64,000 nt of DNA from assembly GCF_003594885.1 (NCBI RefSeq), contig NZ_QZEZ01000001.1, positions 496,001-560,000 on the forward strand. Reading direction: 5' to 3'. A program made the translations under genes and the position numbers. Numbering within the stretch: position 1 is the stretch's first letter; each line of letters begins with the position of its first letter. The DNA comes from Vallicoccus soli. GTDB lineage: Bacteria; Actinomycetota; Actinomycetes; Motilibacterales; Motilibacteraceae. Shown piece by piece: positions 1-64,000 of this stretch. The notes under the pieces are model-generated. The model searched no databases. It was not told the origin of the DNA and saw only the letters and a program-made list of their open reading frames with translations.

Positions 1-209
1 CCGAGCCGCCAGGAGCGGATGCCGCCGGCGACCGCCGCCACGAGCAGCGGGCCCAGCCACGACCAGGGGCGCTCGGCGGGCAGGGGCGTCAGCAGCCGGT
101 CGCGCGCGCCGCGCCGGACCCGGGCGGGGCGGGCGGGCCGGGCGTCCGGCGCGGCCGGCGCCGTGGGCGCCGCCGGCGGCTCGAGGGAGGTCGACGGCAC
201 GCGCTCCAC
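1..209 (-). CDS. dolichyl-phosphate-mannose-protein mannosyltransferase, N-terminal fragment
   Basis: Partial gene running off the left edge; only about 69 N-terminal codons are visible. They encode a Pro/Ala/Arg-rich cytoplasmic tail, then PLPAERPWSWLGPLLVAAV leading into a first membrane helix and IRSWRLG. This matches the start of actinobacterial O-mannosyltransferases (GT39), membrane enzymes that move mannose from polyprenyl phosphate to secreted proteins. In other actinobacteria this gene is the divergent neighbour of rsmI, as here, so context supports the call. The start is either GTG 209 or GTG 200; neither has a clearly better ribosome binding site. Too little is present to check catalytic residues. 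Confidence 0.7.
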   Translation of the reverse strand, partial: MERVPSTSLEPPAAPTAPAAPDARPARPARVRRGARDRLLTPLPAERPWSWLGPLLVAAVAGGIRSWRL

Positions 210-223
210 TCTCCCACGGCCCG

Positions 224-229
224 TAGGGT
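224..229 (+). promoter_or_regulatory. -10 box of a leaderless rsmI promoter
   Basis: TAGGGT lies 6 nt upstream of the GTG of rsmI. That spacing puts the transcription start at or next to the start codon, the usual leaderless arrangement in actinobacteria. There is no Shine-Dalgarno sequence. Confidence 0.55.
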
Positions 230-235
230 CGGGGC

Positions 236-1111
236 GTGAGCGGAGCGGCCGGCGGCGTCCTCGTCCTCGCGGGGACCCCCCTCGGCGACCCCGACGACGC
301 GTCCCCGCGGCTGCGGCGCGAGCTCGAGCGCGCCGACGTCGTGGCCGCGGAGGACACCCGCCGGCTGCGCCGGCTGTGCGCGGCGCTCGGGGTGGAGCCG
401 CGCGGGCGGGTCGTCTCCTACTTCGAGCAGAACGAGGCCGCGCGCACCGCCTCGCTCGTCGAGGCGCTGCGGGCCGGGGAGCGGGTCCTGCTCGTCACCG
501 ACGCCGGCATGCCCAGCGTGTCCGACCCCGGCTACCGGCTGGTCGCCGCGGCGGTCGAGGCGGGGGTGCCGGTGACGTCCGCGCCGGGACCGTCGGCGGT
601 GCTCACGGCGCTCGCCGTGAGCGGGCTGCCCGTCGACCGGTTCTGCTTCGAGGGCTTCCTGCCGCGCAAGGGCGGCGAGCGCGCCCGGCGCCTCGCCGAG
701 CTCGCCGCCGAGCCGCGCACGCTCGTGCTCTTCGAGGCGCCCCACCGCACGCAGGCGGCGCTCGAGGCGCTGGCGGGGGCGTTCGGGGCGGACCGGCGGG
801 CCGCCGTGTGCCGTGAGCTGACCAAGACGTACGAGGAGGTCGTGCGCGGCCCGCTCGGCGAGCTCGCCGCCTGGGCCGCGCAGGGCGTGCGCGGCGAGGT
901 CACGCTCGTCGTGGAGGGGGCGCCGCCGGCGCCGCCCGAGAGCGACCCCGGGGAGCTGGCCCGCCGGGTCGCCGTGCGCGAGGGCGCCGGCGAGCGGCGC
1001 AAGGAGGCGATCGCCGCGGTCGCCGCCGAGGCGGGCGTGCCCAAGCGCGCGGTGTTCGACGCCGTGGTCGCCGCCAAGGCGGCGGACGGGGCCCGCGCCG
1101 GCGCTCCCTAG
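236..1111 (+). CDS. rsmI: 16S rRNA (cytidine(1402)-2'-O)-methyltransferase RsmI
   Basis: SAM-dependent enzyme that 2'-O-methylates C1402 in the 16S rRNA decoding centre. The 291-residue length is normal for the family. It has the tetrapyrrole-methylase fold signatures: [10 protein letters not shown] near residues 12-21 (first SAM loop), AAEDTRR near 37-43, [11 protein letters not shown], and the APGPSA loop, followed by FEAPHRT and ELTKTYEE. The C-terminal extension is basic. The GTG start is chosen because it directly follows a TAGGGT -10 box and gives the conserved N-terminus. The stop codon TAG is itself part of the -10 box of metG. It is divergent from the mannosyltransferase gene. Confidence 0.95.
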
Positions 1112-1114
1112 GAT
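1109..1114 (+). promoter_or_regulatory. -10 box of a leaderless metG promoter overlapping the rsmI stop
   Basis: TAGGAT contains the rsmI stop codon TAG and lies 8 nt before the metG ATG, so metG can be transcribed independently with little or no leader. Confidence 0.5.
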
Positions 1115-1122
1115 CGGGGGCC

Positions 1123-2916
1123 ATGACCCGCCACATCCTCACCGCGGTCGCCTGGCCCTACGCCAACGGCCCGCGCCACATCGGGCACGTGTCCGGCTTC
1201 GGCGTCCCCTCCGACGTCTTCAGCCGCTACATGCGCATGGCGGGCCACGACGTCCTCATGGTGAGCGGGACGGACGAGCACGGCACCCCGATCCTCGTGC
1301 AGGCCGAGCAGGAGGGCGTGGCGCCGCGCGAGCTCGCGGACCGCTACAACCGGGTCATCGTCGAGGACCTGCACTCGCTCGGGCTGTCGTACGACCTCTT
1401 CACGCGGACCACGACCCGCAACCACTACGCCGTGGCGCAGGAGGTCTTCCGGACCCTGCACCGCAACGGCTACATGGTCGAGCGCACCACCAAGGGCGCG
1501 ATCTCGCCGTCGACCGGGCGCACCCTGCCCGACCGGTTCATCGAGGGCACCTGCCCGATCTGCGGCTACGACGGCGCCCGCGGCGACCAGTGCGACAACT
1601 GCGGCAACCAGCTCGACCCGACCGACCTCATCCGCCCGCGCAGCCGGATCAACGGCGAGGAGCCCCGGTTCGTCGAGACCGAGCACTTCTTCCTCGACCT
1701 GCCGGCGCTCGCCGACGCCCTGGGGTCCTGGCTGCAGACGCGCACCGACTGGCGGCCCAACGTCCTGAAGTTCTCGCTCAACCTCCTCGAGGACCTGCGC
1801 CCGCGGGCGATGACCCGCGACATCGACTGGGGCGTGCCGGTCCCGCTGCCCGGCTGGGAGGAGAACCCGTCCAAGCGGCTGTACGTCTGGTTCGACGCCG
1901 TCATCGGCTACCTGTCGGCGTCGGTGGAGTGGGCGCGGCGCACCGGCGACCCCGACGCCTGGAAGGCGTGGTGGACCGACCCCGAGGCGCAGTCGTACTA
2001 CTTCATGGGCAAGGACAACATCACGTTCCACTCCCAGATCTGGCCGGCGGAGCTGCTCGGCTACGACGGCCGCGGCGCCAGGGGCGGCACCCCGGGGCCG
2101 CTGGGCGAGCTGCAGCTGCCCACCGAGGTCGTGTCCAGCGAGTTCCTCACCATGGAGGGGCGCAAGTTCTCCTCGTCCCGCCAGGTCGTCATCTACGTGC
2201 GCGACTTCCTCGCGCGCTACGACGCCGACGCGCTGCGCTACTTCATCGCGGTGGCCGGGCCGGAGACGCAGGACACCGACTTCACCTGGTCGGAGTTCGT
2301 CCGGCGCAACAACGACGAGCTCGTCGCGGGCTGGGGCAACCTCGTCAACCGCACCGCCTCGATGATCGCGAAGAACGTGGGCGCGGTCCCGGCCCGCGGG
2401 GAGCTCACCGACGCCGACCGCGCGCTCCTCGCCACGACGGGCGCCGGCTTCGGCAGCGTGGGCGACCTCATCGGGCGCCACCGGCAGAAGGCGGCCGTGC
2501 AGGAGGCGATGCGGGTCGTCGGCGAGGTCAACACGTACCTGTCGCAGCAGGCGCCGTGGAAGCTCAAGGAGGACCCGGTGCGCCGCGACGCGGTGCTGCA
2601 CGTCGCCGCGCAGGCGGTCGACGACTGCAACCGCCTGCTCGCGCCGTTCCTGCCGCACACCGCGGGCCGGGTCGCGGCCATGCTGCGCGGCGAGGGCAGC
2701 GTGGTCACGCCGGGCTCGAGCATCCGCGAGGTGCAGGACCTCGACGGCCCGGAGCACTACCCGGTGCTCATGCTCGACGAGGGCCCGGGGTCCGGCTGGG
2801 GTCCCGTCCCGCTCGTGCCCGGCACCCCCGTCGCCCCGCCGACGCCCGTCTTCCGCAAGCTCGACGCCTCCGTCGTCGACGAGGAGCTGGCCCGGCTGGA
2901 GGGCGAGGGTGGCTGA
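1123..2916 (+). CDS. metG: methionine--tRNA ligase
   Basis: Class I aminoacyl-tRNA synthetase charging tRNA-Met. The catalytic HIGH motif is exact at residues 19-22; the KMSKS-equivalent loop is RKFSSSR near residue 347. A zinc-binding CPIC...CDNC knuckle lies at about 144-162, so it is the zinc-containing form. The anticodon-binding helical domain follows ([10 protein letters not shown] region). At 597 residues it lacks the C-terminal tRNA-binding (EMAP) domain of longer enzymes. The ATG start follows a TAGGAT box, and there is an 8-bp overlap with tatD. Confidence 0.97.
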
Positions 2917-3802
2917 GCCCGCCGGCGCGGGCCCCACGCGGCGCCGCTCGGGCGAGGGGCGCACCCGCGACCTGAGCCGCCCACCGGCGCCGGAGCCGCT
3001 GCCGCTCCCCGTCGTGGACACCCACTGCCACCTCGACATCGCCGACGGCCCGGGCGACGCCTGGTGGCCCGTCGAGGAGGCCCTCGCGGCGTCCGCGGCG
3101 GTCGGGGTGCCCCGGGTGGTGCAGGTGGGCTGCGACCGGCCCGGCGCCCGCTGGGCGGTGCGCTGCGCGGAGGAGCACGAGGCGGTCGTGGCCGCCGTCG
3201 CGCTGCACCCCAACGAGGCGCCGCTGCTGGCCGCCCGCGGCGAGCTCGACGAGGCGCTCGCCGAGGTCGACGCCCTGGCCGCGCACCCGCGGGTGCGCGC
3301 GGTGGGCGAGACCGGGCTCGACGCGTTCCGCACCGGCCCGGAGGGGCGGGCGGCGCAGGAGGCCTCGTTCCGCGCGCACATCGCCATGGCCAAGCGGCAC
3401 GGCAAGGCGCTGCAGATCCACGACCGCGACGCCCACGACGACGTGCTGCGGGTGCTCGAGGAGGAGGGGGCGCCCGAGCGGGTCGTCTTCCACTGCTTCT
3501 CCGGCGACGCGGCCATGGCCCGGCACTGCGCGGAGCGGGGCTACTACCTGTCCTTCGCCGGCACGGTGACGTTCAAGAACGCCCAGCCGCTGCGGGACGC
3601 GCTCGCGGTCACGCCGCTGGAGCGGGTGCTCGTCGAGACCGACGCGCCCTACCTCGCGCCGATGCCCTACCGGGGCCGGCCCAACGCCTCGTACCTCGTG
3701 CCGCTCACCGTGCGGGCGCTGGCGGCGGGCCTGGGGCGCGACCTGGCCGAGGTCTGCTCGGCGCTCGCCGCGAACACGGAGCGTGCCTTCGGCGCCTGGT
3801 GA
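2909..3802 (+). CDS. tatD: TatD family metal-dependent hydrolase (3'-5' DNase)
   Basis: TIM-barrel metallo-hydrolase of the TatD/YcfH family. Visible metal ligands are VDTHCHLD (His39 and His41), the Glu of GETGLD, His of the IHDRDA loop, His in VFHCFSG, and Asp in [10 protein letters not shown]. The 297-residue length is normal, with an unusual basic/proline-rich extension of about 33 residues before the barrel. The start is GTG inside the metG 3' end (8-bp overlap), so translation is probably coupled. The position between metG and rpfB is the conserved actinobacterial order. Confidence 0.93.
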
Positions 3803-3807
3803 CGAGC

Positions 3808-3827
3808 GGTGTGAGCCCGCTCACGCC
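3808..3827. promoter_or_regulatory. inverted repeat downstream of tatD
   Basis: GGTGTGAGC and GCTCACGCC form a 9-bp dyad (one G-T pair) around CC. The short loop and absence of a T tract fit an operator-like site better than an intrinsic terminator. Confidence 0.4.
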
Positions 3828-3835
3828 GGAAGCGC

Positions 3836-3850
3836 GTCACTCTCCGTCAC
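3836..3850 (+). promoter_or_regulatory. GTCAC direct repeat, candidate response-regulator (MtrA-like) site upstream of rpfB
   Basis: Two exact GTCAC copies, 10 bp apart (3836-3840 and 3846-3850), lie about 70 bp upstream of the candidate rpfB -35 box. Tandem GTCAC/GTAAC-type repeats are recognised by the actinobacterial regulator MtrA, and rpfB is a known MtrA target in mycobacteria. The assignment here is inference. Confidence 0.35.
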
Positions 3851-3917
3851 CGCGGCGAGGGATGCCCACGACACCGCCAAGGGACGGCAAAGGATGGCGG
3901 CGGGCGCTCCCCGGCCC

Positions 3918-3947
3918 TTGGTGGGGCGCCGCCGGAGTGCGTACGGT
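3918..3947 (+). promoter_or_regulatory. candidate rpfB promoter
   Basis: TTGGTG (3918-3923), an 18-bp spacer and TACGGT (3942-3947) resemble a housekeeping-sigma promoter; the start would be near 3954. Confidence 0.4.
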
Positions 3948-4137
3948 CCCCTGGTCGGTCCCGACGGAGCGCCGCGCCAGCAGACGCTGCGACGCCGCGC
4001 CACCAGGACCGCCACCGAAGCAAGCCGGGGTCGGGGAAGGCCCCGGGCTGCTCGTCGCCCGCAGGCCGCGCAGAGCGCGGTCCGACGGCGCGCGCCGCCC
4101 GGCCCCCGTGCCCGGGACCTCCCAGCACAGGAGCACC

Positions 4138-5343
4138 GTGCGCCGTCGTCCTGCCGTGCTCGCCTTCCAGGCGGCCGTCCTCACCACCCTCGTCGGGGGC
4201 ACGACCGCCTTCGTCACGCTCGACAAGACCGTCACCCTCAGCGTCGACGGCCAGGAGCGCGAGGTCCGCAGCTTCGCGCGGACCGTCGAGGGCGTCCTCG
4301 ACCGCGAGGGCATCGAGGTCGGCCCGCACGACGTCGTCTCCCCGGCCCCGGGCAGCGACCTCAAGGACGGCCAGCGCGTCAGCGTCCGGTACGGCCGCCT
4401 CCTCACCCTCACCGTCGACGGCGAGCAGAAGCGGCTGTGGACCACGGCCGACGACGTCGACGAGGCGCTCGACCAGCTCGGCGTGCGCGCCGAGGGCGCC
4501 TTCGTGTCGGTGTCCCGCGACGCGGCGATCAACCGGGAGGGCCTGGCGCTGCAGCTGCGCACGTCCAAGCGGGTCAACGTCCTCGCCGACGGCCGCGAGC
4601 GCCCCTTCACGACCAACCGCCCCACGGTCGCGCACGTGCTGCGCGACGCGGGGGTCCGCCTCGGCGAGCACGACCGCGTGACGCCGGCGCTGGGCACCGC
4701 GCCGGTGGCCGGCACCACCATCACCGTCGAGCGGGTCGCGCTGCGCAAGGTGGTCGAGCGCTTCGAGCTCGACGCCGGCACCGACCGCCGCGAGACCGAC
4801 GAGCTCTACGAGGGCGAGACCCGGGTCGAGAGCGAGGGCCGCGACGGCGAGCGCGTCGTCGTGCTGCGCGAGCTGCTCGTCGACGGCGAGGTCCGCGACC
4901 GCGCCCGCCTGCAGGACCGGGTGAGCGCGCCGGTCGACCGCGTCGTCCTCGTCGGCACCAAGGAGCGCCCGGCGCCCGAGCCGGAGCCCGAGCCCGCCTC
5001 GAGCGGCTCCGGCGGGTCGTCCGGCTCGGACGACGACGAGGGCTCGAGCGGCTCGGGGGGCTCGGGCTCCTCCGGCGGCTCGGACGAGGACTACACCCCG
5101 CCGTCGAGCGGTGGCCTGGACTGGGCCGCGCTGGCCGCGTGCGAGTCCGGCGGCGATCCGGACATCGTGTCGTCGAACGGCCTGTACCACGGCCTCTACC
5201 AGTTCTCGGTCTCCACCTGGCGGTCGGTGGGCGGCTCGGGCCTGCCGTCGCAGGCCTCGCCCGCCGAGCAGACGATGCGCGCCCAGATGCTCTACGACGC
5301 CGCGGGCCCCGGCCAGTGGCCCGTCTGCGGGTCGCGGCTCTGA
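4138..5343 (+). CDS. rpfB: resuscitation-promoting factor RpfB
   Basis: Secreted, membrane-tethered peptidoglycan-cleaving enzyme that helps dormant cells regrow. The 401-residue protein has, in order: a short basic start, a membrane segment or signal anchor (about 7-25), three DUF348 repeats (about 28-200), a G5 domain (about 204-277), a Glu-Pro then Ser/Gly/Asp-rich linker (about 278-324), and the lysozyme-like RPF domain (325-401). The catalytic Glu is in ACESGG at about residue 336. GTG 4138 is chosen because AGGAG lies 6 nt upstream and it places the hydrophobic segment at the N-terminus. Tandem regulatory elements lie upstream. Confidence 0.95.
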
Positions 5344-6299
5344 GCGAGCAGGGGCACCAGCGCGACGAGCACGACCCGGCCGGGCCGGCAGCCGAGGGGC
5401 TGCCGGCCCGGCCGCGTGCCGCCCTGCTGGGGCCCGCCGAGGTGCGCGCACTCGCCGAGCGCCTCGGCACGCGCCCGACCAAGCAGCTCGGGCAGAACTT
5501 CGTCCACGACGCCAACACGGTGCGCCGGATCGTGCGCGCGGCCGGCGTGGGCCCCGGCGACGTCGTCCTCGAGGTCGGCCCGGGGCTCGGCTCGCTGACG
5601 CTCGCGCTGCTCGAGGCGGCGCGCTCGGTCGTGGCGGTGGAGGTCGACCCGGTGCTCGCCGCGGCGCTGCCGGGCACCGTCGCGGAGCGCGCGCCCGCGC
5701 TGGCCGGGCACCTGCGGGTGGTGGCGGCGGACGCGCTGCGGGTCCGCGCCGAGGACGTCGCGCCGGACGGCGCCCCGCCGCCGACGGCGCTGGTCGCCAA
5801 CCTGCCGTACAACGTCGCGGTGCCGGTCCTGCTCACCCTGCTCGAGCGCCTGCCGTCGCTGCGCACGGTCCTGGTCATGGTGCAGGCGGAGGTCGCCGAG
5901 CGGCTGGCCGCCGAGCCGGGGTCGCGCACGTACGGCGTCCCCTCGGTCAAGGCCGCCTGGTACGGCCGGGTGACCCGCGCCGGCGCGGTGGGGCGCACCG
6001 TCTTCTGGCCCGTGCCGAGGGTCGAGTCGGGGCTGGTCCGCCTCGAGCGGCACGACCCCCCGGCGACGAGCGCCACCCGCGAGGAGGTCTTCGCGGTCGT
6101 CGACGCGGCGTTCGCGCAGCGGCGCAAGACCCTGCGCGCGGCGCTCGCGGGCTGGGCGGGCTCGGCCGAGGCCGCGGAGGCCGCGCTGCGCGCGGCGGGC
6201 GTCGACCCGGCGGCGCGCGGCGAGGCGCTGGGCGTCGCCGAGCTGGCCCGGGTGGCCGCCGCGCGCCCCGCGCCCGCGCCCCCGCCGGCGCGGGCCTAG
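5316..6299 (+). CDS. rsmA: 16S rRNA (adenine(1518)-N6/adenine(1519)-N6)-dimethyltransferase RsmA (KsgA)
   Basis: Dimethylates two adenines near the 3' end of 16S rRNA. It shows [15 protein letters not shown] near residue 59, the SAM motif [11 protein letters not shown] near 85, and the catalytic NLPYNVAVP near 162. The C-terminal helical domain is typical. The start is uncertain. GTG 5316 overlaps the end of rpfB and keeps the conserved [15 protein letters not shown] segment, but it puts a 16-bp perfect hairpin (5378-5413) inside the coding region. CTG 5424 and GTG 5442 lie beyond the hairpin; the latter loses part of the conserved N-terminus. The final codons overlap the ispE promoter. Confidence 0.9.
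5378..5413 (+). terminator. 16-bp perfect hairpin after rpfB
   Basis: Two 16-nt GC-only-but-one arms (5378-5393, 5398-5413) pair perfectly around GAGG. There is no T tract, but stems of this strength act as terminators or attenuators in high-GC actinobacteria. It falls between the rpfB stop and the conserved part of rsmA. Confidence 0.5.
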
Positions 6300-6302
6300 G
6301 GT
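6297..6302 (+). promoter_or_regulatory. -10 box of a leaderless ispE promoter overlapping the rsmA stop
   Basis: TAGGGT begins with the rsmA stop TAG and ends 6 nt before the ispE ATG, the same geometry as at rsmI and metG. Confidence 0.55.
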
Positions 6303-6308
6303 GGCGGG

Positions 6309-7244
6309 ATGGTGCGCGACGGGTCCGTGACGGTGCGCGTGCCCGCGAAGGTCAACCTCCAGCTCGCCGTGGGCGCGGCCCGCCCCGACGGCTACCACGA
6401 GCTCGTCTCGGTCTTCCACGCCGTGTCGCTGCACGACGACGTCACCGTCGCGCCGTCCGACGCGCTGCGCGTCGTCGTCGAGGGCGAGGAGGCGGCGGGG
6501 GTCCCCGCGGACGAGACCAACCTCGCCGCCCGCGCGGTGCTCCTGCTCGCCGGGCGCCTCGGGCGCGAGGCGGACGTCCTCGTGCACCTGCGCAAGGGCA
6601 TCCCGGCCGCGGGCGGCATGGCCGGCGGCAGCGCCGACGCCGCCGGTGCGCTGCTCGCCGCGGACGCGCTCTGGGGGGCCGGGCTCGAGCGGGCCGAGCT
6701 GCTCGAGCTGGCGGCCGAGCTCGGCAGCGACGTGCCGTTCGCGCTCGTCGGGGGCACCGCGGTCGGCCTCGGCCGCGGCGAGCGGCTGACGCCCGCGCTC
6801 GCCCGCGGGCACTTCGAGTGGGTGCTCGCCCTGGCCGAGGAGGGGCTGTCCACCCCGGCGGTGTACGCCGAGGCCGACCGGCTGCGCGCCGGGCGGGTGC
6901 TGCCCGAGCCGCGCCCGAGCGAGCGGCTCATGGCGGCGCTGCGCGCCGGCGACCCGGTGGCGCTCGCGCGGGCGCTCGAGAACGACCTGCAGCCCGCGGC
7001 CGCCTCCCTGGCGCCCGGCCTGCACGCCACCCTGCAGGCCGGCGAGGACGGCGGCGCGCTCGGCGGTGTGGTGAGCGGCTCGGGGCCGACGTGCGCGTTC
7101 CTCGCCGCGGACGCCGAGGCGGCCGACGAGCTCGCCGGGGCGCTGCTGGACAGCGGCACCTGCCGCGCCGTCCGCCGCGCCCACGGCCCGGTGGCCGGCG
7201 CGCGGGTCGTCGAGGGCGGCGCGCGGGAGGGCCGCGGCCAGTGA
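6309..7244 (+). CDS. ispE: 4-diphosphocytidyl-2-C-methyl-D-erythritol kinase
   Basis: GHMP-family kinase of the MEP isoprenoid pathway; it phosphorylates the 2-hydroxyl of CDP-methylerythritol. Visible motifs are PAKVNLQL near residues 12-19 (catalytic Lys region), the glycine-rich ATP loop PAAGGMAGGSADAAG at about 99-113, GSDVPFALVGG, and the C-terminal SGSGPTCAF. The 311-residue length is standard. The ATG follows a TAGGGT -10 box, and the stop overlaps the next gene as GTGA. Its product feeds polyprenyl carriers also needed for the polysaccharide genes further right. Confidence 0.95.
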   Translation: MVRDGSVTVRVPAKVNLQLAVGAARPDGYHELVSVFHAVSLHDDVTVAPSDALRVVVEGEEAAGVPADETNLAARAVLLLAGRLGREADVLVHLRKGIPAAGGMAGGSADAAGALLAADALWGAGLERAELLELAAELGSDVPFALVGGTAVGLGRGERLTPALARGHFEWVLALAEEGLSTPAVYAEADRLRAGRVLPEPRPSERLMAALRAGDPVALARALENDLQPAAASLAPGLHATLQAGEDGGALGGVVSGSGPTCAFLAADAEAADELAGALLDSGTCRAVRRAHGPVAGARVVEGGAREGRGQ

Positions 7245-9055
7245 CCCGCAACCTCGTCAACCTCGAGGCCGTCAGCAAGACCTGGGGCACCCGCACCCTC
7301 CTCGACGGCGTCTCCCTCGGCGTGGCCGAGGGGCAGCGCACCGGCGTCGTCGGCCGCAACGGCGGCGGCAAGACCACGCTGCTCGAGGTGATGACGGGGC
7401 TCGAGCCGCCGGACGCCGGGCGGGTCACCCACGCCGGCGACCTCGCCCTCGGCGTCCTCGCGCAGCACGACGACCTCCCGGCCGACGCGACGGTGCGCGA
7501 CGTGGTCGTCGGCGGCGCCGCGGCCCACGAGTGGGCCGGCGACCCGCGGGTGCGCGACGTCCTCGTCGGCCTGTTCGGCGGGCTCGACCTGCCCGGGCTG
7601 CCGCACGGCATGGACAGCCCGGTGCGCCACCTCTCCGGCGGCGAGCGCCGCCGGGTCGCGCTCGCGCGGCTTCTCGTCGGCGAGCACGACCTGCTCGTCC
7701 TCGACGAGCCGACGAACCACCTCGACGTCGAGGGCATCGCCTGGCTGGCGCGGCACGTCCGGGCCCGCCGCGGCGGCCTCGTCGTCGTCACGCACGACCG
7801 GTGGTTCCTCGACGAGGTCTGCGACACCACGTGGGAGGTCGCCGACGGGCGGGTGCACGCCTACGAGGGCGGCTACTCCGCGTACGTCCTGGCCCGGGCC
7901 GAGCGCGAGCGCGTCGCCGCCGCCGACGAGCAGCGGCGGCAGAACCTCCTGCGCAAGGAGCTGGCCTGGCTGCGCCGCGGCCCGCCCGCGCGCACGTCCA
8001 AGCCGCGCTTCCGCATCGACGCGGCCAACGCCCTCATCGCCGACGAGCCGCCCGCGCGCGACAGCGTCGAGCTGGTCCGCTTCGCCTCCGCCCGCCTCGG
8101 GCGCACCGTGTACGAGGTCCACGACGCCACCCTGCGCGTCGGCGGGCGCGACCTGCTGGCCCGGCTGACGTGGGACGTCGGCCCGGGCCAGCGCATCGGC
8201 GTGGTCGGCGTCAACGGCGCCGGCAAGACCTCGCTGCTGCGCATGCTGCTCGGCCTGCTGCCGCCGGCCGAGGGCCGGGTCGTCACGGGCGTGACGGTCA
8301 AGGCGGCGTACCTCTCGCAGCAGGTGAGCGAGCTGCCGCCGGCGCTGCGCGTGCTCGAGGCGGTGGAGCAGGTCAAGCGGGTCATGGAGCTCGGCGGCGG
8401 GCGCACCATGACCGCGTCGCAGCTGTGCGAGCGCTTCGGCTTCACCGGCGACAAGCAGTGGACGCCCGTCGGCGACCTCTCCGGCGGGGAGCGGCGGCGC
8501 CTGCAGCTGCTGCGCCTGCTCATGGACGAGCCGAACGTGCTCGTCCTCGACGAGCCCACGAACGACCTCGACATCGAGACGCTCACCGCGCTCGAGGACC
8601 TGCTCGACGGCTGGGCGGGCACCCTGCTCGTCGTCTCGCACGACCGCTACTTCCTCGAGCGCACCTGCGACACCACCGTGGCGCTGCTCGGCGACGGCCG
8701 GCTGCGCGACCTCGTGGGCGGGGTGGAGGAGTACCTCGCGCGCCGCGAGGAGGCGGCCGGCGCGGCGTCGCGCCCCGGGGCCGGCGCGGGCGGCGGGCCG
8801 GCCGCGGCCGCGCCGCAGGACGGGCCCGTCGGGCCCAGCGCCCAGGACGTGCGCCAGGCGCGCAAGGACCTCTCCCGGGTGGAGCGGCGCCTCGACCGCA
8901 TCGCCGCGGAGGAGGCGCGCCTGCACGAGCAGATCGCCGCCGCGGCCACGGACTACGAGCGGGTGGCGGGCCTCGACGCGCAGCTGCGCGCGCTGGCCGC
9001 CGAGCGCGAGGCGCTCGAGGAGGAGTGGCTCGCGGCCGCCGAGGTCGCCGGCTGA
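7241..9055 (+). CDS. ABC-F family ATP-binding protein (Uup-like)
   Basis: Soluble tandem ATPase with no membrane segment, 604 residues. Two ABC domains are complete: Walker A GRNGGGKTT (about 38) and GVNGAGKTS (about 323), signatures LSGGERRRVALARLL and LSGGERRRLQLLRLL, and Walker B LLVLDEPTNHLD and VLVLDEPTNDLD. The inter-domain linker contains ELAWLRRGPPARTSKP, typical of Uup-type members. A charged C-terminal coiled coil occupies about 530-600. ABC-F proteins act on the ribosome or, for Uup, in DNA and translation stress; the exact role here is not shown. GTG 7241 overlaps the ispE stop. Confidence 0.93.
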   Translation: MTRNLVNLEAVSKTWGTRTLLDGVSLGVAEGQRTGVVGRNGGGKTTLLEVMTGLEPPDAGRVTHAGDLALGVLAQHDDLPADATVRDVVVGGAAAHEWAGDPRVRDVLVGLFGGLDLPGLPHGMDSPVRHLSGGERRRVALARLLVGEHDLLVLDEPTNHLDVEGIAWLARHVRARRGGLVVVTHDRWFLDEVCDTTWEVADGRVHAYEGGYSAYVLARAERERVAAADEQRRQNLLRKELAWLRRGPPARTSKPRFRIDAANALIADEPPARDSVELVRFASARLGRTVYEVHDATLRVGGRDLLARLTWDVGPGQRIGVVGVNGAGKTSLLRMLLGLLPPAEGRVVTGVTVKAAYLSQQVSELPPALRVLEAVEQVKRVMELGGGRTMTASQLCERFGFTGDKQWTPVGDLSGGERRRLQLLRLLMDEPNVLVLDEPTNDLDIETLTALEDLLDGWAGTLLVVSHDRYFLERTCDTTVALLGDGRLRDLVGGVEEYLARREEAAGAASRPGAGAGGGPAAAAPQDGPVGPSAQDVRQARKDLSRVERRLDRIAAEEARLHEQIAAAATDYERVAGLDAQLRALAAEREALEEEWLAAAEVAG

Positions 9056-9070
9056 CGCTCGGTGGCGGGG

Positions 9071-9580
9071 CTAGGGCTCGTTGTCGAACGGGACCACGAG
9101 CACCCGGAGCATGTCGGCGAGCTCGCGGCGCCGCCGCGGGGTGAGCGCGGCGAGCAGCTCGTGCTCGCGGGCGAGCAGGTCGGCCATCGCCGCGTCGACC
9201 CGGGCGCGGCCCTCGTCGGTGAGGCGCACCTGCACGCCCCGCCGGTCGTGCGGGTCGCGCGCGCGCTCGACGAGGCCGCGGGCGGCGAGGCGGTCCACCC
9301 GGTTGGTCATGGTGCCGCTCGTCACGAGCGTGCGCGTGAGCAGCTGGCCGGGGGACAGGACGTACGGCGCCCCCGCCCGCCGCAGGGCCGAGAGGACGTC
9401 GAACTCCCACACCTCGAGGCCGTGCGCGGCGAAGGCGGCCCCGCGGGCGCGGTCGAGGTGCCGGGCCAGGCGCGTCACGCGGCTGAGCACCTCGAGGGGG
9501 CTGACGTCGAGGTCGGGCCGCTCGCGGACCCAGGCGCCCACCAGCCGGTCGACCTCGTCCTGCCCGCCCCGGTCCTGCAC
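9071..9580 (-). CDS. MarR family transcriptional regulator
   Basis: Winged-helix DNA-binding regulator of 169 residues. The central wHTH has SPGQLLTRTLVTSGTMTNRV (recognition helix region), then LAARGLVERARDPHDRRG, with the conserved DxRG wing motif, and VRLTDEGR. GTG 9580 is chosen over an upstream in-frame start because TAGACT lies 7 nt before it, giving a leaderless mRNA. It is convergent with the ABC-F gene (15 bp apart). The gene upstream encodes a small membrane protein whose stop overlaps this promoter. The target and ligand are unknown. Confidence 0.9.
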   Translation of the reverse strand: MQDRGGQDEVDRLVGAWVRERPDLDVSPLEVLSRVTRLARHLDRARGAAFAAHGLEVWEFDVLSALRRAGAPYVLSPGQLLTRTLVTSGTMTNRVDRLAARGLVERARDPHDRRGVQVRLTDEGRARVDAAMADLLAREHELLAALTPRRRRELADMLRVLVVPFDNEP

Positions 9581-9587
9581 GGCGCGC

Positions 9588-9593
9588 AGTCTA
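9588..9593 (-). promoter_or_regulatory. -10 box of a leaderless promoter for the MarR gene
   Basis: On the minus strand TAGACT precedes the GTG by 7 nt. The box overlaps the stop codon of the upstream membrane-protein gene. Confidence 0.5.
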
Positions 9594-10019
9594 GGTGCGC
9601 GCGTCGAGACTCTCGACGTCGAGAGACCGCTCGGCGCCGTCACCGCGCGGGGCGGGACCCGGGCCCGCGGGCCCGCGGGGCGCGCGCCGGCCCCGCCGGC
9701 GGTGCCGCGCGCGGCGCGCGGCGGGGCCGTAGCGCTCGTGCAGGAGCAGCAGCCCGAGCGTGGTGCTGGCCACGGAGACGAGGTCGGCGGCGGTGAGCCC
9801 GTTGCCGGTCGCGACGGCGAGCAGGACGGGCCCCTCGAGCGGGCCGTTGACGCGCACCCACACCAGGGACAGGACGAGCAGGGAGCCGACGGCCTCGGGG
9901 ACGCGCCGGCTGGCGGCGAGGGCGCCGCTCGCGACGAGGCCGAGCAGCACCGCCACGGCGACGATCGTGTCCTGGTGCTGGCGCACCGGGACGACCACGT
10001 CGTGCAGGACGTCGAGCAC
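9591..10019 (-). CDS. small hypothetical membrane protein
   Basis: 142 codons from a GTG preceded by GAGGGGG. About three hydrophobic stretches are visible: [33 protein letters not shown], and a third around [19 protein letters not shown] basic, proline-rich cytoplasmic-looking tail follows. I recognise no family. It lies 50 bp downstream of the TetR gene and just before MarR, all leftward, so the three may form one regulated unit. Confidence 0.6.
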
Positions 10020-10069
10020 CCGTCCCCCTCGCGCCGCCGGTCCGCGCCGGGCGCGCGGGAACGTCGATG

Positions 10070-10825
10070 CTAACCCGCGGCCGGCTGCCCGGGGGGCTGC
10101 TCCGGGGGCTGGTCGGGGCTGTGCCCGCGGGCCCGCCCGGCGGCCCGCCGGTCCGGCACGGGCGCGGGCGCCGGCGCGGGGCGCGAGCGCAGCCGGGGCT
10201 GGTGCTCCAGGCGCGTGAGCCCGTTCCAGGCGAGGTTGACCAGGTGCGCGGCCACCTCCTCCTTGCCGGGGCGGCGCTCGTCGAGCCACCACTGCCCGGT
10301 GAGCGCCACCATCCCGACGAGCATCTGCGCGTAGAGCGGGGCGTGCTCGGGCGCGAAGCCCCGGGCGCTGAACTGCGCGGCGAGCAGGTGCTCGACCTGG
10401 CTCGCGGCGTCGCTGATGAGGGTCGCGAACGACCCGGTCGACTGGGCGAAGGGCGAGTCCCGCACGAGGATGCGGAAGCCGTCGGTCGAGGTCTCGATGT
10501 AGTCCAGCAGCGCGAGCGCGGCCGCCTCGAGCACCGCGCGCGGCTCCTCGGCGCCGCGCAGCGCCTCGGTGATGCCCCCGAGCAGCTGCTGCATCTCGCG
10601 GTCGACGACGACCGCGTACAGCCCCTCCTTGCCGCCGAAGTGCTCGTACACGACGGGCTTGGACACCCCGGCCCGCCCGGCGATCTCCTCGACGGACGTG
10701 GCGTCGACGCCGCGCTCGGCGAAGAGCGCGCGGCCGACCCCGACGAGCTGCTCGCGCCGCTGCTTGCCGGACATGCGCACCCTCGGGGCCTCGGGCCCTG
10801 CGCCCGCGCCGCCCACGCTGCTCAC
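10070..10825 (-). CDS. TetR family transcriptional regulator
   Basis: 251-residue one-component regulator. The N-terminal helix-turn-helix is clear: [16 protein letters not shown], then [20 protein letters not shown] and [11 protein letters not shown] (about residues 24-70). The ligand-binding domain contains many hydrophobic helices and [16 protein letters not shown] Pro/Arg/Ala-rich tail of about 40 residues is unusual. The start is GTG 10825 with AGGGGGA upstream. A TetR gene next to glmU is common in actinobacteria. The effector is unknown. Confidence 0.9.
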
Positions 10826-10840
10826 GCGGTCCCCCTGCCC

Positions 10841-10846
10841 TAGGCT
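10841..10846 (+). promoter_or_regulatory. -10 box for tRNA-Gln
   Basis: TAGGCT lies 17 nt upstream of the predicted tRNA 5' end; a start near 10853 would leave a short leader for RNase P. Confidence 0.4.
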
Positions 10847-10863
10847 CGTCCTGCGCGCACCGG

Positions 10864-10942
10864 TCCCGCGTTGGTCTGCTGGTAGGGCCCGCTCGGCTTT
10901 GAACCGAGACTAGCGACGCAGGTTCGATTCCTGCCGCGGGAG
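10864..10942 (+). tRNA. tRNA-Gln (anticodon TTG)
   Basis: Cloverleaf folds by eye. The acceptor TCCCGCG (10864-10870) pairs with CGCGGGA (10935-10941). The D stem is GGTC/GGCC around a GG-containing loop. The anticodon stem CTCGG/CCGAG encloses CTTTGAA, so the anticodon is TTG. The T arm is GCAGG-TTCGATT-CCTGC. The full CCA is not encoded. The variable region comes out at 9 nt and there are two bases between the D and anticodon stems, both unusual for a class I tRNA. A tRNA-Gln next to glmU is the conserved actinobacterial arrangement. Confidence 0.82.
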
Positions 10943-10974
10943 CAGGGGCCGCGGGCGGCGGGGGGCCCTGCTCC
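10939..10974 (+). terminator. hairpin at the tRNA-Gln 3' end
   Basis: GGAGCAGGGGCC (10939-10950) pairs with GGCCCTGCTCC (10964-10974) with one bulged base. It starts within the last bases of the tRNA and precedes the glmU promoter. Confidence 0.4.
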
Positions 10975-10980
10975 GGGGGC

Positions 10981-10986
10981 TATCCT
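10981..10986 (+). promoter_or_regulatory. -10 box for glmU
   Basis: TATCCT lies 42 nt before the glmU GTG, giving a start near 10993 and a leader of about 36 nt. Confidence 0.45.
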
Positions 10987-11028
10987 CGACGCCGTCCGCG
11001 ACTCGACGACGCCGAGGAGCCCCCCCGC

Positions 11029-12543
11029 GTGGAACCCGCCCGTCCGGCTGCCGTCGTCGTCCTCGCCGCCGGCGAGGGCACGCGCATGCGCTCCTCGCTC
11101 CCCAAGGTCCTGCACCCGCTCTGCGGGCGCACCCTGGTCGGGCACGCGGTGGCGGCGGCGCGGGCCCTGCAGCCCGAGCACCTCGTCGTCGTCGTGGGCC
11201 ACGGCCGCGACGCCGTGCGGGCCCACCTCGCCGAGGCCGACCCCGGCGTCGTGACGGCCGTCCAGGACCGCCAGCTCGGCACCGGGCACGCGGTCGCGTG
11301 CGGCCTCGAGGCCCTCCCGCCGCTGACCGGCACCGTCGTGGTGACGTACGGCGACGTGCCGCTGCTGTCGGGGACGACGCTGCGGGCCCTCGTCGAGGCG
11401 CACGAGCGCGACGGCAACGCCGTGACCGTCCTCACCGCCCTGCTCGACGACCCCACCGGGTACGGCCGCGTCCTGCGCGCCGTCGACGGCACGGTCGCCG
11501 GGATCGTGGAGGAGAAGGACGCCACGCCCGAGCAGCGCACCGTCTACGAGGTCAACTCCGGCATCTACGCCTTCACCGCCGCGGCGCTGCGCGACGGGCT
11601 CGCGCGCCTGACGACGGACAACGCGCAGGGCGAGCTCTACCTCACCGACGTTCTCGCCCTCGCGCGCGCGGCAGGGGGCCGGGTCGACGCGCTGCGCACC
11701 GCGGACACCTGGCAGACCGAGGGCGTCAACGACCGCGTGCAGCTGGCGCGGGTCCGCCGCGAGCTCAACCGCCGCGTGGTCGAGGCGTGGATGCGCGCCG
11801 GCGTCACCGTCGAGGACCCGGGGACGACCTGGGTGGACGTCGACGTCACCGTCGGGCGCGACGCGGTGCTGCGCCCCCAGGTGCAGCTGCTCGCGGGCAC
11901 CGTCGTCGGCGAGGGCGCGGTCGTCGGCCCCGACACCACGCTGCGCGGCACCCGGGTCGGGCCCGGCGCGCAGGTCGTGCGCTCGCACTGCGAGGGCGCC
12001 GTCGTCGGCGAGGGCGCCGCGGTGGGGCCGTTCGCGTACCTGCGGCCCGGGGCCGTGCTCGGGGCGGGCGCGAAGGTCGGCACGTACGTCGAGGTCAAGG
12101 GCTCGACCATCGGCGCCGGGTCCAAGGTGCCGCACCTGTCCTACGTGGGCGACGCGCAGATCGGCGAGGGCGCCAACATCGGCGCTGCCACGGTGTTCGT
12201 CAACTACGACGGGGTCGCGAAGCACCGGACGGTCGTGGGCGACCACGTGCGGGTCGGCAGCGACACGATGCTCGTGGCTCCGCTCGTCGTCGGTGACGGG
12301 GCGTACACGGCGGCGGGCTCGGTCGTGACCCAGGACGTGCCCCCGGGGGCCATGGCGGTGGCGCGGGGGCGCCAGCGCAACGTGGAGGGGTGGGTCGAGC
12401 GCCGCCGCGCGGGCAGCCCCGCGGCCGAGGCCGCGCGGCGGGCCCGGGAGCAGGGGGCCCGGGAGCCGGGGGGCCGGGAGCCGGGGGGCCGGGAGCCGGG
12501 GGGCCAGGAGCAGGTCGGCACAGCGGGCGAGGAGCAGGCGTGA
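11029..12543 (+). CDS. glmU: bifunctional UDP-N-acetylglucosamine pyrophosphorylase / glucosamine-1-phosphate N-acetyltransferase
   Basis: Makes UDP-GlcNAc for peptidoglycan and surface polymers. The N-terminal nucleotidyltransferase domain has LAAGEGTRMRSSLPKVLH and the metal Asp in TYGDVPLL. The C-terminal half is a left-handed beta-helix of hexapeptide repeats ending with GAKVGTYVEVKGS, VPHLSYVGDA and NIGAATVFVNYDG, the acetyltransferase site. The 504 residues exceed the typical length because of a tail that contains three perfect 15-bp DNA repeats (Arg-Glu-Pro-Gly-Gly). It overlaps prsA by GTGA. Confidence 0.96.
   Translation: MEPARPAAVVVLAAGEGTRMRSSLPKVLHPLCGRTLVGHAVAAARALQPEHLVVVVGHGRDAVRAHLAEADPGVVTAVQDRQLGTGHAVACGLEALPPLTGTVVVTYGDVPLLSGTTLRALVEAHERDGNAVTVLTALLDDPTGYGRVLRAVDGTVAGIVEEKDATPEQRTVYEVNSGIYAFTAAALRDGLARLTTDNAQGELYLTDVLALARAAGGRVDALRTADTWQTEGVNDRVQLARVRRELNRRVVEAWMRAGVTVEDPGTTWVDVDVTVGRDAVLRPQVQLLAGTVVGEGAVVGPDTTLRGTRVGPGAQVVRSHCEGAVVGEGAAVGPFAYLRPGAVLGAGAKVGTYVEVKGSTIGAGSKVPHLSYVGDAQIGEGANIGAATVFVNYDGVAKHRTVVGDHVRVGSDTMLVAPLVVGDGAYTAAGSVVTQDVPPGAMAVARGRQRNVEGWVERRRAGSPAAEAARRAREQGAREPGGREPGGREPGGQEQVGTAGEEQA
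12461..12505 (+). repeat. three 15-bp tandem repeats in the glmU 3' end
   Basis: GGGAGCCGGGGGGCC occurs three times in tandem without mismatch, flanked by degraded copies. Being a multiple of 3 nt, copy-number change would keep the reading frame. Confidence 0.85.
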
Positions 12544-13520
12544 CCTTCATCAAGACCACCGGCGAGAAGAAGCTCATGCTCTTCTCCGGCCGGGCCCACC
12601 CGGAGCTGGCCGAGGCGGTGGCGGACGAGCTGGGCATCGAGCTGACGCCGACGTCCGCGTACGACTTCGCCAACGGCGAGATCTTCGTGCGGTTCGAGGA
12701 GTCGGTGCGCGGCTGCGACGCCTTCGTCATCCAGAGCCACACCGCGCCGCTCAACCAGTGGATCATGGAGCAGCTGATCATGGTCGACGCGCTCAAGCGC
12801 GCCTCGGCCAAGCGGATCACCGTGGTCACGCCGTTCTACGGCTACGCGCGGCAGGACAAGAAGCACCGCGGGCGCGAGCCCATCTCCGCGCGGCTCATGG
12901 CCGACCTGCTCAAGACCGCGGGCGCCGACCGGCTCATGGCGGTCGACCTGCACACCGCGCAGATCCAGGGCTTCTTCGACGGCCCGGTCGACCACCTCTT
13001 CGCGCTGCCCCTGCTCGCCGCGCACGTCGGGCGCCGGGTGGACCGCAGCCGCATCACCGTGGTGTCGCCGGACTCCGGGCGGGTGCGGGTCGCCGAGCGC
13101 TGGTCCGACACCCTCGGCGGCACCCCGCTGGCCTTCATCCACAAGACGCGCGACCCGCTGGTGCCGAACCAGGCGACCGTCGGCAAGGTCGTCGGCGAGG
13201 TGCGCGACCGGGTGTGCGTCCTCATCGACGACATGATCGACACCGCCGGCACCATCACCAAGGCGGCCGACGCGCTCTTCGACAACGGCGCCGCCGACGT
13301 CGTCGTCGCGGCCACGCACGGGGTGCTCTCCGGCCCGGCCGTGGACCGGCTCAAGAACTCGCGGGTCAGCGAGGTCGTCGTCACCGACTCGCTGCCCATC
13401 GACGAGTCGCGCCGCTTCGACGGGCTGACCGTCCTGCCCATCGCGCCCCTCATCGCCCGCGCCATCCGGCAGGTGTTCGACGACGGCTCGGTGACGAGCC
13501 TGTTCGACGGGCACGTCTAG
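12540..13520 (+). CDS. prs: ribose-phosphate pyrophosphokinase (PRPP synthase)
   Basis: Makes PRPP from ribose 5-phosphate and ATP for nucleotide, His and Trp synthesis. The 326-residue protein starts FSGRAHPELAEAVADELG, then FANGEIFVRFEESVRG and the ATP flexible loop region GYARQDKKHRGREPISAR. DLHTAQIQGFFDGPVDHL provides the metal site. The PRPP-binding loop is VLIDDMIDTAGTI. All are canonical class I features. GTG 12540 overlaps the glmU stop, so translation is coupled. The pairing with glmU is conserved in actinobacteria. Confidence 0.96.
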   Translation: MTFIKTTGEKKLMLFSGRAHPELAEAVADELGIELTPTSAYDFANGEIFVRFEESVRGCDAFVIQSHTAPLNQWIMEQLIMVDALKRASAKRITVVTPFYGYARQDKKHRGREPISARLMADLLKTAGADRLMAVDLHTAQIQGFFDGPVDHLFALPLLAAHVGRRVDRSRITVVSPDSGRVRVAERWSDTLGGTPLAFIHKTRDPLVPNQATVGKVVGEVRDRVCVLIDDMIDTAGTITKAADALFDNGAADVVVAATHGVLSGPAVDRLKNSRVSEVVVTDSLPIDESRRFDGLTVLPIAPLIARAIRQVFDDGSVTSLFDGHV

Positions 13521-13584
13521 CCCGCCGGCGACCGGGCAGGGGCGCCCGGCCCCGGGGGCGGCGAGGACGCCCGCGGGCCTCGGC

Positions 13585-13590
13585 TAGACT
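13585..13590 (+). promoter_or_regulatory. -10 box for rplY
   Basis: TAGACT sits 156 nt before the rplY GTG, implying a start near 13597 and a leader of about 150 nt. I did not identify a structured element in that leader. Confidence 0.45.
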
Positions 13591-13745
13591 GACGCGGTTG
13601 CCTCGGCGAGGGACGCCGCCACGACACCGTGACGGCCTCCGTGATCGACGCGGTGGTCGCTGCGCGGGCCCCTGCCGGGCCCCCGACGCGCCCCGCGCGC
13701 CGCCGACCGCCGCCGCACTGCCCGTTCGTCACCCCAGGAGTCACC

Positions 13746-14414
13746 GTGTCCGAGGTCCGCATCGCCGCCGAGCCCCGCACCGAGTTCGGCAAGGGCGCCG
13801 CCCGGCGCATCCGCCGGGACGCGAAGGTGCCCGCCGTGCTCTACGGCCACGGCACCGAGCCGCGCCACATCGCGCTGCCGGGGCACGAGCTCATGCTCGC
13901 CCTGAAGACCCCCAACGTCCTGCTCTCCGTCGACCTCGAGGGCTCGACCGAGCTGGCCCTGCCCAAGGACGTCCAGCGCGACCCCGTCAAGGGCTTCCTC
14001 GAGCACGTCGACCTGGTCCTCGTCCGCCGCGGCGAGAAGGTCGTCGTCGACGTCCCCGTGGAGGTCGGCGGCGAGGCCGAGTCCGGCACGCTCGTCACCG
14101 TCGAGAGCGCCACGCTGCAGGTCGAGGCCGAGGCCACGCACCTGCCGGAGTCGTTCCCGGTCAGCGTGGACGGCCTCGCCGCGGGCACCCAGGTCCTCGC
14201 CGGCCAGGTCGCGCTCCCGGAGGGCACCACGCTCGCCGGCGACCCGGAGGCGGTCGTCGTGCTCGTGGCGGCGGCCCCGACCGCCGAGCAGGTCGACGCC
14301 GAGCTCGCCGAGGCCGAGGCCGGCGCCGGCATCGTCCACGAGGAGAAGGACGCCGACGCGGGCGAGGTCGGCGCCCCCGAGGGCGCGGAGCAGTCCGGCG
14401 ACGCCCAGGGCTGA
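13746..14414 (+). CDS. rplY: 50S ribosomal protein L25/general stress protein Ctc
   Basis: 5S rRNA-binding protein of the long (Ctc/TL5) type, 222 residues. The N-terminal L25 domain has TEFGKGAARRIRRDAKVPAVLYG and the C-terminal beta domain has VDVPVEVGGEAESGTLVTVE and HLPESFPVSVDGLAAG. An acidic Ala/Glu-rich tail of about 40 residues follows. GTG 13746 has CAGGAG upstream and begins the conserved SEVRIAAEPR; an in-frame upstream extension is leader. Followed by a strong hairpin, then pth. Confidence 0.95.
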   Translation: MSEVRIAAEPRTEFGKGAARRIRRDAKVPAVLYGHGTEPRHIALPGHELMLALKTPNVLLSVDLEGSTELALPKDVQRDPVKGFLEHVDLVLVRRGEKVVVDVPVEVGGEAESGTLVTVESATLQVEAEATHLPESFPVSVDGLAAGTQVLAGQVALPEGTTLAGDPEAVVVLVAAAPTAEQVDAELAEAEAGAGIVHEEKDADAGEVGAPEGAEQSGDAQG

Positions 14415-14439
14415 GCCCCCGCACCACCAGCAGCAGCAG

Positions 14440-14478
14440 GCCGCGCGCCCGGTCCCCGCGGGGGGCCGGGCGCGCGGC
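14440..14478 (+). terminator. hairpin between rplY and pth
   Basis: Arms at 14440-14457 and 14462-14478 pair over 17 bp with a single bulged base and a loop of about 4 nt. Confidence 0.5.
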
Positions 14479-14532
14479 GCACCCGGCGGCGGGCCCGGCG
14501 CGCGGGGCGAGCAGGGCGAGGAGGACGAGGAC

Positions 14533-15117
14533 GTGGCGCAGGACAGGTGGGTCGTCATCGGGCTGGGCAACCCCGGCCCGGAGTACGCCGGCACCCGCCA
14601 CAACGTGGGGCACCTCGTCGTCGACGCGCTGGCCGCGCGCGGCGTCGGGCGGCTGTCGCCGTCGCGCCGCACCCGCTCGGACGTCGCGGAGGGGCGCCTC
14701 GGCGGCCCCGGGGGCGTCCCCGTCGTCCTGGCGAGGCCGCGGTCGTACATGAACGAGTCGGGCGGGCCCGGCGCTGCGCTGCGCGACTACTACGACGTGC
14801 CCCCGGAGCGGCTGGTCGTCGTGCACGACGAGCTGGACCTGCCCTTCGGGTCGCTGCGCTGCAAGCTCGGCGGCGGGGACAACGGCCACAACGGGCTGAA
14901 GTCGCTGCGCCGGTCGCTCGGCACGGGCGACTTCCTGCGCGTGCGGGTCGGCATCGGCCGGCCCCCGGGGCGCATGGACCCCGCCACCTACGTCCTGCGC
15001 GACTTCTCCGGCGCCGAGCGCAAGGAGCTGGACCTCGTGGTGGAGACCGCCGCGGACGCGGTGGAGTCACTCTGCGTGGACGGGCTGGAGCGGACGCAGG
15101 CCGCCTTCAACTCCTGA
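14533..15117 (+). CDS. pth: peptidyl-tRNA hydrolase
   Basis: Recycles peptidyl-tRNA released from stalled ribosomes. The 194-residue length is normal. Catalytic signatures are GLGNPGPEYAGTRHNVGH (Asn and His), RSYMNESG, VVHDELDLPFG (Asp), and GDNGHNGLKS. The usual KxGGxxxGHNG loop is changed to KLGGGDNGHNG but the key residues remain. The GTG start has GAGGAGGACGAGG upstream. It is the last gene of the conserved housekeeping order before the polysaccharide genes. Confidence 0.95.
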   Translation: MAQDRWVVIGLGNPGPEYAGTRHNVGHLVVDALAARGVGRLSPSRRTRSDVAEGRLGGPGGVPVVLARPRSYMNESGGPGAALRDYYDVPPERLVVVHDELDLPFGSLRCKLGGGDNGHNGLKSLRRSLGTGDFLRVRVGIGRPPGRMDPATYVLRDFSGAERKELDLVVETAADAVESLCVDGLERTQAAFNS

Positions 15118-15212
15118 GGGGCGCCGGCGCCGGTCGTCGGCACGGAGCGTGATGAGGGAGTGGCGTACGGGTGATGTGGCGCAACCCCCTGTCACCGTCG
15201 CGGGCCCGCCCC

Positions 15213-15218
15213 TAGGAT
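15213..15218 (+). promoter_or_regulatory. -10 box for the initiating glycosyltransferase gene
   Basis: TAGGAT lies 76 nt before the ATG; start near 15226. It opens the polysaccharide region. Confidence 0.45.
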
Positions 15219-15294
15219 GGCGGGGCCGTCGGGCACCGGTCCGGGGAGGGACCCCCGCCCGACGCGCACCGTGAGTGCTGTTCCAGGGGGGGAC

Positions 15295-16773
15295 ATGACG
15301 ATCGTCGACGCCGTGCTGCGCTCGACCGGGTTCCAGCGCCACCGGGGCCCGGGCGACCTGACCGTGGAGCTGCCGCAGCGGCCGCCCTGGCAGGTGGCCT
15401 ACGTCCGCACCGCCGTCGTCGTGGACCTGCTCGTCGGCCTGACGGCCGGCCTCGTCGCGCTGCTCGTGCGCTTCGGCGACGACGCGATCGCGCCGTACGT
15501 CGTGGCGGTCGCCGCGACGCCGTTCCTCTGGGTGGCGACCCTGGGGGTCCACCGGCTCTACGAGCACCGCTTCCTCGGCTCCGGGCCGGAGGAGTTCCGC
15601 CGCCTGCTGAGCAGCGCGGTGCACCTCGGCGCCGTGGTCGCGGTGCTGGCCTACGCCACGAAGACCGAGGTCGCCCGCGGCTTCCTCGGCCTGGCGCTGC
15701 CCACGGCCCTCGTGCTGGGCCTCGCCGCGCGCTACGCGCTGCGCCTGCGGCTGCACCGGGCCCGCCGCGCGGGCCGCGGCATGCAGCGCGTCGTCGCCGC
15801 CGGCCACGCCGCGGACGTCGTGCGCCTCGTGGACCAGCTGGCCCTCGAGCCGTCGCACGGGCTGCAGGTCGTCGGCGCCTGCCTGCCGCAGAGCGGGCAG
15901 GTCGACGTGCTCCTGAGCCGCGGCATCCCCGCCGTCGGGGGCTTCGACAACGTGCTGCGCACCGTGCGCCTGTGCGGCGCCGACACCGTCGCCGTCGTGT
16001 CGAGCCCGGAGCTGGCCGGCGAGGAGCTGCGCCGCCTCAGCTGGAAGCTGGAGTCGAGCGGCACCTCGCTCATCGTCGCGCCGGGCCTGGTCGAGGTCGC
16101 CGGGCCGCGCCTGTCGATCCGCCCGGCGGCCGGGCTGAGCCTGCTGCACGTCGAGCACCCGCGGCTCTCCGGCGGCCGGCGCATCGCCAAGTCCGCGCTC
16201 GACCGCGGCCTCGCCGCCGCGGCCCTGCTGCTGCTGTCGCCGCTGCTGCTGGCCGTGGCCGTGGTGGTGGCGCTGACGAGCCCGGGCCCGGCCGTCTACC
16301 GCCAGCGCCGCGTGGGCGTCGGCGGTCGCGAGTTCACGATGTACAAGTTCCGCACGATGTACCGCGACGCCGACGCCCGGCGCGCGGCGCTGCTCGCCCG
16401 CAACGAGGGCAACGACGTGCTGTTCAAGATGCGCAACGACCCGCGGGTCACCCGGGCCGGGCGCTTCCTGCGGCGCTACTCCCTCGACGAGCTGCCCCAG
16501 CTGCTCAACGTGCTCCTGGGGCACATGGCGCTCGTCGGGCCGCGCCCGCCGCTGCCGGAGGAGGTCGCGCAGTACCCGGAGGAGGCGCACCGCCGGCTCC
16601 TCGTGCGCCCCGGGCTCACGGGCCTGTGGCAGGTGTCCGGGCGCTCGGACCTGTCGTGGGAGGAGTCCCTGCGGCTCGACCTGCGCTACGTCGACAACTG
16701 GTCCCTCGCGCTCGACGTGCTCATCCTCTGGAAGACCGGGCGCGCCGTCGTCCGCGGCTCCGGCGCCTACTGA
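15295..16773 (+). CDS. polyprenyl glycosylphosphotransferase (initiating sugar transferase, WbaP/CpsE-like)
   Basis: Transfers a sugar-1-phosphate to undecaprenyl phosphate, the first membrane step of polysaccharide assembly. In 492 residues it has four predicted N-terminal membrane helices (about 30-165), a Rossmann-like middle domain (about 165-290), another membrane segment (about 300-325), and the bacterial sugar transferase catalytic domain. The latter shows MYKFRTM near 350, DELPQLLNVLLGHM near 398, LVGPRPPLPEE and RPGLTGLWQVSGRSD. ATG 15295 is chosen because CAGGGGGG precedes it. It is the only such enzyme here, so it probably starts the repeat unit. Confidence 0.93.
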   Translation: MTIVDAVLRSTGFQRHRGPGDLTVELPQRPPWQVAYVRTAVVVDLLVGLTAGLVALLVRFGDDAIAPYVVAVAATPFLWVATLGVHRLYEHRFLGSGPEEFRRLLSSAVHLGAVVAVLAYATKTEVARGFLGLALPTALVLGLAARYALRLRLHRARRAGRGMQRVVAAGHAADVVRLVDQLALEPSHGLQVVGACLPQSGQVDVLLSRGIPAVGGFDNVLRTVRLCGADTVAVVSSPELAGEELRRLSWKLESSGTSLIVAPGLVEVAGPRLSIRPAAGLSLLHVEHPRLSGGRRIAKSALDRGLAAAALLLLSPLLLAVAVVVALTSPGPAVYRQRRVGVGGREFTMYKFRTMYRDADARRAALLARNEGNDVLFKMRNDPRVTRAGRFLRRYSLDELPQLLNVLLGHMALVGPRPPLPEEVAQYPEEAHRRLLVRPGLTGLWQVSGRSDLSWEESLRLDLRYVDNWSLALDVLILWKTGRAVVRGSGAY

Positions 16774-16795
16774 GGCCGCTCCGCCCCGCCTCAAC

Positions 16796-16829
16796 CGACG
16801 CCCCGTGCACACCTGTGCGCGGGGCGTCG
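16796..16829 (+). terminator. hairpin after the initiating transferase gene
   Basis: Arms 16796-16811 and 16814-16829 pair over most of their length with one G-T pair; the tip must open to give a usable loop. Confidence 0.45.
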
Positions 16830-16913
16830 CGCTTCTCGGCCGCTGCTCGGTGGCGCACGACGCAGTCACCGGTACGGCCCCGTCGACCGGCCCCGCCAAC
16901 CCTCCCGCGACGT

Positions 16914-16919
16914 TAGGGT
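16914..16919 (+). promoter_or_regulatory. -10 box for the FkbH-like operon
   Basis: TAGGGT gives a start near 16926 and a leader of about 50 nt before ATG 16977. Confidence 0.45.
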
Positions 16920-16976
16920 GTGGCGTGGGCAGGGCGGTGCCGGGGGCGCCGCCACGGACGGATCCGAGGGGGGCCC

Positions 16977-19004
16977 ATGGGGGACGACGGGGCGAGGAGC
17001 GCCCGGGCGGCGCTCGACGACGGGGTGGCGCGGGCGCTGGACCTGGCGCTGGACGAGGCGCGGGGCCAGGAGCAGCCGCCGGCGCGGCTGTGCTTGCGCC
17101 TGGCCCGCCTGCACGCCGACGCCGGCGACGCGGCGGGGGCGCTGCGCTGGTGCGCCGCGGTCGTGGACGCGGGGGAGGACCTCGCGAGCTGGACGGCCGC
17201 CTCGGCGGTGCTGGCGCGCGTGCTGCCGGAGGTGGGTCCGCTGCCGCGCTCCGCGCGGGTGGCGGTGCTCGGCAGCTCGACGACGAGCCAGCTCGCCGCG
17301 CTGCTGCCGCTGGCGCTGGCGCGCGCGGGGGTGGCGGCGGAGGTCTACGAGTCGGGCTACGGGCAGTACCAGCAGGAGGTGCTCGACCCGACGAGCGGGC
17401 TGCACCGCTTCGGCCCCGACGTCGTCGTGGTCGTCCCGGACGAGACCCAGCTGCACCTGCCGGAGCACAGCGACGAGCCGGTCGCGGCCGTCGACGCGGA
17501 GGTGGAGCGCTGGAGCCGGCTGTGGCACCGCGTGCGGGCCGCGACGGGGGCGCGGGTGGTCCAGCTGACCGTCCCGGTGCCGGTGGACCAGGCCCTCGGG
17601 CACCTGGGGCTGCGGGTGGCGGGGAGCCGCTACCGGATGCGCCTGCTGCTCGACCTGCGCCTGGCCGACGCCGCGGCGCAGGCCGGCGTGGCCCTGGTGG
17701 ACTGCGGCCGGCTGGCGGCGCGGGTGGGGGCGGACCGCTGGTCCGACGCCCGGCTGTGGCACGTGGCCAAGCAGGCGGTCGGCCTGTCGGTCGTGCCGCT
17801 GCTCGCCCGGCACGTCGCGGCGGTCGTCGCGGCCGAGCTGGGCCGGGGCCGCAAGTGCCTCGTCCTCGACCTCGACGGCACCGTCTGGGGCGGCGTCCTC
17901 GGCGAGGACGGGCTGGGCGGCATCGCGCTCGGCGACGGGCCGGCGGGCGAGGCGTTCGCCGCGTTCCAGGAGTACGCCCTGGCGCTGGAGGCGCGCGGCG
18001 TGGTGCTCGCGGTGTGCTCGAAGAACGACGAGGAGCTCGTGCGCGAGGCGTTCCGGGTGCACCCGGGCATGCGCCTCACGCTCGAGCGCATCGCCGTGCT
18101 CTCCGCCGGCTGGGACGACAAGCCCGCGCAGCTGCGGCGCATCGCGCAGGTCCTCGGGCTCGGGCTCGACGCGCTCGTCCTGGTCGACGACAACCCGGTC
18201 GAGCGCGAGGCCGTGCGCCAGCTCGTCCCCGAGGTCGACGTGGTCTGCCTGCCGCCCGACCCGGCCGACTACGTGCGCGCGCTCGCGGACTACCCGTGGT
18301 TCGAGGCGCCGGCGCTCACCCAGGACGACCGCCGCCGCACCGAGCAGTACCGGGCCCGCGCCGAGGTCGCCGCCCTGCAGGAGAGCGCGAGCAGCCTCGA
18401 CGACTTCTACCGCAGCCTCGTCATGGCCGCGCGGGTCGTCGAGGTCGACGACCTCGTGCTGCCGCGGGTGGCGCAGCTCGTCGGCAAGACCAACCAGTTC
18501 AACCTGACCGGCCGCCGCCGCGGGCTCGCCGAGCTGCGGGCGCTGGCCGGGGACCCGGCGTGGGAGGTCCTGGCGGTCCGGCTCAGCGACCGCTTCACCG
18601 ACCACGGCGTCGTCGGGGTGCTGCTGCTCGAGCAGCGCGGCGGCGCGCTGCACGTGGACACCTGGCTCATGAGCTGCCGGGTCATCGGCCGCACGCTCGA
18701 GGACGAGATGCTCGGGCTGGTGCTGGCGGCCGCCGGGGAGCGGGGCTGCGACGAGGTCGTGGGCTCGTACGTCCCCTCCCGGCGGAACGGCCTCGTGGCG
18801 GGGCTGTACGAGCGGCTCGGCTTCTCCCGCGCGGGGGCCGGGGCGCCGGGACCGGGTCCGGGCGGGCCGGCGCAGGACGGTACGGCCCGCTGGGTCCTGC
18901 GGGTGGCGGGGGCGCGGGCGGGACGAGGGTTCATCGAGGTGCAGGACGAGCGGCGCCGGCCCGTGCGGGCCGGGGCCGGGGGACGCGAGGGGGCGCACGG
19001 ATGA
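16977..19004 (+). CDS. HAD-IIIC family (FkbH-like) protein
   Basis: FkbH-type enzymes take a glyceryl group from 1,3-bisphosphoglycerate, dephosphorylate it and load it on an acyl carrier protein. The 675-residue protein has an N-terminal helical and SGNH-like part (VAVLGSSTTSQLAALLPLAL), the HAD domain with LVLDLDGTVWGGVLGEDG (nucleophile Asp near 298), VCSKNDEELV and LVDDNPVERE, and a C-terminal GNAT-like region ending NGLVAGLYERLGF. ATG 16977 has GAGGGGGG upstream. It overlaps the ACP gene by ATGA. The actual acyl group is inferred from the family, not shown. Confidence 0.9.
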   Translation: MGDDGARSARAALDDGVARALDLALDEARGQEQPPARLCLRLARLHADAGDAAGALRWCAAVVDAGEDLASWTAASAVLARVLPEVGPLPRSARVAVLGSSTTSQLAALLPLALARAGVAAEVYESGYGQYQQEVLDPTSGLHRFGPDVVVVVPDETQLHLPEHSDEPVAAVDAEVERWSRLWHRVRAATGARVVQLTVPVPVDQALGHLGLRVAGSRYRMRLLLDLRLADAAAQAGVALVDCGRLAARVGADRWSDARLWHVAKQAVGLSVVPLLARHVAAVVAAELGRGRKCLVLDLDGTVWGGVLGEDGLGGIALGDGPAGEAFAAFQEYALALEARGVVLAVCSKNDEELVREAFRVHPGMRLTLERIAVLSAGWDDKPAQLRRIAQVLGLGLDALVLVDDNPVEREAVRQLVPEVDVVCLPPDPADYVRALADYPWFEAPALTQDDRRRTEQYRARAEVAALQESASSLDDFYRSLVMAARVVEVDDLVLPRVAQLVGKTNQFNLTGRRRGLAELRALAGDPAWEVLAVRLSDRFTDHGVVGVLLLEQRGGALHVDTWLMSCRVIGRTLEDEMLGLVLAAAGERGCDEVVGSYVPSRRNGLVAGLYERLGFSRAGAGAPGPGPGGPAQDGTARWVLRVAGARAGRGFIEVQDERRRPVRAGAGGREGAHG

Positions 19005-19237
19005 TCGACGAGCGGCTGCAGCAGGTGTTCCGGGACGTGCTGGGCGACCAGGGGCTCGAGCTGAGCGAGGGGACGACGGCGCGCGACGTGGAGGGCTGGG
19101 ACAGCCTGGCGCACATCAACCTCATGGTGAGCGTGGAGGGCGAGTTCGGGGTGAGCTTCACCAGCGCGCAGCTCACCGCGTTCCAGGACGTGGGCGCGCT
19201 GCAGCGGTTCCTCACCGAGCGGGGGGCGCTCGCGTGA
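19001..19237 (+). CDS. acyl carrier protein
   Basis: 78-residue discrete carrier protein. The phosphopantetheine site is GWDSLAHINLM, with the attachment Ser at residue 35. Downstream VEGEFGVSFTSAQLTAF is the usual helix II-III region. It is overlapped at both ends (ATGA with FkbH-like, GTGA with the acyltransferase), so the three are translated together. It would hold the acyl group loaded by the FkbH-like protein. Confidence 0.93.
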   Translation: MIDERLQQVFRDVLGDQGLELSEGTTARDVEGWDSLAHINLMVSVEGEFGVSFTSAQLTAFQDVGALQRFLTERGALA

Positions 19238-19854
19238 CCGCGCTCACCGAGGGCCGCGGGTCGTCGGGCGCGCCCGCCGAGGGTGCGCCGGGGGAGGCCG
19301 AGCAGGGGGCGGCCGCGCAGGGTGCGGTGTCCACGGCGCCGCTGCGGGTGCTGCTGCGCGAGGACCTGCGCACGCACGGGCGGCTCTCGCACCCGGGGCT
19401 GCACGTGCTGGCGGTGTACCGGGTGGGGCACTGGCGCCGCTCCCAGCCCGCGCTGGTGCGCAAGCCGGTCTCGGCGCTCTACAAGCTCGTGGACCGCTGG
19501 GTGGTGCGCACGCTCTACGGCACGGAGATCTCGGACCGGGCGCGCATCGGGCGGCAGGTGAAGATCGGGCACCACCAGGCCCTCATGGTGCCGGCGGGCT
19601 CGGAGATCGGGGACGGCTGCCTGCTGCGCCAGGGGGTGAGCATCGGCTACGCCCGGGACGGCGCCCCGGCCGGTGCGGTGCCGCGGCTCGGCCGCCGGGT
19701 CGAGGTCGGGCCGCACTCGGTGATCATCGGGCCGATCACGATCGGGGACGACGTGAAGATCGGGCCGCTCTCGCTGGTCTCGCGCAGCGTGCCGGCGGGG
19801 GCGACGGTGTTCTCCGCGCCGGCGCGGGTGATGCCGGCGCCGCCGCGGGGCTGA
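19234..19854 (+). CDS. serine O-acetyltransferase-like hexapeptide acyltransferase
   Basis: Left-handed beta-helix acyltransferase of 206 residues. After a variable Ala/Gly/Glu-rich N-terminus comes LLREDLRTHGRLSHPGLHVLAVYRVGHW, typical of CysE-like proteins, then imperfect hexapeptides (ISDRARIGRQVKIGHHQAL, IGDGCLLRQGVSIG, IGPITIGDDVKIGPLS). Coupled directly behind an ACP and an FkbH-like loader, it is better explained as the enzyme that moves the ACP-bound acyl group to a sugar than as a cysteine-pathway enzyme. That role is inference. Confidence 0.85.
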   Translation: MTALTEGRGSSGAPAEGAPGEAEQGAAAQGAVSTAPLRVLLREDLRTHGRLSHPGLHVLAVYRVGHWRRSQPALVRKPVSALYKLVDRWVVRTLYGTEISDRARIGRQVKIGHHQALMVPAGSEIGDGCLLRQGVSIGYARDGAPAGAVPRLGRRVEVGPHSVIIGPITIGDDVKIGPLSLVSRSVPAGATVFSAPARVMPAPPRG

Positions 19855-19867
19855 GGCCCCGGGCCCC

Positions 19868-19911
19868 GCGCACCGTCCGCCACCCGCGGGATGCGGCGGC
19901 GGACGGTGCGC
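19868..19911. terminator. hairpin between convergent genes
   Basis: GCGCACCGTCCGCC (19868-19881) and GGCGGACGGTGCGC (19898-19911) pair perfectly. Placed between convergent genes, it can serve both directions. Confidence 0.6.
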
Positions 19912-19962
19912 CGGGGACCGCTGGTGCCCGGGAGGGCGGCGGCGTCGGGACCGTGGGGCGGC

Positions 19963-21246
19963 TCAGCCGAGCCCGGCCTGCTCCTCGCGCAGCCGGTCGA
20001 CGAGGCGGCCCTCGGGCACCGCCACGTCGGCGTAGGTGAGGACCTCGTCCTTGCCCACGTCGCGCAGCAGCCGGCAGCCCTCGGCGAGCCCGAGGGGGAG
20101 CAGACCGCCCTCGCGCGTCGCCGCGGCCGTCTCGGCCTGCCCGTAGCTGTGGTAGCCGCCGAGCGCGTCGAGCACCGTGCCGGCCGCGAGGTCGGTCTTG
20201 GCCGTGGTGACCACCTCGACGCGCGCAGCGCCGGGAGCCGCGAGGACCGTGTCGCCGAAGTCCACCGCGCGCACGATGCTGTTCGGCACCTCGAAGTGGC
20301 AGAGGTGGTAGGGCGTGTAGAACGAGTAGAGCGGGCCCTTGCCGAGCTTGTAGAGCTCGAGGTAGTGCCGCTGCTTCGGATCGTCGTGCGTGGCCAGGAC
20401 GAAGACGCCGGGAGAGGGCTTGCTGCCCACGACGTAGTCCACGACGCCGCCGAGCGCGCGCAGCTCGTCCACGTCGTAGCGGTCGACCAGCTCGTCGACG
20501 TGCCCGTCGTGGTCCCAGCCGTTCATCCCGCGCTTCGGCACCGTGAAGCCCGCGGCGTTGGCCACGATCGCCTGCTCGAAGGAGATCTTCGTGCCGTCGG
20601 CGAAGCTGGTGACCATCCACGGGTCCTGGCCCCACCGCTCGGCGAAGCCCTTCTGCGTCGTCGGGGTGCGGTACGGGTCCTGCAGCCCCTTGATGTTGCC
20701 GGCGACGAGGGGGGTGCAGCCGATGCCCTGCACGAAGCGCAGCAGGTTCATCTGCACGCCCGGCTGGTCGCCGTCGCTGCCGGTGAACACGACCCCGGCC
20801 TTGCGGGCCCGCTCGGCGAGCACGGGGCCGACCGTCCCGTCGAGCTCGGCGTTGAGGGTCACCAGCGGCTTGCCGGCGTCGATGGCGGCGACCGAGAGGC
20901 GGGCGCCGTACTCGACCGCGCCGGTGACGTCGACGAGGCAGTCGACGAGCCCGGCCCCGACGAGGGCCATCGGGTCCTCGGTGACGACGGGCGTGCCGCG
21001 CTCGATCGCGCGCTGCACCCCCGCCGCGTCGTCGGCGACCACGACGCCGTCGACGCCGGCCTCGGCGTACGCCCGCTCGGCCTTGTCCCGGTGCCGGTTC
21101 GCCACGGCGGACAGCGTCATCCCGGGGACGCTGTTCACGATCTGGTTGGCCAGGCCCCGGCCCATGAAGCCGGCCCCGACCATGCCCACGCGCAGCGGCC
21201 GGCCCTCCGCGACCCGGCGCCGCAGGGCCTCGTCGACGAGGATCAC
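19963..21246 (-). CDS. NAD(P)-dependent oxidoreductase with C-terminal SAF domain
   Basis: 427 residues. The N-terminal Rossmann fold has LRVGMVGAGFMGRGLANQI (residues 18-36), related to homoserine dehydrogenase-type oxidoreductases, with LVDVTGAVEYGARL and LVTLNAELDGTVGP. The C-terminal part (KTDLAAGTVLDALGGYHSYG onward) resembles a SAF domain. Such proteins occur in carbohydrate clusters, but the substrate is not established. GTG 21246 overlaps the RmlC-like stop by GTGA, placing it last in an operon with the epimerase and RmlC-like gene. It probably alters a CDP-activated sugar. Confidence 0.85.
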   Translation of the reverse strand: MILVDEALRRRVAEGRPLRVGMVGAGFMGRGLANQIVNSVPGMTLSAVANRHRDKAERAYAEAGVDGVVVADDAAGVQRAIERGTPVVTEDPMALVGAGLVDCLVDVTGAVEYGARLSVAAIDAGKPLVTLNAELDGTVGPVLAERARKAGVVFTGSDGDQPGVQMNLLRFVQGIGCTPLVAGNIKGLQDPYRTPTTQKGFAERWGQDPWMVTSFADGTKISFEQAIVANAAGFTVPKRGMNGWDHDGHVDELVDRYDVDELRALGGVVDYVVGSKPSPGVFVLATHDDPKQRHYLELYKLGKGPLYSFYTPYHLCHFEVPNSIVRAVDFGDTVLAAPGAARVEVVTTAKTDLAAGTVLDALGGYHSYGQAETAAATREGGLLPLGLAEGCRLLRDVGKDEVLTYADVAVPEGRLVDRLREEQAGLG

Positions 21247-21803
21247 GCCGCGCCCCCCGCGGGAGCGGCCGCGGTCTCGCCGAGCAGCGCCCAGGAGCGG
21301 TCCTTCTCGGAGACGACGCTCACCGGGACCGGCCAGTCGATGCCCAGGGCCGGGTCGTCGTGGCGCAGGCCGCGCTCGGTGCCGGGCGTGTAGGCGGCGC
21401 TCACCTGGTACACGACCTCGGCGCCGTCCACCAGGGTGAGGTAGCCGTGCGCGAACAGCGGCGGCACGTACAGCGCCCTGCGGTTGTCGGCCGTCAGCTC
21501 GACCGCGACGTGGCGCAGGTACGTGGGGGACTCCGGGCGCATGTCGACGATGACGTCGACGATCGCGCCGCGCGTGCACCGCACGAGCTTGGCCTCGGGC
21601 GCCGGCTCGACCTGGTAGTGCATGCCGCGCAGGGTGCCCGCGCGGTGGTTGTAGGACAGGTTGCACTGCTCCACCAGCGGCTCGAGGCCCGCGGCCTCGA
21701 ACTCGCTGCGGCAGAAGGTGCGGGCGAAGAAGCCGCGCTCGTCCTCGCGCAGCTCGAGCTCGACGACGGCGGCGCCGGGGAGCTCGGTGGGGGTGATGAT
21801 CAC
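21243..21803 (-). CDS. dTDP-4-dehydrorhamnose 3,5-epimerase-like protein (RmlC family)
   Basis: Cupin epimerase of 186 residues acting on NDP-4-keto-sugars. Visible are RGFFARTF, the catalytic His in LRGMHYQ (His62), CTRGAIVDVIVDMRPESPTY, the HGYLTL segment, and VVYQVSAAYTPGTERG holding the conserved Tyr, then IDWP. There is no rmlA, rmlB or rmlD in the window. Its partners are a cytidylyltransferase and an epimerase/dehydratase, so a CDP-sugar substrate is more likely than dTDP-rhamnose. The GTG start overlaps the upstream stop by GTGA. Confidence 0.88.
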   Translation of the reverse strand: MIITPTELPGAAVVELELREDERGFFARTFCRSEFEAAGLEPLVEQCNLSYNHRAGTLRGMHYQVEPAPEAKLVRCTRGAIVDVIVDMRPESPTYLRHVAVELTADNRRALYVPPLFAHGYLTLVDGAEVVYQVSAAYTPGTERGLRHDDPALGIDWPVPVSVVSEKDRSWALLGETAAAPAGGAA

Positions 21804-22825
21804 GGGGCCGTCCAGTAGAGCTGGTCGTCGAGCTGGCGCGTGCGCATGAGGTGCTCGAGCTGCTTCAGGCGCGTGTGGCCGCGGCCGGTGAAGGTCTCCG
21901 CGTCCATGCCGATGCGCTCGAAGACGGCGCGCAGCTGGCGGGCGCCGGAGAGGGCGTCCCACTCGCAGGAGAACCCGGGCAGCACCTTGTGGATCTTGTC
22001 GAAGCTCACCTTGTAGCTGCGGTTGTCCGCTCCGGCCTCGCCGAAGGAGAGCTCGCAGCCGGTGAACACCTCGGCGACGGTCTCGGCGATCTCCTTGACC
22101 TGGTAGTTCTGCTCGTTGCTGCCGACGTTGAAGACCTCGCCGTGCACCACGTCGCGGTCCGCGGCGAGGACGCAGCGGATCGCCTTCGCGATGTCGAGGC
22201 CGTGCACGAGCGGGCGCCACGGGGTGCCGTCGCTCGTCATGGCGATGCGCCCCGTCGTCCAGGCCAGGCCCGAGAGGTTGTTGAGCACGATGTCGAACCG
22301 CATGCGCGGCGAGGCGCCGAAGGCGGTGGCGTTGCGCAGGAACGTCGGCGAGAAGGAGTCGTCGGCCAGCGCCGAGACGTCGCGCTCGACGTACTGCTTG
22401 CAGTAGGCGTAGGCCGTCTGGGGATTCGTGGGCGAGGTCTCGTCCACCTCGCCGTCGGCGACGCCGTACACGCTGCAGGAGGACATGTAGACGAAGCGCT
22501 GCACGCCCGCGTCCTTGGCCAGCTGGGCCAGGCGCACCGAGCCGGCGTGGTTGATGTCGTAGGTGACCTCGCCGATGAGGTCGCCCAGCGGGTCGTTCGA
22601 CAGCTCCGCCATGTGGACCACGGCGTCGACGCCCTCGAGGTCCTCCGGGCCGATCCGGCGGATGTCCTTGGCCAGCGTGCGCGGCGTCGCGGGGACCCCG
22701 TCGTAGAGCCACCCGTTCTTGTAGTAGCCCGTGTCCACGCCGAGCACGTCGTGCCCCTCGGCCATGAGCGTCGGCGCCAGCAGGCAGCCGAGGTAGCCCT
22801 CGGTCCCCGTGACCAGGATCTTCAT
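21800..22825 (-). CDS. NAD-dependent epimerase/dehydratase (extended SDR)
   Basis: Sugar-nucleotide epimerase or dehydratase of 341 residues. The N-terminal nucleotide loop is KILVTGTEGYLG (residues 2-13); the active site has SSCSVYG and the YxxxK pair in AYAYCK. The C-terminal part is typical of UDP-glucose 4-epimerase relatives. ATG 22825 is preferred to ATG 22834 because GAGGGG then sits 9 nt upstream. It is first in a leftward operon divergent from rfbF and may act on CDP-glucose. No separate CDP-glucose 4,6-dehydratase was found here. Confidence 0.88.
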   Translation of the reverse strand: MKILVTGTEGYLGCLLAPTLMAEGHDVLGVDTGYYKNGWLYDGVPATPRTLAKDIRRIGPEDLEGVDAVVHMAELSNDPLGDLIGEVTYDINHAGSVRLAQLAKDAGVQRFVYMSSCSVYGVADGEVDETSPTNPQTAYAYCKQYVERDVSALADDSFSPTFLRNATAFGASPRMRFDIVLNNLSGLAWTTGRIAMTSDGTPWRPLVHGLDIAKAIRCVLAADRDVVHGEVFNVGSNEQNYQVKEIAETVAEVFTGCELSFGEAGADNRSYKVSFDKIHKVLPGFSCEWDALSGARQLRAVFERIGMDAETFTGRGHTRLKQLEHLMRTRQLDDQLYWTAP

Positions 22826-22896
22826 CTGCCCCATCCCCTCGCCCCCGGGCGACCGGGTCAACGGCAGACCCGTCCCGTCCCCCCTGGGCGTGCACG

Positions 22897-22902
22897 AGGC
22901 TA
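22897..22902 (-). promoter_or_regulatory. -10 box of the epimerase operon
   Basis: Minus-strand TAGCCT, identical to the box serving the divergent rfbF gene; start near 22890. Confidence 0.4.
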
Positions 22903-23033
22903 GCGGCAGGGCCGCGCGCGGCGGGGCGGTTCCGGGCGATCCCGGCGCCGCCGGACGGGCGACGTGACCGGCGCGACCCCGCACGAGCGGCACGAGGTGG
23001 GTCAAGCGCCTGACGCCGCCCGCGGGGCGCACC

Positions 23034-23039
23034 TAGCCT
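23034..23039 (+). promoter_or_regulatory. -10 box of rfbF
   Basis: TAGCCT, 31 nt before the ATG; start near 23046. Confidence 0.45.
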
Positions 23040-23070
23040 GAGGCCGTTCACGACGGAGGGGGACACACGG

Positions 23071-23919
23071 ATGGACGGCACCACGACGACCCCGGGCGCA
23101 GCCGACCGGCTGCTCGACCCGAAGGACATCCCCGTGGTGATCCTGTGCGGGGGCATGGGGACCCGGCTGCGCGAGGCGAGCGAGAAGCTGCCCAAGCCGC
23201 TGGTCGACATCGGCGGCAAGCCGATCCTGTGGCACGTCATGAAGACGTACAGCCACCACGGCTACCGGCGCTTCGTGCTCGCGCTGGGCTACAAGAGCGA
23301 CCTCATCAAGCGGTGGTTCCTCGACCTGCGCGAGCAGACGAGCGACTTCACGCTCACCCTCGGCGGCGACCACCGCCCGGTGTTCCACACCGGCGCGGAC
23401 GTCGAGGAGGACTGGGAGGTGACGTTCGTCGAGACCGGGCTGCTCAGCGGGACCGGTGCGCGGATCCGGCGCGTGGCGCCGTACCTCAAGAGCGACGTCT
23501 TCGCCCTCACCTACGGCGACGGCATCGGCGACGTGGACCTCACCGCGCAGCTGCGCCACCACGTCGAGCTGGGGCGGGCCGCCACGGTGACCGGCGTGCA
23601 CCCCACGAGCCGCTTCGGCGAGATCCGCGTCGACGACGCGGCCTCGCGGGTCGTCGAGTTCAACGAGAAGCCCGCGGCCGCCGGCTGGGTCAGCGGCGGG
23701 TTCTTCCTCTTCCAGCGCTCGTTCGTCGACGACTACGTCTCGGACGACCCGGGCCTCATGCTCGAGGCGGCGCCGCTGCAGCAGGTGGCCCGCGACGGCC
23801 AGCTCTCGGTGTTCCCGCACGAGGGCTTCTGGGCGGGCATGGACACCTTCCGCGACTGGACCGACCTCAACGCCCGCTGGGACGCGGGGAAGGCGCCGTG
23901 GAAGGTGTGGGACGCCTGA
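23071..23919 (+). CDS. rfbF: glucose-1-phosphate cytidylyltransferase
   Basis: Makes CDP-glucose from CTP and glucose 1-phosphate, the entry to CDP-deoxy and branched sugars. The 282 residues include the nucleotide loop ILCGGMGTRLREASEKLPKP (starting at residue 24), DIGGKPILWH, the RfbF-typical HHGYRRFVLALGYKSDLIK, LTYGDGIGDVD for metal binding, and EGFWAGMDTFRD near the end. The ATG has GGAGGGGGA upstream. It is divergent from the epimerase / RmlC-like / oxidoreductase operon, which likely uses its product. Its last 53 bp overlap the 3' end of the convergent gene. Confidence 0.93.
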   Translation: MDGTTTTPGAADRLLDPKDIPVVILCGGMGTRLREASEKLPKPLVDIGGKPILWHVMKTYSHHGYRRFVLALGYKSDLIKRWFLDLREQTSDFTLTLGGDHRPVFHTGADVEEDWEVTFVETGLLSGTGARIRRVAPYLKSDVFALTYGDGIGDVDLTAQLRHHVELGRAATVTGVHPTSRFGEIRVDDAASRVVEFNEKPAAAGWVSGGFFLFQRSFVDDYVSDDPGLMLEAAPLQQVARDGQLSVFPHEGFWAGMDTFRDWTDLNARWDAGKAPWKVWDA

Positions 23920-24904
23920 GGTCGACCGCACGGTCGGGGTCGAGGGGGCGGGCCGCCGCGGCGGCGCCGCCCCCTGCGGCGTCCGGGGTGCTCGAGGTGC
24001 TCGAGGTGCCCTGGGTGCCCGCGACCCAGCGCGCCCGGTGGGCGGCGCGCTCCTCGTCGCTCCAGAAGTGCCGCGCGTAGCGCGAGCCGTACATCCGGTC
24101 GAGGTAGTCCCCGTCGAGGGTCAGTCGGCGCTCCACGGCGCGGTACGCGTCGGCGTAGTCCTTGCCGCTGCTGACGTTGCGGCTCGCGAGCCGCACGCCG
24201 GGCAGGCCGAGGAAGGCCTCGACGGCCTCGCCGAAGCAGCGCCCGAGGTCCTCGTAGCGCAGCACGAGCACGTCGGCCCGCTCGCCGCGCAGCACCGCCC
24301 AGCCGCGCTCGCGGGGGAACGGCGCGCTCCAGGGGTCGACGCCGAACGGGACCGCCAGCTCCGCGTCCACCCAGCGCACGGGGCCCTCGTGGTCGTCGAA
24401 GCGCTCGAGGAAGAGCGCGCGCACGGCGTCGACGACCTCGTCCTCGGAGCGGTCCCGCGCGAGCTCGCCGAGGTCGAGGCCGTACCGCGAGCGGGCGACC
24501 TGGAAGAAGCTCGAGACGTTGCGCGCGACGGGGTCGCGCACGACGGTGACCACCTGCCAGCGCCGCTGGGGCTCGCGGGCCAGGCGCCCGGCGACCCACT
24601 GGCCCTGCCAGAGGTGCTGCGCCCCGCGGTGGCCGGGGTCCCAGCGCCGCGCGTAGCTCGCCTCGAGCGCCGCGAGGCCGGCCGGCGAGACCGCGTGGAC
24701 CTGGTAGACGGGGTCCAGGCCCGCCTCCTGCAGCGACGCCGTCACCGAGGACGAGGCGACCTTGCCCATCTGGTGGACGAGCAGCGGCTGGGGCCGCCCC
24801 CGGCGCCGGCGCGCCAGGCGCAGGCGCGTGCGCGCCTTCGCGGCCTCGTACGCGGCGCGGCGCCGGAGCGCGGCCGAACCTGCCGCAGCGTGAGGGTCGC
24901 TCAT
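23867..24904 (-). CDS. putative capsular polysaccharide synthesis protein (sulfotransferase-like)
   Basis: 345 residues related to the family annotated as putative capsular polysaccharide synthesis protein, which looks like a divergent sulfotransferase. The P-loop-like segment is HQMGKVASSSVTASL (residues 44-58), followed by VVRDPVARNVSSFFQ (the likely 3'-phosphate-binding part), LRYEDLGR and FLGLPGV. The C-terminal tail is low-complexity and overlaps rfbF on the other strand. ATG 24904 overlaps the upstream glycosyltransferase stop by ATGA. A sulfuryl-transfer role is inference, helped by the other sulfotransferases nearby. Confidence 0.8.
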   Translation of the reverse strand: MSDPHAAAGSAALRRRAAYEAAKARTRLRLARRRRGRPQPLLVHQMGKVASSSVTASLQEAGLDPVYQVHAVSPAGLAALEASYARRWDPGHRGAQHLWQGQWVAGRLAREPQRRWQVVTVVRDPVARNVSSFFQVARSRYGLDLGELARDRSEDEVVDAVRALFLERFDDHEGPVRWVDAELAVPFGVDPWSAPFPRERGWAVLRGERADVLVLRYEDLGRCFGEAVEAFLGLPGVRLASRNVSSGKDYADAYRAVERRLTLDGDYLDRMYGSRYARHFWSDEERAAHRARWVAGTQGTSSTSSTPDAAGGGAAAAARPLDPDRAVDLRRPTPSTAPSPRPSGR

Positions 24905-25851
24905 GCGGTCAACGTACCGCGCCCGCCCCTGCGCTGGGTGACCTTCTGCGCGACGACCTGCGACGCCGCGGAGCCGAGGTTGCGCGCGAGGGTGCCGCGC
25001 CACTTCACGGCCCAGGGCCCGAGGTACGCGTAGCAGCGCGCCTTCTCCGCCTGGGGCAGGGGGGCGCGGTGCACGCCGCGGGCGTACTCGGCGCCGACGC
25101 GCCAGCGCGGGAGCGTGACCTTGCCCGAGCGGCGGGGGTCGAAGAACGCGTTGCGCGCCCGCGTCGTGGTGAACGCGCGCATGCTGCGGCCCGGGTGGTC
25201 GCGGCGGTGGAACAGCTCCTCGTCGAGCTCGAGGAAGCGCCCGCGCAGCGCCAGCTCGGCCAGCAGCGGGTTGTCGCTGTTGGGGTAGCCGCCGTGCAGG
25301 GCGGTGCCGAGCAGCGCGGAGCGCCGGATGACCCCGTGCGCGGGGAAGCACTCCGCCTCGTGCAGGACGACGTCGCCGAAGCGCTCCGAGGGATTGGCCT
25401 GGGTCGCGCGGTCGGTGCGCGGCCAGACCTTGAACGGCCTGCTGCGCTCGTCGACGTACGTCGTGCGGGTGTGGGCGAGGACGAGGCCCGGGTCGGCGTC
25501 CAGCGCCGCGACGCAGGCGCCGACCATGCCGGGCAGGCGCACGTCGTCCGCGGCGTTCCACATGAAGAACTCGCCGCGGCCCTCGTGGAAGACCGTGTTG
25601 AAGTTCCAGGCGAGGCCGCGGTTCACGTCGCTGCGGAGGTAGCGCACCCGCTCGTCCTGCGCCGCGTAGCGCTCGCAGATGCCCTGCGTGCCGTCCGTGG
25701 AGCCGTTGTCGCTGATGACGACCTCGAGGTCGCGGAAGTCCTGGCGCAGCACCCCCTCGAGGGCCTCGGCCAGGAACTCCTCGCCGTTGTAGACCGGGAC
25801 GCCCACGCTCACGCGCGGGCTGCCTGCTGCTGTCGTGCGCGGCTCCGCCAC
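24901..25851 (-). CDS. glycosyltransferase family 2
   Basis: GT-A inverting glycosyltransferase of 316 residues. It shows SVGVPVYNGEEFLAEALEGV, VISDNGSTDGTQ, and MWNAADDVRLPG, in which the DD is the metal-binding motif. There is no membrane segment, so it is probably peripheral at the inner membrane. GTG 25851 is chosen over an upstream in-frame start because GAGGGGGGG lies directly before it. It is first in a two-gene leftward operon with the capsular-synthesis protein. Sugar donor and linkage are not predictable. Confidence 0.9.
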   Translation of the reverse strand: MAEPRTTAAGSPRVSVGVPVYNGEEFLAEALEGVLRQDFRDLEVVISDNGSTDGTQGICERYAAQDERVRYLRSDVNRGLAWNFNTVFHEGRGEFFMWNAADDVRLPGMVGACVAALDADPGLVLAHTRTTYVDERSRPFKVWPRTDRATQANPSERFGDVVLHEAECFPAHGVIRRSALLGTALHGGYPNSDNPLLAELALRGRFLELDEELFHRRDHPGRSMRAFTTTRARNAFFDPRRSGKVTLPRWRVGAEYARGVHRAPLPQAEKARCYAYLGPWAVKWRGTLARNLGSAASQVVAQKVTQRRGGRGTLTA

Positions 25852-26126
25852 GTCCCCCCCTCGAGGCCGGCCCGGCGCTCGCCGGGACCCGCAGGCAACC
25901 ATGGCGGGACGGGGCCGCCGGGGCCAGCGGTTCGGCCAGATCCGCACCCCTGCAGGGCAATCCGGTCGCGCTGCGCACGCGGCTGCGCACGGTCCGCCGA
26001 GCGTTCCGTCGAAGCCCGGTCGCGGGCACCCCGCTGTGCTTCACTGTCACGGACACGCGCAGCGGCCGCGACGACGCACCGCCCACCCCCCAGCGCGACG
26101 ATCGGACCACCACGCGAGGGACGCCC

Positions 26127-27842
26127 GTGACTGCGTACGACAGCCGCACCGACTCCGACCAGGAGCCGGCGCCCGCCACGACCTTCTCCCTGCGCGAGCT
26201 GTGGCGGCGCCGCGCCGTCGTGGCCGGCGCGCTCGTCGCGACGGTCCTCGTCGCGGTCGCGCTGACCCTGGTGCAGGGCAAGACCTACCGGGCCAGCGCC
26301 GACGTGCGGGTCTCCTCGGGCAACCTGCAGAGCATCTTCGGGCCGCAGCAGAACGGCGACACCGCCACGCTGCTGGCCACGCAGGTGAGCGTGCTCGAGT
26401 CGACGCAGATGCGCGCCGACGTCGAGGAGCGCCTCGGTGACGGCGTCGAGGTGCTCGACGTGCTCGTCGAGGGGGTGCCGGAGAGCCAGGTCGCCACGGT
26501 CACCGTCGACGCCACCACCGCCCAGGGCGCGGCCGACGCCGCCAACGCGTACGTGCTGGCGTACAAGGACCGGCGCGACCTCGCGGCCGGGACCGAGGCG
26601 CAGCGCCGGGCCGACGCCCTGCAGGAGCAGGTGGCCGAGCTGGAGGGCGAGCTCGCGGTCGCGCAGCGCGAGGTGGACGCGGAGTCGACCCGCATCAACC
26701 TGCAGCTCGCCGAGATCACCGTGGCGCGCGACCGGGCGGCGGCGTCCGGCATCGCGCTCGACCCGGCCGAGGTGGCGTCGCCGACCACGGCCACGTTCAC
26801 GGCGCTGCAGGCGCGCTACAACGACGTCGCCGGCCGGCTCGCCGACCTGCGCGCGACGCAGCAGCAGTACGAGGTCGCCGCGCAGCTGCGCGAGGGCGGC
26901 GCCGCGGTGATCTCGACCGCGACCCCGCCGACGAAGGCCGCCTCGCCGAACCTCGGGCAGACCGTCCTGCTCGCCGCGCTGCTCGGCCTGGCGCTCGGCA
27001 TCGCGCTGGCGCTGCTCCTGGCGGCGCGCGACCGGCGGCTGCACGACCGCGACGGCGTCGCCCGCGCGGACCTCGGCGCCCCCGTCGTCGGCACCGTCGC
27101 GGGCTCCCCGGCGCGCGTGGACGCGGTCGACCTCAGCACCGCCTCGGCCGGCCCGGTGAAGGCCGGCGAGGACTACGTCGCCCTCGCCTCGCAGGTCCTC
27201 GTGGCCGCGCGCCGGCGCGACCTCTCCCGCCTGCTCGTGACGAGCGCCGCGGGGGAGGACGGCAAGGCCGGCGTCGCGGCCGGGCTCGCCGTCGGCCTCG
27301 CCTCGCTCGGCCAGCGCGTCGCCCTCGTCGAGGCCGACCTGCGCGCCGGCGGCAAGGGCGTGCGCGAGGACGGCCCCGTCGGGCTCTGCGAGGTCATCAG
27401 CGGCACCGCGACGGTCGCCCAGGCGCTGCTGCCCGTACGGGTGCAGGGGACCGGCTCGCTCGTGGTGCTCCCCGCCGGCCGGGGCGGCGTCGAGCCGACC
27501 CAGGCCCTGACCAGCGAGCCCGCGGCCCGCGCCCTGCAGGACGTCGCCGCCGACGTGGACCTCCTCGTCGTCGTCGGCGCCCCGCTGCTGCCCGTCGCGG
27601 ACTCGATGGTGCTGCTGCCCTACGTCGACAGCGCGCTGCTCACCGTGCAGCTCGGCGACACCACGAGCACCGACGTGCGCGCCGCCCTCGACCGGGTGTC
27701 GGCCATCGACGGCGGGGTCCTCGGCCTCGTGCTGCGCGGGCGCCGCGACGCCGGTCGCCCGGCGGCCGTCCTCAGCCGGGGCGCGGCCCCCGCCCGCGGT
27801 GCGGCGCCCGCCGCGCCCGCGGTGCCCGCCGCCCGGGACTGA
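26127..27842 (+). CDS. Wzz/BY-kinase-like polysaccharide co-polymerase with degenerate P-loop
   Basis: 571 residues. An N-terminal Wzz domain has membrane helices at about 31-51 and 272-295 enclosing a coiled-coil-like extracytoplasmic region. The C-terminal cytoplasmic domain resembles bacterial tyrosine kinases, but the Walker A position reads SAAGEDGKAG (Lys kept, no Ser/Thr), the A' motif is VALVEADLR, and the Walker B region lacks the usual Asp-Thr-Pro-Pro. No C-terminal tyrosine cluster is present. Probably a chain-length regulator with weak or no kinase activity. GTG 26127 has GAGGGA upstream. A strong terminator follows. Confidence 0.88.
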   Translation: MTAYDSRTDSDQEPAPATTFSLRELWRRRAVVAGALVATVLVAVALTLVQGKTYRASADVRVSSGNLQSIFGPQQNGDTATLLATQVSVLESTQMRADVEERLGDGVEVLDVLVEGVPESQVATVTVDATTAQGAADAANAYVLAYKDRRDLAAGTEAQRRADALQEQVAELEGELAVAQREVDAESTRINLQLAEITVARDRAAASGIALDPAEVASPTTATFTALQARYNDVAGRLADLRATQQQYEVAAQLREGGAAVISTATPPTKAASPNLGQTVLLAALLGLALGIALALLLAARDRRLHDRDGVARADLGAPVVGTVAGSPARVDAVDLSTASAGPVKAGEDYVALASQVLVAARRRDLSRLLVTSAAGEDGKAGVAAGLAVGLASLGQRVALVEADLRAGGKGVREDGPVGLCEVISGTATVAQALLPVRVQGTGSLVVLPAGRGGVEPTQALTSEPAARALQDVAADVDLLVVVGAPLLPVADSMVLLPYVDSALLTVQLGDTTSTDVRAALDRVSAIDGGVLGLVLRGRRDAGRPAAVLSRGAAPARGAAPAAPAVPAARD

Positions 27843-27858
27843 CCGGGCGCACCAGCAC

Positions 27859-27897
27859 GACGAGGGCCCGGGGAGCGACGCTCCCCGGGCCCTCGTC
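27859..27897. terminator. 18-bp hairpin terminator
   Basis: Arms 27859-27876 and 27880-27897 pair perfectly around a GAC loop, 16 bp after the Wzz-like stop and before the end of the convergent glycosyltransferase. Confidence 0.75.
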
Positions 27898-27988
27898 CGT
27901 CCTGCCCGCGCCGGCGGTGCCGGTCGCGGTGGTGGTGGTCCTACGCGGTGGCGGTGCCCGGTGCGGGTGCCGGCGGGGTGCGCCGGCG

Positions 27989-29194
27989 CTACGCGCCGCG
28001 CGTGCGCGCGGCGGCGGCGAGGACGTCGAGCAGCTCGGCGCGGTAGCGGTCCAGGGTGAAGCGCGCGCGGGCGCTGCGGCAGCCGCGGCGGGCCAGCTCG
28101 TCGGCGCCCGCGCGGTCCGCGAGCAGGCCGCCGAGCGCCGCCGCGAGGGCCGCGGGGTCCTCCGGCGGTACGACGACGCCGGCGCCGTCCTCGGCGATCT
28201 CCGGCAGGCCGCCCACGCCGCTCACCACGACCGGCCGGCACGCGGCCATGGCCTCCACGGCCACGCTGCCGAAGGGCTCGAGGCGCGAGGGCACCGCGAC
28301 GACGTCCGCGTCGAGCAGGTGCGGCCACACGTCCTCCCGGAAGCCGGGCAGCAGCAGGCGGTCGGCGACCCCGAGCTCGGCCGCGAGGGCGCGCAGGGAG
28401 TCCTCGTACCACTCGTAGCCGCGGAACACGCTGCCCACCAGCTCGAGCTCGACGTCGTGCCCCTCGCCGACGAGCGCCGCGAGGGCGCGCACGGCGACGT
28501 CCTGGCCCTTGCGGGGGCTCAGCCGGCCCACGACGACGACCCGCCGGCGGGCTCCAGGCGCCGCGCGGCGCGGCCCCTCGGGCGCCGGGGGGAAGTCGAA
28601 GCCGTTGAGCACCACGCGGGTGCGGGCGGCGAGCCGGCGGTGCTGGGCGGCGAGGAAGGCCGCGGTGGCCCGGGAGTTCGCCACCACCGTGCCCGCGGCG
28701 AGCAGCGGCGCGGTGAGGGTGCGCGTCACGGCGCGCGGCGAGGCGGACTCCAGCTCGCGCACGTGGCAGACCGCGGGGACGCCCTGCGCCCGCGCCGCGG
28801 CCAGCCAGTGGGGGAGCGTGAGCGTGTTGACGTACACCACGTCCGGGCGCTGCTCGCGCAGCACGGCCCGCAGCCGGCGGTGCTCGGCGGGGGCGCCGAG
28901 CACCAGCCCGGCGAGCCCGCGCGGGGACAGCAGGGCCTTGCGCAGCACCGGGAAGGGCAGCACGCGGTGCTCGACCCCCTGCGCCGCCACGCGCTCGAGG
29001 AGCGGCCCGGGCTCGGGCACCACGAGGAGCACCTCCACGCCGGCCTCGACGAGCCCGCGCAGGCTGCGCAGCAGCATGAGGTCGGCGCCGTAGAGGTCGG
29101 GGAACGGGTGCGCCACGAGCACGCGGCGCAGCCCCTCGACGCGGGCGCGCGGCGCGTCCTGCCCGCCGGGCGGGGTGCCGGGCGCCGCGCTCAC
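27989..29194 (-). CDS. glycosyltransferase family 4
   Basis: GT-B retaining glycosyltransferase of 401 residues. N-terminal acceptor domain: LVAHPFPDLYGADLMLLRSL. C-terminal donor domain: VVVVGRLSPRKGQDVAVRAL, then DVVAVPSRLEPFGSVAVEAM, which holds the conserved EPFGxxxxE motif, and VVSGVGGLPEI. The GTG 29194 start overlaps the upstream glycosyltransferase stop by GTGA, so the two are a coupled pair. It likely adds a hexose during repeat-unit assembly; donor unknown. Confidence 0.92.
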   Translation of the reverse strand: MSAAPGTPPGGQDAPRARVEGLRRVLVAHPFPDLYGADLMLLRSLRGLVEAGVEVLLVVPEPGPLLERVAAQGVEHRVLPFPVLRKALLSPRGLAGLVLGAPAEHRRLRAVLREQRPDVVYVNTLTLPHWLAAARAQGVPAVCHVRELESASPRAVTRTLTAPLLAAGTVVANSRATAAFLAAQHRRLAARTRVVLNGFDFPPAPEGPRRAAPGARRRVVVVGRLSPRKGQDVAVRALAALVGEGHDVELELVGSVFRGYEWYEDSLRALAAELGVADRLLLPGFREDVWPHLLDADVVAVPSRLEPFGSVAVEAMAACRPVVVSGVGGLPEIAEDGAGVVVPPEDPAALAAALGGLLADRAGADELARRGCRSARARFTLDRYRAELLDVLAAAARTRGA

Positions 29195-30426
29195 GCGCCG
29201 CGCCCGGACGCCCCGGCGGGGGCGCCCGGACCCTCGGCCGCGTCCTGGCCGCCGGCAGTGCCCGGCGCGGTGAGCCCGAGGACGCCCGCGAGCTGCTCGA
29301 CGCGCCGGTCCCAGGAGTGCTGCGCGGCGAAGGCGCGGCGGCGGGCCACGAGCGCCTCGTCGCGCGGCGTCGCGAGCGCGCGGGCGACCGCGTCGGCGAA
29401 CGCCTGGCGGCCCGTCGTGAGCTCGGTGAGGTCGGTGCCGAGCCAGCGCACCGAGGGCAGGTCGTTCGCGACGACGGGCAGCCCGGCGGAGAGGTAGTCG
29501 AGGACCTTGAGCGGGAAGCTCGCCCGGTTGAACGGGCTGTCGGTGTAGGGGACGAGCCCGACGTCGACGTGGCGCAGGTAGGACGGCACCTCGTGGTGGC
29601 GCTTGGGCCCCACCCACTGCACGTTGGGCCGGGCGAAGATCCGGTCCAGCGCCGCGTGCGGCGCGGCCTCCGAGCGGGGCCCGACGAGCAGCACCGAGTG
29701 GCCGGCCTCGGCCACGGCCTCGAGCAGGTCGGCGTCGGTGCGCTCGTTGAGCGTGCCGATGAAGCCGGCCACCGGTCGCCGCAGGGTGACCTCGGGGGCG
29801 GGGACCGCGGTGTCGGTGCCCGCGAAGAGGTCGTAGTCGCAGCCGTTGGTCATGAGCACCGGGTCGTGCCCGAGCGCGCGCCACTTCTCCTCGAGGACCG
29901 GCGACACGGCGACGACGCGGTCCGCGCGGCGCGACACCTCGCGCTCGCGGCCCCGGACCCACCGCACGGCGACGTCGTTGAGCTGCGCCCCCGCCACGAA
30001 GTCGTCGGAGGCCAGGTGCACCGACACCCGCTCACCGAGGGTGCCCAGGACCGGGAAGTGCGGTGGCACCTGCACGACGGCGGCCACGTCGCCGCCGAGC
30101 GCGCGCACGGCGCGGCGCACCTGGTGGCGGAAGGACGCCGTCGCGACGGTGCGCATGCCGGGGCGCGTCTTGGCCGGGGGCACGACGACGGTCAGGCGGG
30201 CGAGGCGGTCCTGCAGCAGGCGCAGGCGGGGCTCCTGGTGGCTCTGCGCCATCCAGGGCTTGCGGAGCGTGGATAGCGGTGTCCGCGGCGGGTCGACGTA
30301 GAGCACCGGCGCGTAGCGCGTGAGCCGCTCGGCGATGTGCTGGGCCCCCAGCCGGTTGCCCTCCCAGGTGACGCCCGCGACGAGGACCACCATGCCCCGC
30401 CAGTCGCCGGCCAGACCGTTGCCCAT
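29191..30426 (-). CDS. glycosyltransferase (GT-B fold)
   Basis: 411 residues. It begins MVVLVAGVTWEGNRLGAQHI near residue 12, includes VHLASDDFVAGAQL and RRADRVVAVSPVLEEKW, and has C-terminal donor features VAGFIGTLNERTDADLL, VGLVPYTDSPFNRASFPLK and VLDYLSAGLPVVANDLPSV. The pattern matches UDP-sugar-type glycosyltransferases (GT1/GT4-like) seen in exopolysaccharide clusters. ATG 30426 is used; AGGGGGAG lies about 10 nt upstream. A TACCGT box at 30512-30517 is a likely promoter. Confidence 0.88.
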   Translation of the reverse strand: MGNGLAGDWRGMVVLVAGVTWEGNRLGAQHIAERLTRYAPVLYVDPPRTPLSTLRKPWMAQSHQEPRLRLLQDRLARLTVVVPPAKTRPGMRTVATASFRHQVRRAVRALGGDVAAVVQVPPHFPVLGTLGERVSVHLASDDFVAGAQLNDVAVRWVRGREREVSRRADRVVAVSPVLEEKWRALGHDPVLMTNGCDYDLFAGTDTAVPAPEVTLRRPVAGFIGTLNERTDADLLEAVAEAGHSVLLVGPRSEAAPHAALDRIFARPNVQWVGPKRHHEVPSYLRHVDVGLVPYTDSPFNRASFPLKVLDYLSAGLPVVANDLPSVRWLGTDLTELTTGRQAFADAVARALATPRDEALVARRRAFAAQHSWDRRVEQLAGVLGLTAPGTAGGQDAAEGPGAPAGASGRGA

Positions 30427-30511
30427 CGTGCGGTGCTCCCCCTCGCGTCCGGCGCAGCGGGGCCCACGGCCGGCCGCCGTCGCCACTGCGGCGCCCCCTG
30501 CCGTCCCGACG

Positions 30512-30517
30512 ACGGTA
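30512..30517 (-). promoter_or_regulatory. -10 box of the glycosyltransferase pair
   Basis: Minus-strand TACCGT gives a start near 30505 and a leader of about 80 nt. Confidence 0.35.
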
Positions 30518-30580
30518 GCAGCGGCGCCCCCGGCCGAGGGCTGGTTGCGCGGACTCCCGGCACCGGGGGCCCGGCGCGGG

Positions 30581-30586
30581 TACCGT
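30581..30586 (+). promoter_or_regulatory. -10 box of the beta-helix gene
   Basis: TACCGT, identical to the divergent box 64 bp away; start near 30593. Confidence 0.35.
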
Positions 30587-30719
30587 GGCGGCAGCCCCGC
30601 GGGCGCCCCCGGGGGGCGCGGGCCCCGCCGGGGGTCCGACGCGCGCCCCAGCACGGCACCAGCGCGCACCGGCACGGGACCAGCCCGGGCCCGGCACGCA
30701 CCAGCCAGGACGGACGGAC

Positions 30720-30794
30720 ATGCCAGCCGCTGCCTCGAACCGCCCCGGAGCGGGCCCCGCCCCGCGCCCCGCGACCCCCTGCGGGACGCGCTGA
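30720..30794 (+). CDS. possible 24-residue leader peptide
   Basis: ATG preceded by AGGACGG; a Pro/Ala/Arg-rich peptide ending PCGTR whose TGA overlaps the beta-helix ATG as TGATG. This could couple translation of the next gene. No homology is claimed; it may be chance in a high-GC leader. Confidence 0.3.
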   Translation: MPAAASNRPGAGPAPRPATPCGTR

Positions 30795-32452
30795 TGGGGG
30801 GGTACGACGACTCGGTGCCCGGCCGCCCCGGCCCGGGGTCCCCGGGATCTCCCGGGTCCTCGGGGTCCCCGGGGTCCGCGCGCGCTGCGGGCGGCGCCGG
30901 CGGCGGTGCCCGCGCACCCCGCGGCGGCGGCCCCGGCCCGTCCCGGCGCTCGCTGCTCGTGGCCGCCGGCGGGCTCGGCCTGGCCGGGGTGGGCGGGGCG
31001 GTGCTGTGGCGCTCCCTCGGCGACGACGGCCCCGGTGGTGCCGCGGCCGGGCCGGCGCCCCGCACCCCCGCGCCGTCGCAGACGCCGTCGCCCGTCACCG
31101 GTGCGGACGACGCCTCGCCCGAGCTGCAGGGCCTGCTGGACGCCGGCGACGCCCGCGTGGTGCTCCCCGAGGGCAGCCACGTCCTGCGCTCGGGGCTCGT
31201 GGTGCCGCCGCACGTGCGCGAGATCGAGGTCCCGGAGGGGACCGTGCTCACGATGGCCGGGGACGAGGTGCTCCTGCGCCGCAACGGGCGCATCGAGCAG
31301 CAGCCCCGGCAGGTGGTCACGGCGGTGCAGGGCGCCGACGCGGTCCGCCTCGCCGACGTGTCGGGCATCCGCGCCGGGGCCTGGGTCTACCTGTGCAGCG
31401 ACGACTGGCTCAAGGAGGGCAAGAGCAAGCGCGGCATGCTGCGCCGCGTCGAGGCCGTCGAGGGCGACCTGCTGCGCGTCGACAAGCCGCTCATCAGCAG
31501 CCTGTCGACGGCCCCGCGCGCGCACGTCGTCGCGCTCGCGCCGTCGCTCGCGCTGACCGGCGCCGGCGCCCTGGAGAACGCGGACCCGCAGGGCACGTTC
31601 TCCAACCTCGTGCGCCTGGACTTCGTGGAGTCGCCCGAGGTCGCCGGGGTCGAGCTGCGCTTCTGCGGCAGCGCGGCCCTGCGCACCTTCGGCACGGTCG
31701 GCGGCACCATCGACGCGTACATCCACGACTGCGTCGACGACCAGGGCCGCAACCACTACGGGTACGGCGTCAGCTGCACCTCCACGACACGGGACCTGCG
31801 CGTCCTCGGCCGCATCGAGCGGGTGCGCCACGCCTTCACCACCGACCACGGGTACGACGCCCTCGTCGAGTCGATCGCGCAGACCGGCGAGCCCGAGGAC
31901 ATCTACGTGGCCCCGCGGGTGCGCGAGACGTCCTCGACCGGGATCGACACCCACGAGCCGGGGGACGGCATCACCATCGTCCCCGACATCGAGGGCTGCG
32001 GGACGATGAAGTGGGGCGGCATGAACGTCCGCGCCCGCAACGTGACGATCCAGGGCGGGACCGTCCGCGACTCCAACGAGTGGGGGATCTTCGTGCAGCC
32101 GAGCGCCGGCGGCACGACGGTGATCCGCGACGTCGAGGTGTCGGGGGTCCGCGACGGCCGGGGCGTGCACTGCAAGGCGGGCGCCCGCATCGAGGGCGGC
32201 AGCGTCTCCGGCTTCGGCGACCGCTTCGGCATCCACATCGAGCCCGGGACCACGGTGGACGTCGAGGGCACCCGCATCGACGGCGGCCAGGCCGACGGCT
32301 CCCGTGGGATAGCGCTTGCTGGCACGTCGTGCAGCCTCACCGGGACGGTCGCGAACTGCTCGGTCGGCGTCCTGGAGCTCCCGGACGCGTCCGACAACCG
32401 CGTCCTGCTCGACTACGACAACGTGGCGCGCGAGGTCATCAGCGCCACCTGA
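30794..32452 (+). CDS. secreted right-handed beta-helix protein (Tat-type signal)
   Basis: 552 residues. A long N-region with five Gly-Ser-X triplets precedes SRRSLLVAAGGLGLAGVGGA (about 50-69), a twin-arginine-type signal or anchor. After a Pro/Thr linker comes a pectate-lyase-like beta-helix: LPEGSHVLRSGLVVPPHVRE, repeated turn segments, HYGYGVSC, HAFTTDHGYD and SSTGIDTHEPGDG. It is a paralogue of the gene at 40308-41846. Such proteins often cleave or modify polysaccharide, but no catalytic residues can be assigned. ATG 30794 has only a weak ribosome binding site. Confidence 0.85.
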   Translation: MGGYDDSVPGRPGPGSPGSPGSSGSPGSARAAGGAGGGARAPRGGGPGPSRRSLLVAAGGLGLAGVGGAVLWRSLGDDGPGGAAAGPAPRTPAPSQTPSPVTGADDASPELQGLLDAGDARVVLPEGSHVLRSGLVVPPHVREIEVPEGTVLTMAGDEVLLRRNGRIEQQPRQVVTAVQGADAVRLADVSGIRAGAWVYLCSDDWLKEGKSKRGMLRRVEAVEGDLLRVDKPLISSLSTAPRAHVVALAPSLALTGAGALENADPQGTFSNLVRLDFVESPEVAGVELRFCGSAALRTFGTVGGTIDAYIHDCVDDQGRNHYGYGVSCTSTTRDLRVLGRIERVRHAFTTDHGYDALVESIAQTGEPEDIYVAPRVRETSSTGIDTHEPGDGITIVPDIEGCGTMKWGGMNVRARNVTIQGGTVRDSNEWGIFVQPSAGGTTVIRDVEVSGVRDGRGVHCKAGARIEGGSVSGFGDRFGIHIEPGTTVDVEGTRIDGGQADGSRGIALAGTSCSLTGTVANCSVGVLELPDASDNRVLLDYDNVAREVISAT

Positions 32453-32460
32453 GCCCGATG

Positions 32461-32497
32461 CCGAGGGCCCCCACCCGGGCGGGGTGGGGGCCCTCGG
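32461..32497. terminator. 16-bp hairpin terminator between convergent genes
   Basis: Arms 32461-32476 and 32482-32497 pair perfectly around GGGCG. It follows the beta-helix stop and faces the end of the leftward sulfotransferase. Confidence 0.75.
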
Positions 32498-32513
32498 TGC
32501 ACGGGGGCCGGGG

Positions 32514-33386
32514 TCAGCCCGCCGGGCGCTCCTCGCGGTCGCGGGCCGCGCGCTCCCAGCGCCGCACCGCGTCGGGGGCCAGCGCCCGGAACCGCTCGAG
32601 GTCGGGGGCGAGGCGATCGCGCAGCGCCCGCTCGGTGGCCGGGGAGAGCGCGCCGGTGCCGGCCGGGAGCTCGCGCGAGCCTGCGCGGCGCACGGCCTCG
32701 CGCAGCGGGGCCGGCACCCTGGCGAAGGCGCCGTGCAGCGCGGGGAACGAGGCGGCGACCTTGAGCAGGCCGCGGCGCTGGCGCCGGTCCTCGCTGCGGT
32801 ACCACTGCGTCCCCTCGGGGGCGGCTGCCGGCAGCGGCTCGACGCCGACGAACCGGTGCACCCGGGCGAGGACGGCGTCGCGGTCCTCGCGCAGCTCCTC
32901 GCTCGTGCAGACGAGCAGCTGCTCCGGCGCGAAGCGCTCGAGCCAGCGCTCGGCCTGCAGGGCGTAGCTGCTCGTCTCGAGGTAGTGCGGCTCCTCGAGC
33001 AGCGCCACGTCGGCCGGGCGCCGCTCGACGCCGGCGGCGACCTGGTGGACGTACATCGAGCGCATCCGCGCCACCGGGTCGCGCACCAGGTAGACCAGCC
33101 GCGCCCCCGGCACGACCGCTGCCGCCCGCTCGGGGACGCCGTGCCAGTGCGGGTGCTTGGCGTAGTCCGGCGAGACCTCGCCGGCGACCTGACCCGGTGC
33201 CGCGCCCGCGAACTGCCGCCGGTACCAGTCGACGCCCCGGCCGAAGTGCCGGTCGTCGCGGAAGAAGTTGAGCTCCTTCGTCGTCGGCAGGTGCAGCCCG
33301 GGGTGCGCGGCGAGGTAGTGGTGCAGGCTCGTCGTCCCGGCCTTCATCGCCCCGATGACGAGGAAGCCGGGCAGCGGCCCGCTCAC
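32514..33386 (-). CDS. sulfotransferase
   Basis: PAPS-dependent sulfotransferase of 290 residues. The 5'-phosphosulfate loop is GAMKAGTTSLHHYL (about residues 12-25); KELNFFRDDRHF and the 3'-phosphate-binding VYLVRDPVARMRSMYVHQV follow. The family transfers sulfate to sugar hydroxyls or amines (heparan-sulfotransferase-like fold). The GTG start overlaps the upstream glycosyltransferase stop by GTGA; it is last in a six-gene leftward polysaccharide operon. No membrane segment, so it likely acts on lipid-linked sugar in the cytoplasm. Confidence 0.9.
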   Translation of the reverse strand: MSGPLPGFLVIGAMKAGTTSLHHYLAAHPGLHLPTTKELNFFRDDRHFGRGVDWYRRQFAGAAPGQVAGEVSPDYAKHPHWHGVPERAAAVVPGARLVYLVRDPVARMRSMYVHQVAAGVERRPADVALLEEPHYLETSSYALQAERWLERFAPEQLLVCTSEELREDRDAVLARVHRFVGVEPLPAAAPEGTQWYRSEDRRQRRGLLKVAASFPALHGAFARVPAPLREAVRRAGSRELPAGTGALSPATERALRDRLAPDLERFRALAPDAVRRWERAARDREERPAG

Positions 33387-34561
33387 GCGCCGGCCCGCGC
33401 GCGCGGCGGCGCGACCACCCGGCGCTCGACGAGGCCCGCCACCTGCGCGTCGAAGCCCTCGGCCGTGAACGGGCGCAGCGCCTCGGCGAGGTCGGCGGGC
33501 AGCGCCGGGGCGCCGTCCGCCAGCACCGCGAGGTCCGGCTCCTGCGCGTCGACGACCTGCACGGCGCCGGCCAGGTCGGCGGGGAAGCCGGCGACCGCGA
33601 AGGGCGTGGCCAGGACCGGGCGGCCGTGGGCGAGGGACTCGACCACCTTGACCTTCATCCCGCCGCCCACCCGCACCGGGGCGAGCGTCACGTCGACGTG
33701 CCGGTAGAAGTCGGCCGGGGACGGCACGGGGCCCAGGACCCGGGCGTGCGGCCCCGCGTCCATCCGGTCGCTCGCGAGGCCGGCCACCACGACGTCCCAG
33801 CCCAGGGCCGCCAGGCGGGGCGCCCAGCGCTCGCGCAGGAGCTCGAGCGCGTCCACGTTGGGCCAGTACTCGAAGTTGGCGAAGAACCCCGCGGCCGGGC
33901 GGGCCGAGGGGTCGCGCGGGACCTGCGCCGTGGCGACCGGTGTGGGCAGCCACGCCACCTCGTGGCCGGCGCGCCGACGCAGGGCCTCGGCGTCGACGAG
34001 GCCCGCCGCGGTGGTGACCGCGGCCTCGGCCGCGAGCCGGTCCTCGGCGCGGACGACGCCGCGCAGCTGCAGCGCGGCGGTGCGCCGGGCCAGGCCCCTC
34101 CGGCGCCCGGCCTCGCGGGCCACCACGTCGCTGTAGAGGTCGGAGTGGTCGACCCAGAGGGCGGTGCCGGGCATCGCGCGGACGTACCGCGAGAAGGGCA
34201 GGACGCTCACCACGAGCAGGTCGACGGGGGCGAGGGAGGCGAGGGCGCCGGCGACGCCGGCGCTCATCCCGCCCACCGCCGTCGGCAGGGGCACGAGGGT
34301 GCGCTTGGCCCGGCGGACCCACGCGGGCCAGTCCCGGGTGCCGACGGTGGTGGACGCCACGGGCAGCACCCGCGCCCCGGCCGGCGGCTGGGCGCCACCC
34401 GAGGTGCCGGGGTCGTGGGCGGCCGCGGCGGGGTCCTGCGGGAACACGACGACGACCTCGTGGCCGAGCCGCGCGAGCGCGGCGACGAGGGCCCGGGTGC
34501 GCAGGGTGCCGCCGTGGGCGGCGCGGTACGGGTCGGTGAGCGAGAGGACGACGACCCTCAC
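33383..34561 (-). CDS. glycosyltransferase (GT4-like)
   Basis: GT-B glycosyltransferase of 392 residues. It opens VRVVVLSLTDPYRAAHGGTLR and has the middle segment LWVDHSDLYSDVVAREAGRR. The donor-site region runs FFANFEYWPNVDALELLRE, DVTLAPVRVGGGMKVKVVE and GRPVLATPFAVAGF. The GGGxKxKxxE segment is a common GT4 feature. It is coupled by GTGA to genes on both sides in the leftward operon. Donor and linkage cannot be read from sequence. Confidence 0.9.
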   Translation of the reverse strand: MRVVVLSLTDPYRAAHGGTLRTRALVAALARLGHEVVVVFPQDPAAAAHDPGTSGGAQPPAGARVLPVASTTVGTRDWPAWVRRAKRTLVPLPTAVGGMSAGVAGALASLAPVDLLVVSVLPFSRYVRAMPGTALWVDHSDLYSDVVAREAGRRRGLARRTAALQLRGVVRAEDRLAAEAAVTTAAGLVDAEALRRRAGHEVAWLPTPVATAQVPRDPSARPAAGFFANFEYWPNVDALELLRERWAPRLAALGWDVVVAGLASDRMDAGPHARVLGPVPSPADFYRHVDVTLAPVRVGGGMKVKVVESLAHGRPVLATPFAVAGFPADLAGAVQVVDAQEPDLAVLADGAPALPADLAEALRPFTAEGFDAQVAGLVERRVVAPPRARAGA

Positions 34562-35766
34562 CGGACGGTGGTCCTCTCCGCCGCGGGCCCGGGCACCTGC
34601 GCGCGCACCGCCGCGAGGTCGACGACGCCGGCGGGCCGCACGTCGAGGTCGGCCGGCGGCGTCGCCGCCGTGCCCTCGGCGAGCGCGAGGCACAGGCGCT
34701 CGTAGTCCGCGGCGACGCCGTCCCAGTGGTAGCGGTGCAGCACGTCGGCGTGCGCGAGGCGCCCGCGCTCGTGCGCGGCGGCCGGGTCGGCCTCGGCGTC
34801 CTCGACGGCCCGCGCCACGTCCTGCGGGTCGCGGAAGAACACGCCGTTGCCGAGCAGGACCTCGCGGTTGAAGCTCACGTCGAAGGCCACGGTGGGGGCC
34901 CCGCCGCCGACCGCGCGCAGCAGGGAGGGGTTGGTGCCCCCGACGGAGTGCCCGTGCAGGTACGTCCGCGCCCCCGCGTAGAGCTGGTCGAGCAGCTCCT
35001 GGTCCCACACCGGCCCCACGAGCCGGATGCGCGGGTCGTCGCCGGCGGTGGCGCGCACGAGGTCGCCGTAGCCGGAGTCGTAGGGCGCCCCGCCCACGAC
35101 GACGAGGGGGAGCCGCGCCGCGCTGCGCCGGTAGCCCTCGACGATGCGCTCGACCTTGTTCTCGGGCTCGAAGCGGGCGACGACGAGGTGGTAGCCGTCG
35201 GCGGCGAGGTCGAGCTCGCCGAGCCGCCCGCCGCCGACGCCGCTGGTGTCGGGCGCGCCGTAGGGGATGAACCAGGTGCGGGCCCGGTGCTCGTCGCGGT
35301 AGTAGTCCTGGATCCCGCGGGCGTCGGCGATGAGGGCGTCGCCCCAGCGCACGGCGAGCTTCTCGGCCAGCCGGTAGTAGCGCTGCCCGGTCGCGCTCCA
35401 CTTGGTGCGCTGCCACTCCAGGCCGTCGACGTGCACCGCCGTCGGGATGCGCCGCAGGCGCAGCGCGGGCAGCAGCGGGGCGTTCGCGGCGTTGAAGACG
35501 ACCGCCACGTCGGCGCGCGCGACCTGCTGGTGCAGCACCGACGCCGCGGTGTGGCTCAGCGTCTCCGCGGTGCGGCTGCGCAGGGCCGGCAGGTGGACGA
35601 GGTCCATGCCGAGGTGCTCGCGCTTGCCGGTGTCCTCCGCGCCGCGGCAGTAGACGACGACGCGGTGGCCGCGGTCGACGAGGCGGGCGCCGATCTCCTC
35701 GGCGGCGGTCTCGAAGCCGCCGTACCGGGCCGGGACCCCGCGCGTGCCGATGAAGGCGATCCTCAT
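34558..35766 (-). CDS. glycosyltransferase (DUF1972/rhamnosyltransferase-like)
   Basis: 402 residues. The N-terminus MRIAFIGTRGVPARYGGFET is the hallmark of the DUF1972-containing glycosyltransferases often annotated as rhamnosyltransferases. The middle has AVHVDGLEWQRTKWS and YYRLAEKLAVRWGDALIADA; the donor domain has VVARFEPENKVERIVEGY and HGHSVGGTNPSLLRAVGGG. CAGGAG precedes ATG 35766, which overlaps the polymerase-like stop. The sugar is uncertain, because no dTDP-rhamnose genes are in the window. Confidence 0.92.
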   Translation of the reverse strand: MRIAFIGTRGVPARYGGFETAAEEIGARLVDRGHRVVVYCRGAEDTGKREHLGMDLVHLPALRSRTAETLSHTAASVLHQQVARADVAVVFNAANAPLLPALRLRRIPTAVHVDGLEWQRTKWSATGQRYYRLAEKLAVRWGDALIADARGIQDYYRDEHRARTWFIPYGAPDTSGVGGGRLGELDLAADGYHLVVARFEPENKVERIVEGYRRSAARLPLVVVGGAPYDSGYGDLVRATAGDDPRIRLVGPVWDQELLDQLYAGARTYLHGHSVGGTNPSLLRAVGGGAPTVAFDVSFNREVLLGNGVFFRDPQDVARAVEDAEADPAAAHERGRLAHADVLHRYHWDGVAADYERLCLALAEGTAATPPADLDVRPAGVVDLAAVRAQVPGPAAERTTVR

Positions 35767-37289
35767 GGTGCGACTCTCCTGTCGAGGGTGCGGGTGCCGC
35801 GCGAGCGGGCGGAGGGACCGCGCTCGATGGGGGCGCGGGAGGCGCCCCGCAGGCTGAGGTAGCCGATGAGCGCGCCCACGAGGGCGGCGCCACCGACGCG
35901 GTGCATGTCGGGCTCGAAGGCGTGGATGAGCATGAGCCCGAGCAGGCTCACGGCCAGCGCGACGTCCACCGGCGGCATGCCCTCGGGCCCCGCGGCGCGG
36001 CGCAGGACGCGCGCCACGGGGACGAGGACCATCGCGAGGAACGCGAGCAGGCCGACGAGCCCGGTCTTGACGAGGTACCAGAGGTAGCCGTTGTGCACGA
36101 AGCGCGAGCCGAACTCGGGGTCCGTCTCGAACGCCTGCAGCAGCGGGTCGGCGATCATCGGCGGGTGGTAGCTGGCGCCGATGCCCTGCCCGAAGAGCGG
36201 GTTCTCGCCCCACGTCATGAGCGCGTAGCGGTTCTCGAGCAGGCGGTACTCGTTCCCCGGCGTCTCGACCTGCTCGGTGGTGAGCCCGCCGAGGACCCGC
36301 TCCTCGAAGCCGGCGACCTGCCGCGCGACGAGGTTGCCGTCGGGGTCGCTGAGCAGCGACGCGGTGCCCGTGAGGCCCACGACGCCGACGAGCGCGGCGG
36401 CGGCCAGCACCACGGCGCCGAGCCGGCCGCCGTGCAGGTCGGCGCGCCGGCGCAGCACCAGCAGCACCGCGGTGCAGAGCAGCAGCGCCAGGAGCGTGGC
36501 CCGCGCGTAGCCGAGGAAGGTCACGAGGAACGCGGGCAGGGCCAGCACCGCGGCGAGCAGGCGCTCGCGCGCGCCCGCCCGCCGGCTCAGCAGCACGGTG
36601 GCCGCCGCCACGAGGACCACGAAGGCCAGGACCTTGCTGTTGACGATGAAGCGCGTGGCGTCGAGCTCGGCCGCGGTCCCGCCGACGCCCTGCACCCGCA
36701 CGTTCGCCACGCGGCCGGCCAGCAGCTCGGTGCCCGTGACGATCGTGACGAGCATGAGCCCGGCGGAGTACCAGAGCACGACCAGGGCCGCGCGCACCGC
36801 GGCGCGCGAGTGCACCGGGCGCCAGAGCCGGCTCGCGATGACGTAGCCGAGCACGATGTACGCCGGCCCGCGCAGGTCCTGGGTGAACGCCTGGAACGGC
36901 TGGTGCCGCACGATGCCGACGGCCGAGTCGAACGCGATGACCGCGGCGTAGGCCAGGACGAGCAGGTCCGTGCGCTGCAGGCGCGAGCGCCGCGTCAGGG
37001 CCACGACCGCGGCCGCGGGGAGCAGGAGGTCGCTGAGGTAGAGGGACTTGCCGCCGACCGTGACCGACAGGGGCAGGGCCAGGAGCGGCGGCGTGGCGGC
37101 GACCGCGAGCGCGAGCACCGGCAGCAGGCCGGGGCGCGAGCGCTGCAGCAGCAGGCCGACGAGGAGGGCGACGGCGGCGGCCGGCAGCAGCGCCACGGGG
37201 CCGCCGAGGCCGACGAGGGCCCCCGTGACGGCGCCGACGCCCGCCGCGAGCAGCGCGGGGCGCGCGAGGCCCTGGTCCACGGCGCTCAC
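35763..37289 (-). CDS. O-antigen polymerase/ligase-like membrane protein
   Basis: 508 residues with about 11-12 hydrophobic helices. The large extracytoplasmic loop (about 325-400) contains NEYRLLENRYALMTWGENPLFGQGIG and FVHNGYLWYLVKTG, the pattern of Wzy/WaaL-type proteins. In Wzx/Wzy pathways such proteins join repeat units at the outer face of the cytoplasmic membrane. The GTG start overlaps the sulfotransferase stop. A second protein of this type is at 54877-56376, so there may be two polymers or a polymerase plus ligase. Confidence 0.87.
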   Translation of the reverse strand: MSAVDQGLARPALLAAGVGAVTGALVGLGGPVALLPAAAVALLVGLLLQRSRPGLLPVLALAVAATPPLLALPLSVTVGGKSLYLSDLLLPAAAVVALTRRSRLQRTDLLVLAYAAVIAFDSAVGIVRHQPFQAFTQDLRGPAYIVLGYVIASRLWRPVHSRAAVRAALVVLWYSAGLMLVTIVTGTELLAGRVANVRVQGVGGTAAELDATRFIVNSKVLAFVVLVAAATVLLSRRAGARERLLAAVLALPAFLVTFLGYARATLLALLLCTAVLLVLRRRADLHGGRLGAVVLAAAALVGVVGLTGTASLLSDPDGNLVARQVAGFEERVLGGLTTEQVETPGNEYRLLENRYALMTWGENPLFGQGIGASYHPPMIADPLLQAFETDPEFGSRFVHNGYLWYLVKTGLVGLLAFLAMVLVPVARVLRRAAGPEGMPPVDVALAVSLLGLMLIHAFEPDMHRVGGAALVGALIGYLSLRGASRAPIERGPSARSRGTRTLDRRVAP

Positions 37290-38362
37290 CCGCGCAGCCT
37301 GCGGCGCACCGAGGTGAGCAGGCTCCGGCTGCGCCCGCGGTTGAGCGCCACCGCGAGGGCGGTCTTGCCCGGCAGCGCCAGGGCCTGCCCGGCGAGGCGC
37401 AGCACCGGCGGCCGCAGCGGGACCGGGGCGTAGCCCAGCCGCTGGGCCTCGGGGGCCGTCACCCGCTGGCTGAGCCAGGTCTCGGCGCGGCCGAGCCCGG
37501 TGCGCCACTGCCCGACCACCGAGGGGTCGACGCCCGACCCGCCGCGGTCGGTGCTGTTCGAGGAGCTGATGCGCGGGACGTCGAGCATCCCCGGCGCCAC
37601 GTCGAGGCCCCAGGGGCGCAGCAGGCGCTCGAGCTCGCCCTGCGGGTCCTGCACGAGGTCCTCGAACCGCAGCAGGGCGACCCGCGGGTGCTCGGCCGCG
37701 CGCAGCCCGGCACGCACGCCGCCGCGCCACAGCAGGCTCGTGGTGAGCGGGTGGTAGTCGGCCCACTGGCGGAAGGTCGTCGCCAGCGGCACGCCGCTCG
37801 TGCCCCGGAACCGCCGGCGCCACCAGTTCTTCTGCGACAGCAGCACGTCGCGCGGGTCGCGCACGAGGACCACGGCGCGGGCGCGCGGCAGCAGGTCGAG
37901 CAGCTCGGTGAGGTAGAAGACGTTGCGCGGCGTCTGCTCCAGGGCGACGTCGCCGCCCTCCGCGGCCGCCTCGTGCGCGAGCACGGCGGCGAGCACGTCG
38001 TGCCCCCGCACCGGGCCCGGGCGCTCGGCCAGCGGCGCCAGGGCCTCGCGGGCGACCTCGGCGAAGGCGCCGGGCACGTGCGGGCGGTGGTACCACTCGC
38101 GCCGGTTGTGCAGCAGGCGGTCCGCGAGCGCGAGGGCCTCGTCCCCGCCGAGCGCGCGGTCGCGGTCGGCGGGGAGCCACATCTCCTCGGCGAAGTGCAG
38201 CTCGCCGAGGTCGACGACGCGCGGGTGGCGCCCGAGCATCCGGGCGAGCATGGTCGTGCCGCTGCGGCTGTTGCCGGCGACGAGGACCACGTCGACGTCG
38301 CCGGGGTCCCCGTCGGCGCGGGCCCCCTGCGGGGCCTGGGTCGACGCGGGGGCTTCCGGCAC
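37286..38362 (-). CDS. sulfotransferase
   Basis: 358 residues. 5' PAPS loop: LVAGNSRSGTTMLARMLGRH (about 26-45). 3' site: AVVLVRDPRDVLLSQKNWW. LRFEDLVQDPQGELERLL is the usual later motif. GTG 38362 is chosen because AGGAGG lies 6 nt upstream; the frame stays open up to 38512, so a longer form is possible. Likely sulfates a sugar of the polymer. It heads a tightly overlapping gene run toward 32514, 211 bp downstream of the flippase. Confidence 0.9.
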   Translation of the reverse strand: MPEAPASTQAPQGARADGDPGDVDVVLVAGNSRSGTTMLARMLGRHPRVVDLGELHFAEEMWLPADRDRALGGDEALALADRLLHNRREWYHRPHVPGAFAEVAREALAPLAERPGPVRGHDVLAAVLAHEAAAEGGDVALEQTPRNVFYLTELLDLLPRARAVVLVRDPRDVLLSQKNWWRRRFRGTSGVPLATTFRQWADYHPLTTSLLWRGGVRAGLRAAEHPRVALLRFEDLVQDPQGELERLLRPWGLDVAPGMLDVPRISSSNSTDRGGSGVDPSVVGQWRTGLGRAETWLSQRVTAPEAQRLGYAPVPLRPPVLRLAGQALALPGKTALAVALNRGRSRSLLTSVRRRLRG

Positions 38363-38573
38363 GGGGTCCTCCTGCGGGGTCGTCGGCCGCGCCGCGGAGG
38401 AGCCCGCGGGGCGTCGTACGGGGGACGTCGTCGACCACGCGCCCCCCGGCGGCAGCGAGTCTTGCAGCGCGACGGGGGGCAGTGCCACCGCTTCGGCGCA
38501 AGTCACACGCACGGACCACGGTGCGTGCCGGAGGGCGCACAGCGGGTCGGTGACGCGGGGGTCGTACGGCCCC

Positions 38574-40097
38574 TCACGCGCCGCGCGCGCCGGCGCGGCG
38601 GCGCCGCGACGGCAGCGCGAGCGCCGCGTACCCGACGACCTCGCGGAAGCGGGCGGGGGCGAGCAGGCGGACGAGCAGGGGGTAGGTCAGCGCCGCGACG
38701 GCGAGCGACGCGCCCAGCGCGACGGCGGTCGGCGCGTCCGCGAGCAGCACGTGGCGCACCAGCGCGACGGCGCCGGCCATGAGCCCGCCGCTGAGCAGCA
38801 GCGGCAGCAGCGGCACGACGAACTCGCGCCACGAGAAGCCCAGCGCCCGCTTGGCCGGGGCGATGGACAGCGGCGCCAGCAGGTACGCGCGCACGGCGTA
38901 GGCGACCGCGACGGCGAGGATGCCGAAGTTGACGGCCACGAGGAACCCGACGACGTTGACCGCCGCGATGACGGCCGTCACCCGCAGGACGGTCTGCGGC
39001 CGCCCGATGGCCATGAGCAGCGAGTTGTTGGAGTAGAGCAGCGCCTGCACGAGCCCGGCGAGGGCGAGCACCTGCATGACCGGCACCGCGTCGTCCCACC
39101 GCTCGCCGAAGAACAGCGCGACGAGGTCGGGGGCGAGCACCGCGACGGCGAGGTACGCCGGCGCGGCGACGGTCAGGCTCGCGCGGATCGCGCTCTCGTA
39201 CGCGCGGCGCATCCGCGGCACGTCCCCCTGCAGCCTCGCGAAGGTGGGGAAGGCGACGCCGTCGATGGTGAGGTTGAGGACCTCGGTCATGATCGTCAGC
39301 AGGCGGTAGGCCACGGAGTAGAGCCCGAGCGCGACCGGCCCGAGCACCGAGCCGATGAGCAGGTCGTCCGAGCGCTTGCTGAGGAACTCCAGCAGCTTGA
39401 TGCCGATGACCTTGTTGCTGTAGCCGAACAGGTCGCGGAACGCCGCGCGCGAGAAGCGCAGGCCGGGCCGGTACGGCGTGACGGCCCACAGGGCGACCGT
39501 GGCGACGAGCTGCTGGGTGACGGCCTGCGCGACGAGGGCCCAGACGCCCCACCCGCCGAACGCCGCCGCGACGCCGGCGACGCCGCCGACGAAGGTGCCG
39601 AGCAGCTTGCGGTAGGCCAGCGAGCGGAAGCCGAGCTCGCGCCGGAGCACCGAGGTCGGCGCGCTGGCGGTGGCGCCGAGCACGAGCGTCGCGGAGAGCG
39701 CTTGCAGCACCGGCACCAGGTCGGGGGCGCCGACGAGCGAGGAGATCGGGTACGCGAGCCCGCACAGCGCCCCGGCGAGCAGGACGCCCGACCCGAGGGT
39801 GGTCCAGAACGCGGTGTCCAGGTGCTCGTCGTCGAGCTCGCGCCGCTGCACGAGCGCCGAGCCGAACCCCTGGTCGACGAACATGCTCGTCAGCGAGATG
39901 AACACCAGGGCGAGCGCGACGAGGCCGATCTCCGCCGGGGTGAGCAGCCGGGCGAGCACCACGAAGACCACGGCGGTCATGGCCCGCGAGCCGACGGCCA
40001 TGAGCGTGGTCCAGGCCACGCCCTTCGCCGCCTGCTGCCTCAGCGGGGCCCCGCCGCCCACGGGGGTCCCGGGGCCGCTCACCGACGTGCCGCTCAC
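38574..40097 (-). CDS. polysaccharide flippase (Wzx/MOP family)
   Basis: 507 residues, about 12-14 membrane helices, of the multidrug/oligosaccharidyl-lipid/polysaccharide exporter superfamily. It begins AAKGVAWTTLMAVGSRAMTAV, continues LARLLTPAEIGLVALALVF and FVDQGFGSALVQRREL, typical of the capsule exporter group. It moves lipid-linked repeat units across the membrane. GTG 40097 has GAGGAG upstream; a TACCGT box lies at 40182-40187. It probably starts the leftward operon with two sulfotransferases, two glycosyltransferases and the polymerase. Confidence 0.92.
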   Translation of the reverse strand: MSGTSVSGPGTPVGGGAPLRQQAAKGVAWTTLMAVGSRAMTAVVFVVLARLLTPAEIGLVALALVFISLTSMFVDQGFGSALVQRRELDDEHLDTAFWTTLGSGVLLAGALCGLAYPISSLVGAPDLVPVLQALSATLVLGATASAPTSVLRRELGFRSLAYRKLLGTFVGGVAGVAAAFGGWGVWALVAQAVTQQLVATVALWAVTPYRPGLRFSRAAFRDLFGYSNKVIGIKLLEFLSKRSDDLLIGSVLGPVALGLYSVAYRLLTIMTEVLNLTIDGVAFPTFARLQGDVPRMRRAYESAIRASLTVAAPAYLAVAVLAPDLVALFFGERWDDAVPVMQVLALAGLVQALLYSNNSLLMAIGRPQTVLRVTAVIAAVNVVGFLVAVNFGILAVAVAYAVRAYLLAPLSIAPAKRALGFSWREFVVPLLPLLLSGGLMAGAVALVRHVLLADAPTAVALGASLAVAALTYPLLVRLLAPARFREVVGYAALALPSRRRRAGARGA

Positions 40098-40181
40098 TGC
40101 TCTCCTCGACGCTCGTCGCCCTGGCGCGCACGGGCGCGGGCGCCGCGGGCACGCCCCGCTCGGCGGTGGGCGGGCCGCACC

Positions 40182-40187
40182 ACGGTA
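40182..40187 (-). promoter_or_regulatory. -10 box of the flippase operon
   Basis: Minus-strand TACCGT, giving a start near 40175 and a leader of about 78 nt. Confidence 0.4.
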
Positions 40188-40239
40188 CGGCAGGAGCCCG
40201 GCCCCGCGGGCGCTCCCCGGGGAACGGGCCCCGCGCAGC

Positions 40240-40271
40240 GGGAGGGCCGCGGCGTGCGCCGCGGCCCTCCC
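40240..40271 (-). terminator. 14-bp hairpin after the second beta-helix gene
   Basis: Arms 40240-40253 and 40258-40271 pair perfectly around GTGC, 37 bp past the end of the leftward beta-helix gene. Confidence 0.7.
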
Positions 40272-40307
40272 CGTGCTCCCCGGGGGTCGGGGAGGTCCTG
40301 CGGTGGT

Positions 40308-41846
40308 TCAGCCGAACGTGGGGCGGGCGACGCCGACGTAGGAGACGCCGTTCAGCGACGCGTAGCTCGCGCCGTGCACGCCGATCGCGCCCTTGACGCC
40401 GCGCAGGCCGATGGTCGCGCCGCTGAGCACCGCGCCCTTGGCCGTGCTGTTGACCTGCACGCCGACCTGCTGGGCGGAGTCGACGACGAGGCCGGCGCCG
40501 AGGGTGGCGGGCTGGTGCAGGGCGACCGCGCGGGTGCCCTTGCCGCCGACGATGCGCACGTTGCGCACGACCGGCGCCTCCGCGAGGGTCCAGGCGACCG
40601 CGCCGGGGGCGGGACGGGCCACGGTGAGGCCCTCGTCGTACGCGCCCGTGATGGTCACGCCGTCGACGACGGTGCCGCGCGAGCGGATGAAGACGCCGCC
40701 GCCGCCCTCCTTGCCGTTGGTCGAGCCGGCGGCCCGGTAGCGGCCCGGGTCGGTCACTGTGGAGCCCGCGAAGGAGATCGCCCAGCCGGGCTCGTGGGTG
40801 TCCAGGCCGGTCGAGGTGGTGCCGCGCACGTCGAGCGAGACCTTGAAGGACTCCGGGTCGCCCATGCCGCGGATGCGGGAGTCGACCGGCTGGTACGCCG
40901 CGTTGGTGGTGAAGGCGTGGCGGACGGTGTGGACCTGGCCGGTGATCCGCAGGTCGCGGGCGGCGCCCACGGCCTCGATGCCGTAGCCGTAGTGCCGGCC
41001 GCTGCCGTAGCGCTTGCCCGACTCGTCGTCGAGCAGGTCGTGGATCCTGACGTCGAAGCTGCCGCCGACGGTGCTGCCGACGCGCACGCCCGAGGCGCCG
41101 CCGTTGCGCAGCTCCACGCCCGCGAGCACGGGGGACTGCACGAGGTCGAGCGTGACGAGCGGGTAGTAGTTGCGGGTCGGGGTCGCGTGCTCGATGGCGC
41201 CGCCGGTGACGGTCAGCGGGGCGGCGAGGTTCGCGACGTACGCCCGGGGGCTGGTGCGCATGGTGCGGTTCAGCGGCGTGTCGAGGGTGACGCTCGTGCC
41301 GCTGACGGCGACGACGCGGCGCAGGTGGCCCGGCTGCATCGGCTTGTGGTCGGCGAAGGCGTCGGACGAGCCGAGGAACAGCCAGCTGCCGACCTTCAGG
41401 CCCGCCGCGGTGCTGAGCTTGACCGTGCTGGAGCCGCGCACGGCGCCGGCGGTGATGCCGTACTGCGCCGCCCCGAGCGACCCCTTCTTGCTGAGGGTCC
41501 CGCGCTTCGGGTCGCCCTGCTGGCGCAGGACGGTGGTGGGGGCCATGGTGATCGAGGTGACGGCGCCGGGGACCTCGAGCGTGCCGTTGACGCGGTAGGT
41601 GCCGGGGCCGAGCGTGAGCGCGCCGCCCTTGGTGGCCGCGGCGGCGAGGGCCGCGGTGAGCGCCTTGGTGTCGTCGACGGCGTCGTTCGCGCGGGCGCCG
41701 TAGGCGGCGGCGTCGACGCCGGTGGTCGCGGCGCCGGCAGGGGTGGCGCCGAGGCCCGCGACGACCACGGGGCCGGCGAGCAGTGCGGTGGCGGCGGCCC
41801 GCAGGGCGCGGCGCAGGGGGGACTTCGGCAGGGGGTTCGGGGTCAT
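40308..41846 (-). CDS. secreted right-handed beta-helix protein (Sec-type signal)
   Basis: 512 residues with a signal peptide: basic RRALRAA, a hydrophobic core, and cleavage probably after PAGA-A (about residue 39). The mature part starts TGVDAAAYGARANDAVDDT, the pectate-lyase-superfamily opening, then beta-helix turns. It shares HYGYGIE, RHAFTTNAAYQPVDSRI and TSTGLDTHEPGWAI with the protein at 30794-32452. Unlike that paralogue it has no twin-arginine motif. It could depolymerise or epimerise the polymer; function is not proven. Confidence 0.88.
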   Translation of the reverse strand: MTPNPLPKSPLRRALRAAATALLAGPVVVAGLGATPAGAATTGVDAAAYGARANDAVDDTKALTAALAAAATKGGALTLGPGTYRVNGTLEVPGAVTSITMAPTTVLRQQGDPKRGTLSKKGSLGAAQYGITAGAVRGSSTVKLSTAAGLKVGSWLFLGSSDAFADHKPMQPGHLRRVVAVSGTSVTLDTPLNRTMRTSPRAYVANLAAPLTVTGGAIEHATPTRNYYPLVTLDLVQSPVLAGVELRNGGASGVRVGSTVGGSFDVRIHDLLDDESGKRYGSGRHYGYGIEAVGAARDLRITGQVHTVRHAFTTNAAYQPVDSRIRGMGDPESFKVSLDVRGTTSTGLDTHEPGWAISFAGSTVTDPGRYRAAGSTNGKEGGGGVFIRSRGTVVDGVTITGAYDEGLTVARPAPGAVAWTLAEAPVVRNVRIVGGKGTRAVALHQPATLGAGLVVDSAQQVGVQVNSTAKGAVLSGATIGLRGVKGAIGVHGASYASLNGVSYVGVARPTFG

Positions 41847-41989
41847 GACCTGTGCTTCGGGTGGTAGGGTGACGGCCTTTTTCCCCCGAACGTGTGGTCA
41901 AGGTCGAGGGCCCCCCAGCCGGGCGCGATGGGACCACGGATCGGGCGTTCCGCCCGTGCGGCGCGCCGAGGACACCTACCGTTCACCCC
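41847..41989. other. divergent intergenic region with an A/T tract
   Basis: 143 bp. Contains plus-strand TAGGGT (41865-41870), a rare CCTTTTTCCCCC tract, and on the minus strand a TTGACC that could be a -35 for the beta-helix gene, without a well-spaced -10. A TACCGT box serves the rightward gene. Confidence 0.4.
41977..41982 (+). promoter_or_regulatory. -10 box of a leaderless promoter for the membrane-protein gene
   Basis: TACCGT ends 7 nt before ATG 41990. Confidence 0.5.
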
Positions 41990-42769
41990 ATGGCCCCCCG
42001 CACGTCAGCCGCCGCACGCCCGGCGGCCCCGGCGCACGAGCGCCCCCGCACGGCCCGCCCGCCCGGGTGGCGCACCCTGCTCCCCGTGGTCCTCGTGGGG
42101 GGCCTGCTGCTGCTGCGCGTCGTGGCGCAGGGCCCGTACGACGCCCTGGTCCGCGAGGACGGTCCCGTGGAGTGGGCGACCGTCCTCGTCTACCTGGTCG
42201 CCGCGGGCGCCGCGGCGCTCGTGGTCCGCGCGCTGCTGCGCGGCGGCCGGCGCGTCGAGGCCCTGCTCTGGGGCGTCGTGGTGCTCGCCTTCCTCGGCAT
42301 CGCGAGCGAGGAGGTGAGCTGGGGCCAGCGGATCGCGGGCTTCGAGGGGCCGCAGGCGCTCGTGGAGCGCAACAAGCAGGACGAGGCCAACCTGCACAAC
42401 CTCCTGCGCCGGCACCAGCTGCACGCCGTCTACCTGGCCGTGGGCCTCTACGGCGCGGGGCTGGGCCGGCTGCTCGTGCGGCGGCACCCGTGGACGCGCG
42501 CCCGGGCGGCCCTGCTCGCCCCGGGCCCCCGCGAGGCCTGGTTCTTCGGCGCCCTGGTGGCCGTGTACGGCTACTACGAGCTCGGCGAGCCGGTCGTCGC
42601 GCGCCTCCTCGGCCCCGGCCACGACGCCCTGTCGCTCGGGGTCTCGCGCCTGCAGGAGGTCGCGGAGCTCTCCCTCGCCCTCGGCTTCCTGCTCTTCGCG
42701 CTGGGCGCCCGGCGCGCCGCGTCGTCGGCGCCCGCGGACCCCGCGGCGCGCGGTGCTGCGGGCGGGTGA
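41990..42769 (+). CDS. hypothetical multi-pass membrane protein
   Basis: 259 residues with about six hydrophobic segments. The conserved-looking core is LGIASEEVSWGQRIAGFEGP followed by NKQDEANLHNLLRRHQLH, a combination found in uncharacterised bacterial membrane proteins; I cannot give a function. Glu-Glu and His residues in the membrane-facing motif could be catalytic. ATG 41990 is chosen from the TACCGT box. It lies just before cysQ, though with a separate promoter between them. Confidence 0.8.
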   Translation: MAPRTSAAARPAAPAHERPRTARPPGWRTLLPVVLVGGLLLLRVVAQGPYDALVREDGPVEWATVLVYLVAAGAAALVVRALLRGGRRVEALLWGVVVLAFLGIASEEVSWGQRIAGFEGPQALVERNKQDEANLHNLLRRHQLHAVYLAVGLYGAGLGRLLVRRHPWTRARAALLAPGPREAWFFGALVAVYGYYELGEPVVARLLGPGHDALSLGVSRLQEVAELSLALGFLLFALGARRAASSAPADPAARGAAGG

Positions 42770-42819
42770 CGCGCCCCACCCGCTCCCGCGTTCCGTACCG
42801 GCCCCCCGCCGTCACGCTC

Positions 42820-42825
42820 TAGAGT
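42820..42825 (+). promoter_or_regulatory. -10 box of the cysQ-cysD-cysN operon
   Basis: TAGAGT with a start near 42832; the cysQ GTG is 28 nt past the box. Confidence 0.45.
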
Positions 42826-42852
42826 CGGGGCACTCGAAGGGGGTCACCACAC

Positions 42853-43662
42853 GTGCTGTCCGATCACCAGGCGCCCGGAGCGCCCGCCGGCCCGCAGGGC
42901 CTCGACGACGCCGCCGTCGCGCGGCGCGTCGCCGACGCGGCCGGGCGCGCCCTGCTCGCGGTCCGCGCCGAGCACGCCGGCGCGAGCGACCTGAAGGCGC
43001 GCGGCGACCGCGGCGCCCAGGAGGTCATCGCCGCCGAGCTCGCCGCGCTGCGCCCGCAGGACGCCGTCCTGAGCGAGGAGGCGGTCGACGACCCGGCGCG
43101 CCTGGACGCCGAGCGCGTCTGGATCGTCGACCCGCTCGACGGCACCCGCGAGTTCGGCGAGGGCGACCGGCACGACTGGGCCGTCCACGTGGCGCTGTGG
43201 GAGCGCGGCGACCTCGTCGCCGGGGCGGTCGCGCTGCCGGCGCTCGGGCGCACCCTCGTCACCTCCGACGTCGGCGCGCCGTGGCGGGAGGCGCCCCTCG
43301 AGGGCCGGCGCCCGCGCCTCGCCGTGAGCCGCAGCCGCGCGACCGACGTCGTGACCGGCCTGGCCCGGGCGCTCGGCCTGGACCTCGTCCCGCTGGGCTC
43401 GGCGGGCTACAAGACGTCCGCCGTGGTGCTGGGCGAGGTCGACGCCTACGTGCACACCGGGGGGCAGTACGAGTGGGACAGCGCGGCGCCGGTCGCCGTC
43501 GCCCGCGCCGCGGGGCTGTTCACGAGCCGCGTCGACGGCTCGCCGCTCACCTACAATCGCCGGGATCCGCTGCTGCCGGACCTCGTCGTGTGTCGGCCGG
43601 AGCTGTCCGACGCGATCCTCGACCACCTCAGCCAGACCACGACGGAGCGGGAGACCGCATGA
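42853..43662 (+). CDS. cysQ: 3'(2'),5'-bisphosphate nucleotidase CysQ
   Basis: Inositol-monophosphatase-fold phosphatase of 269 residues that hydrolyses PAP to AMP. Motif 1 LSEEAVDDPARL provides the Glu-Glu metal ligands; the WIVDPLDGTREF motif is exact; the last motif is YEWDSAAPVAVARAAG. PAP is the inhibitory by-product of PAPS-using sulfotransferases, several of which flank this operon. The GTG start has GAAGGGGG upstream. It overlaps cysD by ATGA, so the three sulfate genes are one operon. Confidence 0.92.
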   Translation: MLSDHQAPGAPAGPQGLDDAAVARRVADAAGRALLAVRAEHAGASDLKARGDRGAQEVIAAELAALRPQDAVLSEEAVDDPARLDAERVWIVDPLDGTREFGEGDRHDWAVHVALWERGDLVAGAVALPALGRTLVTSDVGAPWREAPLEGRRPRLAVSRSRATDVVTGLARALGLDLVPLGSAGYKTSAVVLGEVDAYVHTGGQYEWDSAAPVAVARAAGLFTSRVDGSPLTYNRRDPLLPDLVVCRPELSDAILDHLSQTTTERETA

Positions 43663-44570
43663 CCGCCAACCCCGACTACCGCCTGAGCCACCTCGCGGCG
43701 CTCGAGGCCGAGTCCATCCACATCTTCCGCGAGGTCGTCGCGGAGCTCGAGCGCCCGGTGCTGCTCTTCAGCGGCGGCAAGGACTCGATCGTCATGCTCC
43801 GCGTGGCGGAGAAGGCGTTCTGGCCCGCGCGCATCCCCTTCCCGGTGCTGCACGTGGACACCGGCCAGAACTTCCCCGAGGTCCTCGACTTCCGCGACCG
43901 CCGCGTCGACGAGCTCGGCGTCCAGCTGCTCGTCGCCTCCGTCCAGGACGCGATCGACCGCGGCCAGGTGCAGGAGGAGCCGAACGGCTCGCGCAACCGC
44001 ATCCAGACGCCGGTGCTGCTCGACGCCGTGGAGAAGCACCGCTTCACCGCGCTCTTCGGCGGCGCGCGGCGCGACGAGGAGAAGGCGCGGGCCAAGGAGC
44101 GGGTGTTCTCCTTCCGCGACGAGTTCGGCCAGTGGGACCCCAAGAACCAGCGCCCCGAGCTGTGGAGCCTCTACAACGGGCGGGTCCACCTCGGCGAGAG
44201 CATCCGCGTCTTCCCGCTGTCGAACTGGACCGAGCTCGACATCTGGCACTACATCGCGGCCGAGGGCATCGAGATCCCGGCGATCTACTACGCCCACGAG
44301 CGCGAGGTGTTCCTGCGCGACGGCATGCTCATGGCCGTCAACGAGTTCGCCCAGCCCAGGGAGGGCCAGGAGACCTTCGTCAAGCGCGTGCGCTACCGGA
44401 CGGTCGGCGACGCCAACCTCACCGCGGCCGTCGAGTCCGACGCCGACACCGTGGAGAAGGTCATCGAGGAGATCGCGGCGACCCGCCTGACCGAGCGCGG
44501 CGCCACCCGCGGCGACGACCGGGTCAGCGAGGCCGCCATGGAGGACCGCAAGCGCGAGGGGTACTTCTGA
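43659..44570 (+). CDS. cysD: sulfate adenylyltransferase subunit 2
   Basis: Catalytic subunit of ATP sulfurylase, making APS from sulfate and ATP. The 303 residues show the PP-loop LLFSGGKDSIVMLRVAEKAF, then FPVLHVDTGQNFPEVLDFRD, ALFGGARRDEEKARAKER and NWTELDIWHYI, all characteristic of CysD. Length is normal. It is coupled to cysQ upstream and cysN downstream by ATGA and TGATG overlaps. Its position among polysaccharide genes points to activated sulfate for polymer sulfation, not only for cysteine synthesis. Confidence 0.97.
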   Translation: MTANPDYRLSHLAALEAESIHIFREVVAELERPVLLFSGGKDSIVMLRVAEKAFWPARIPFPVLHVDTGQNFPEVLDFRDRRVDELGVQLLVASVQDAIDRGQVQEEPNGSRNRIQTPVLLDAVEKHRFTALFGGARRDEEKARAKERVFSFRDEFGQWDPKNQRPELWSLYNGRVHLGESIRVFPLSNWTELDIWHYIAAEGIEIPAIYYAHEREVFLRDGMLMAVNEFAQPREGQETFVKRVRYRTVGDANLTAAVESDADTVEKVIEEIAATRLTERGATRGDDRVSEAAMEDRKREGYF

Positions 44571-45871
44571 TGACGACGACCACCGGGACCCGCCCCGAGG
44601 CCACCGGCGCGCACGCCGTGGACATGCTGCGGTTCGCCACCGCCGGCTCGGTCGACGACGGCAAGAGCACGCTCATCGGACGCCTGCTCTTCGACTCCAA
44701 GTCGATCTTCCAGGACCAGCTCGAGGCCGTGGAGCGCACGAGCGCCTCGATGGGCGACGAGTACACCAACCTCGCGCTGCTCACCGACGGCCTGCGCGCC
44801 GAGCGCGAGCAGGGCATCACCATCGACGTGGCCTACCGCTACTTCGCCACGCCGCGGCGCAAGTTCATCATCGCCGACACCCCGGGCCACACGCAGTACA
44901 CCCGGAACATGGTCACCGGCGCCTCCACCGCGGACCTCGCGATCGTCCTCGTCGACGCGCGCAAGGGCCTGGTGGAGCAGAGCCGCCGGCACGCCTTCCT
45001 CGTGTCGCTGCTGCGCGTGCCGCACCTGGTCCTCGCGGTCAACAAGATGGACCTCGTCGACTACTCGCAGGAGGTCTTCGAGCGGGTCAAGGACGAGTTC
45101 ACCGCGTTCGCGACCAAGCTCTCGGTGCCGGACCTCGAGGTCATCCCGCTCTCGGCGCTCAAGGGCGACAACGTCGTGTCGCGCTCGGAGAGCATGCCCT
45201 GGTACGAGGGCCCGTCCCTGCTGCACCACCTCGAGAACGTGCACGTGGCGAGCGACCGCAACCTCGTCGACGCGCGCTTCCCGGTGCAGTACGTCGTGCG
45301 TCCGCAGTCCAGCACCCACCGCGACTACCGCGGCTACGCCGGGCAGGTCGCCGGCGGGGTGTTCAAGCCCGGCGACGAGGTCGTCGTGCTGCCCTCGGGC
45401 TTCACCAGCCGCATCGCGTCCATCGACACCTTCGACGGGCCCGTGCAGGAGGCGTTCGCCCCGATGTCGGTGACGATGCGCCTCGAGGACGAGATCGACA
45501 TCTCGCGCGGCGACATGATCTGCCGGCCGGGCAACCAGCCCCAGGCCACGCAGGACGTCGAGGCGATGGTCTGCTGGATGGACGAGACCCAGGCGCTCGC
45601 GCCGGGGCGCAAGTACGCCATCAAGCACACGTCGCGCTCGGCGCGCGCGCTCGTCAAGGAGCTGCCGTACCGCCTCGACGTGAACACGCTGCACCGCAGC
45701 GAGGCGCCGGGGCAGCTCGCGCTCAACGAGATCGGGCGCGTGCGCCTGCGCACCACCGCGCCGGTGTTCTGCGACGACTACGCCCGCAACCGCACGACGG
45801 GCGGCTTCATCCTCGTGGACGAGGCCACCAACCGGACCGTCGCCGCCGGCATGGTCATCGGCAGCGACTGA
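44570..45871 (+). CDS. cysN: sulfate adenylyltransferase subunit 1 (GTPase)
   Basis: GTP-hydrolysing subunit that drives APS formation. The 433 residues have an EF-Tu-like GTPase domain: P-loop GSVDDGKSTLIGRLL (about 26-40), switch AEREQGITIDVAYRYF, DTPGH, and NKMD. Beta-barrel domains follow. The protein ends after TNRTVAAGMVIGSD, so the APS kinase (CysC) domain of mycobacterial-type CysNC fusions is absent; PAPS synthesis needs a kinase encoded elsewhere. A 16-bp terminator follows. Confidence 0.97.
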   Translation: MTTTTGTRPEATGAHAVDMLRFATAGSVDDGKSTLIGRLLFDSKSIFQDQLEAVERTSASMGDEYTNLALLTDGLRAEREQGITIDVAYRYFATPRRKFIIADTPGHTQYTRNMVTGASTADLAIVLVDARKGLVEQSRRHAFLVSLLRVPHLVLAVNKMDLVDYSQEVFERVKDEFTAFATKLSVPDLEVIPLSALKGDNVVSRSESMPWYEGPSLLHHLENVHVASDRNLVDARFPVQYVVRPQSSTHRDYRGYAGQVAGGVFKPGDEVVVLPSGFTSRIASIDTFDGPVQEAFAPMSVTMRLEDEIDISRGDMICRPGNQPQATQDVEAMVCWMDETQALAPGRKYAIKHTSRSARALVKELPYRLDVNTLHRSEAPGQLALNEIGRVRLRTTAPVFCDDYARNRTTGGFILVDEATNRTVAAGMVIGSD

Positions 45872-45907
45872 CCGCCCCGGCGGGCGGCGCCCGCCCGCCC
45901 CGCGCAC

Positions 45908-45943
45908 GACGAGGCCCCCGCCGCGAACGGCGGGGGCCTCGTC
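45908..45943 (+). terminator. 16-bp hairpin terminator after cysN
   Basis: Arms 45908-45923 and 45928-45943 pair perfectly around a CGAA tetraloop. Confidence 0.8.
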
Positions 45944-46170
45944 ACGCACGGCTCCGGTGCGTAACGTGGTGCGCCACGCGAACGACGCGGGGGGTAGCGC
46001 GCCCGTTGGGCCGTACGGGTGGTGCAAGGTGTCCGCGGGGGGACGACGACCGGAACAGTCCATGCGGGAGGGCCGCCCACGTGCACCATGGTCAGGCAGG
46101 GCAGCGCGCCACACCCCCCGGCGGGCTCGCCCAGGACCGCGACGGGGGGACGGACGGGCGGAGGACCGGG

Positions 46171-46779
46171 ATGGCGGCGGAACCTGCGTGGGACGTGCCG
46201 CTGCCGGGGCCCGAGGGCCTCGCGCCGCCCGCGCCGCCGGCCCCCCGGGACGAGGTGGGGGCGGCGCGCGCCCGGCGCCGCGCGGCCGACCGGCCGGCGC
46301 GCACCGGCCGCGGCGACGGCGAGCGCCCCGGGCGCGTGCTGCTCGTCTGCAGCAGCGGGGGCCACCTGGCCCAGCTGCTGAGCCTGGGCGAGTGGACGCG
46401 CGAGCGGCCCACCCGCTGGGTCACCTTCGACACCGCCGACGCCCGCTCGCTCCTGGAGGGGGAGGACGTCGTGTGGGGGCACCACCCGACGACCCGCAAC
46501 ATCCCCAACCTGCTGCGCAACACCGTGCTCGCCGCCCGCATGATGCTGCGCGAGCGCCCGGCCGCGGTGGTCTCCACCGGCGCCGGGATCGCCGTGCCGT
46601 TCTTCGTCCTCGGCCGCGCCCTCGGGGTGCCGACCGTCTTCATCGAGGTGGTGGACCGCATCGAGACCGCGACGCTCACCGGGCGGCTGTGCCGGCCCTT
46701 CGCCACGCGGGTGCTCGTGCAGTGGGAGGAGCAGCGCGCCCTCTACCCGGGCGCCACCGTCGTGGGACCGCTGCTGTGA
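46171..46779 (+). CDS. PssD/Alg14-like glycosyltransferase accessory subunit
   Basis: 202 residues related to PssD/WelK/Alg14, the membrane-bound partner in two-part glycosyltransferases. The core is VLLVCSSGGHLAQLLSLGEW, then WVTFDTADARSLLEGE, HPTTRNIPNLLRNT, VVSTGAGIAVPFFVLGRALG and TVFIEVVDRIETATLTGRL. ATG 46171 has GGAGG 7 nt upstream; the 390-nt region before it includes the cysN terminator. It overlaps the catalytic partner by GTGA. The pair typically adds glucuronic acid or a hexose to the lipid-linked acceptor. Confidence 0.9.
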   Translation: MAAEPAWDVPLPGPEGLAPPAPPAPRDEVGAARARRRAADRPARTGRGDGERPGRVLLVCSSGGHLAQLLSLGEWTRERPTRWVTFDTADARSLLEGEDVVWGHHPTTRNIPNLLRNTVLAARMMLRERPAAVVSTGAGIAVPFFVLGRALGVPTVFIEVVDRIETATLTGRLCRPFATRVLVQWEEQRALYPGATVVGPLL

Positions 46780-47378
46780 GCCCGCTGCCGGGGCCCGCGG
46801 GCTCGCGCCCGCTCGTCGTGCTCGCCGTCGTCGGGACCGACCACCACCCGTTCCAGCGCCTCGTGGACTGGGTCGACGCGTGGGCGGGGGAGCGCGGGCG
46901 CGCCGTCCGCGTCGTCGTGCAGCACGGCTCCGCCCGCCCGCCGGCCGTCGCCGAGGGGCGCGCGCTGCTCGGCGCCGAGGAGCTGCAGGGGCTCTTCGCG
47001 GTGGCGGACGCGATCGTGACCCACGGCGGGCCCGCGACGATGAACGAGGTGCGCTCGCGCGGGCTGCTGCCGCTCGTCGTCCCGCGCGACCCGGCGCTCG
47101 GCGAGCACGTCGACGACCACCAGCAGCGCTTCACCCGCCGGCTCGCGGACCTCGGCGAGGTGCGGCTCTGCCCCACCCGGGAGGACCTCGTGGGCGCCCT
47201 CGACGCCGCGCTGGCCGACCCGTCGGTGCTCCGCCTGGACCCCGCCGCGGAGCGGCTCCGCGCGGATCAGGTGCAGGCCGCGGTGCAGCGCGTCGGGGCC
47301 GTCGTCGACGGGCTCGTCGCCGAGGCCGCGGAGGCCGCGTCGCGTCGGCGCCCCTGGGCGCGCCGCGCCGCGCGCTGA
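46776..47378 (+). CDS. PssE/Alg13-like glycosyltransferase catalytic subunit
   Basis: 200 residues of the GT28 C-terminal type. It has LAVVGTDHHPFQRLVDWVDA at the start, VVQHGSARPP, and DAIVTHGGPATMNEVRSRG, the nucleotide-sugar binding segment, followed by PLVVPRDPALGEHVDDHQQ. This is the soluble donor-binding half that works with the PssD-like product encoded directly upstream. It is convergent with the LamG-like gene, 53 bp away. Confidence 0.9.
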   Translation: MSPLPGPAGSRPLVVLAVVGTDHHPFQRLVDWVDAWAGERGRAVRVVVQHGSARPPAVAEGRALLGAEELQGLFAVADAIVTHGGPATMNEVRSRGLLPLVVPRDPALGEHVDDHQQRFTRRLADLGEVRLCPTREDLVGALDAALADPSVLRLDPAAERLRADQVQAAVQRVGAVVDGLVAEAAEAASRRRPWARRAAR

Positions 47379-47431
47379 CCGGTCCGCCGACCCGTCTCCA
47401 CGCCCCCGGGACGCCGCCCGGTGCGCCGGCC

Positions 47432-48205
47432 TCAGGCCGACGCCTCCACGCGCACCCAGTCGATGTCCCCGGCGAAGTAGTCGCAGGTGACCTCGACCTG
47501 GTCGCAGTTGATCTTGCCGCCGATGGTGAACGGCACCGCGTTGTCGAGCAGCCCGGTGGCGCCGCGGATCGTGCGCCGCTCGCGCAGCACCAGGTCGGCG
47601 TCCTGGCCCGTCGGGTCGTCCCACACCGTGAGCGCCACCCCGGCCGCCGTGCGCTCGCAGCGGACCCGGTGCCACTGCCCGTCGTGGTACGCCCCGGCGG
47701 ACCGGACCGCGCGCCGCCCGAGCGCGCCGGTGTAGAGGCAGCTCTCGGTGCCCCGGGGCAGCTGCACCTTGACCTGCCCGCCGCGGGTGGTCGCCTGGCC
47801 CTTCTGCAGGATGTTGCCGAACGGCCGGGTGGTCCGGTAGCGGAAGACGACGGCGTAGTCGCGGGTGCCGGGGTCGAGCCGGCCGTCGGCCACCTGCGTC
47901 ACCCGCTCGGGCGTGGCCGGGGGCTGGTTGGGCCGCACGTCCGACCACCGGTGCAGCAGCGGCGTCCCCCCGGCGACCCCCGTCCGCACCGCGGCGCCGA
48001 CGACCCCGTCGACGCCGTGCGACGAGGCGTCGACGAGCACCCGGCTGCCGGCCGGCTCGTCCATCCGCCACTCGGCGACCACGCCCGACGCGGCCCCGAG
48101 AGCCGGCGCCGGGGCGGGGCCGACGAGGCCGACGGGGCCGACGAGGCCCAGCAGGGCGGCCACGGCCACGGGCAGGGCGCGCGCTCGGCGCGGCGTACGG
48201 GTCAT
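47432..48205 (-). CDS. secreted LamG/concanavalin-like domain protein
   Basis: 257 residues with a signal peptide (basic TRTPRRARALP, hydrophobic core, Ala-rich cleavage region near residue 37). The mature part reads AEWRMDEPAGSRVLVDASSHG and continues as a single jelly-roll domain with YRTTRPFGNILQKGQ and DGQWHRVRCERTAAGV, a LamG-type carbohydrate-binding pattern. It shares the layout of the edge gene at 63213-64000. It likely binds the surface polymer. ATG 48205 begins the best signal peptide. Confidence 0.8.
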   Translation of the reverse strand: MTRTPRRARALPVAVAALLGLVGPVGLVGPAPAPALGAASGVVAEWRMDEPAGSRVLVDASSHGVDGVVGAAVRTGVAGGTPLLHRWSDVRPNQPPATPERVTQVADGRLDPGTRDYAVVFRYRTTRPFGNILQKGQATTRGGQVKVQLPRGTESCLYTGALGRRAVRSAGAYHDGQWHRVRCERTAAGVALTVWDDPTGQDADLVLRERRTIRGATGLLDNAVPFTIGGKINCDQVEVTCDYFAGDIDWVRVEASA

Positions 48206-48320
48206 CCTCGTCCCCCCGGTGGTGCGGCCGCGCCCCCCGCGCGGCACGGGGTCCACGCTCGCACGGGGGCGCCGGGGGTGTCAGCCGGACGGGTGGACGG
48301 GACGGCCGGCGGCGGGCCGC

Positions 48321-48347
48321 CCGCCCGGGCTCAGAGCGCCCGGGCGG
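48321..48347 (-). terminator. 10-bp hairpin at the end of a glycosidase-like gene
   Basis: CCGCCCGGGC (48321-48330) and GCCCGGGCGG (48338-48347) pair perfectly; the stop codon lies in the loop. Confidence 0.45.
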
Positions 48348-49332
48348 TGCGCGCGCTGCCGAGGGCCGCCCGGTACGCGCGCAGCTTGGCGGCGCTCTCG
48401 TCGAGCGGCCAGTAGACGGTCTCCTTGGAGTTCCGGCCCGAGTTGAAGTAGGAGACGATCCCGATCTTGTCGGGGTTGGCCGAGGCCCACGTCCAGGACG
48501 CGTTCCACCAGTCGACGGCGGAGCGGGAGGAGAACGAGCCGGTGCAGCCGGTCTCGCCGATGCCGATCATCTTGCCGCCGGCCCCGTGGGCGCCGAGCCA
48601 GGTGACGATGCGCCCGAGGCGCACGTCGAAGGCGTCCCCCGAGGCGTTCTGGTAGCAGTCGACGCCGAGGAAGGCCATGCGGCGCAGGACGGCCGGGGTG
48701 AGGTAGTCCTCGGGGTGCCCGCTGCGGTTGCGCGGGTTGAACTCCCAGTCGCCGATGATCGGGGCGAACGCCACGTTGCGCAGGCCCGTGGTCGCCTTCA
48801 TGACGTCGTGGATCCGCACCCAGGCCGCGGCGAACGCGGCGCCGTCGTCCGAGTCGTTGGTCGGCTCGTGGTGGAAGGTGACGACGACGGGCTTGCGCGT
48901 CCCGGCGTACGCGAGGGCGCGCTGGCGCAGCTGGGCGTCGTAGGTGCCGGCGGCGAGCGCCTTCCAGCCGGCGGCGCCGCCGGGGGGCTTGAAGGAGACC
49001 CAGGGCAGGCGGGCGGCGGCGTGGTCCGTGCGGATCTGGCGCACCTCGTCGGCCACCTGGTCCCAGCCGAAGAACGAGCGCTGCGTGCCGACCGCGCCGG
49101 TGGCCGTGGTCGCGAGGGCGATCTCCCCGGGGCAGGACATGCCGAGGTAGACCTTGCCCGGCTTGTGGCCCGGCCAGCGCGGGGTCGCGGTGGCGGCGGC
49201 CGCCGGCGCGAGGGCGCCCGGGGCGACGGCGCCGGCGAGGCCGAGGGCCGAGAGGGACAGGAAGCCGCGGCGCGAGAGGGAGCTGCGGGGCTCGACGGCG
49301 GGACCGGCGGAGGGACGCAGGGAGCGGTTCAT
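48331..49332 (-). CDS. Tat-exported glycosidase-like protein (TIM-barrel, GH26-like)
   Basis: 333 residues. A twin-arginine signal SRRGFLSLSALGLAGAVAPG (about 22-41) precedes RWPGHKPGKVYLGMS. The barrel has LPWVSFKPPGG, VVVTFHHEPTND with a likely acid/base Glu, NVAFAPIIGDWEFNPRNR, FLGVDCYQN, and MIGIGETGCT with a candidate nucleophile Glu. This resembles clan GH-A, closest in style to GH26, but substrate and family need a profile search. It is clearly paralogous to 61790-62755. A secreted enzyme in a polymer cluster may trim or release the polymer. Confidence 0.82.
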   Translation of the reverse strand: MNRSLRPSAGPAVEPRSSLSRRGFLSLSALGLAGAVAPGALAPAAAATATPRWPGHKPGKVYLGMSCPGEIALATTATGAVGTQRSFFGWDQVADEVRQIRTDHAAARLPWVSFKPPGGAAGWKALAAGTYDAQLRQRALAYAGTRKPVVVTFHHEPTNDSDDGAAFAAAWVRIHDVMKATTGLRNVAFAPIIGDWEFNPRNRSGHPEDYLTPAVLRRMAFLGVDCYQNASGDAFDVRLGRIVTWLGAHGAGGKMIGIGETGCTGSFSSRSAVDWWNASWTWASANPDKIGIVSYFNSGRNSKETVYWPLDESAAKLRAYRAALGSARTARAL

Positions 49333-49352
49333 GCTGGGTGGATCGGGGACGC

Positions 49353-49382
49353 GCACTACCGTCTTGAGGGGGTCCTCGTCAA
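49353..49382 (-). promoter_or_regulatory. candidate promoter of the glycosidase-like gene
   Basis: Minus-strand TTGACG (49382-49377), an 18-bp spacer and TAGTGC (49358-49353), giving a leader of about 15-20 nt. Confidence 0.4.
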
Positions 49383-49493
49383 GTTCGGCCGATCGGGTGA
49401 TCATCGGCGGAGGTGTCCGCGGGGCGACGGGCGGGGGACGACCGGCGAACGGGTGAGCGTCGCGCAACGGGCACCGTGCGTCGTGCCCGCTTG

Positions 49494-49499
49494 TACCCT
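49494..49499 (+). promoter_or_regulatory. -10 box of the 11-gene polysaccharide operon
   Basis: TACCCT, start near 49506, about 66 nt before ATG 49572. Confidence 0.4.
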
Positions 49500-49571
49500 C
49501 GTGCCTGGATCGGGTGCACCGGGGACGGTGGGCGGCGGACGCCGCCGGGACCCGGGGGAGGGGCACCAGCT

Positions 49572-51146
49572 ATGGCACGGACCGGGGCACGGGGCGGCGC
49601 GCGCGGCCCGCTGCTCGTCGCGGCCGGGGCGCTCGCCGTCGTGGCGTGCGGCGCCGGCGGCGCGGCGGCGGGGTACGCGGTGCACGAGAGCCTGCCGGTG
49701 CGCTACGCCGCCGACGCGTCGGTGCTCGTGCTGCCGACCGCGGGCGGCCTCGACTCCAGCGTGGCGGGCAGCCGCAGCGCGGCGGACATCCAGATCGAGA
49801 CCGAGGCCGAGCTCATGGGCTCGGCGCAGGTCGCGGCCGCCGCGGCCGAGCGCCTCGACGGGCGCCTCTCCCCGGCGCAGCTGCTCGACGGCACCGAGGT
49901 CACGGTCCCGACGAACAGCCAGGTGCTGCAGGTGGCCGTGCAGGCGGGGTCGCCCGAGCTGGCCCGCGACGGCGCCATGGCGGTCGCAAGCGCTTACCTG
50001 GACCGGCGCACGGGTGAGGCCAAGGCCGCCGTGACGGCGGTCGCGGACTCCCTGCGCGCGCAGGTCGGCGACCTGACCGAGCGGTTGGAGGCCAACGCGG
50101 AGGAGATCGGCGGGCTCGCCGACGACGCGACGAGCCAGCGCTCCCTGCTGGAGTCGCAGCGCAGCCTGCTCGTCGACCAGATCGCCGACATCAACAGCCG
50201 CCTCGTCGCGCTCGACGTCGACGGCACGCGCGGCGGCGAGATCATCACCGAGGCGACGCTGCCGACCGCGGCCGCCTCGCCCGACCTGCTCGTGGACGTC
50301 GGTGGCGGCGCCGCCGTCGGCACGCTGCTCGGGGCCGGCCTCGTGCTCGGCGCCGCCCGCCTGCGGGCCCGCCGCGGCCGCACCGGCGCCGAGGGCGGCC
50401 CGCAGCTGCCGGTCCTGGCGACCGTGGGCGTCGGCGCCGACGGCGACGACGTGGCCGCCGCGGACCTCGCCGTCCTGCGCCGCCTCGGGGCGGAGGTGCG
50501 CGACCACGACGCCGCCGGCGGCCCGACCGTCGTGGTCGGCGTCGGGGACCGCTCGGTGCGCAGCCGCGTCGCGCTCGGCCTCGCCGAGAGCTCCGCCGCC
50601 GACGGCGCGCCGGCCCTGCTCGTGCTCACCGAGCCGCCGGCCGGGCACCTCGCCGCCGCCCTGCCGGCCGGTGCCACGGGCCTGCTCGACGCCGTGCGGG
50701 GCGAGGTCGCCGCGACCCGGGCGGTCGTCGGCGTCGACGGCTCGCCGGTCCGCCTGCTCGGCCCGGGCCGTCCCGGCCGCGAGGGGGAGGCGGTCGAGGT
50801 CGCCGACCTCGACGATCTGTGGGGTCGGCTCGAGCGCGACCTCGGCACGGTCACCGTGCAGACGAGCTCCTCCCTGGAGAGCCCGCTGGCGCAGTCGGTC
50901 CTGCAGACGGCCGGGCGCATCGTCGTCGTCGTCGAGTCGAGCCCCCGCCAGACGCGCGAGCTCACCAGCGCGCTCGCCGAGCTCGACTGGCTCGGCCTCA
51001 CCGACCGGGTGGTCGGCGTCATCGTCGTGGTGCATCGGCCCTCGGCGCGCCAGGTGCTCGGCGCCGCCGCGGCGCCGGCGCGCGAGGTGGCCGACGGGCG
51101 CGCGGGCCGCCAGGAGGTCTCCGGGGGTCGTCGTGACGGGCGCTGA
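49572..51146 (+). CDS. Wzz-like polysaccharide co-polymerase with degenerate kinase-like domain
   Basis: 524 residues. Membrane helices lie at about 12-35 and 238-258, enclosing a periplasmic-type region with EIETEAELMGSAQVAAAAAERL and a helical segment rich in Leu/Glu. The cytoplasmic C-terminal domain keeps the layout of a tyrosine-kinase domain (TVVVGVGDRSVRSRVALGLA at the P-loop position) but lacks the GK(S/T) motif, so it is probably a structural regulator. It opens an operon that runs to 61751. The ATG has GGAGGGGC upstream. Confidence 0.85.
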   Translation: MARTGARGGARGPLLVAAGALAVVACGAGGAAAGYAVHESLPVRYAADASVLVLPTAGGLDSSVAGSRSAADIQIETEAELMGSAQVAAAAAERLDGRLSPAQLLDGTEVTVPTNSQVLQVAVQAGSPELARDGAMAVASAYLDRRTGEAKAAVTAVADSLRAQVGDLTERLEANAEEIGGLADDATSQRSLLESQRSLLVDQIADINSRLVALDVDGTRGGEIITEATLPTAAASPDLLVDVGGGAAVGTLLGAGLVLGAARLRARRGRTGAEGGPQLPVLATVGVGADGDDVAAADLAVLRRLGAEVRDHDAAGGPTVVVGVGDRSVRSRVALGLAESSAADGAPALLVLTEPPAGHLAAALPAGATGLLDAVRGEVAATRAVVGVDGSPVRLLGPGRPGREGEAVEVADLDDLWGRLERDLGTVTVQTSSSLESPLAQSVLQTAGRIVVVVESSPRQTRELTSALAELDWLGLTDRVVGVIVVVHRPSARQVLGAAAAPAREVADGRAGRQEVSGGRRDGR

Positions 51147-52107
51147 CGCGGCGCGCCGACCGACGGTGCTCTACATCGCGGGCGCGGGGCGCTCCGGCAG
51201 CACGCTGCTCGAGCGCATGCTGGGCGCCGTCCCCGGCCTGGTCAACGTCGGCGAGCTCGTCGACCTGTTCCGCCGGGTCAAGGACGGCGACGAGCTGTGC
51301 GGCTGCGGCCGCGCCTTCTCGGCCTGCCCGTTCTGGACGGCGGTGGGCGAGCGGGCCTTCGGCGGCTGGACGCCCGCCCTCGCGGCCGAGTTCGTCGAGC
51401 TCAAGGCACGGGTGGGCCGCCAGCGCGACCTGCCCCAGCTCCTCGCCCCGACCCGGGCACGCGCTTTCCAGGACGGGCTCGAGCGGTACGGCGAGCTGCA
51501 CCGCCGCGTCTACGACGCCGTCCTGGCCGAGTCCGGCGCCCACGTCGTCGTCGACGCGAGCAAGGGGGTGGCGCACGCGCTGGCGTTCACGCGCAGCGGC
51601 CAGGTCGACGTGCGCCTGCTGCACCTCGTGCGCGACGCCCGGGGCGTGGCGTTCTCGTGGGCCAAGGCCGGCGTGGCCCGTCCGCAGGCCGGGGCGCCGG
51701 GCGCGACGATGTCGAGCTTCAGCCCCGAGCTGACCGCCGCCCGCTGGACGCTGCTGCAGGGCGAGATCACCATGGCCCGGCGGCTGTTCACGGCGTCAAC
51801 CCGCGTCCGGTACGAGGACCTCGTGCGCTCGCCCGCGCGCGTCGTCGGGGACGCGCTCACCGCCCTCGGGCTGCCGCCGGGGCCGGGCGCCCTCGCCCAC
51901 ATCGACGGCAACCGCGTCGACCTGCCGGTCACGCACGGGCTGTCCGGCAACCCCTCGCGCTTCCGCTCGGGGGTGCAGGAGCTGCGGGCCGACGAGCAGT
52001 GGCGCCGCGACATGTCCCGGCGCGACCGCATCGTCACGACCGCCATCGCCGCCGCCCCGCTGACCGGCTACGGCTACGTCGGCCCCCGCGAGAGGAGGCC
52101 GTCGTGA
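51133..52107 (+). CDS. sulfotransferase
   Basis: 324 residues. 5' PAPS loop: YIAGAGRSGSTLLERML (about 15-31). A CGCGRAFSACPFW cysteine cluster follows, seen in one branch of actinobacterial sulfotransferases. The 3' site is LLHLVRDARGVAFSW, then VRYEDLVRSPARVV. It overlaps the Wzz-like gene by 14 bp and the next gene by GTGA. It probably sulfates a sugar of the repeat unit. Confidence 0.9.
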   Translation: MTGADAARRPTVLYIAGAGRSGSTLLERMLGAVPGLVNVGELVDLFRRVKDGDELCGCGRAFSACPFWTAVGERAFGGWTPALAAEFVELKARVGRQRDLPQLLAPTRARAFQDGLERYGELHRRVYDAVLAESGAHVVVDASKGVAHALAFTRSGQVDVRLLHLVRDARGVAFSWAKAGVARPQAGAPGATMSSFSPELTAARWTLLQGEITMARRLFTASTRVRYEDLVRSPARVVGDALTALGLPPGPGALAHIDGNRVDLPVTHGLSGNPSRFRSGVQELRADEQWRRDMSRRDRIVTTAIAAAPLTGYGYVGPRERRPS

Positions 52108-53045
52108 GCGCCCCCGCAGCCCCGCCGGCGGCCCCCGCCGTGACGGTCGTCGTGCCCACCCGCGGGCGCCCCGAGCTCGTGCGCGCCGCCGTCGCCGCCG
52201 TCGTGGCCCAGCGCTACGACGGGACGGTGGACTGCGTCGTCGTGCACGACCAGGAGCCGGTCGACCCGTCCCTCGAGGAGCTCGCGCGCCCGGGCCGCGG
52301 GGTGCGGGTCGTGGCCAACGACGGCACCCCGGGGCTCGCCGGCTCGCGCAACGCCGGCCTGCGGCTGGTGCGGACGCCGTACGTCGCCTCCTGCGACGAC
52401 GACGACGCCTGGCTGCCGGACAAGGTGCGCCTGCAGGTGGAGCGCCTCGAGTCCGACCCCGCGCTCTGGGCCGTCGGCGCCGGCATCCGGCTGCTCATGC
52501 CCGGCGGGCGGGTCGTGGAGTGGCTGGGCCCGTCCGACCTCGTCACCCGCGAGGACCTGCTGCGCTCGCGGCGCAAGGAGCTGCACTCCTCCACCCTGCT
52601 CATGCGCACCGCGGTCTTCGAGCGCGTCGGCGGCTACGACGAGCAGCTCCCGCAGGGCTACGCCGAGGACTACGAGTGGCTGCTGCGCGCCAGCGCGCTG
52701 GGGCCGCTCGGCGTCGTGCGGGTGCCGCTCGCGGACATCCGCAAGGACGGCGTCTCCTGGTACCGCGGGCGCGGCGAGGTCACGGCGGCGGCGCTGGAGC
52801 ACCTGCTCGCGACGCACCCGGAGCTCGCGACCTCGCGCCGCGGGCACGCGCGCATCCTCGGGCAGGTCGCGTTCGCGCACAGCACGCTCGGCGACCGGCG
52901 CACCGCCCTGACCTGGGTCGGGCGCTCGCTGCGCCGGTGGCCGCTCGCGCCGCAGGCGGGCCTGGCCCTCGTGCACCTCGTCTCCGGCGCCGACCCGCGC
53001 CTGCTCCTGCGCTCGGCCCGGCTGGTCGGCCGTGGCCTCTCCTGA
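52104..53045 (+). CDS. glycosyltransferase family 2
   Basis: 313 residues, GT-A fold. It has VVVPTRGRPELVRAAVAAV, NDGTPGLAGSRNAGLRLV, and VASCDDDDAWLPDK, where the Asp run binds the metal and donor. LPQGYAEDYEWLLRAS carries the ED catalytic-base region. GAGGAGG precedes GTG 52104, which overlaps the sulfotransferase stop. It is the only glycosyltransferase in this 11-gene operon, so other sugars must be added by enzymes encoded elsewhere. Confidence 0.92.
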   Translation: MSAPAAPPAAPAVTVVVPTRGRPELVRAAVAAVVAQRYDGTVDCVVVHDQEPVDPSLEELARPGRGVRVVANDGTPGLAGSRNAGLRLVRTPYVASCDDDDAWLPDKVRLQVERLESDPALWAVGAGIRLLMPGGRVVEWLGPSDLVTREDLLRSRRKELHSSTLLMRTAVFERVGGYDEQLPQGYAEDYEWLLRASALGPLGVVRVPLADIRKDGVSWYRGRGEVTAAALEHLLATHPELATSRRGHARILGQVAFAHSTLGDRRTALTWVGRSLRRWPLAPQAGLALVHLVSGADPRLLLRSARLVGRGLS

Positions 53046-53970
53046 GGCGCCCCGGCCCGGCGCCCCCGTCCTCGTGACCGGGGTCCCGCGCTCGGGCACC
53101 ACCTGGCTCGCGCGCCGGCTCGCCACGGCGCGCGGCGCCGGCATGCCCGGGCGCGAGCCGATGAACCCGCGCGGGGGGCAGTGGGGCCTCGGGGGCACCC
53201 TCACGGGCTGGACCCAGCTCGACGAGCCCACGCCGCGCCAGGCCCGCCTGCTGCGGCGGGCGTACCGCGGCCTCGAGCCGCGCACCTGGAGCCGGTACGG
53301 CGTGCGCGCCCACGTGGCGGCGCTGCCGGGCGGGCGGGTCGTCGTCAAGGACCCCTTCGCGCTCCTCTCGCTGCCGGCCGTCGTGCGCACGACGGGCGCG
53401 GTCCCCGTGCTCGTCTACCGGCACCCCGGCGCGGTCCTGGCGAGCTACCGCAGGATGGGCTGGCGCGCCGACACCGCGGAGCTGCGCCGGCTCCAGGGCC
53501 GTCCCGCGGCGGGCGACGGGGCGCTCGACGACGTGACCGCCATGGGCGAGTTCTGGGCCGAGCTGCACCGGCGCGCCCTCGCGCGCGGCGGCGAGGTCCC
53601 GGGGCTGCGCGTCGTGGCGCACGCCGAGCTCGCCGAGGGCGGCGACGCCGCCCTGCACCGGCTCATGGCCTCGGTGGGCCTGCGGCCCCGGCGCACCGCC
53701 CCCGCCCCGGCCGGCGAGGCCCCCACCGGGCCCCGCGCCGGGGGGCTGCACGACTTCCGGCGCAGCGCCCAGGAGGTGGCGCAGGGCTGGCGCGCGGCGC
53801 TCGCCCCCGGCGAGGAGGAGGCCCTGGCCGCGCTCACCGCCGACGTGTGGGACGCGCTGGAGGCCGCCCGCCTGCCGCTGGGCCCCCCACCCGCACCCGC
53901 TCCGGCACCCGCACCCGGCAGCAGCCCCCGCCCGACCGACCGCGAGCCCGCCCGCAGGAGCGCCCCGTGA
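53032..53970 (+). CDS. sulfotransferase
   Basis: 312 residues. The 5' PAPS loop is VTGVPRSGTTWLARRL (about 15-30). The 3' site is less typical: VLVYRHPGAVLASYRRM, with His in place of the usual Asp of RDP. A Pro/Ala-rich tail ends the protein. It overlaps the glycosyltransferase by 14 bp and the following sulfotransferase by GTGA. The missing Asp is the main oddity. Confidence 0.87.
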   Translation: MASPEAPRPGAPVLVTGVPRSGTTWLARRLATARGAGMPGREPMNPRGGQWGLGGTLTGWTQLDEPTPRQARLLRRAYRGLEPRTWSRYGVRAHVAALPGGRVVVKDPFALLSLPAVVRTTGAVPVLVYRHPGAVLASYRRMGWRADTAELRRLQGRPAAGDGALDDVTAMGEFWAELHRRALARGGEVPGLRVVAHAELAEGGDAALHRLMASVGLRPRRTAPAPAGEAPTGPRAGGLHDFRRSAQEVAQGWRAALAPGEEEALAALTADVWDALEAARLPLGPPPAPAPAPAPGSSPRPTDREPARRSAP

Positions 53971-54869
53971 CCCGCCCGAACTTCCTCTACCTCGGCCCGG
54001 ACAAGGCCGGCTCCTCCTGGCTGCACGACGTGCTCATCCGGCACCCGCAGGTGTTCATGCCGGAGGCGAAGGACCTCTACTTCTTCGACCGCTACTACGA
54101 CCGCGGCCTCGGCTGGTACCTCGGGCAGTTCCGCGCCGCCGGCCCGCAGCACCGCGTCGTCGGCGAGGTCTGCCAGGACTACCTCGCCGCGCCGGAGGCC
54201 CCGGGGCGCATCCACGCGTCCCTCGGGGACGACGTGCGCTTCATGGCGACCCTGCGCGACCCGGCCGAGCGGGCGTGGTCCTCCTACCTCTACATGCTCA
54301 AGCACGGCGAGGAGCCGGGCACGTTCCTCGAGGCCCTCGAGGGCCGCCCCGAGCTGCTCGAGCACGGGCGGTACGGCACCCAGCTGCAGCGCTACGCCGA
54401 GCGCTTCGGCCTCGAGCGGGTCCACGTGGCCGTCTTCGACGACCTCGGCGCCGACCCGCAGGCCTTCGTCGACCCGCTGCTGGCCTGGCTCGGCCTGGAC
54501 CGGATGGTCCTCGGCGAGGACCTGCTCGCGGTGCGCCTGCCCGCCGGGCGGGCCCGCTCGCTGCCCGTGGCGCGCGCCGCGCGCTGGGCGGCCGCGCGGG
54601 TGCGCGAGCTCGACGGCGCGAACCTCGTCGGGCGGGTCAAGCGGTCCCCCCTGGTGCAGCGCGCCCTCTACGCCCCGCTCGCCGACGGCAAGCCGGTGAT
54701 GTCGGACGAGGAGCGCGCCGCGGTCCACGACGCGCTCGCCGGCGAGGTGGCCCTCGTGGACGAGCTCACCGGCCTCGGCCTGCGCGGGCGCTGGGGCTGG
54801 CCGGCGGCCGCCCCCGCCGCCGCGGGCCCCGGCGCGGCCCCGTCGGCCCGTACCCCCCGGACGGCGTGA
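53967..54869 (+). CDS. sulfotransferase
   Basis: 300 residues. The 5' loop is LGPDKAGSSWLHDVLIRHP (about 9-27). Then EAKDLYFFDRYYDRGLGWYL, typical of heparan-sulfotransferase-like members, and the 3' site MATLRDPAERAWSSYLYML. CAGGAG precedes GTG 53967, which overlaps the previous stop. It is related to the sulfotransferase at 57553 in its general layout. The target is likely a sugar hydroxyl of the polymer. Confidence 0.92.
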   Translation: MTRPNFLYLGPDKAGSSWLHDVLIRHPQVFMPEAKDLYFFDRYYDRGLGWYLGQFRAAGPQHRVVGEVCQDYLAAPEAPGRIHASLGDDVRFMATLRDPAERAWSSYLYMLKHGEEPGTFLEALEGRPELLEHGRYGTQLQRYAERFGLERVHVAVFDDLGADPQAFVDPLLAWLGLDRMVLGEDLLAVRLPAGRARSLPVARAARWAAARVRELDGANLVGRVKRSPLVQRALYAPLADGKPVMSDEERAAVHDALAGEVALVDELTGLGLRGRWGWPAAAPAAAGPGAAPSARTPRTA

Positions 54870-54876
54870 GCCGGCC

Positions 54877-56376
54877 GTGACCGTCCTGCAGCCGGCGCCC
54901 GCCGCCCGCGCCCCCCGGGGCGGGGCGGAGCGCCCGCGCGCCGCCGGGCCCGCGCGCCCCGGCCGCGGCTCCTGGCTGGAGCGGCGGCTCGGCCCGGCGT
55001 GGCCGCTCAAGGTGCTGCTCCTCGGCTTCCCGCTCTGGTGGGCGCTGGGGCTGGCCAGCTTCGTCTTCCTCCTGCTCGCCGTGCCGATGGCGGTGCAGGT
55101 CGTGCGGCGCGGGCCGCTCAAGGTGCCCGCCGGCTTCGGGGTCTGGGTCCTCTTCCTCGCCTGGATGCTCCTCGGGGTCCTCGTCCTGTGGGCCGACGCG
55201 CCCGGGACGCTCGGCGGGGGCGGGCCCGAGCGGCTCCTCACCTACGGCTACCGCGTGCTGTGGTACCTCGCGATCACCGTGGCGATGCTCTACCCGATGA
55301 GCCTGCCGTCGTGGGTGCTGCCGACCCTCGACGTGGCCCGCTGGCTCGGCGCCCTCTTCCTCGTGTGCGTCCTCGGCGGCCTCGCGGGCATCGCGTTCCC
55401 GCACCTGGAGTTCACCTCGCTCGCCGAGCTCGTCGTCCCGGGCGCGCGCCAGGAGGGCTGGGTGCACTCGCTCGTGCACCCGTCGCTCACCACCTACAGC
55501 GACTTCCTCGGGTACGAGCAGCCGCGTCCGAAGGCGCCGTTCGTCTACCCGAACGCCTGGGGCAACAACGTCGGCCTGCTCCTGCCGTTCTTCGTCGTCG
55601 GCTGGCTCACGGCGCCGCAGCGCTGGCGGCGCTGGGCCGTCCCCGTGGTGCTCGCCGCGGCCGCCGCGCCCATCGCCTTCAGCCTCAACCGCGGCCTCTG
55701 GCTGGGACTCGGCCTCGTCGTCGTCTACACCGCGGTGCAGCTCGCGCGCTCCGGGCGCCTCGCGGCGCTCTGGGCGCTCACCGTGGCCGGGCTCGTCGCC
55801 GCCGCGGTGCTCGTCGCCTCGCCCCTGTGGTCGACGGTGACGCTGCGCATCGACACCCCGCACAGCAACGACCGCCGCGGGACCGTGGCGGAGGTGGTCA
55901 CGACGACGACCCTCGAGGGCTCCCCGCTGCTCGGCTACGGCTCGACCCGCCAGGTCGACGGCAGCTTCGCCTCCATCGCCGGCGGCAAGACGCCCGACTG
56001 CCGCCAGTGCGCGGCGCCGCCGCTCGGCACGCAGGGCTTCATGTGGCGCCTCGTCTTCACCACCGGCTTCGTCGGCACGGCGCTGTTCCTGGGCTTCCTG
56101 GCGGTGCAGCTCCTGCGCCACGTGCGCCGGCGCACGCCCGCCGCGGTCCTGGGCTGCCTCGCCCTGCTCACCTCCGGGCTGTTCTTCTTCGTCTACGACT
56201 CGCTGGAGTCCCCCCTGTTCGTGCTCATGCTCGCGGTCGGGCTCATGAACCGGGAGCGGCTGGAGGACGAGGTCCGCCGCCGCACCGGCCGCACGCGCCC
56301 GCGCGTCCCGCGGCCCCCGCGCCGCGTCCCGCCGCCGGTGCGCGACGGCGCCACGGCCCTGGACGCGGCCCGGTGA
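54877..56376 (+). CDS. O-antigen polymerase/ligase-like membrane protein
   Basis: 499 residues with about ten hydrophobic helices. The N-terminal region is basic and proline-rich. A large loop carries PRPKAPFVYPNAWGNNVGLL and the later SPLLGYGSTRQVDGSF and GTQGFMWRLVFTTGFVG, matching the Wzy/WaaL pattern. In this operon it is the likely polymerase partnered with the flippase at 60186-61751. It is distinct from the protein at 35763-37289. It overlaps the next gene by GTGA. Confidence 0.87.
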   Translation: MTVLQPAPAARAPRGGAERPRAAGPARPGRGSWLERRLGPAWPLKVLLLGFPLWWALGLASFVFLLLAVPMAVQVVRRGPLKVPAGFGVWVLFLAWMLLGVLVLWADAPGTLGGGGPERLLTYGYRVLWYLAITVAMLYPMSLPSWVLPTLDVARWLGALFLVCVLGGLAGIAFPHLEFTSLAELVVPGARQEGWVHSLVHPSLTTYSDFLGYEQPRPKAPFVYPNAWGNNVGLLLPFFVVGWLTAPQRWRRWAVPVVLAAAAAPIAFSLNRGLWLGLGLVVVYTAVQLARSGRLAALWALTVAGLVAAAVLVASPLWSTVTLRIDTPHSNDRRGTVAEVVTTTTLEGSPLLGYGSTRQVDGSFASIAGGKTPDCRQCAAPPLGTQGFMWRLVFTTGFVGTALFLGFLAVQLLRHVRRRTPAAVLGCLALLTSGLFFFVYDSLESPLFVLMLAVGLMNRERLEDEVRRRTGRTRPRVPRPPRRVPPPVRDGATALDAAR

Positions 56377-57572
56377 GCGCCCCCGACGGCGCCCTCGCCG
56401 ACGTGGCGCGGCTGCTCTGGCCGGCCGGCGGCGCGCGGACCACCCGGCGCCCCGGCGCGCCGGGCCTGCTCGCGCTGCCCTCGAGCGCGGCGCCGCGCCT
56501 GCTGGTCCCGGCCGACGTGCCCGGCGCGGCCGGGATGCTGCGCCGGCACAGCACCTCGGGGCGCCGCCGCGCCGCGCAGGACGCCCTGGCCCGCGCCCAG
56601 CGCGCGGGGGCGCTGCGCTGGCTGCCCCTGCCGCGGCTCACCGGCGCCGGGGGGCTGCCCGCGCACGCCGCGGCCACCGTCGAGGGCGGGCACCGGGTCG
56701 GGGTCCTGCTCGGCCCGCCGCGCGCGAACGCCAAGCCGGTGCTGCAGGTCTTCGACCGCGCCGGGCGCACGGTGGCCTTCGGCAAGGTCGGGCACACCCC
56801 GCGCGCCGCCGCCCTGGTCCGGCACGAGGCGGGGGTGCTGCGCGAGCTCGACGGGGCCCCGCTGCGGGCCCTCGAGGTGCCGCGCCCGCTGCACGCGGGC
56901 ACCTGGCGCGGGCTGGAGCTGCTCGTCATGAGCGCCCTGCCCGCGGCCCAGACCCGCTCGGGCTCCTGGGAGCCCCCGCTGGCGGCGCTGCGCGAGCTCG
57001 CCGAGCACGGCGGCACCACGACCGCCCGGGTGGGGCGGGGGGCGTACGCCGAGGACCTCGTGCGCCGCTGCGCGGCCGCGTCGCCGGGGACGGGCGAGCT
57101 GGCCCGCGCCGCCGTCGCCGCCGTCGCGGACGTCGAGCTCGGGCACGGCCGCTGGCACGGGGACTGGGCGCCCTGGAACACCGCCGCCGGGGCCGACGGG
57201 CGGGTGCAGGTCTGGGACTGGGAGCGCTCGGCCACCGGCGTCCCCCTCGGCCTCGACGCGGCCCACCTGCGCGCCCAGGCCCTGCTGCGCGACCGGGCGG
57301 CCCCGTCCGAGCTCGCCGGGGGGCTGCTCGCCGCGGCCCGCGGCGACCTGGCCGCCTGGTACGACCGCGAGGACCGGCGCCGGGCCACCGTCCTGCTCTA
57401 CCTGCTCGAGGTGCTCCAGCGCTACCGCGCGGACGCCGACGCAGGGAGCACCGAGGCGCTCCGGCGCCGTACCGCGACCGTCGAGGCGGCGGTCGACCAC
57501 CTGCTCGACCCGCGCGCGGGGACCCCGCGCGACGACACGACGGAGGGCACCCGTGCCGGCGCTGAAGCGTAG
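56373..57572 (+). CDS. aminoglycoside phosphotransferase-like kinase
   Basis: 399 residues. The C-terminal half has the protein-kinase-like APH features: GHGRWHGDWAPWNTA (catalytic HGDxxPWN) and VQVWDWERSATG (the Asp of the metal motif). The N-terminal part is variable, with VAFGKVGHTPRAAALVRHE as the nucleotide lobe. Members occur in polysaccharide clusters with unknown substrates; a sugar or a lipid intermediate is possible. It is not evidence for antibiotic resistance. It overlaps both neighbours. Confidence 0.82.
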   Translation: MSAPDGALADVARLLWPAGGARTTRRPGAPGLLALPSSAAPRLLVPADVPGAAGMLRRHSTSGRRRAAQDALARAQRAGALRWLPLPRLTGAGGLPAHAAATVEGGHRVGVLLGPPRANAKPVLQVFDRAGRTVAFGKVGHTPRAAALVRHEAGVLRELDGAPLRALEVPRPLHAGTWRGLELLVMSALPAAQTRSGSWEPPLAALRELAEHGGTTTARVGRGAYAEDLVRRCAAASPGTGELARAAVAAVADVELGHGRWHGDWAPWNTAAGADGRVQVWDWERSATGVPLGLDAAHLRAQALLRDRAAPSELAGGLLAAARGDLAAWYDREDRRRATVLLYLLEVLQRYRADADAGSTEALRRRTATVEAAVDHLLDPRAGTPRDDTTEGTRAGAEA

Positions 57573-58422
57573 GGCCCCGCAGGGCCTGAAGGTCCTCGGC
57601 CGCAGGGCCTCGGTGGCGACCGGGCGGTGGACCGCCGGCCTGCGCCTGGCGCCCGGCTTCCTGCTCGCCGGCGTCCAGCGCGGCGGGACGACGTCGCTGT
57701 TCCGCGCGCTCGTCGACCACCCGGCGGTCCTGCCGGCGAACTTCCACAAGGGCGTCAACTACTTCGACGTCCACTACGCCCGGGGCTGGGACTGGTACCA
57801 GGGCCACTTCCCGCTGCGTGCGGCGGCCGCGCTGCGCACCCGGGGCGCGGGCGAGCCGGTGACGTTCGACGCGAGCGGCTACTACGCGTACCACCCGCAC
57901 GCCGCGGAGCGCATCGGGCGCGACCTGCCCGGCACCAAGGTGCTCGTGATGCTGCGCGACCCGGTCGAGCGGGCGTGGTCGGCGTACAAGCACGAGCACG
58001 CGCGCGGCTTCGAGACCGAGGCGCCCGAGCGGGCGTTCGCCCTCGAGGACGAGCGGGTGCAGCCCGAGCTCGAGCGGATGCTCGCCGACCCGGCCTACTA
58101 CAGCGCGAGCCACCGCCACCACTCCTACCGCCGCCGGGGGCAGTACGCCGAGCAGCTCGAGCGCCTGCACGCCGCGGTGGGCGCGGCGGACGTGCTCGTC
58201 GTGGACAGCCGCGACTTCTTCGAGCGCCCGGAGGAGGAGTACCGCCGGGTGACGGACTTCCTCGGCCTCGCCCCGCACGCGCCCGCGCGCTTCGACCGCT
58301 GGAACGCGCGCCCGGGGAGCGGGATGCCCGAGGGCGTGCGCCGCGACCTCGAGCGCGCGCTGGAGCCGCACGACCGCGCCCTGGAGTCGCTGCTCGGCGC
58401 GCCGCCGAGCTGGCGGCGGTGA
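57553..58422 (+). CDS. sulfotransferase
   Basis: 289 residues. 5' PAPS loop: LAGVQRGGTTSLFRALVDHP (about 38-57). Next GVNYFDVHYARGWDWYQGHF, the substrate-side region typical of carbohydrate sulfotransferases, and the 3' site VLVMLRDPVERAWSAYKHE. VVDSRDFFERPEEEYRRV follows. It overlaps the kinase-like gene by 20 bp and is the fourth sulfotransferase in this operon. Confidence 0.92.
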   Translation: MPALKRRAPQGLKVLGRRASVATGRWTAGLRLAPGFLLAGVQRGGTTSLFRALVDHPAVLPANFHKGVNYFDVHYARGWDWYQGHFPLRAAAALRTRGAGEPVTFDASGYYAYHPHAAERIGRDLPGTKVLVMLRDPVERAWSAYKHEHARGFETEAPERAFALEDERVQPELERMLADPAYYSASHRHHSYRRRGQYAEQLERLHAAVGAADVLVVDSRDFFERPEEEYRRVTDFLGLAPHAPARFDRWNARPGSGMPEGVRRDLERALEPHDRALESLLGAPPSWRR

Positions 58423-58429
58423 CGGCGCC

Positions 58430-59257
58430 GTGCAGCTGCACCCCGACACCCCCGACCCGGTCCTCGCGCGCCTGCGCACGGCCCGGTGGCGCGTCGTGGC
58501 CGGCCTCGCCCTCGGCCTGGCGGCCGGCGCGGCGCTGCACCAGGCGCAGGACCCGGTGTACCGCTCCACGGTCGCCGTCGAGCTCGGCGAGGTCGCCCCG
58601 GCCGTCGACCTGAGCCCCACGGCCCAGCAGCCGCGGCTGCTGAGCATCGACACCGACGCGCAGCTCGTCCGCTCCGACGCGGTCGTGGGCGCGGTGGCCG
58701 ACGTGGTGGACCGCCCGGCCGCCGAGGTGCGCACGGACCTGCGGGTCGGCGCGCGCCAGCTCACCCGCGTCCTGGAGATCACCTACGCCGACGGCACGGC
58801 GCGCGACGCCCTGGCCGGGGTGCGCGTCGCCACCGAGGCGTACCTCGCCGAGCGGGAGCGCCTCGTCGTCGAGCCCGCGCGGGCGTACCTGCGGGGGATC
58901 GGGGAGGCGACCGACGACCCGGTGCGGGCCCCGGACGGCGCTGCGCCCGACGCCGACGCGGGTGCCGACGCCGACGCCGACGCCGCCGGGACCGACGCCT
59001 CGGTCGAGGCGTCCGCCGGCGACGTCAGCGGCGCCGCGGAGTCCGAGGCGCGGCGCGAGCGCGCGCTGCGCCTCGAGCTGGCGCTGCCCGCCGCCGGCCG
59101 GGTGCTGCAGGCGGCCGACCCCGCGCCGGCGCCGGAGCGCCCCGACGTCGAGGTGCCGCTGGCCTCGGGCGCCGCCGTGGGCGCCCTGCTCGGCCTGGGC
59201 AGCACGGCCCTGGTGCCCGCCCGTCCGCGCCGCCGGCGCCCCGGGGTGGCATCGTGA
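58430..59257 (+). CDS. Wzz-like chain-length determinant, short form
   Basis: 275 residues. The first membrane helix (about 22-40, RVVAGLALGLAAGAALH) and the second (about 243-262) frame the extracytoplasmic region; YRSTVAVELGEVAP matches the start of Wzz domains. A low-complexity Ala/Asp stretch at about 164-182 is encoded by repeated GCCGAC units. No kinase domain. It overlaps the next Wzz-like gene by GTGA, so the two may form one complex. Confidence 0.83.
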   Translation: MQLHPDTPDPVLARLRTARWRVVAGLALGLAAGAALHQAQDPVYRSTVAVELGEVAPAVDLSPTAQQPRLLSIDTDAQLVRSDAVVGAVADVVDRPAAEVRTDLRVGARQLTRVLEITYADGTARDALAGVRVATEAYLAERERLVVEPARAYLRGIGEATDDPVRAPDGAAPDADAGADADADAAGTDASVEASAGDVSGAAESEARRERALRLELALPAAGRVLQAADPAPAPERPDVEVPLASGAAVGALLGLGSTALVPARPRRRRPGVAS

Positions 59258-60189
59258 GCGCGGCGACGCGGGGGGCGCCGGTGCCCGGCGCGGCCCGGTC
59301 CGGCCCGCAGGGCGGGGCGCACGACGGGGCGCAGGACGGGTCCGGGACGGAGGGCATGGCCACGGTCGGGCGGCACGCGGCGCGGGCGGGCTCCCGGGCG
59401 CGCGGGGCGCGCCGGGCGCGGGGCACCGGCCGCTGGTCGCGGCCGCTCGCGCCCTGGCGGGCGCTGCTCGTCGCGCTGGTGGTGGGCCTGCTGGGTGCCG
59501 CCGCGGCCGGCGGCGCCGCGAGCGCGGTGCTCGCGCCCCGGGCCACCGCGCAGGCCTCGCTCGTCCTCGCCCCCGCGCCCGGCAACGCGTACGCGACCGC
59601 CTCGCGCGACGTCCTCGCGGACCTGGAGACCGAGGCGGAGCTGCCGACGTCCGACGCGGTGCTGGAGCGGGTCGTGGCGGCCGTGCCCGGCACGACGGTG
59701 GAGGGGCTGCGCGGGCGGGTGCGCGCGAGCGTCGCCCCGCGCACCCAGGTCGTGCAGGTGCAGGTGAGCGCCCCGCGCCGCGCCGAGGCGCTGGCGCTGG
59801 CCCGGGCCCTCGCGGACGCGGTGCTGGCGACCCGGGCCGAGCGGGCCGGGGCCGCGCTCGGCGCGCGCCGGGAGGTGCTGGAGCGCCAGCTCGCCGCGGC
59901 GGAGGGGGCGCTCGTCGCCGTGCGCTCCGCCGAGGCCGCCGACCCCGTCGAGGACGCGGTGCTGAGCCGCCGCGTCGTCGCCCTGCGCACCGAGCTGCGC
60001 GCCACCGGCGCGGAGCCGTCCCCGGGCGCGCTCATCGGCACCGTCCCCCTCGGGCAGTCCCGCAGCCGCGAGCTGCTCGCCGCGGCCGGGGCCGGCGGTG
60101 CGCTCGCCGGGGGCGCGGCCCTGCTGCTCGCCCTGCGCCGGCCGCGACCGGCGCGCCGGGCCCGGCGCGCGGCGCGGGACCGGGGGTGA
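59254..60189 (+). CDS. Wzz-like chain-length determinant, second short form
   Basis: 311 residues. After an Arg/Gly-rich start, a membrane helix at about 69-93 precedes TAQASLVLAPAPGNAYATASRD and VVQVQVSAPRRAEALALARAL, the Wzz alpha/beta pattern. A coiled-coil-like helix (about 190-235) and a final helix near 275-293 follow. No kinase domain. Several GTG or ATG codons are possible starts; the GTGA overlap with the previous gene favours 59254. Confidence 0.83.
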   Translation: MSAATRGAPVPGAARSGPQGGAHDGAQDGSGTEGMATVGRHAARAGSRARGARRARGTGRWSRPLAPWRALLVALVVGLLGAAAAGGAASAVLAPRATAQASLVLAPAPGNAYATASRDVLADLETEAELPTSDAVLERVVAAVPGTTVEGLRGRVRASVAPRTQVVQVQVSAPRRAEALALARALADAVLATRAERAGAALGARREVLERQLAAAEGALVAVRSAEAADPVEDAVLSRRVVALRTELRATGAEPSPGALIGTVPLGQSRSRELLAAAGAGGALAGGAALLLALRRPRPARRARRAARDRG

Positions 60190-61751
60190 GCGCGCCCCCG
60201 CTCGGCGGGGCCGCCCCCGCCGGGACGCACGTCGAGCGCGCCGCCCGCTCCGGCGCGCTGAGCCTCGCGGGCGCGCTCGTCTCGGCCGTCGCCGGCGTCG
60301 CGCTGACCGCCGTCGTCACGAACGGCTTCGACCGGGCCACCGCCGGCACGGTGTTCGCCCTGACCAGCCTCTTCCTCATCGTCACCGGCGTCGTGCAGCT
60401 CGGCACCGAGGTGGGCCTCGTGCGCGCGCTGCCCGTCGCCCTCGTGCGCGGCGAGCCGTGGCGCGTGCGCGCGGTGCTGCGCACCGCCCTGGTGCCCGTC
60501 GCCGTCCTGTCCCTCGTCGCGGCGGCCGCGGGCGTGCTCCTGGACGGGACGGTCGCCGGCCTCGCCGTGCCGGGCACGGGCCAGGAGGGCGCGCGCCAGG
60601 TCCTCGTGCTCGCGCTGGCGCTGCCGGCGGCGGCGCTGCTCAACGCGGCCCTGGCGGCGACCCGCGGCCTGCGCACCATGCGCCCTACCGTCGTCGTCGA
60701 GGCGCTGGGGCGCAGCGTCGTGCAGCTCGCGGCCGTCGCCGCGGTCGCGGCCCTCGGCCTCGGACCGGTCGCCGCGGTGGCGGCCTGGTCGCTGCCGTAC
60801 GCCCTCGCGCTGGTCGCGGCCGCGCTCTGGCTGGCGGCGCTGCTGCGCCGGCGCGCCCGCGGCAGGCCGCCGGAGGGCGCCGCGGTGCCCGGCCCGCGGG
60901 CCGAGGCGGGGGAGTTCTGGCGGTTCACCGCGCCCCGCGCGCTGGGCACGGTGTCGCAGGTGCTGCTCAAGCGCGCCGACGTCGTCCTCGTGGCGGCGCT
61001 GCGCTCGCCCGCCGAGGCCGCGCTCTACGCCGCCGCCACCCGCTTCGTCGTCCTCGGCCAGCTCGGCGTCCAGGCCCTGCAGCAGTCGCTCTCGCCGCAG
61101 CTGGCCGCGCTCTTCGCCGCGGGCGACACCGCGGGGGTGCGCGAGGTCTACCGGGCCGCGACGGCCTGGTCGATGATGCTCGCCTGGCCCGTCTACCTGG
61201 CCTGCGCCGTCCTGGCGCCCGAGCTCCTGACCCTCTTCGGCGAGGGGTACGACGAGGTCGCCCCCGTCGTCGTCGTCCTCTGCACGGCCATGCTGGCCGC
61301 CACCGCCTGCGGGGCGGTCGACACCGTGCTGCTCATGTCCGGCGGCGCCTGGCGGAGCCTGGCGAACAACTCCGCCGCGCTCGTGGTCAACCTCGTCCTC
61401 AACGTCGTGCTCATCCCGCGGTACGGCGCGGTCGGCGCCGGCGCGGCGTGGGCCGCGTCCATCCTGCTGCGCAACGCCCTGCCGCTCGTGCAGGTGTGGA
61501 CGCTGCACCGCATCTCGCCGCTGGGGCGCCAGACCGCGGTGGTGGGCCTGAGCGCCGGCCTGCTGCTCGGGGTGGTGCCCGCGCTGGTGCGCTGGGCCAC
61601 CGGCTCGGGGGCGGTCGTGCTCGGCGCGCTCGTCGTCGGCGGCCTCGTGCACCTGCTCGTCCTGGCCCGTCACCGCGAGGAGCTCCAGCTCGCGGCGCTC
61701 GCCGGTGCGCTGCGCCGCCGGGGCGCCCGGGCGGGCCGCGGGCGGGGCTGA
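60186..61751 (+). CDS. polysaccharide flippase (Wzx/MOP family)
   Basis: 521 residues, about 14 hydrophobic helices. It begins AARSGALSLAGALVSAVAGV; the conserved middle is FTAPRALGTVSQVLLKRADV, then SPAEAALYAAATRFV and FGEGYDEVAPVVVVLC, typical of polysaccharide exporters. It is the last gene of the operon and the second flippase in the window. With the Wzz-like, Wzy-like and sulfotransferase genes upstream it completes an export set. Confidence 0.92.
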   Translation: MSAPPLGGAAPAGTHVERAARSGALSLAGALVSAVAGVALTAVVTNGFDRATAGTVFALTSLFLIVTGVVQLGTEVGLVRALPVALVRGEPWRVRAVLRTALVPVAVLSLVAAAAGVLLDGTVAGLAVPGTGQEGARQVLVLALALPAAALLNAALAATRGLRTMRPTVVVEALGRSVVQLAAVAAVAALGLGPVAAVAAWSLPYALALVAAALWLAALLRRRARGRPPEGAAVPGPRAEAGEFWRFTAPRALGTVSQVLLKRADVVLVAALRSPAEAALYAAATRFVVLGQLGVQALQQSLSPQLAALFAAGDTAGVREVYRAATAWSMMLAWPVYLACAVLAPELLTLFGEGYDEVAPVVVVLCTAMLAATACGAVDTVLLMSGGAWRSLANNSAALVVNLVLNVVLIPRYGAVGAGAAWAASILLRNALPLVQVWTLHRISPLGRQTAVVGLSAGLLLGVVPALVRWATGSGAVVLGALVVGGLVHLLVLARHREELQLAALAGALRRRGARAGRGRG

Positions 61752-61789
61752 GCCCCACCCACGGCCCCGGCGCCCGGGTGCCCCCTCGC

Positions 61790-62755
61790 TCAGAGGCGGC
61801 AGGCGGTCGACGAGGTCAGGCTGCGCCGGAAGGCCGCCAGCTTCGTCGCGGACTCGGTGAGGAGCCAGTTGTTGCCCGAGTTGTTGTTGTGCAGGCTCGA
61901 GAAGTACGAGATGGCGCCGATGCGCGAGGTGCGCGCCGCCGCCCAGTCCCACGAGCTGGTCCACCACTCGGCGCCCGACGGGTCGCGGTAGCCGTCGGTG
62001 GCGCCGGTCTCGCCGACGCCGACCATGAGGTCGGAGCGGCCCCGGGCGTCGAGGTAGCCGAGGATGCGGCCGAGCCGGACCTCGTACCCGTCGCCGGACC
62101 TGTTCTGGTAGAGGTCGATGCCCAGGAAGTGCGCCCGGTCCAGGACCCCGCCGGAGAGGTAGCCCTCCGGGGAGTCCCGGCGGTTCACCGGGTTGAACGT
62201 CCAGTCGCCGAGGATCGGCACGGACGCCACGTTGCGCAGGCCCGTCTCGTCGCGCATGACGTCGTGGACCCGGCACCAGGCCCGGGCGAAGTCCTGCGAG
62301 GTGCCGAGGTGGCCGACGTCGGTGTGCGGCTCGTGGTTGAACGTGGCGACGACGGGGCCGCCGAGCTGGGCGTACCGGCGGGCGCGGGCGCGCAGGTCCG
62401 CGTCGTAGCGCCCGGACGCGATCTGCGACCAGGAGGCGCCGGACGGCGGCTTGAAGGAGATCCACGGCAGGCGGCCGGCGCGGTGCGCCGCGGTGATGTT
62501 GCGGGTCTCGCGGGTGCCGTCGCCCCACTTGTAGTAGGTGCGCGCCAGGCCGAGCTGGTCCTGGACGGCCGAGAGCTGGCCGGAGCCGCCGAGGTAGATG
62601 CGCCCGGGCTGGTGGCCCGGCCAGCGCGCGGCGGCGGCCGCGGGGGCCGCCAGGGCGGTGGCCCCGGCGCCGGCGAGCACGGTGCCGGCGGCACCGAGCA
62701 GGGACAGCCGCAGCAGCTGGCGGCGGTCGAGCAGGGGTCCGGTCGCCGGGTTCAC
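61790..62755 (-). CDS. Tat-exported glycosidase-like protein (GH26-like), riboswitch-controlled
   Basis: 321 residues. A twin-arginine signal LDRRQLLRLSLLGAAGTVL (about 9-27) precedes RWPGHQPGRIYLGGS. It keeps the paralogue's landmarks: LPWISFKPPSG, VVATFNHEPHTD (likely acid/base Glu), ILGDWTFNPVNR, FLGIDLYQN, and GVGETGATDG (candidate nucleophile). GTG 62755 overlaps a 32-codon upstream ORF by GTGA, and a c-di-AMP riboswitch lies just before that ORF. A secreted polymer-trimming enzyme under second-messenger control is the best reading. Confidence 0.85.
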   Translation of the reverse strand: MNPATGPLLDRRQLLRLSLLGAAGTVLAGAGATALAAPAAAAARWPGHQPGRIYLGGSGQLSAVQDQLGLARTYYKWGDGTRETRNITAAHRAGRLPWISFKPPSGASWSQIASGRYDADLRARARRYAQLGGPVVATFNHEPHTDVGHLGTSQDFARAWCRVHDVMRDETGLRNVASVPILGDWTFNPVNRRDSPEGYLSGGVLDRAHFLGIDLYQNRSGDGYEVRLGRILGYLDARGRSDLMVGVGETGATDGYRDPSGAEWWTSSWDWAAARTSRIGAISYFSSLHNNNSGNNWLLTESATKLAAFRRSLTSSTACRL

Positions 62756-62850
62756 CGGGTGCCGCCGGGGGTACGGGGTGCCGGGCCGGCGGGGGTGCCG
62801 GGCCGGGCCGGGGCGAGGGGGGCCCCGGACGCGGGCAGGGTCGAGTGCAC
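62752..62850 (-). CDS. possible 32-residue leader peptide between riboswitch and glycosidase
   Basis: GTG preceded at 6 nt by GAAGGA, directly after the riboswitch 3' end. The Pro/Ala/Gly-rich product ends TPGGTR; its TGA overlaps the next GTG, so translation would be coupled. The glycosidase-like gene has no good ribosome binding site of its own. No homology claimed. Confidence 0.45.
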   Translation of the reverse strand: MHSTLPASGAPLAPARPGTPAGPAPRTPGGTR

Positions 62851-63212
62851 GGACGGTCCTTCTCCGACGCCTGCGGGGTCAGCTGTCGGGTTCGGGCCGG
62901 AGGTGGCCCGGCCGCCGGAGCGGCTTCACCCCGAGGACGCGCGCGAGGGGGTGCGCGCGCCCGGAAGTGGGTCCCCCGCTCCTGCCTGCGGTGTGCTCGT
63001 GGGGCTCGCACCGGGGCAGGACTCGGCGGACGGGCGAGGCCTCGGCGGAGGGGGGAGCCGGGGCGTCCGGAACCTACGGGAGCGGGTCGGTCCGGCTCAA
63101 CACCCGGTCGAGTGCTTGACCCGCCCTCGACCGCTGCATTGCGTGCCCTTTGCCGAGCAACGACCGTGCGCGACCGGTCGTCCGCGCCCCGTCGCGCCGG
63201 GGCGCGGTGGGG
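62756..63212. other. 457-bp region holding a riboswitch and leader ORF
   Basis: Upstream of the leftward glycosidase-like gene. From right to left: about 180 bp with no recognised gene (presumably the promoter, no clear TAnnnT box seen), the ydaO-type element (63031-62864), and the leader ORF (62850-62752). Confidence 0.6.
62864..63031 (-). promoter_or_regulatory. c-di-AMP (ydaO/yuaA) riboswitch
   Basis: Read on the minus strand the order of conserved blocks matches the ydaO aptamer: a P1 5' arm CGCC then GAGTCC, GCGGGGGACCCA, later CGGGGTGAA, then CCGAACCCGACAGCTGAC, CCCGCAGG and the closing GGCG of P1. GCGGGG pairs with CCCCGC and CGCC with GGCG, as the two-fold aptamer requires. The family binds c-di-AMP and usually turns genes off. 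In actinobacteria it typically controls secreted wall-active enzymes. Here it precedes the glycosidase-like gene by about 110 nt. Confidence 0.85.
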
Positions 63213-64000
63213 TCAGCCCGCGGGGGCCTCGACGACGACGTCGTCGACGGCCCCGAAGTACTGGTCGTTGCCCGCCTTGAGGTTCTTGCCGGCGATGCGG
63301 ACCGGCCCCTCCGGGTCCACCGGCAGGCCGTCGGGCACCGGCGCCCGGCCCCGCTCCTCGCCGTCCACCACGATGGACAGGCTCGCGCCGGCGCGCACGC
63401 ACTCGACCCGGTGCCACCCGCCGTCGGCCACGTCGACGTCGGCCCGGACCTGGTGGATCGTGCTGTCGCCGCGGCCGACCAGCGTGCACGAGGGGTGCCC
63501 GGCCAGGCCGTCGACCTGCAGCTTCCACTGGCCCCCGCCGCCGACGGAGAAGCCCTGCTGCAGGACGTTGGAGCCCTTCGACGTGCGCCCGGCCGGCAGG
63601 GCGAGCGACGCGCCCCAGCGCAGGTCGCCGGTGCCCGGCGCCAGCCCGGCCGCGTCCTCGACCTCGACGACGCCCTTGGGGCAGTCCCCCTCGACGGTGC
63701 TGTCGCAGGGGGCGGGCAGCTGCAGCGCGAGCCCGCGCCCCGGCGCGCCCTCGACCAGCGCGAGCCCCCCGGTCGGTCCGGCGAGGCGCACCCGCGCGTC
63801 GTGCCCGCTCCCGCTCGCGTCGGGCACGAGCGCGCCCTCCCCGAGCCGGTCGCCCGCCGCGCCGTCGTCGAAGGTCAGCTCGAGCACCCGCTCGGCGCCG
63901 CCGGACCGGCCCGTGCCGGCGTCCGCGCCGGGGGTCAGCAGCGGGCCCAGCGTCGAGGGTGGCGCCGGGGCGCCCGCGGGGCCGGGGTCCTGCCCGCAGC
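63213..64000 (-). CDS. LamG-like surface protein, 5' end beyond the window
   Basis: The frame is open to the window edge. The outermost visible residues are CGQDPGPAGAP, then a Pro/Gly/Thr-rich stretch, which suggests a lipoprotein whose lipid-modified Cys is at or near the edge; the signal peptide would lie outside. The C-terminal domain (VLELTFDDGA to VDDVVVEAPAG) is a concanavalin-like/LamG jelly roll with DGGWHRVECVRAGASLSIVV. It resembles the protein at 47432-48205 in plan (LQQGF/LQKGQ, GxWHRVxC). Probably binds surface glycans. Confidence 0.78.
   Translation of the reverse strand, partial: CGQDPGPAGAPAPPSTLGPLLTPGADAGTGRSGGAERVLELTFDDGAAGDRLGEGALVPDASGSGHDARVRLAGPTGGLALVEGAPGRGLALQLPAPCDSTVEGDCPKGVVEVEDAAGLAPGTGDLRWGASLALPAGRTSKGSNVLQQGFSVGGGGQWKLQVDGLAGHPSCTLVGRGDSTIHQVRADVDVADGGWHRVECVRAGASLSIVVDGEERGRAPVPDGLPVDPEGPVRIAGKNLKAGNDQYFGAVDDVVVEAPAG

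Follow-up and report, generated by a model that had tools for sequence, protein, structure and literature searches.

Three overlapping genes of the actinobacterium Vallicoccus soli, which encode an FkbH protein, a stand-alone acyl carrier protein (ACP), and a hexapeptide acyltransferase (HEX), form a real and conserved unit, most likely a cassette that decorates a polysaccharide by glyceryl transfer and builds on known FkbH-ACP chemistry. The trio lies on the plus strand at positions 16977-19854 of a 64,000-nucleotide stretch of this high-GC genome, hereafter the window (NZ_QZEZ01000001.1, positions 496,001-560,000; assembly GCF_003594885.1, a draft of 20 contigs that is 98.6% complete). We consider it probable that the trio is a cassette for glyceryl decoration, belonging to a locus for a surface or extracellular polysaccharide, the substrate, the cysteine intermediate, the acceptor, and the linkage being the parts of this reading that we infer. 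The three genes are as follows:

16977-19004, plus strand: FkbH of the HAD-IIIC phosphatase/acyltransferase type, 675 aa (TIGR01686; Pfam FkbH_N)
19001-19237, plus strand: stand-alone ACP, 78 aa (PF00550)
19234-19854, plus strand: hexapeptide (left-handed beta-helix) acyltransferase, HEX, 206 aa (PF00132)

All three genes are coupled by start/stop overlaps, namely ATGA at 19001-19004 between FkbH and the ACP and GTGA at 19234-19237 between the ACP and HEX. Both the coordinates and the overlaps of the original prediction are thereby confirmed, and the identities that it gave to the three products are borne out by the family matches listed above. The FkbH protein, the only one in the genome, scores 282.3 bits against TIGR01686 (cut-off 146.65) and comprises an extra N-terminal helical domain (residues ~1-88), an FkbH_N domain (94-284), a HAD domain, and a GNAT-like C-terminal domain. 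Its predicted structure (pLDDT 89), in which both the extra helical domain and the GNAT-like part are apparent, matches the FkbH-like structure 3slr from B. fragilis. In an alignment of 21 diverse FkbHs, the HAD residues D298, D300, D404, and D405, together with K382, are invariant, as is C567, which lies in the motif MSCR of the C-terminal GNAT-like domain. The cysteine of the CSKND motif was also considered as the acyl-holding residue and was ruled out because it varies among the same 21 proteins, whereas C567 is constant. The ACP, a member of its family at 30.6 bits against PF00550 (cut-off 20.8), has a predicted phosphopantetheine attachment site at Ser35 of a WDSL motif, and the solved structure closest to it, at 47 bits, is 2lml, labelled a putative acyl carrier protein, which we take to be GmACP3 of Geobacter metallireducens. 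One ACP synthase gene (ACPS family) is present in the genome.

FkbH proteins are known from polyketide assembly. In tetronate pathways, formation of a glyceryl group from 1,3-bisphosphoglycerate by FkbH and an ACP has been proposed (PMC7489565), and FkbH-like proteins acting with a stand-alone ACP have been assigned the formation of glyceryl-ACP from the same intermediate (PMC7489565, PMC13122637). By analogy with these FkbH proteins of other pathways, from which the glyceryl nature of the acyl group is taken, the FkbH of the trio would draw D-glycerate from glycolytic 1,3-bisphosphoglycerate, with the HAD domain stripping a phosphate and the invariant cysteine of the C-terminal GNAT-like domain probably carrying the acyl group, after which the neighboring ACP would take up the glyceryl group on its phosphopantetheine arm. 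HEX, acting in the cytoplasm, would in turn use this charged ACP to acylate a hydroxyl (or amino) group on a sugar, the acceptor being a nucleotide sugar or a lipid-linked repeat unit, and the decorated unit would be flipped and polymerized by the Wzx/Wzy proteins of the locus. The glyceryl group is expected to be unmodified, since the neighbor genes scanned include no family of methoxymalonyl-type dehydrogenases or O-methyltransferases that would modify it, and an ester linkage is weakly favored because no aminotransferase family occurs among those genes.

The first body of evidence for a joint function is the conservation of the trio. When the window FkbH was scanned against 394 Actinomycetes genomes, its relatives formed two separate sets, a near set confined to the Vallicoccus soli genome and Frankiaceae-type genomes (f18) and a far set with identities of about 40% or less. 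An ACP and a HEX stand beside FkbH, within about 1.5 kb, in all 25 near-set loci fetched (FkbH at least 53% identical; one locus per genome, that is, the window and 24 Frankiaceae at 53-65% FkbH identity), and they do so in none of the five divergent far-set loci fetched. The same two neighbors beside every one of these close FkbH relatives make the trio more than a chance neighborhood. Three gene orders occur, FkbH-ACP-HEX, HEX-FkbH-ACP, and an arrangement with HEX and the ACP on the opposite strand, and because the linkage outlasts this reordering, it argues for a joint function. A named genome scan added further Frankia loci as well as the order HEX-FkbH-ACP in one Acidobacteriota, one Nitrospira (Nitrospirota), and one Acidimicrobiia genome, the occurrences beyond Actinomycetota coming from one genome-collection scan and comprising few loci, mostly metagenome-assembled.

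The second body of evidence is the setting. Upstream, the gene order runs glmU, prs, rplY, pth, and then the priming sugar transferase with which the locus begins. The following genes flank the trio:

15217-16773, plus strand: priming polyprenyl-phosphate sugar transferase (EPS_sugtrans), start of the locus (TIGR03025, 408 bits against 295.6; Pfam Bac_transf)
19963-21267 (start codon approximate), minus strand: DXR-like (DRL) oxidoreductase with a SAF domain (Pfam DRL_cat, 179 bits)
21243-21803, minus strand: RmlC-type sugar-nucleotide 3,5-epimerase (TIGR01221, 173 bits, over the cut-off)
21800-22837, minus strand: SDR epimerase/dehydratase (Pfam Epimerase)
23071-23919, plus strand: glucose-1-phosphate cytidylyltransferase-like nucleotidyltransferase (TIGR02623, 271 bits, just below the cut-off of 300)

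Downstream of the trio, the sugar-nucleotide genes are accompanied by glycosyltransferases, a Wzz/tyrosine kinase, Wzy, Wzx, and sulfotransferases, and the components of a Wzx/Wzy-type locus are all present, with the priming transferase at 15217-16773, a chain-length regulator at 26127-27842, a polymerase at 35763-38540, and a flippase at 38574-40097. The polysaccharide cluster in which the trio had been placed from a first reading of the DNA is thus real, as judged by its flanking priming, sugar-nucleotide, glycosyltransferase, and Wzz/Wzy/Wzx genes. The DRL oxidoreductase is probably a sugar-precursor gene; its homologue in a relative of the same family, G004, is 69% identical and adjoins SDR and RmlC homologues. 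In several Frankia, an RmlC-type gene adjoins the trio too, as does an SDR homologue of about 75% identity.

FkbH is absent from four same-family genomes, each of which has homologues of the window polysaccharide genes no more than 20 kb from pth; G004 carries homologues of the priming transferase, cytidylyltransferase, SDR, RmlC, and DRL genes without FkbH. Since all four relatives have polysaccharide genes close to this site but lack the trio, the trio is an optional cassette, and this fits a decoration module added to a pre-existing polysaccharide pathway. The SDR, RmlC, cytidylyltransferase, and DRL genes were also considered as makers of the acyl group and are unlikely in that role, because G004 has them without the trio. 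Polysaccharide genes are found near rplY-pth in Vallicoccus soli (window 13629-16773) and its family relatives, and two Frankia-type loci likewise have the trio in the vicinity of pth (the loci outside the window being L024, L076, and L136-L139), as if the rplY-pth region were a recurrent site of variable polysaccharide loci.

The third body of evidence comes from a tree of 62 FkbHs, in which the context labels are our own reading of the neighbor genes. The trio FkbHs fall on one branch (support 100/99), which also holds a Chloroflexota FkbH whose ACP precedes a different hexapeptide protein and one FkbH from a short contig on which no HEX was found. A larger branch (95/98) encloses the trio branch together with FkbH-ACP pairs, most of which adjoin an MBOAT or a WcbI acyltransferase, the former in L033, L034, S. 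meliloti, and a Rhodobacteraceae plasmid, and the latter, a WcbI-type polysaccharide acetyltransferase, in Niveispirillum. Outside this larger branch fall four of the five polyketide-labelled FkbHs; the fifth, from a polyketide-like locus of Streptomyces lincolnensis (L035), is placed close to the glycan side, a position that is moderately supported. A FabH-FkbH-ACP gene set is present in comparison plasmids. Taken together, the comparative data favor acyl decoration of a sugar, because the trio is conserved, its FkbHs form a separate clade, the acyltransferases are swapped in other glycan loci, and the trio is optional.

The member of the trio that invites a different interpretation is HEX. 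It matches PF00132 at 46 bits, with hexapeptide repeats and a catalytic His, and its predicted structure (pLDDT 81) is well modelled except for the first 31 residues; the PDB matches listed for this model are all serine acetyltransferases, and the fold is CysE-like. With CysE, EpsC, and WcaB it has in common the fold and one catalytic His, His113 being aligned with H158 of CysE and thus kept. It differs in missing every family cut-off (66-76 bits against the EpsC, WcaB, and CysE models, with 69.2 bits against the CysE model TIGR01172, cut-off 210.65) and in lacking the CysE serine-site residues D157, R192, and H193, whose places are taken by Gly112, Ala148, and Val149. In one trio (L025), His113 is replaced by Asn. 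As the best-scoring families use acetyl-CoA, HEX might be an ordinary acetyl-CoA-dependent polysaccharide O-acetyltransferase, with FkbH and the ACP feeding glyceryl-ACP to another acyltransferase. A HEX homologue in an actinobacterial polysaccharide locus (G238, L070:8741-9226; 203 bits, 44% identical) points the same way: no FkbH or ACP homologues were detected around it, so that relatives of HEX may use acetyl-CoA. For the trio itself we hold this explanation to be unlikely, because the three-gene linkage withstands changes of gene order in all 25 genomes and in three further lineages, a different hexapeptide protein occupies the HEX position in the Chloroflexota locus, and the CysE serine-site residues are missing.

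The nature of the acyl group admits another alternative, in which FkbHs of the trio clade would load some other phosphorylated acid, the decoration then being something other than glyceryl and the ACP-to-sugar logic remaining unchanged. The clade stands apart from most polyketide-type FkbHs, the protein bears the extra N-terminal helical domain, and no characterized member of the clade was found; against these points stand the invariance of the HAD motif and of the C-terminal Cys and the finding that, among the genes scanned beside the trio, none is recognizable as a producer of an unusual acyl substrate, and we accordingly judge this alternative to be quite improbable.

That the trio should be a small secondary-metabolite pathway of the tetronate or methoxymalonyl type, placed by chance in a polysaccharide locus, would be very surprising. 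The FkbH roles proposed in the literature (PMC7489565, PMC13122637) do belong to such pathways, but the neighbors of the trio clade are hexapeptide transferases and sugar genes, and the families of FabH-like proteins, Agg4/Agg5 homologues, acyl-CoA dehydrogenases, and O-methyltransferases are absent among the neighbor genes scanned. The polyketide synthase whose absence had been claimed from the sequence was indeed not found in the genome, as far as it was searched: the ketoacyl-synthase search returned a single complete match (181 bits), the remainder being fragments below 27 bits, alongside the single FkbH. With no such genes found by the neighbor scan or by this genome search, we reject a polyketide or tetronate pathway. 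Hardly any credence attaches to HEX being the serine acetyltransferase of the genome, located by chance near the sulfur genes of the window, since, although no CysE above the family cut-off was found in Vallicoccus soli (where HEX scores highest, at 69 bits), none lies above it in the same-family genomes searched, four in number, either, a true CysE (~245 bits) exists in two Frankiaceae genomes in addition to a separate trio HEX (84-86 bits), and this coexistence, together with the unconserved D157, R192, and H193, leads us to reject the role.

The glyceryl-decoration reading can be set against several known systems. With the FkbH-ACP pairs of tetronate and methoxymalonyl pathways, the trio shares the adjacent stand-alone ACP, the HAD motif, the C-terminal Cys, and the proposed glyceryl-ACP product; it differs in that no partner of the polyketide synthase, FabH-like, or dehydrogenase type is recognized, in its hexapeptide partner within a polysaccharide locus, and in its separate clade in the tree. 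In the Dlt system, the D-alanyl carrier protein DltC and the MBOAT protein DltB decorate an envelope polymer. A small acyl group is thus likewise held on a carrier protein for an envelope polymer, and the FkbH-ACP-MBOAT variants found elsewhere are paralleled, but Dlt relies on an adenylation enzyme rather than FkbH, and the acyltransferase of the trio is a soluble hexapeptide protein. A dedicated ACP and a hexapeptide acyltransferase are also paired in the O-antigen pathway of Flavobacterium psychrophilum, where the PglD-type enzyme WfpG is predicted to move an acyl group from the ACP WfpD to a nucleotide sugar of a surface polymer (PMC6519341); there the group is dihydroxyhexanoyl, of a predicted fatty-acid-type origin rather than from FkbH, and the acceptor is an amino sugar. 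In Campylobacter jejuni, a surface sugar that bears a glyceroyl group has been reported from mass spectrometry and NMR, as dimethylglyceroyl-pseudaminic acid on flagellin (PMC3068675); this case differs in being a protein glycan with an amide link and O-methylation, and in that the glyceroyl-transfer enzymes are unproven. In the open-access literature we found no description of a polysaccharide FkbH-ACP-HEX cassette and nothing on FkbH with O-antigen or capsule, and FkbH with exopolysaccharide received an incidental mention only.

A broader proposal, to which we give slightly less than even credence, is that glyceryl-ACP from glycolysis is a widespread and unrecognized acyl donor for bacterial surface polysaccharides, with one FkbH-ACP module serving interchangeable transferases (CysE-like or other hexapeptide proteins, MBOAT, and WcbI) across several phyla, and that FkbH may commonly work in glycan decoration. 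If this is true, a glycolytic intermediate would directly supply the acyl decoration of cell-surface polymers in several phyla. Because the cassette names donor, carrier, and transferase together, it opens the source of the glycerate on bacterial glycans to direct testing, and it also provides a rule by which genes annotated as "HAD-IIIC family phosphatase" in polysaccharide loci could be re-annotated, including one on a symbiotic plasmid of Sinorhizobium meliloti.

Several further observations concern these loci. The pSymB-type plasmids of Sinorhizobium meliloti (L119 and L120) carry MBOAT, ACP, and FkbH genes, with capsular polysaccharide export genes a few kb away in L120, and in an Omnitrophota locus (L036:2686-11120) FkbH-ACP is followed by a MaoC/SDR fusion within a nonulosonic acid cluster (PseB-like, NeuB). 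The window itself has, in the same region as the trio, genes for two sulfotransferases and a capsular-polysaccharide NKWYS-domain protein as well as CysQ-like and CysN-like genes, at 23867-24840, 32514-33398, and 37286-38512 on the minus strand and 42853-45871 on the plus strand. Together they suggest that the polymer of the locus is also sulfated. Weak beta-helix or pectate-lyase-like matches, below the Pfam cut-offs, were seen in the polysaccharide locus at 30320-32452 (plus strand) and 40308-41846 (minus strand), and their products are possibly polymer-acting or surface proteins.
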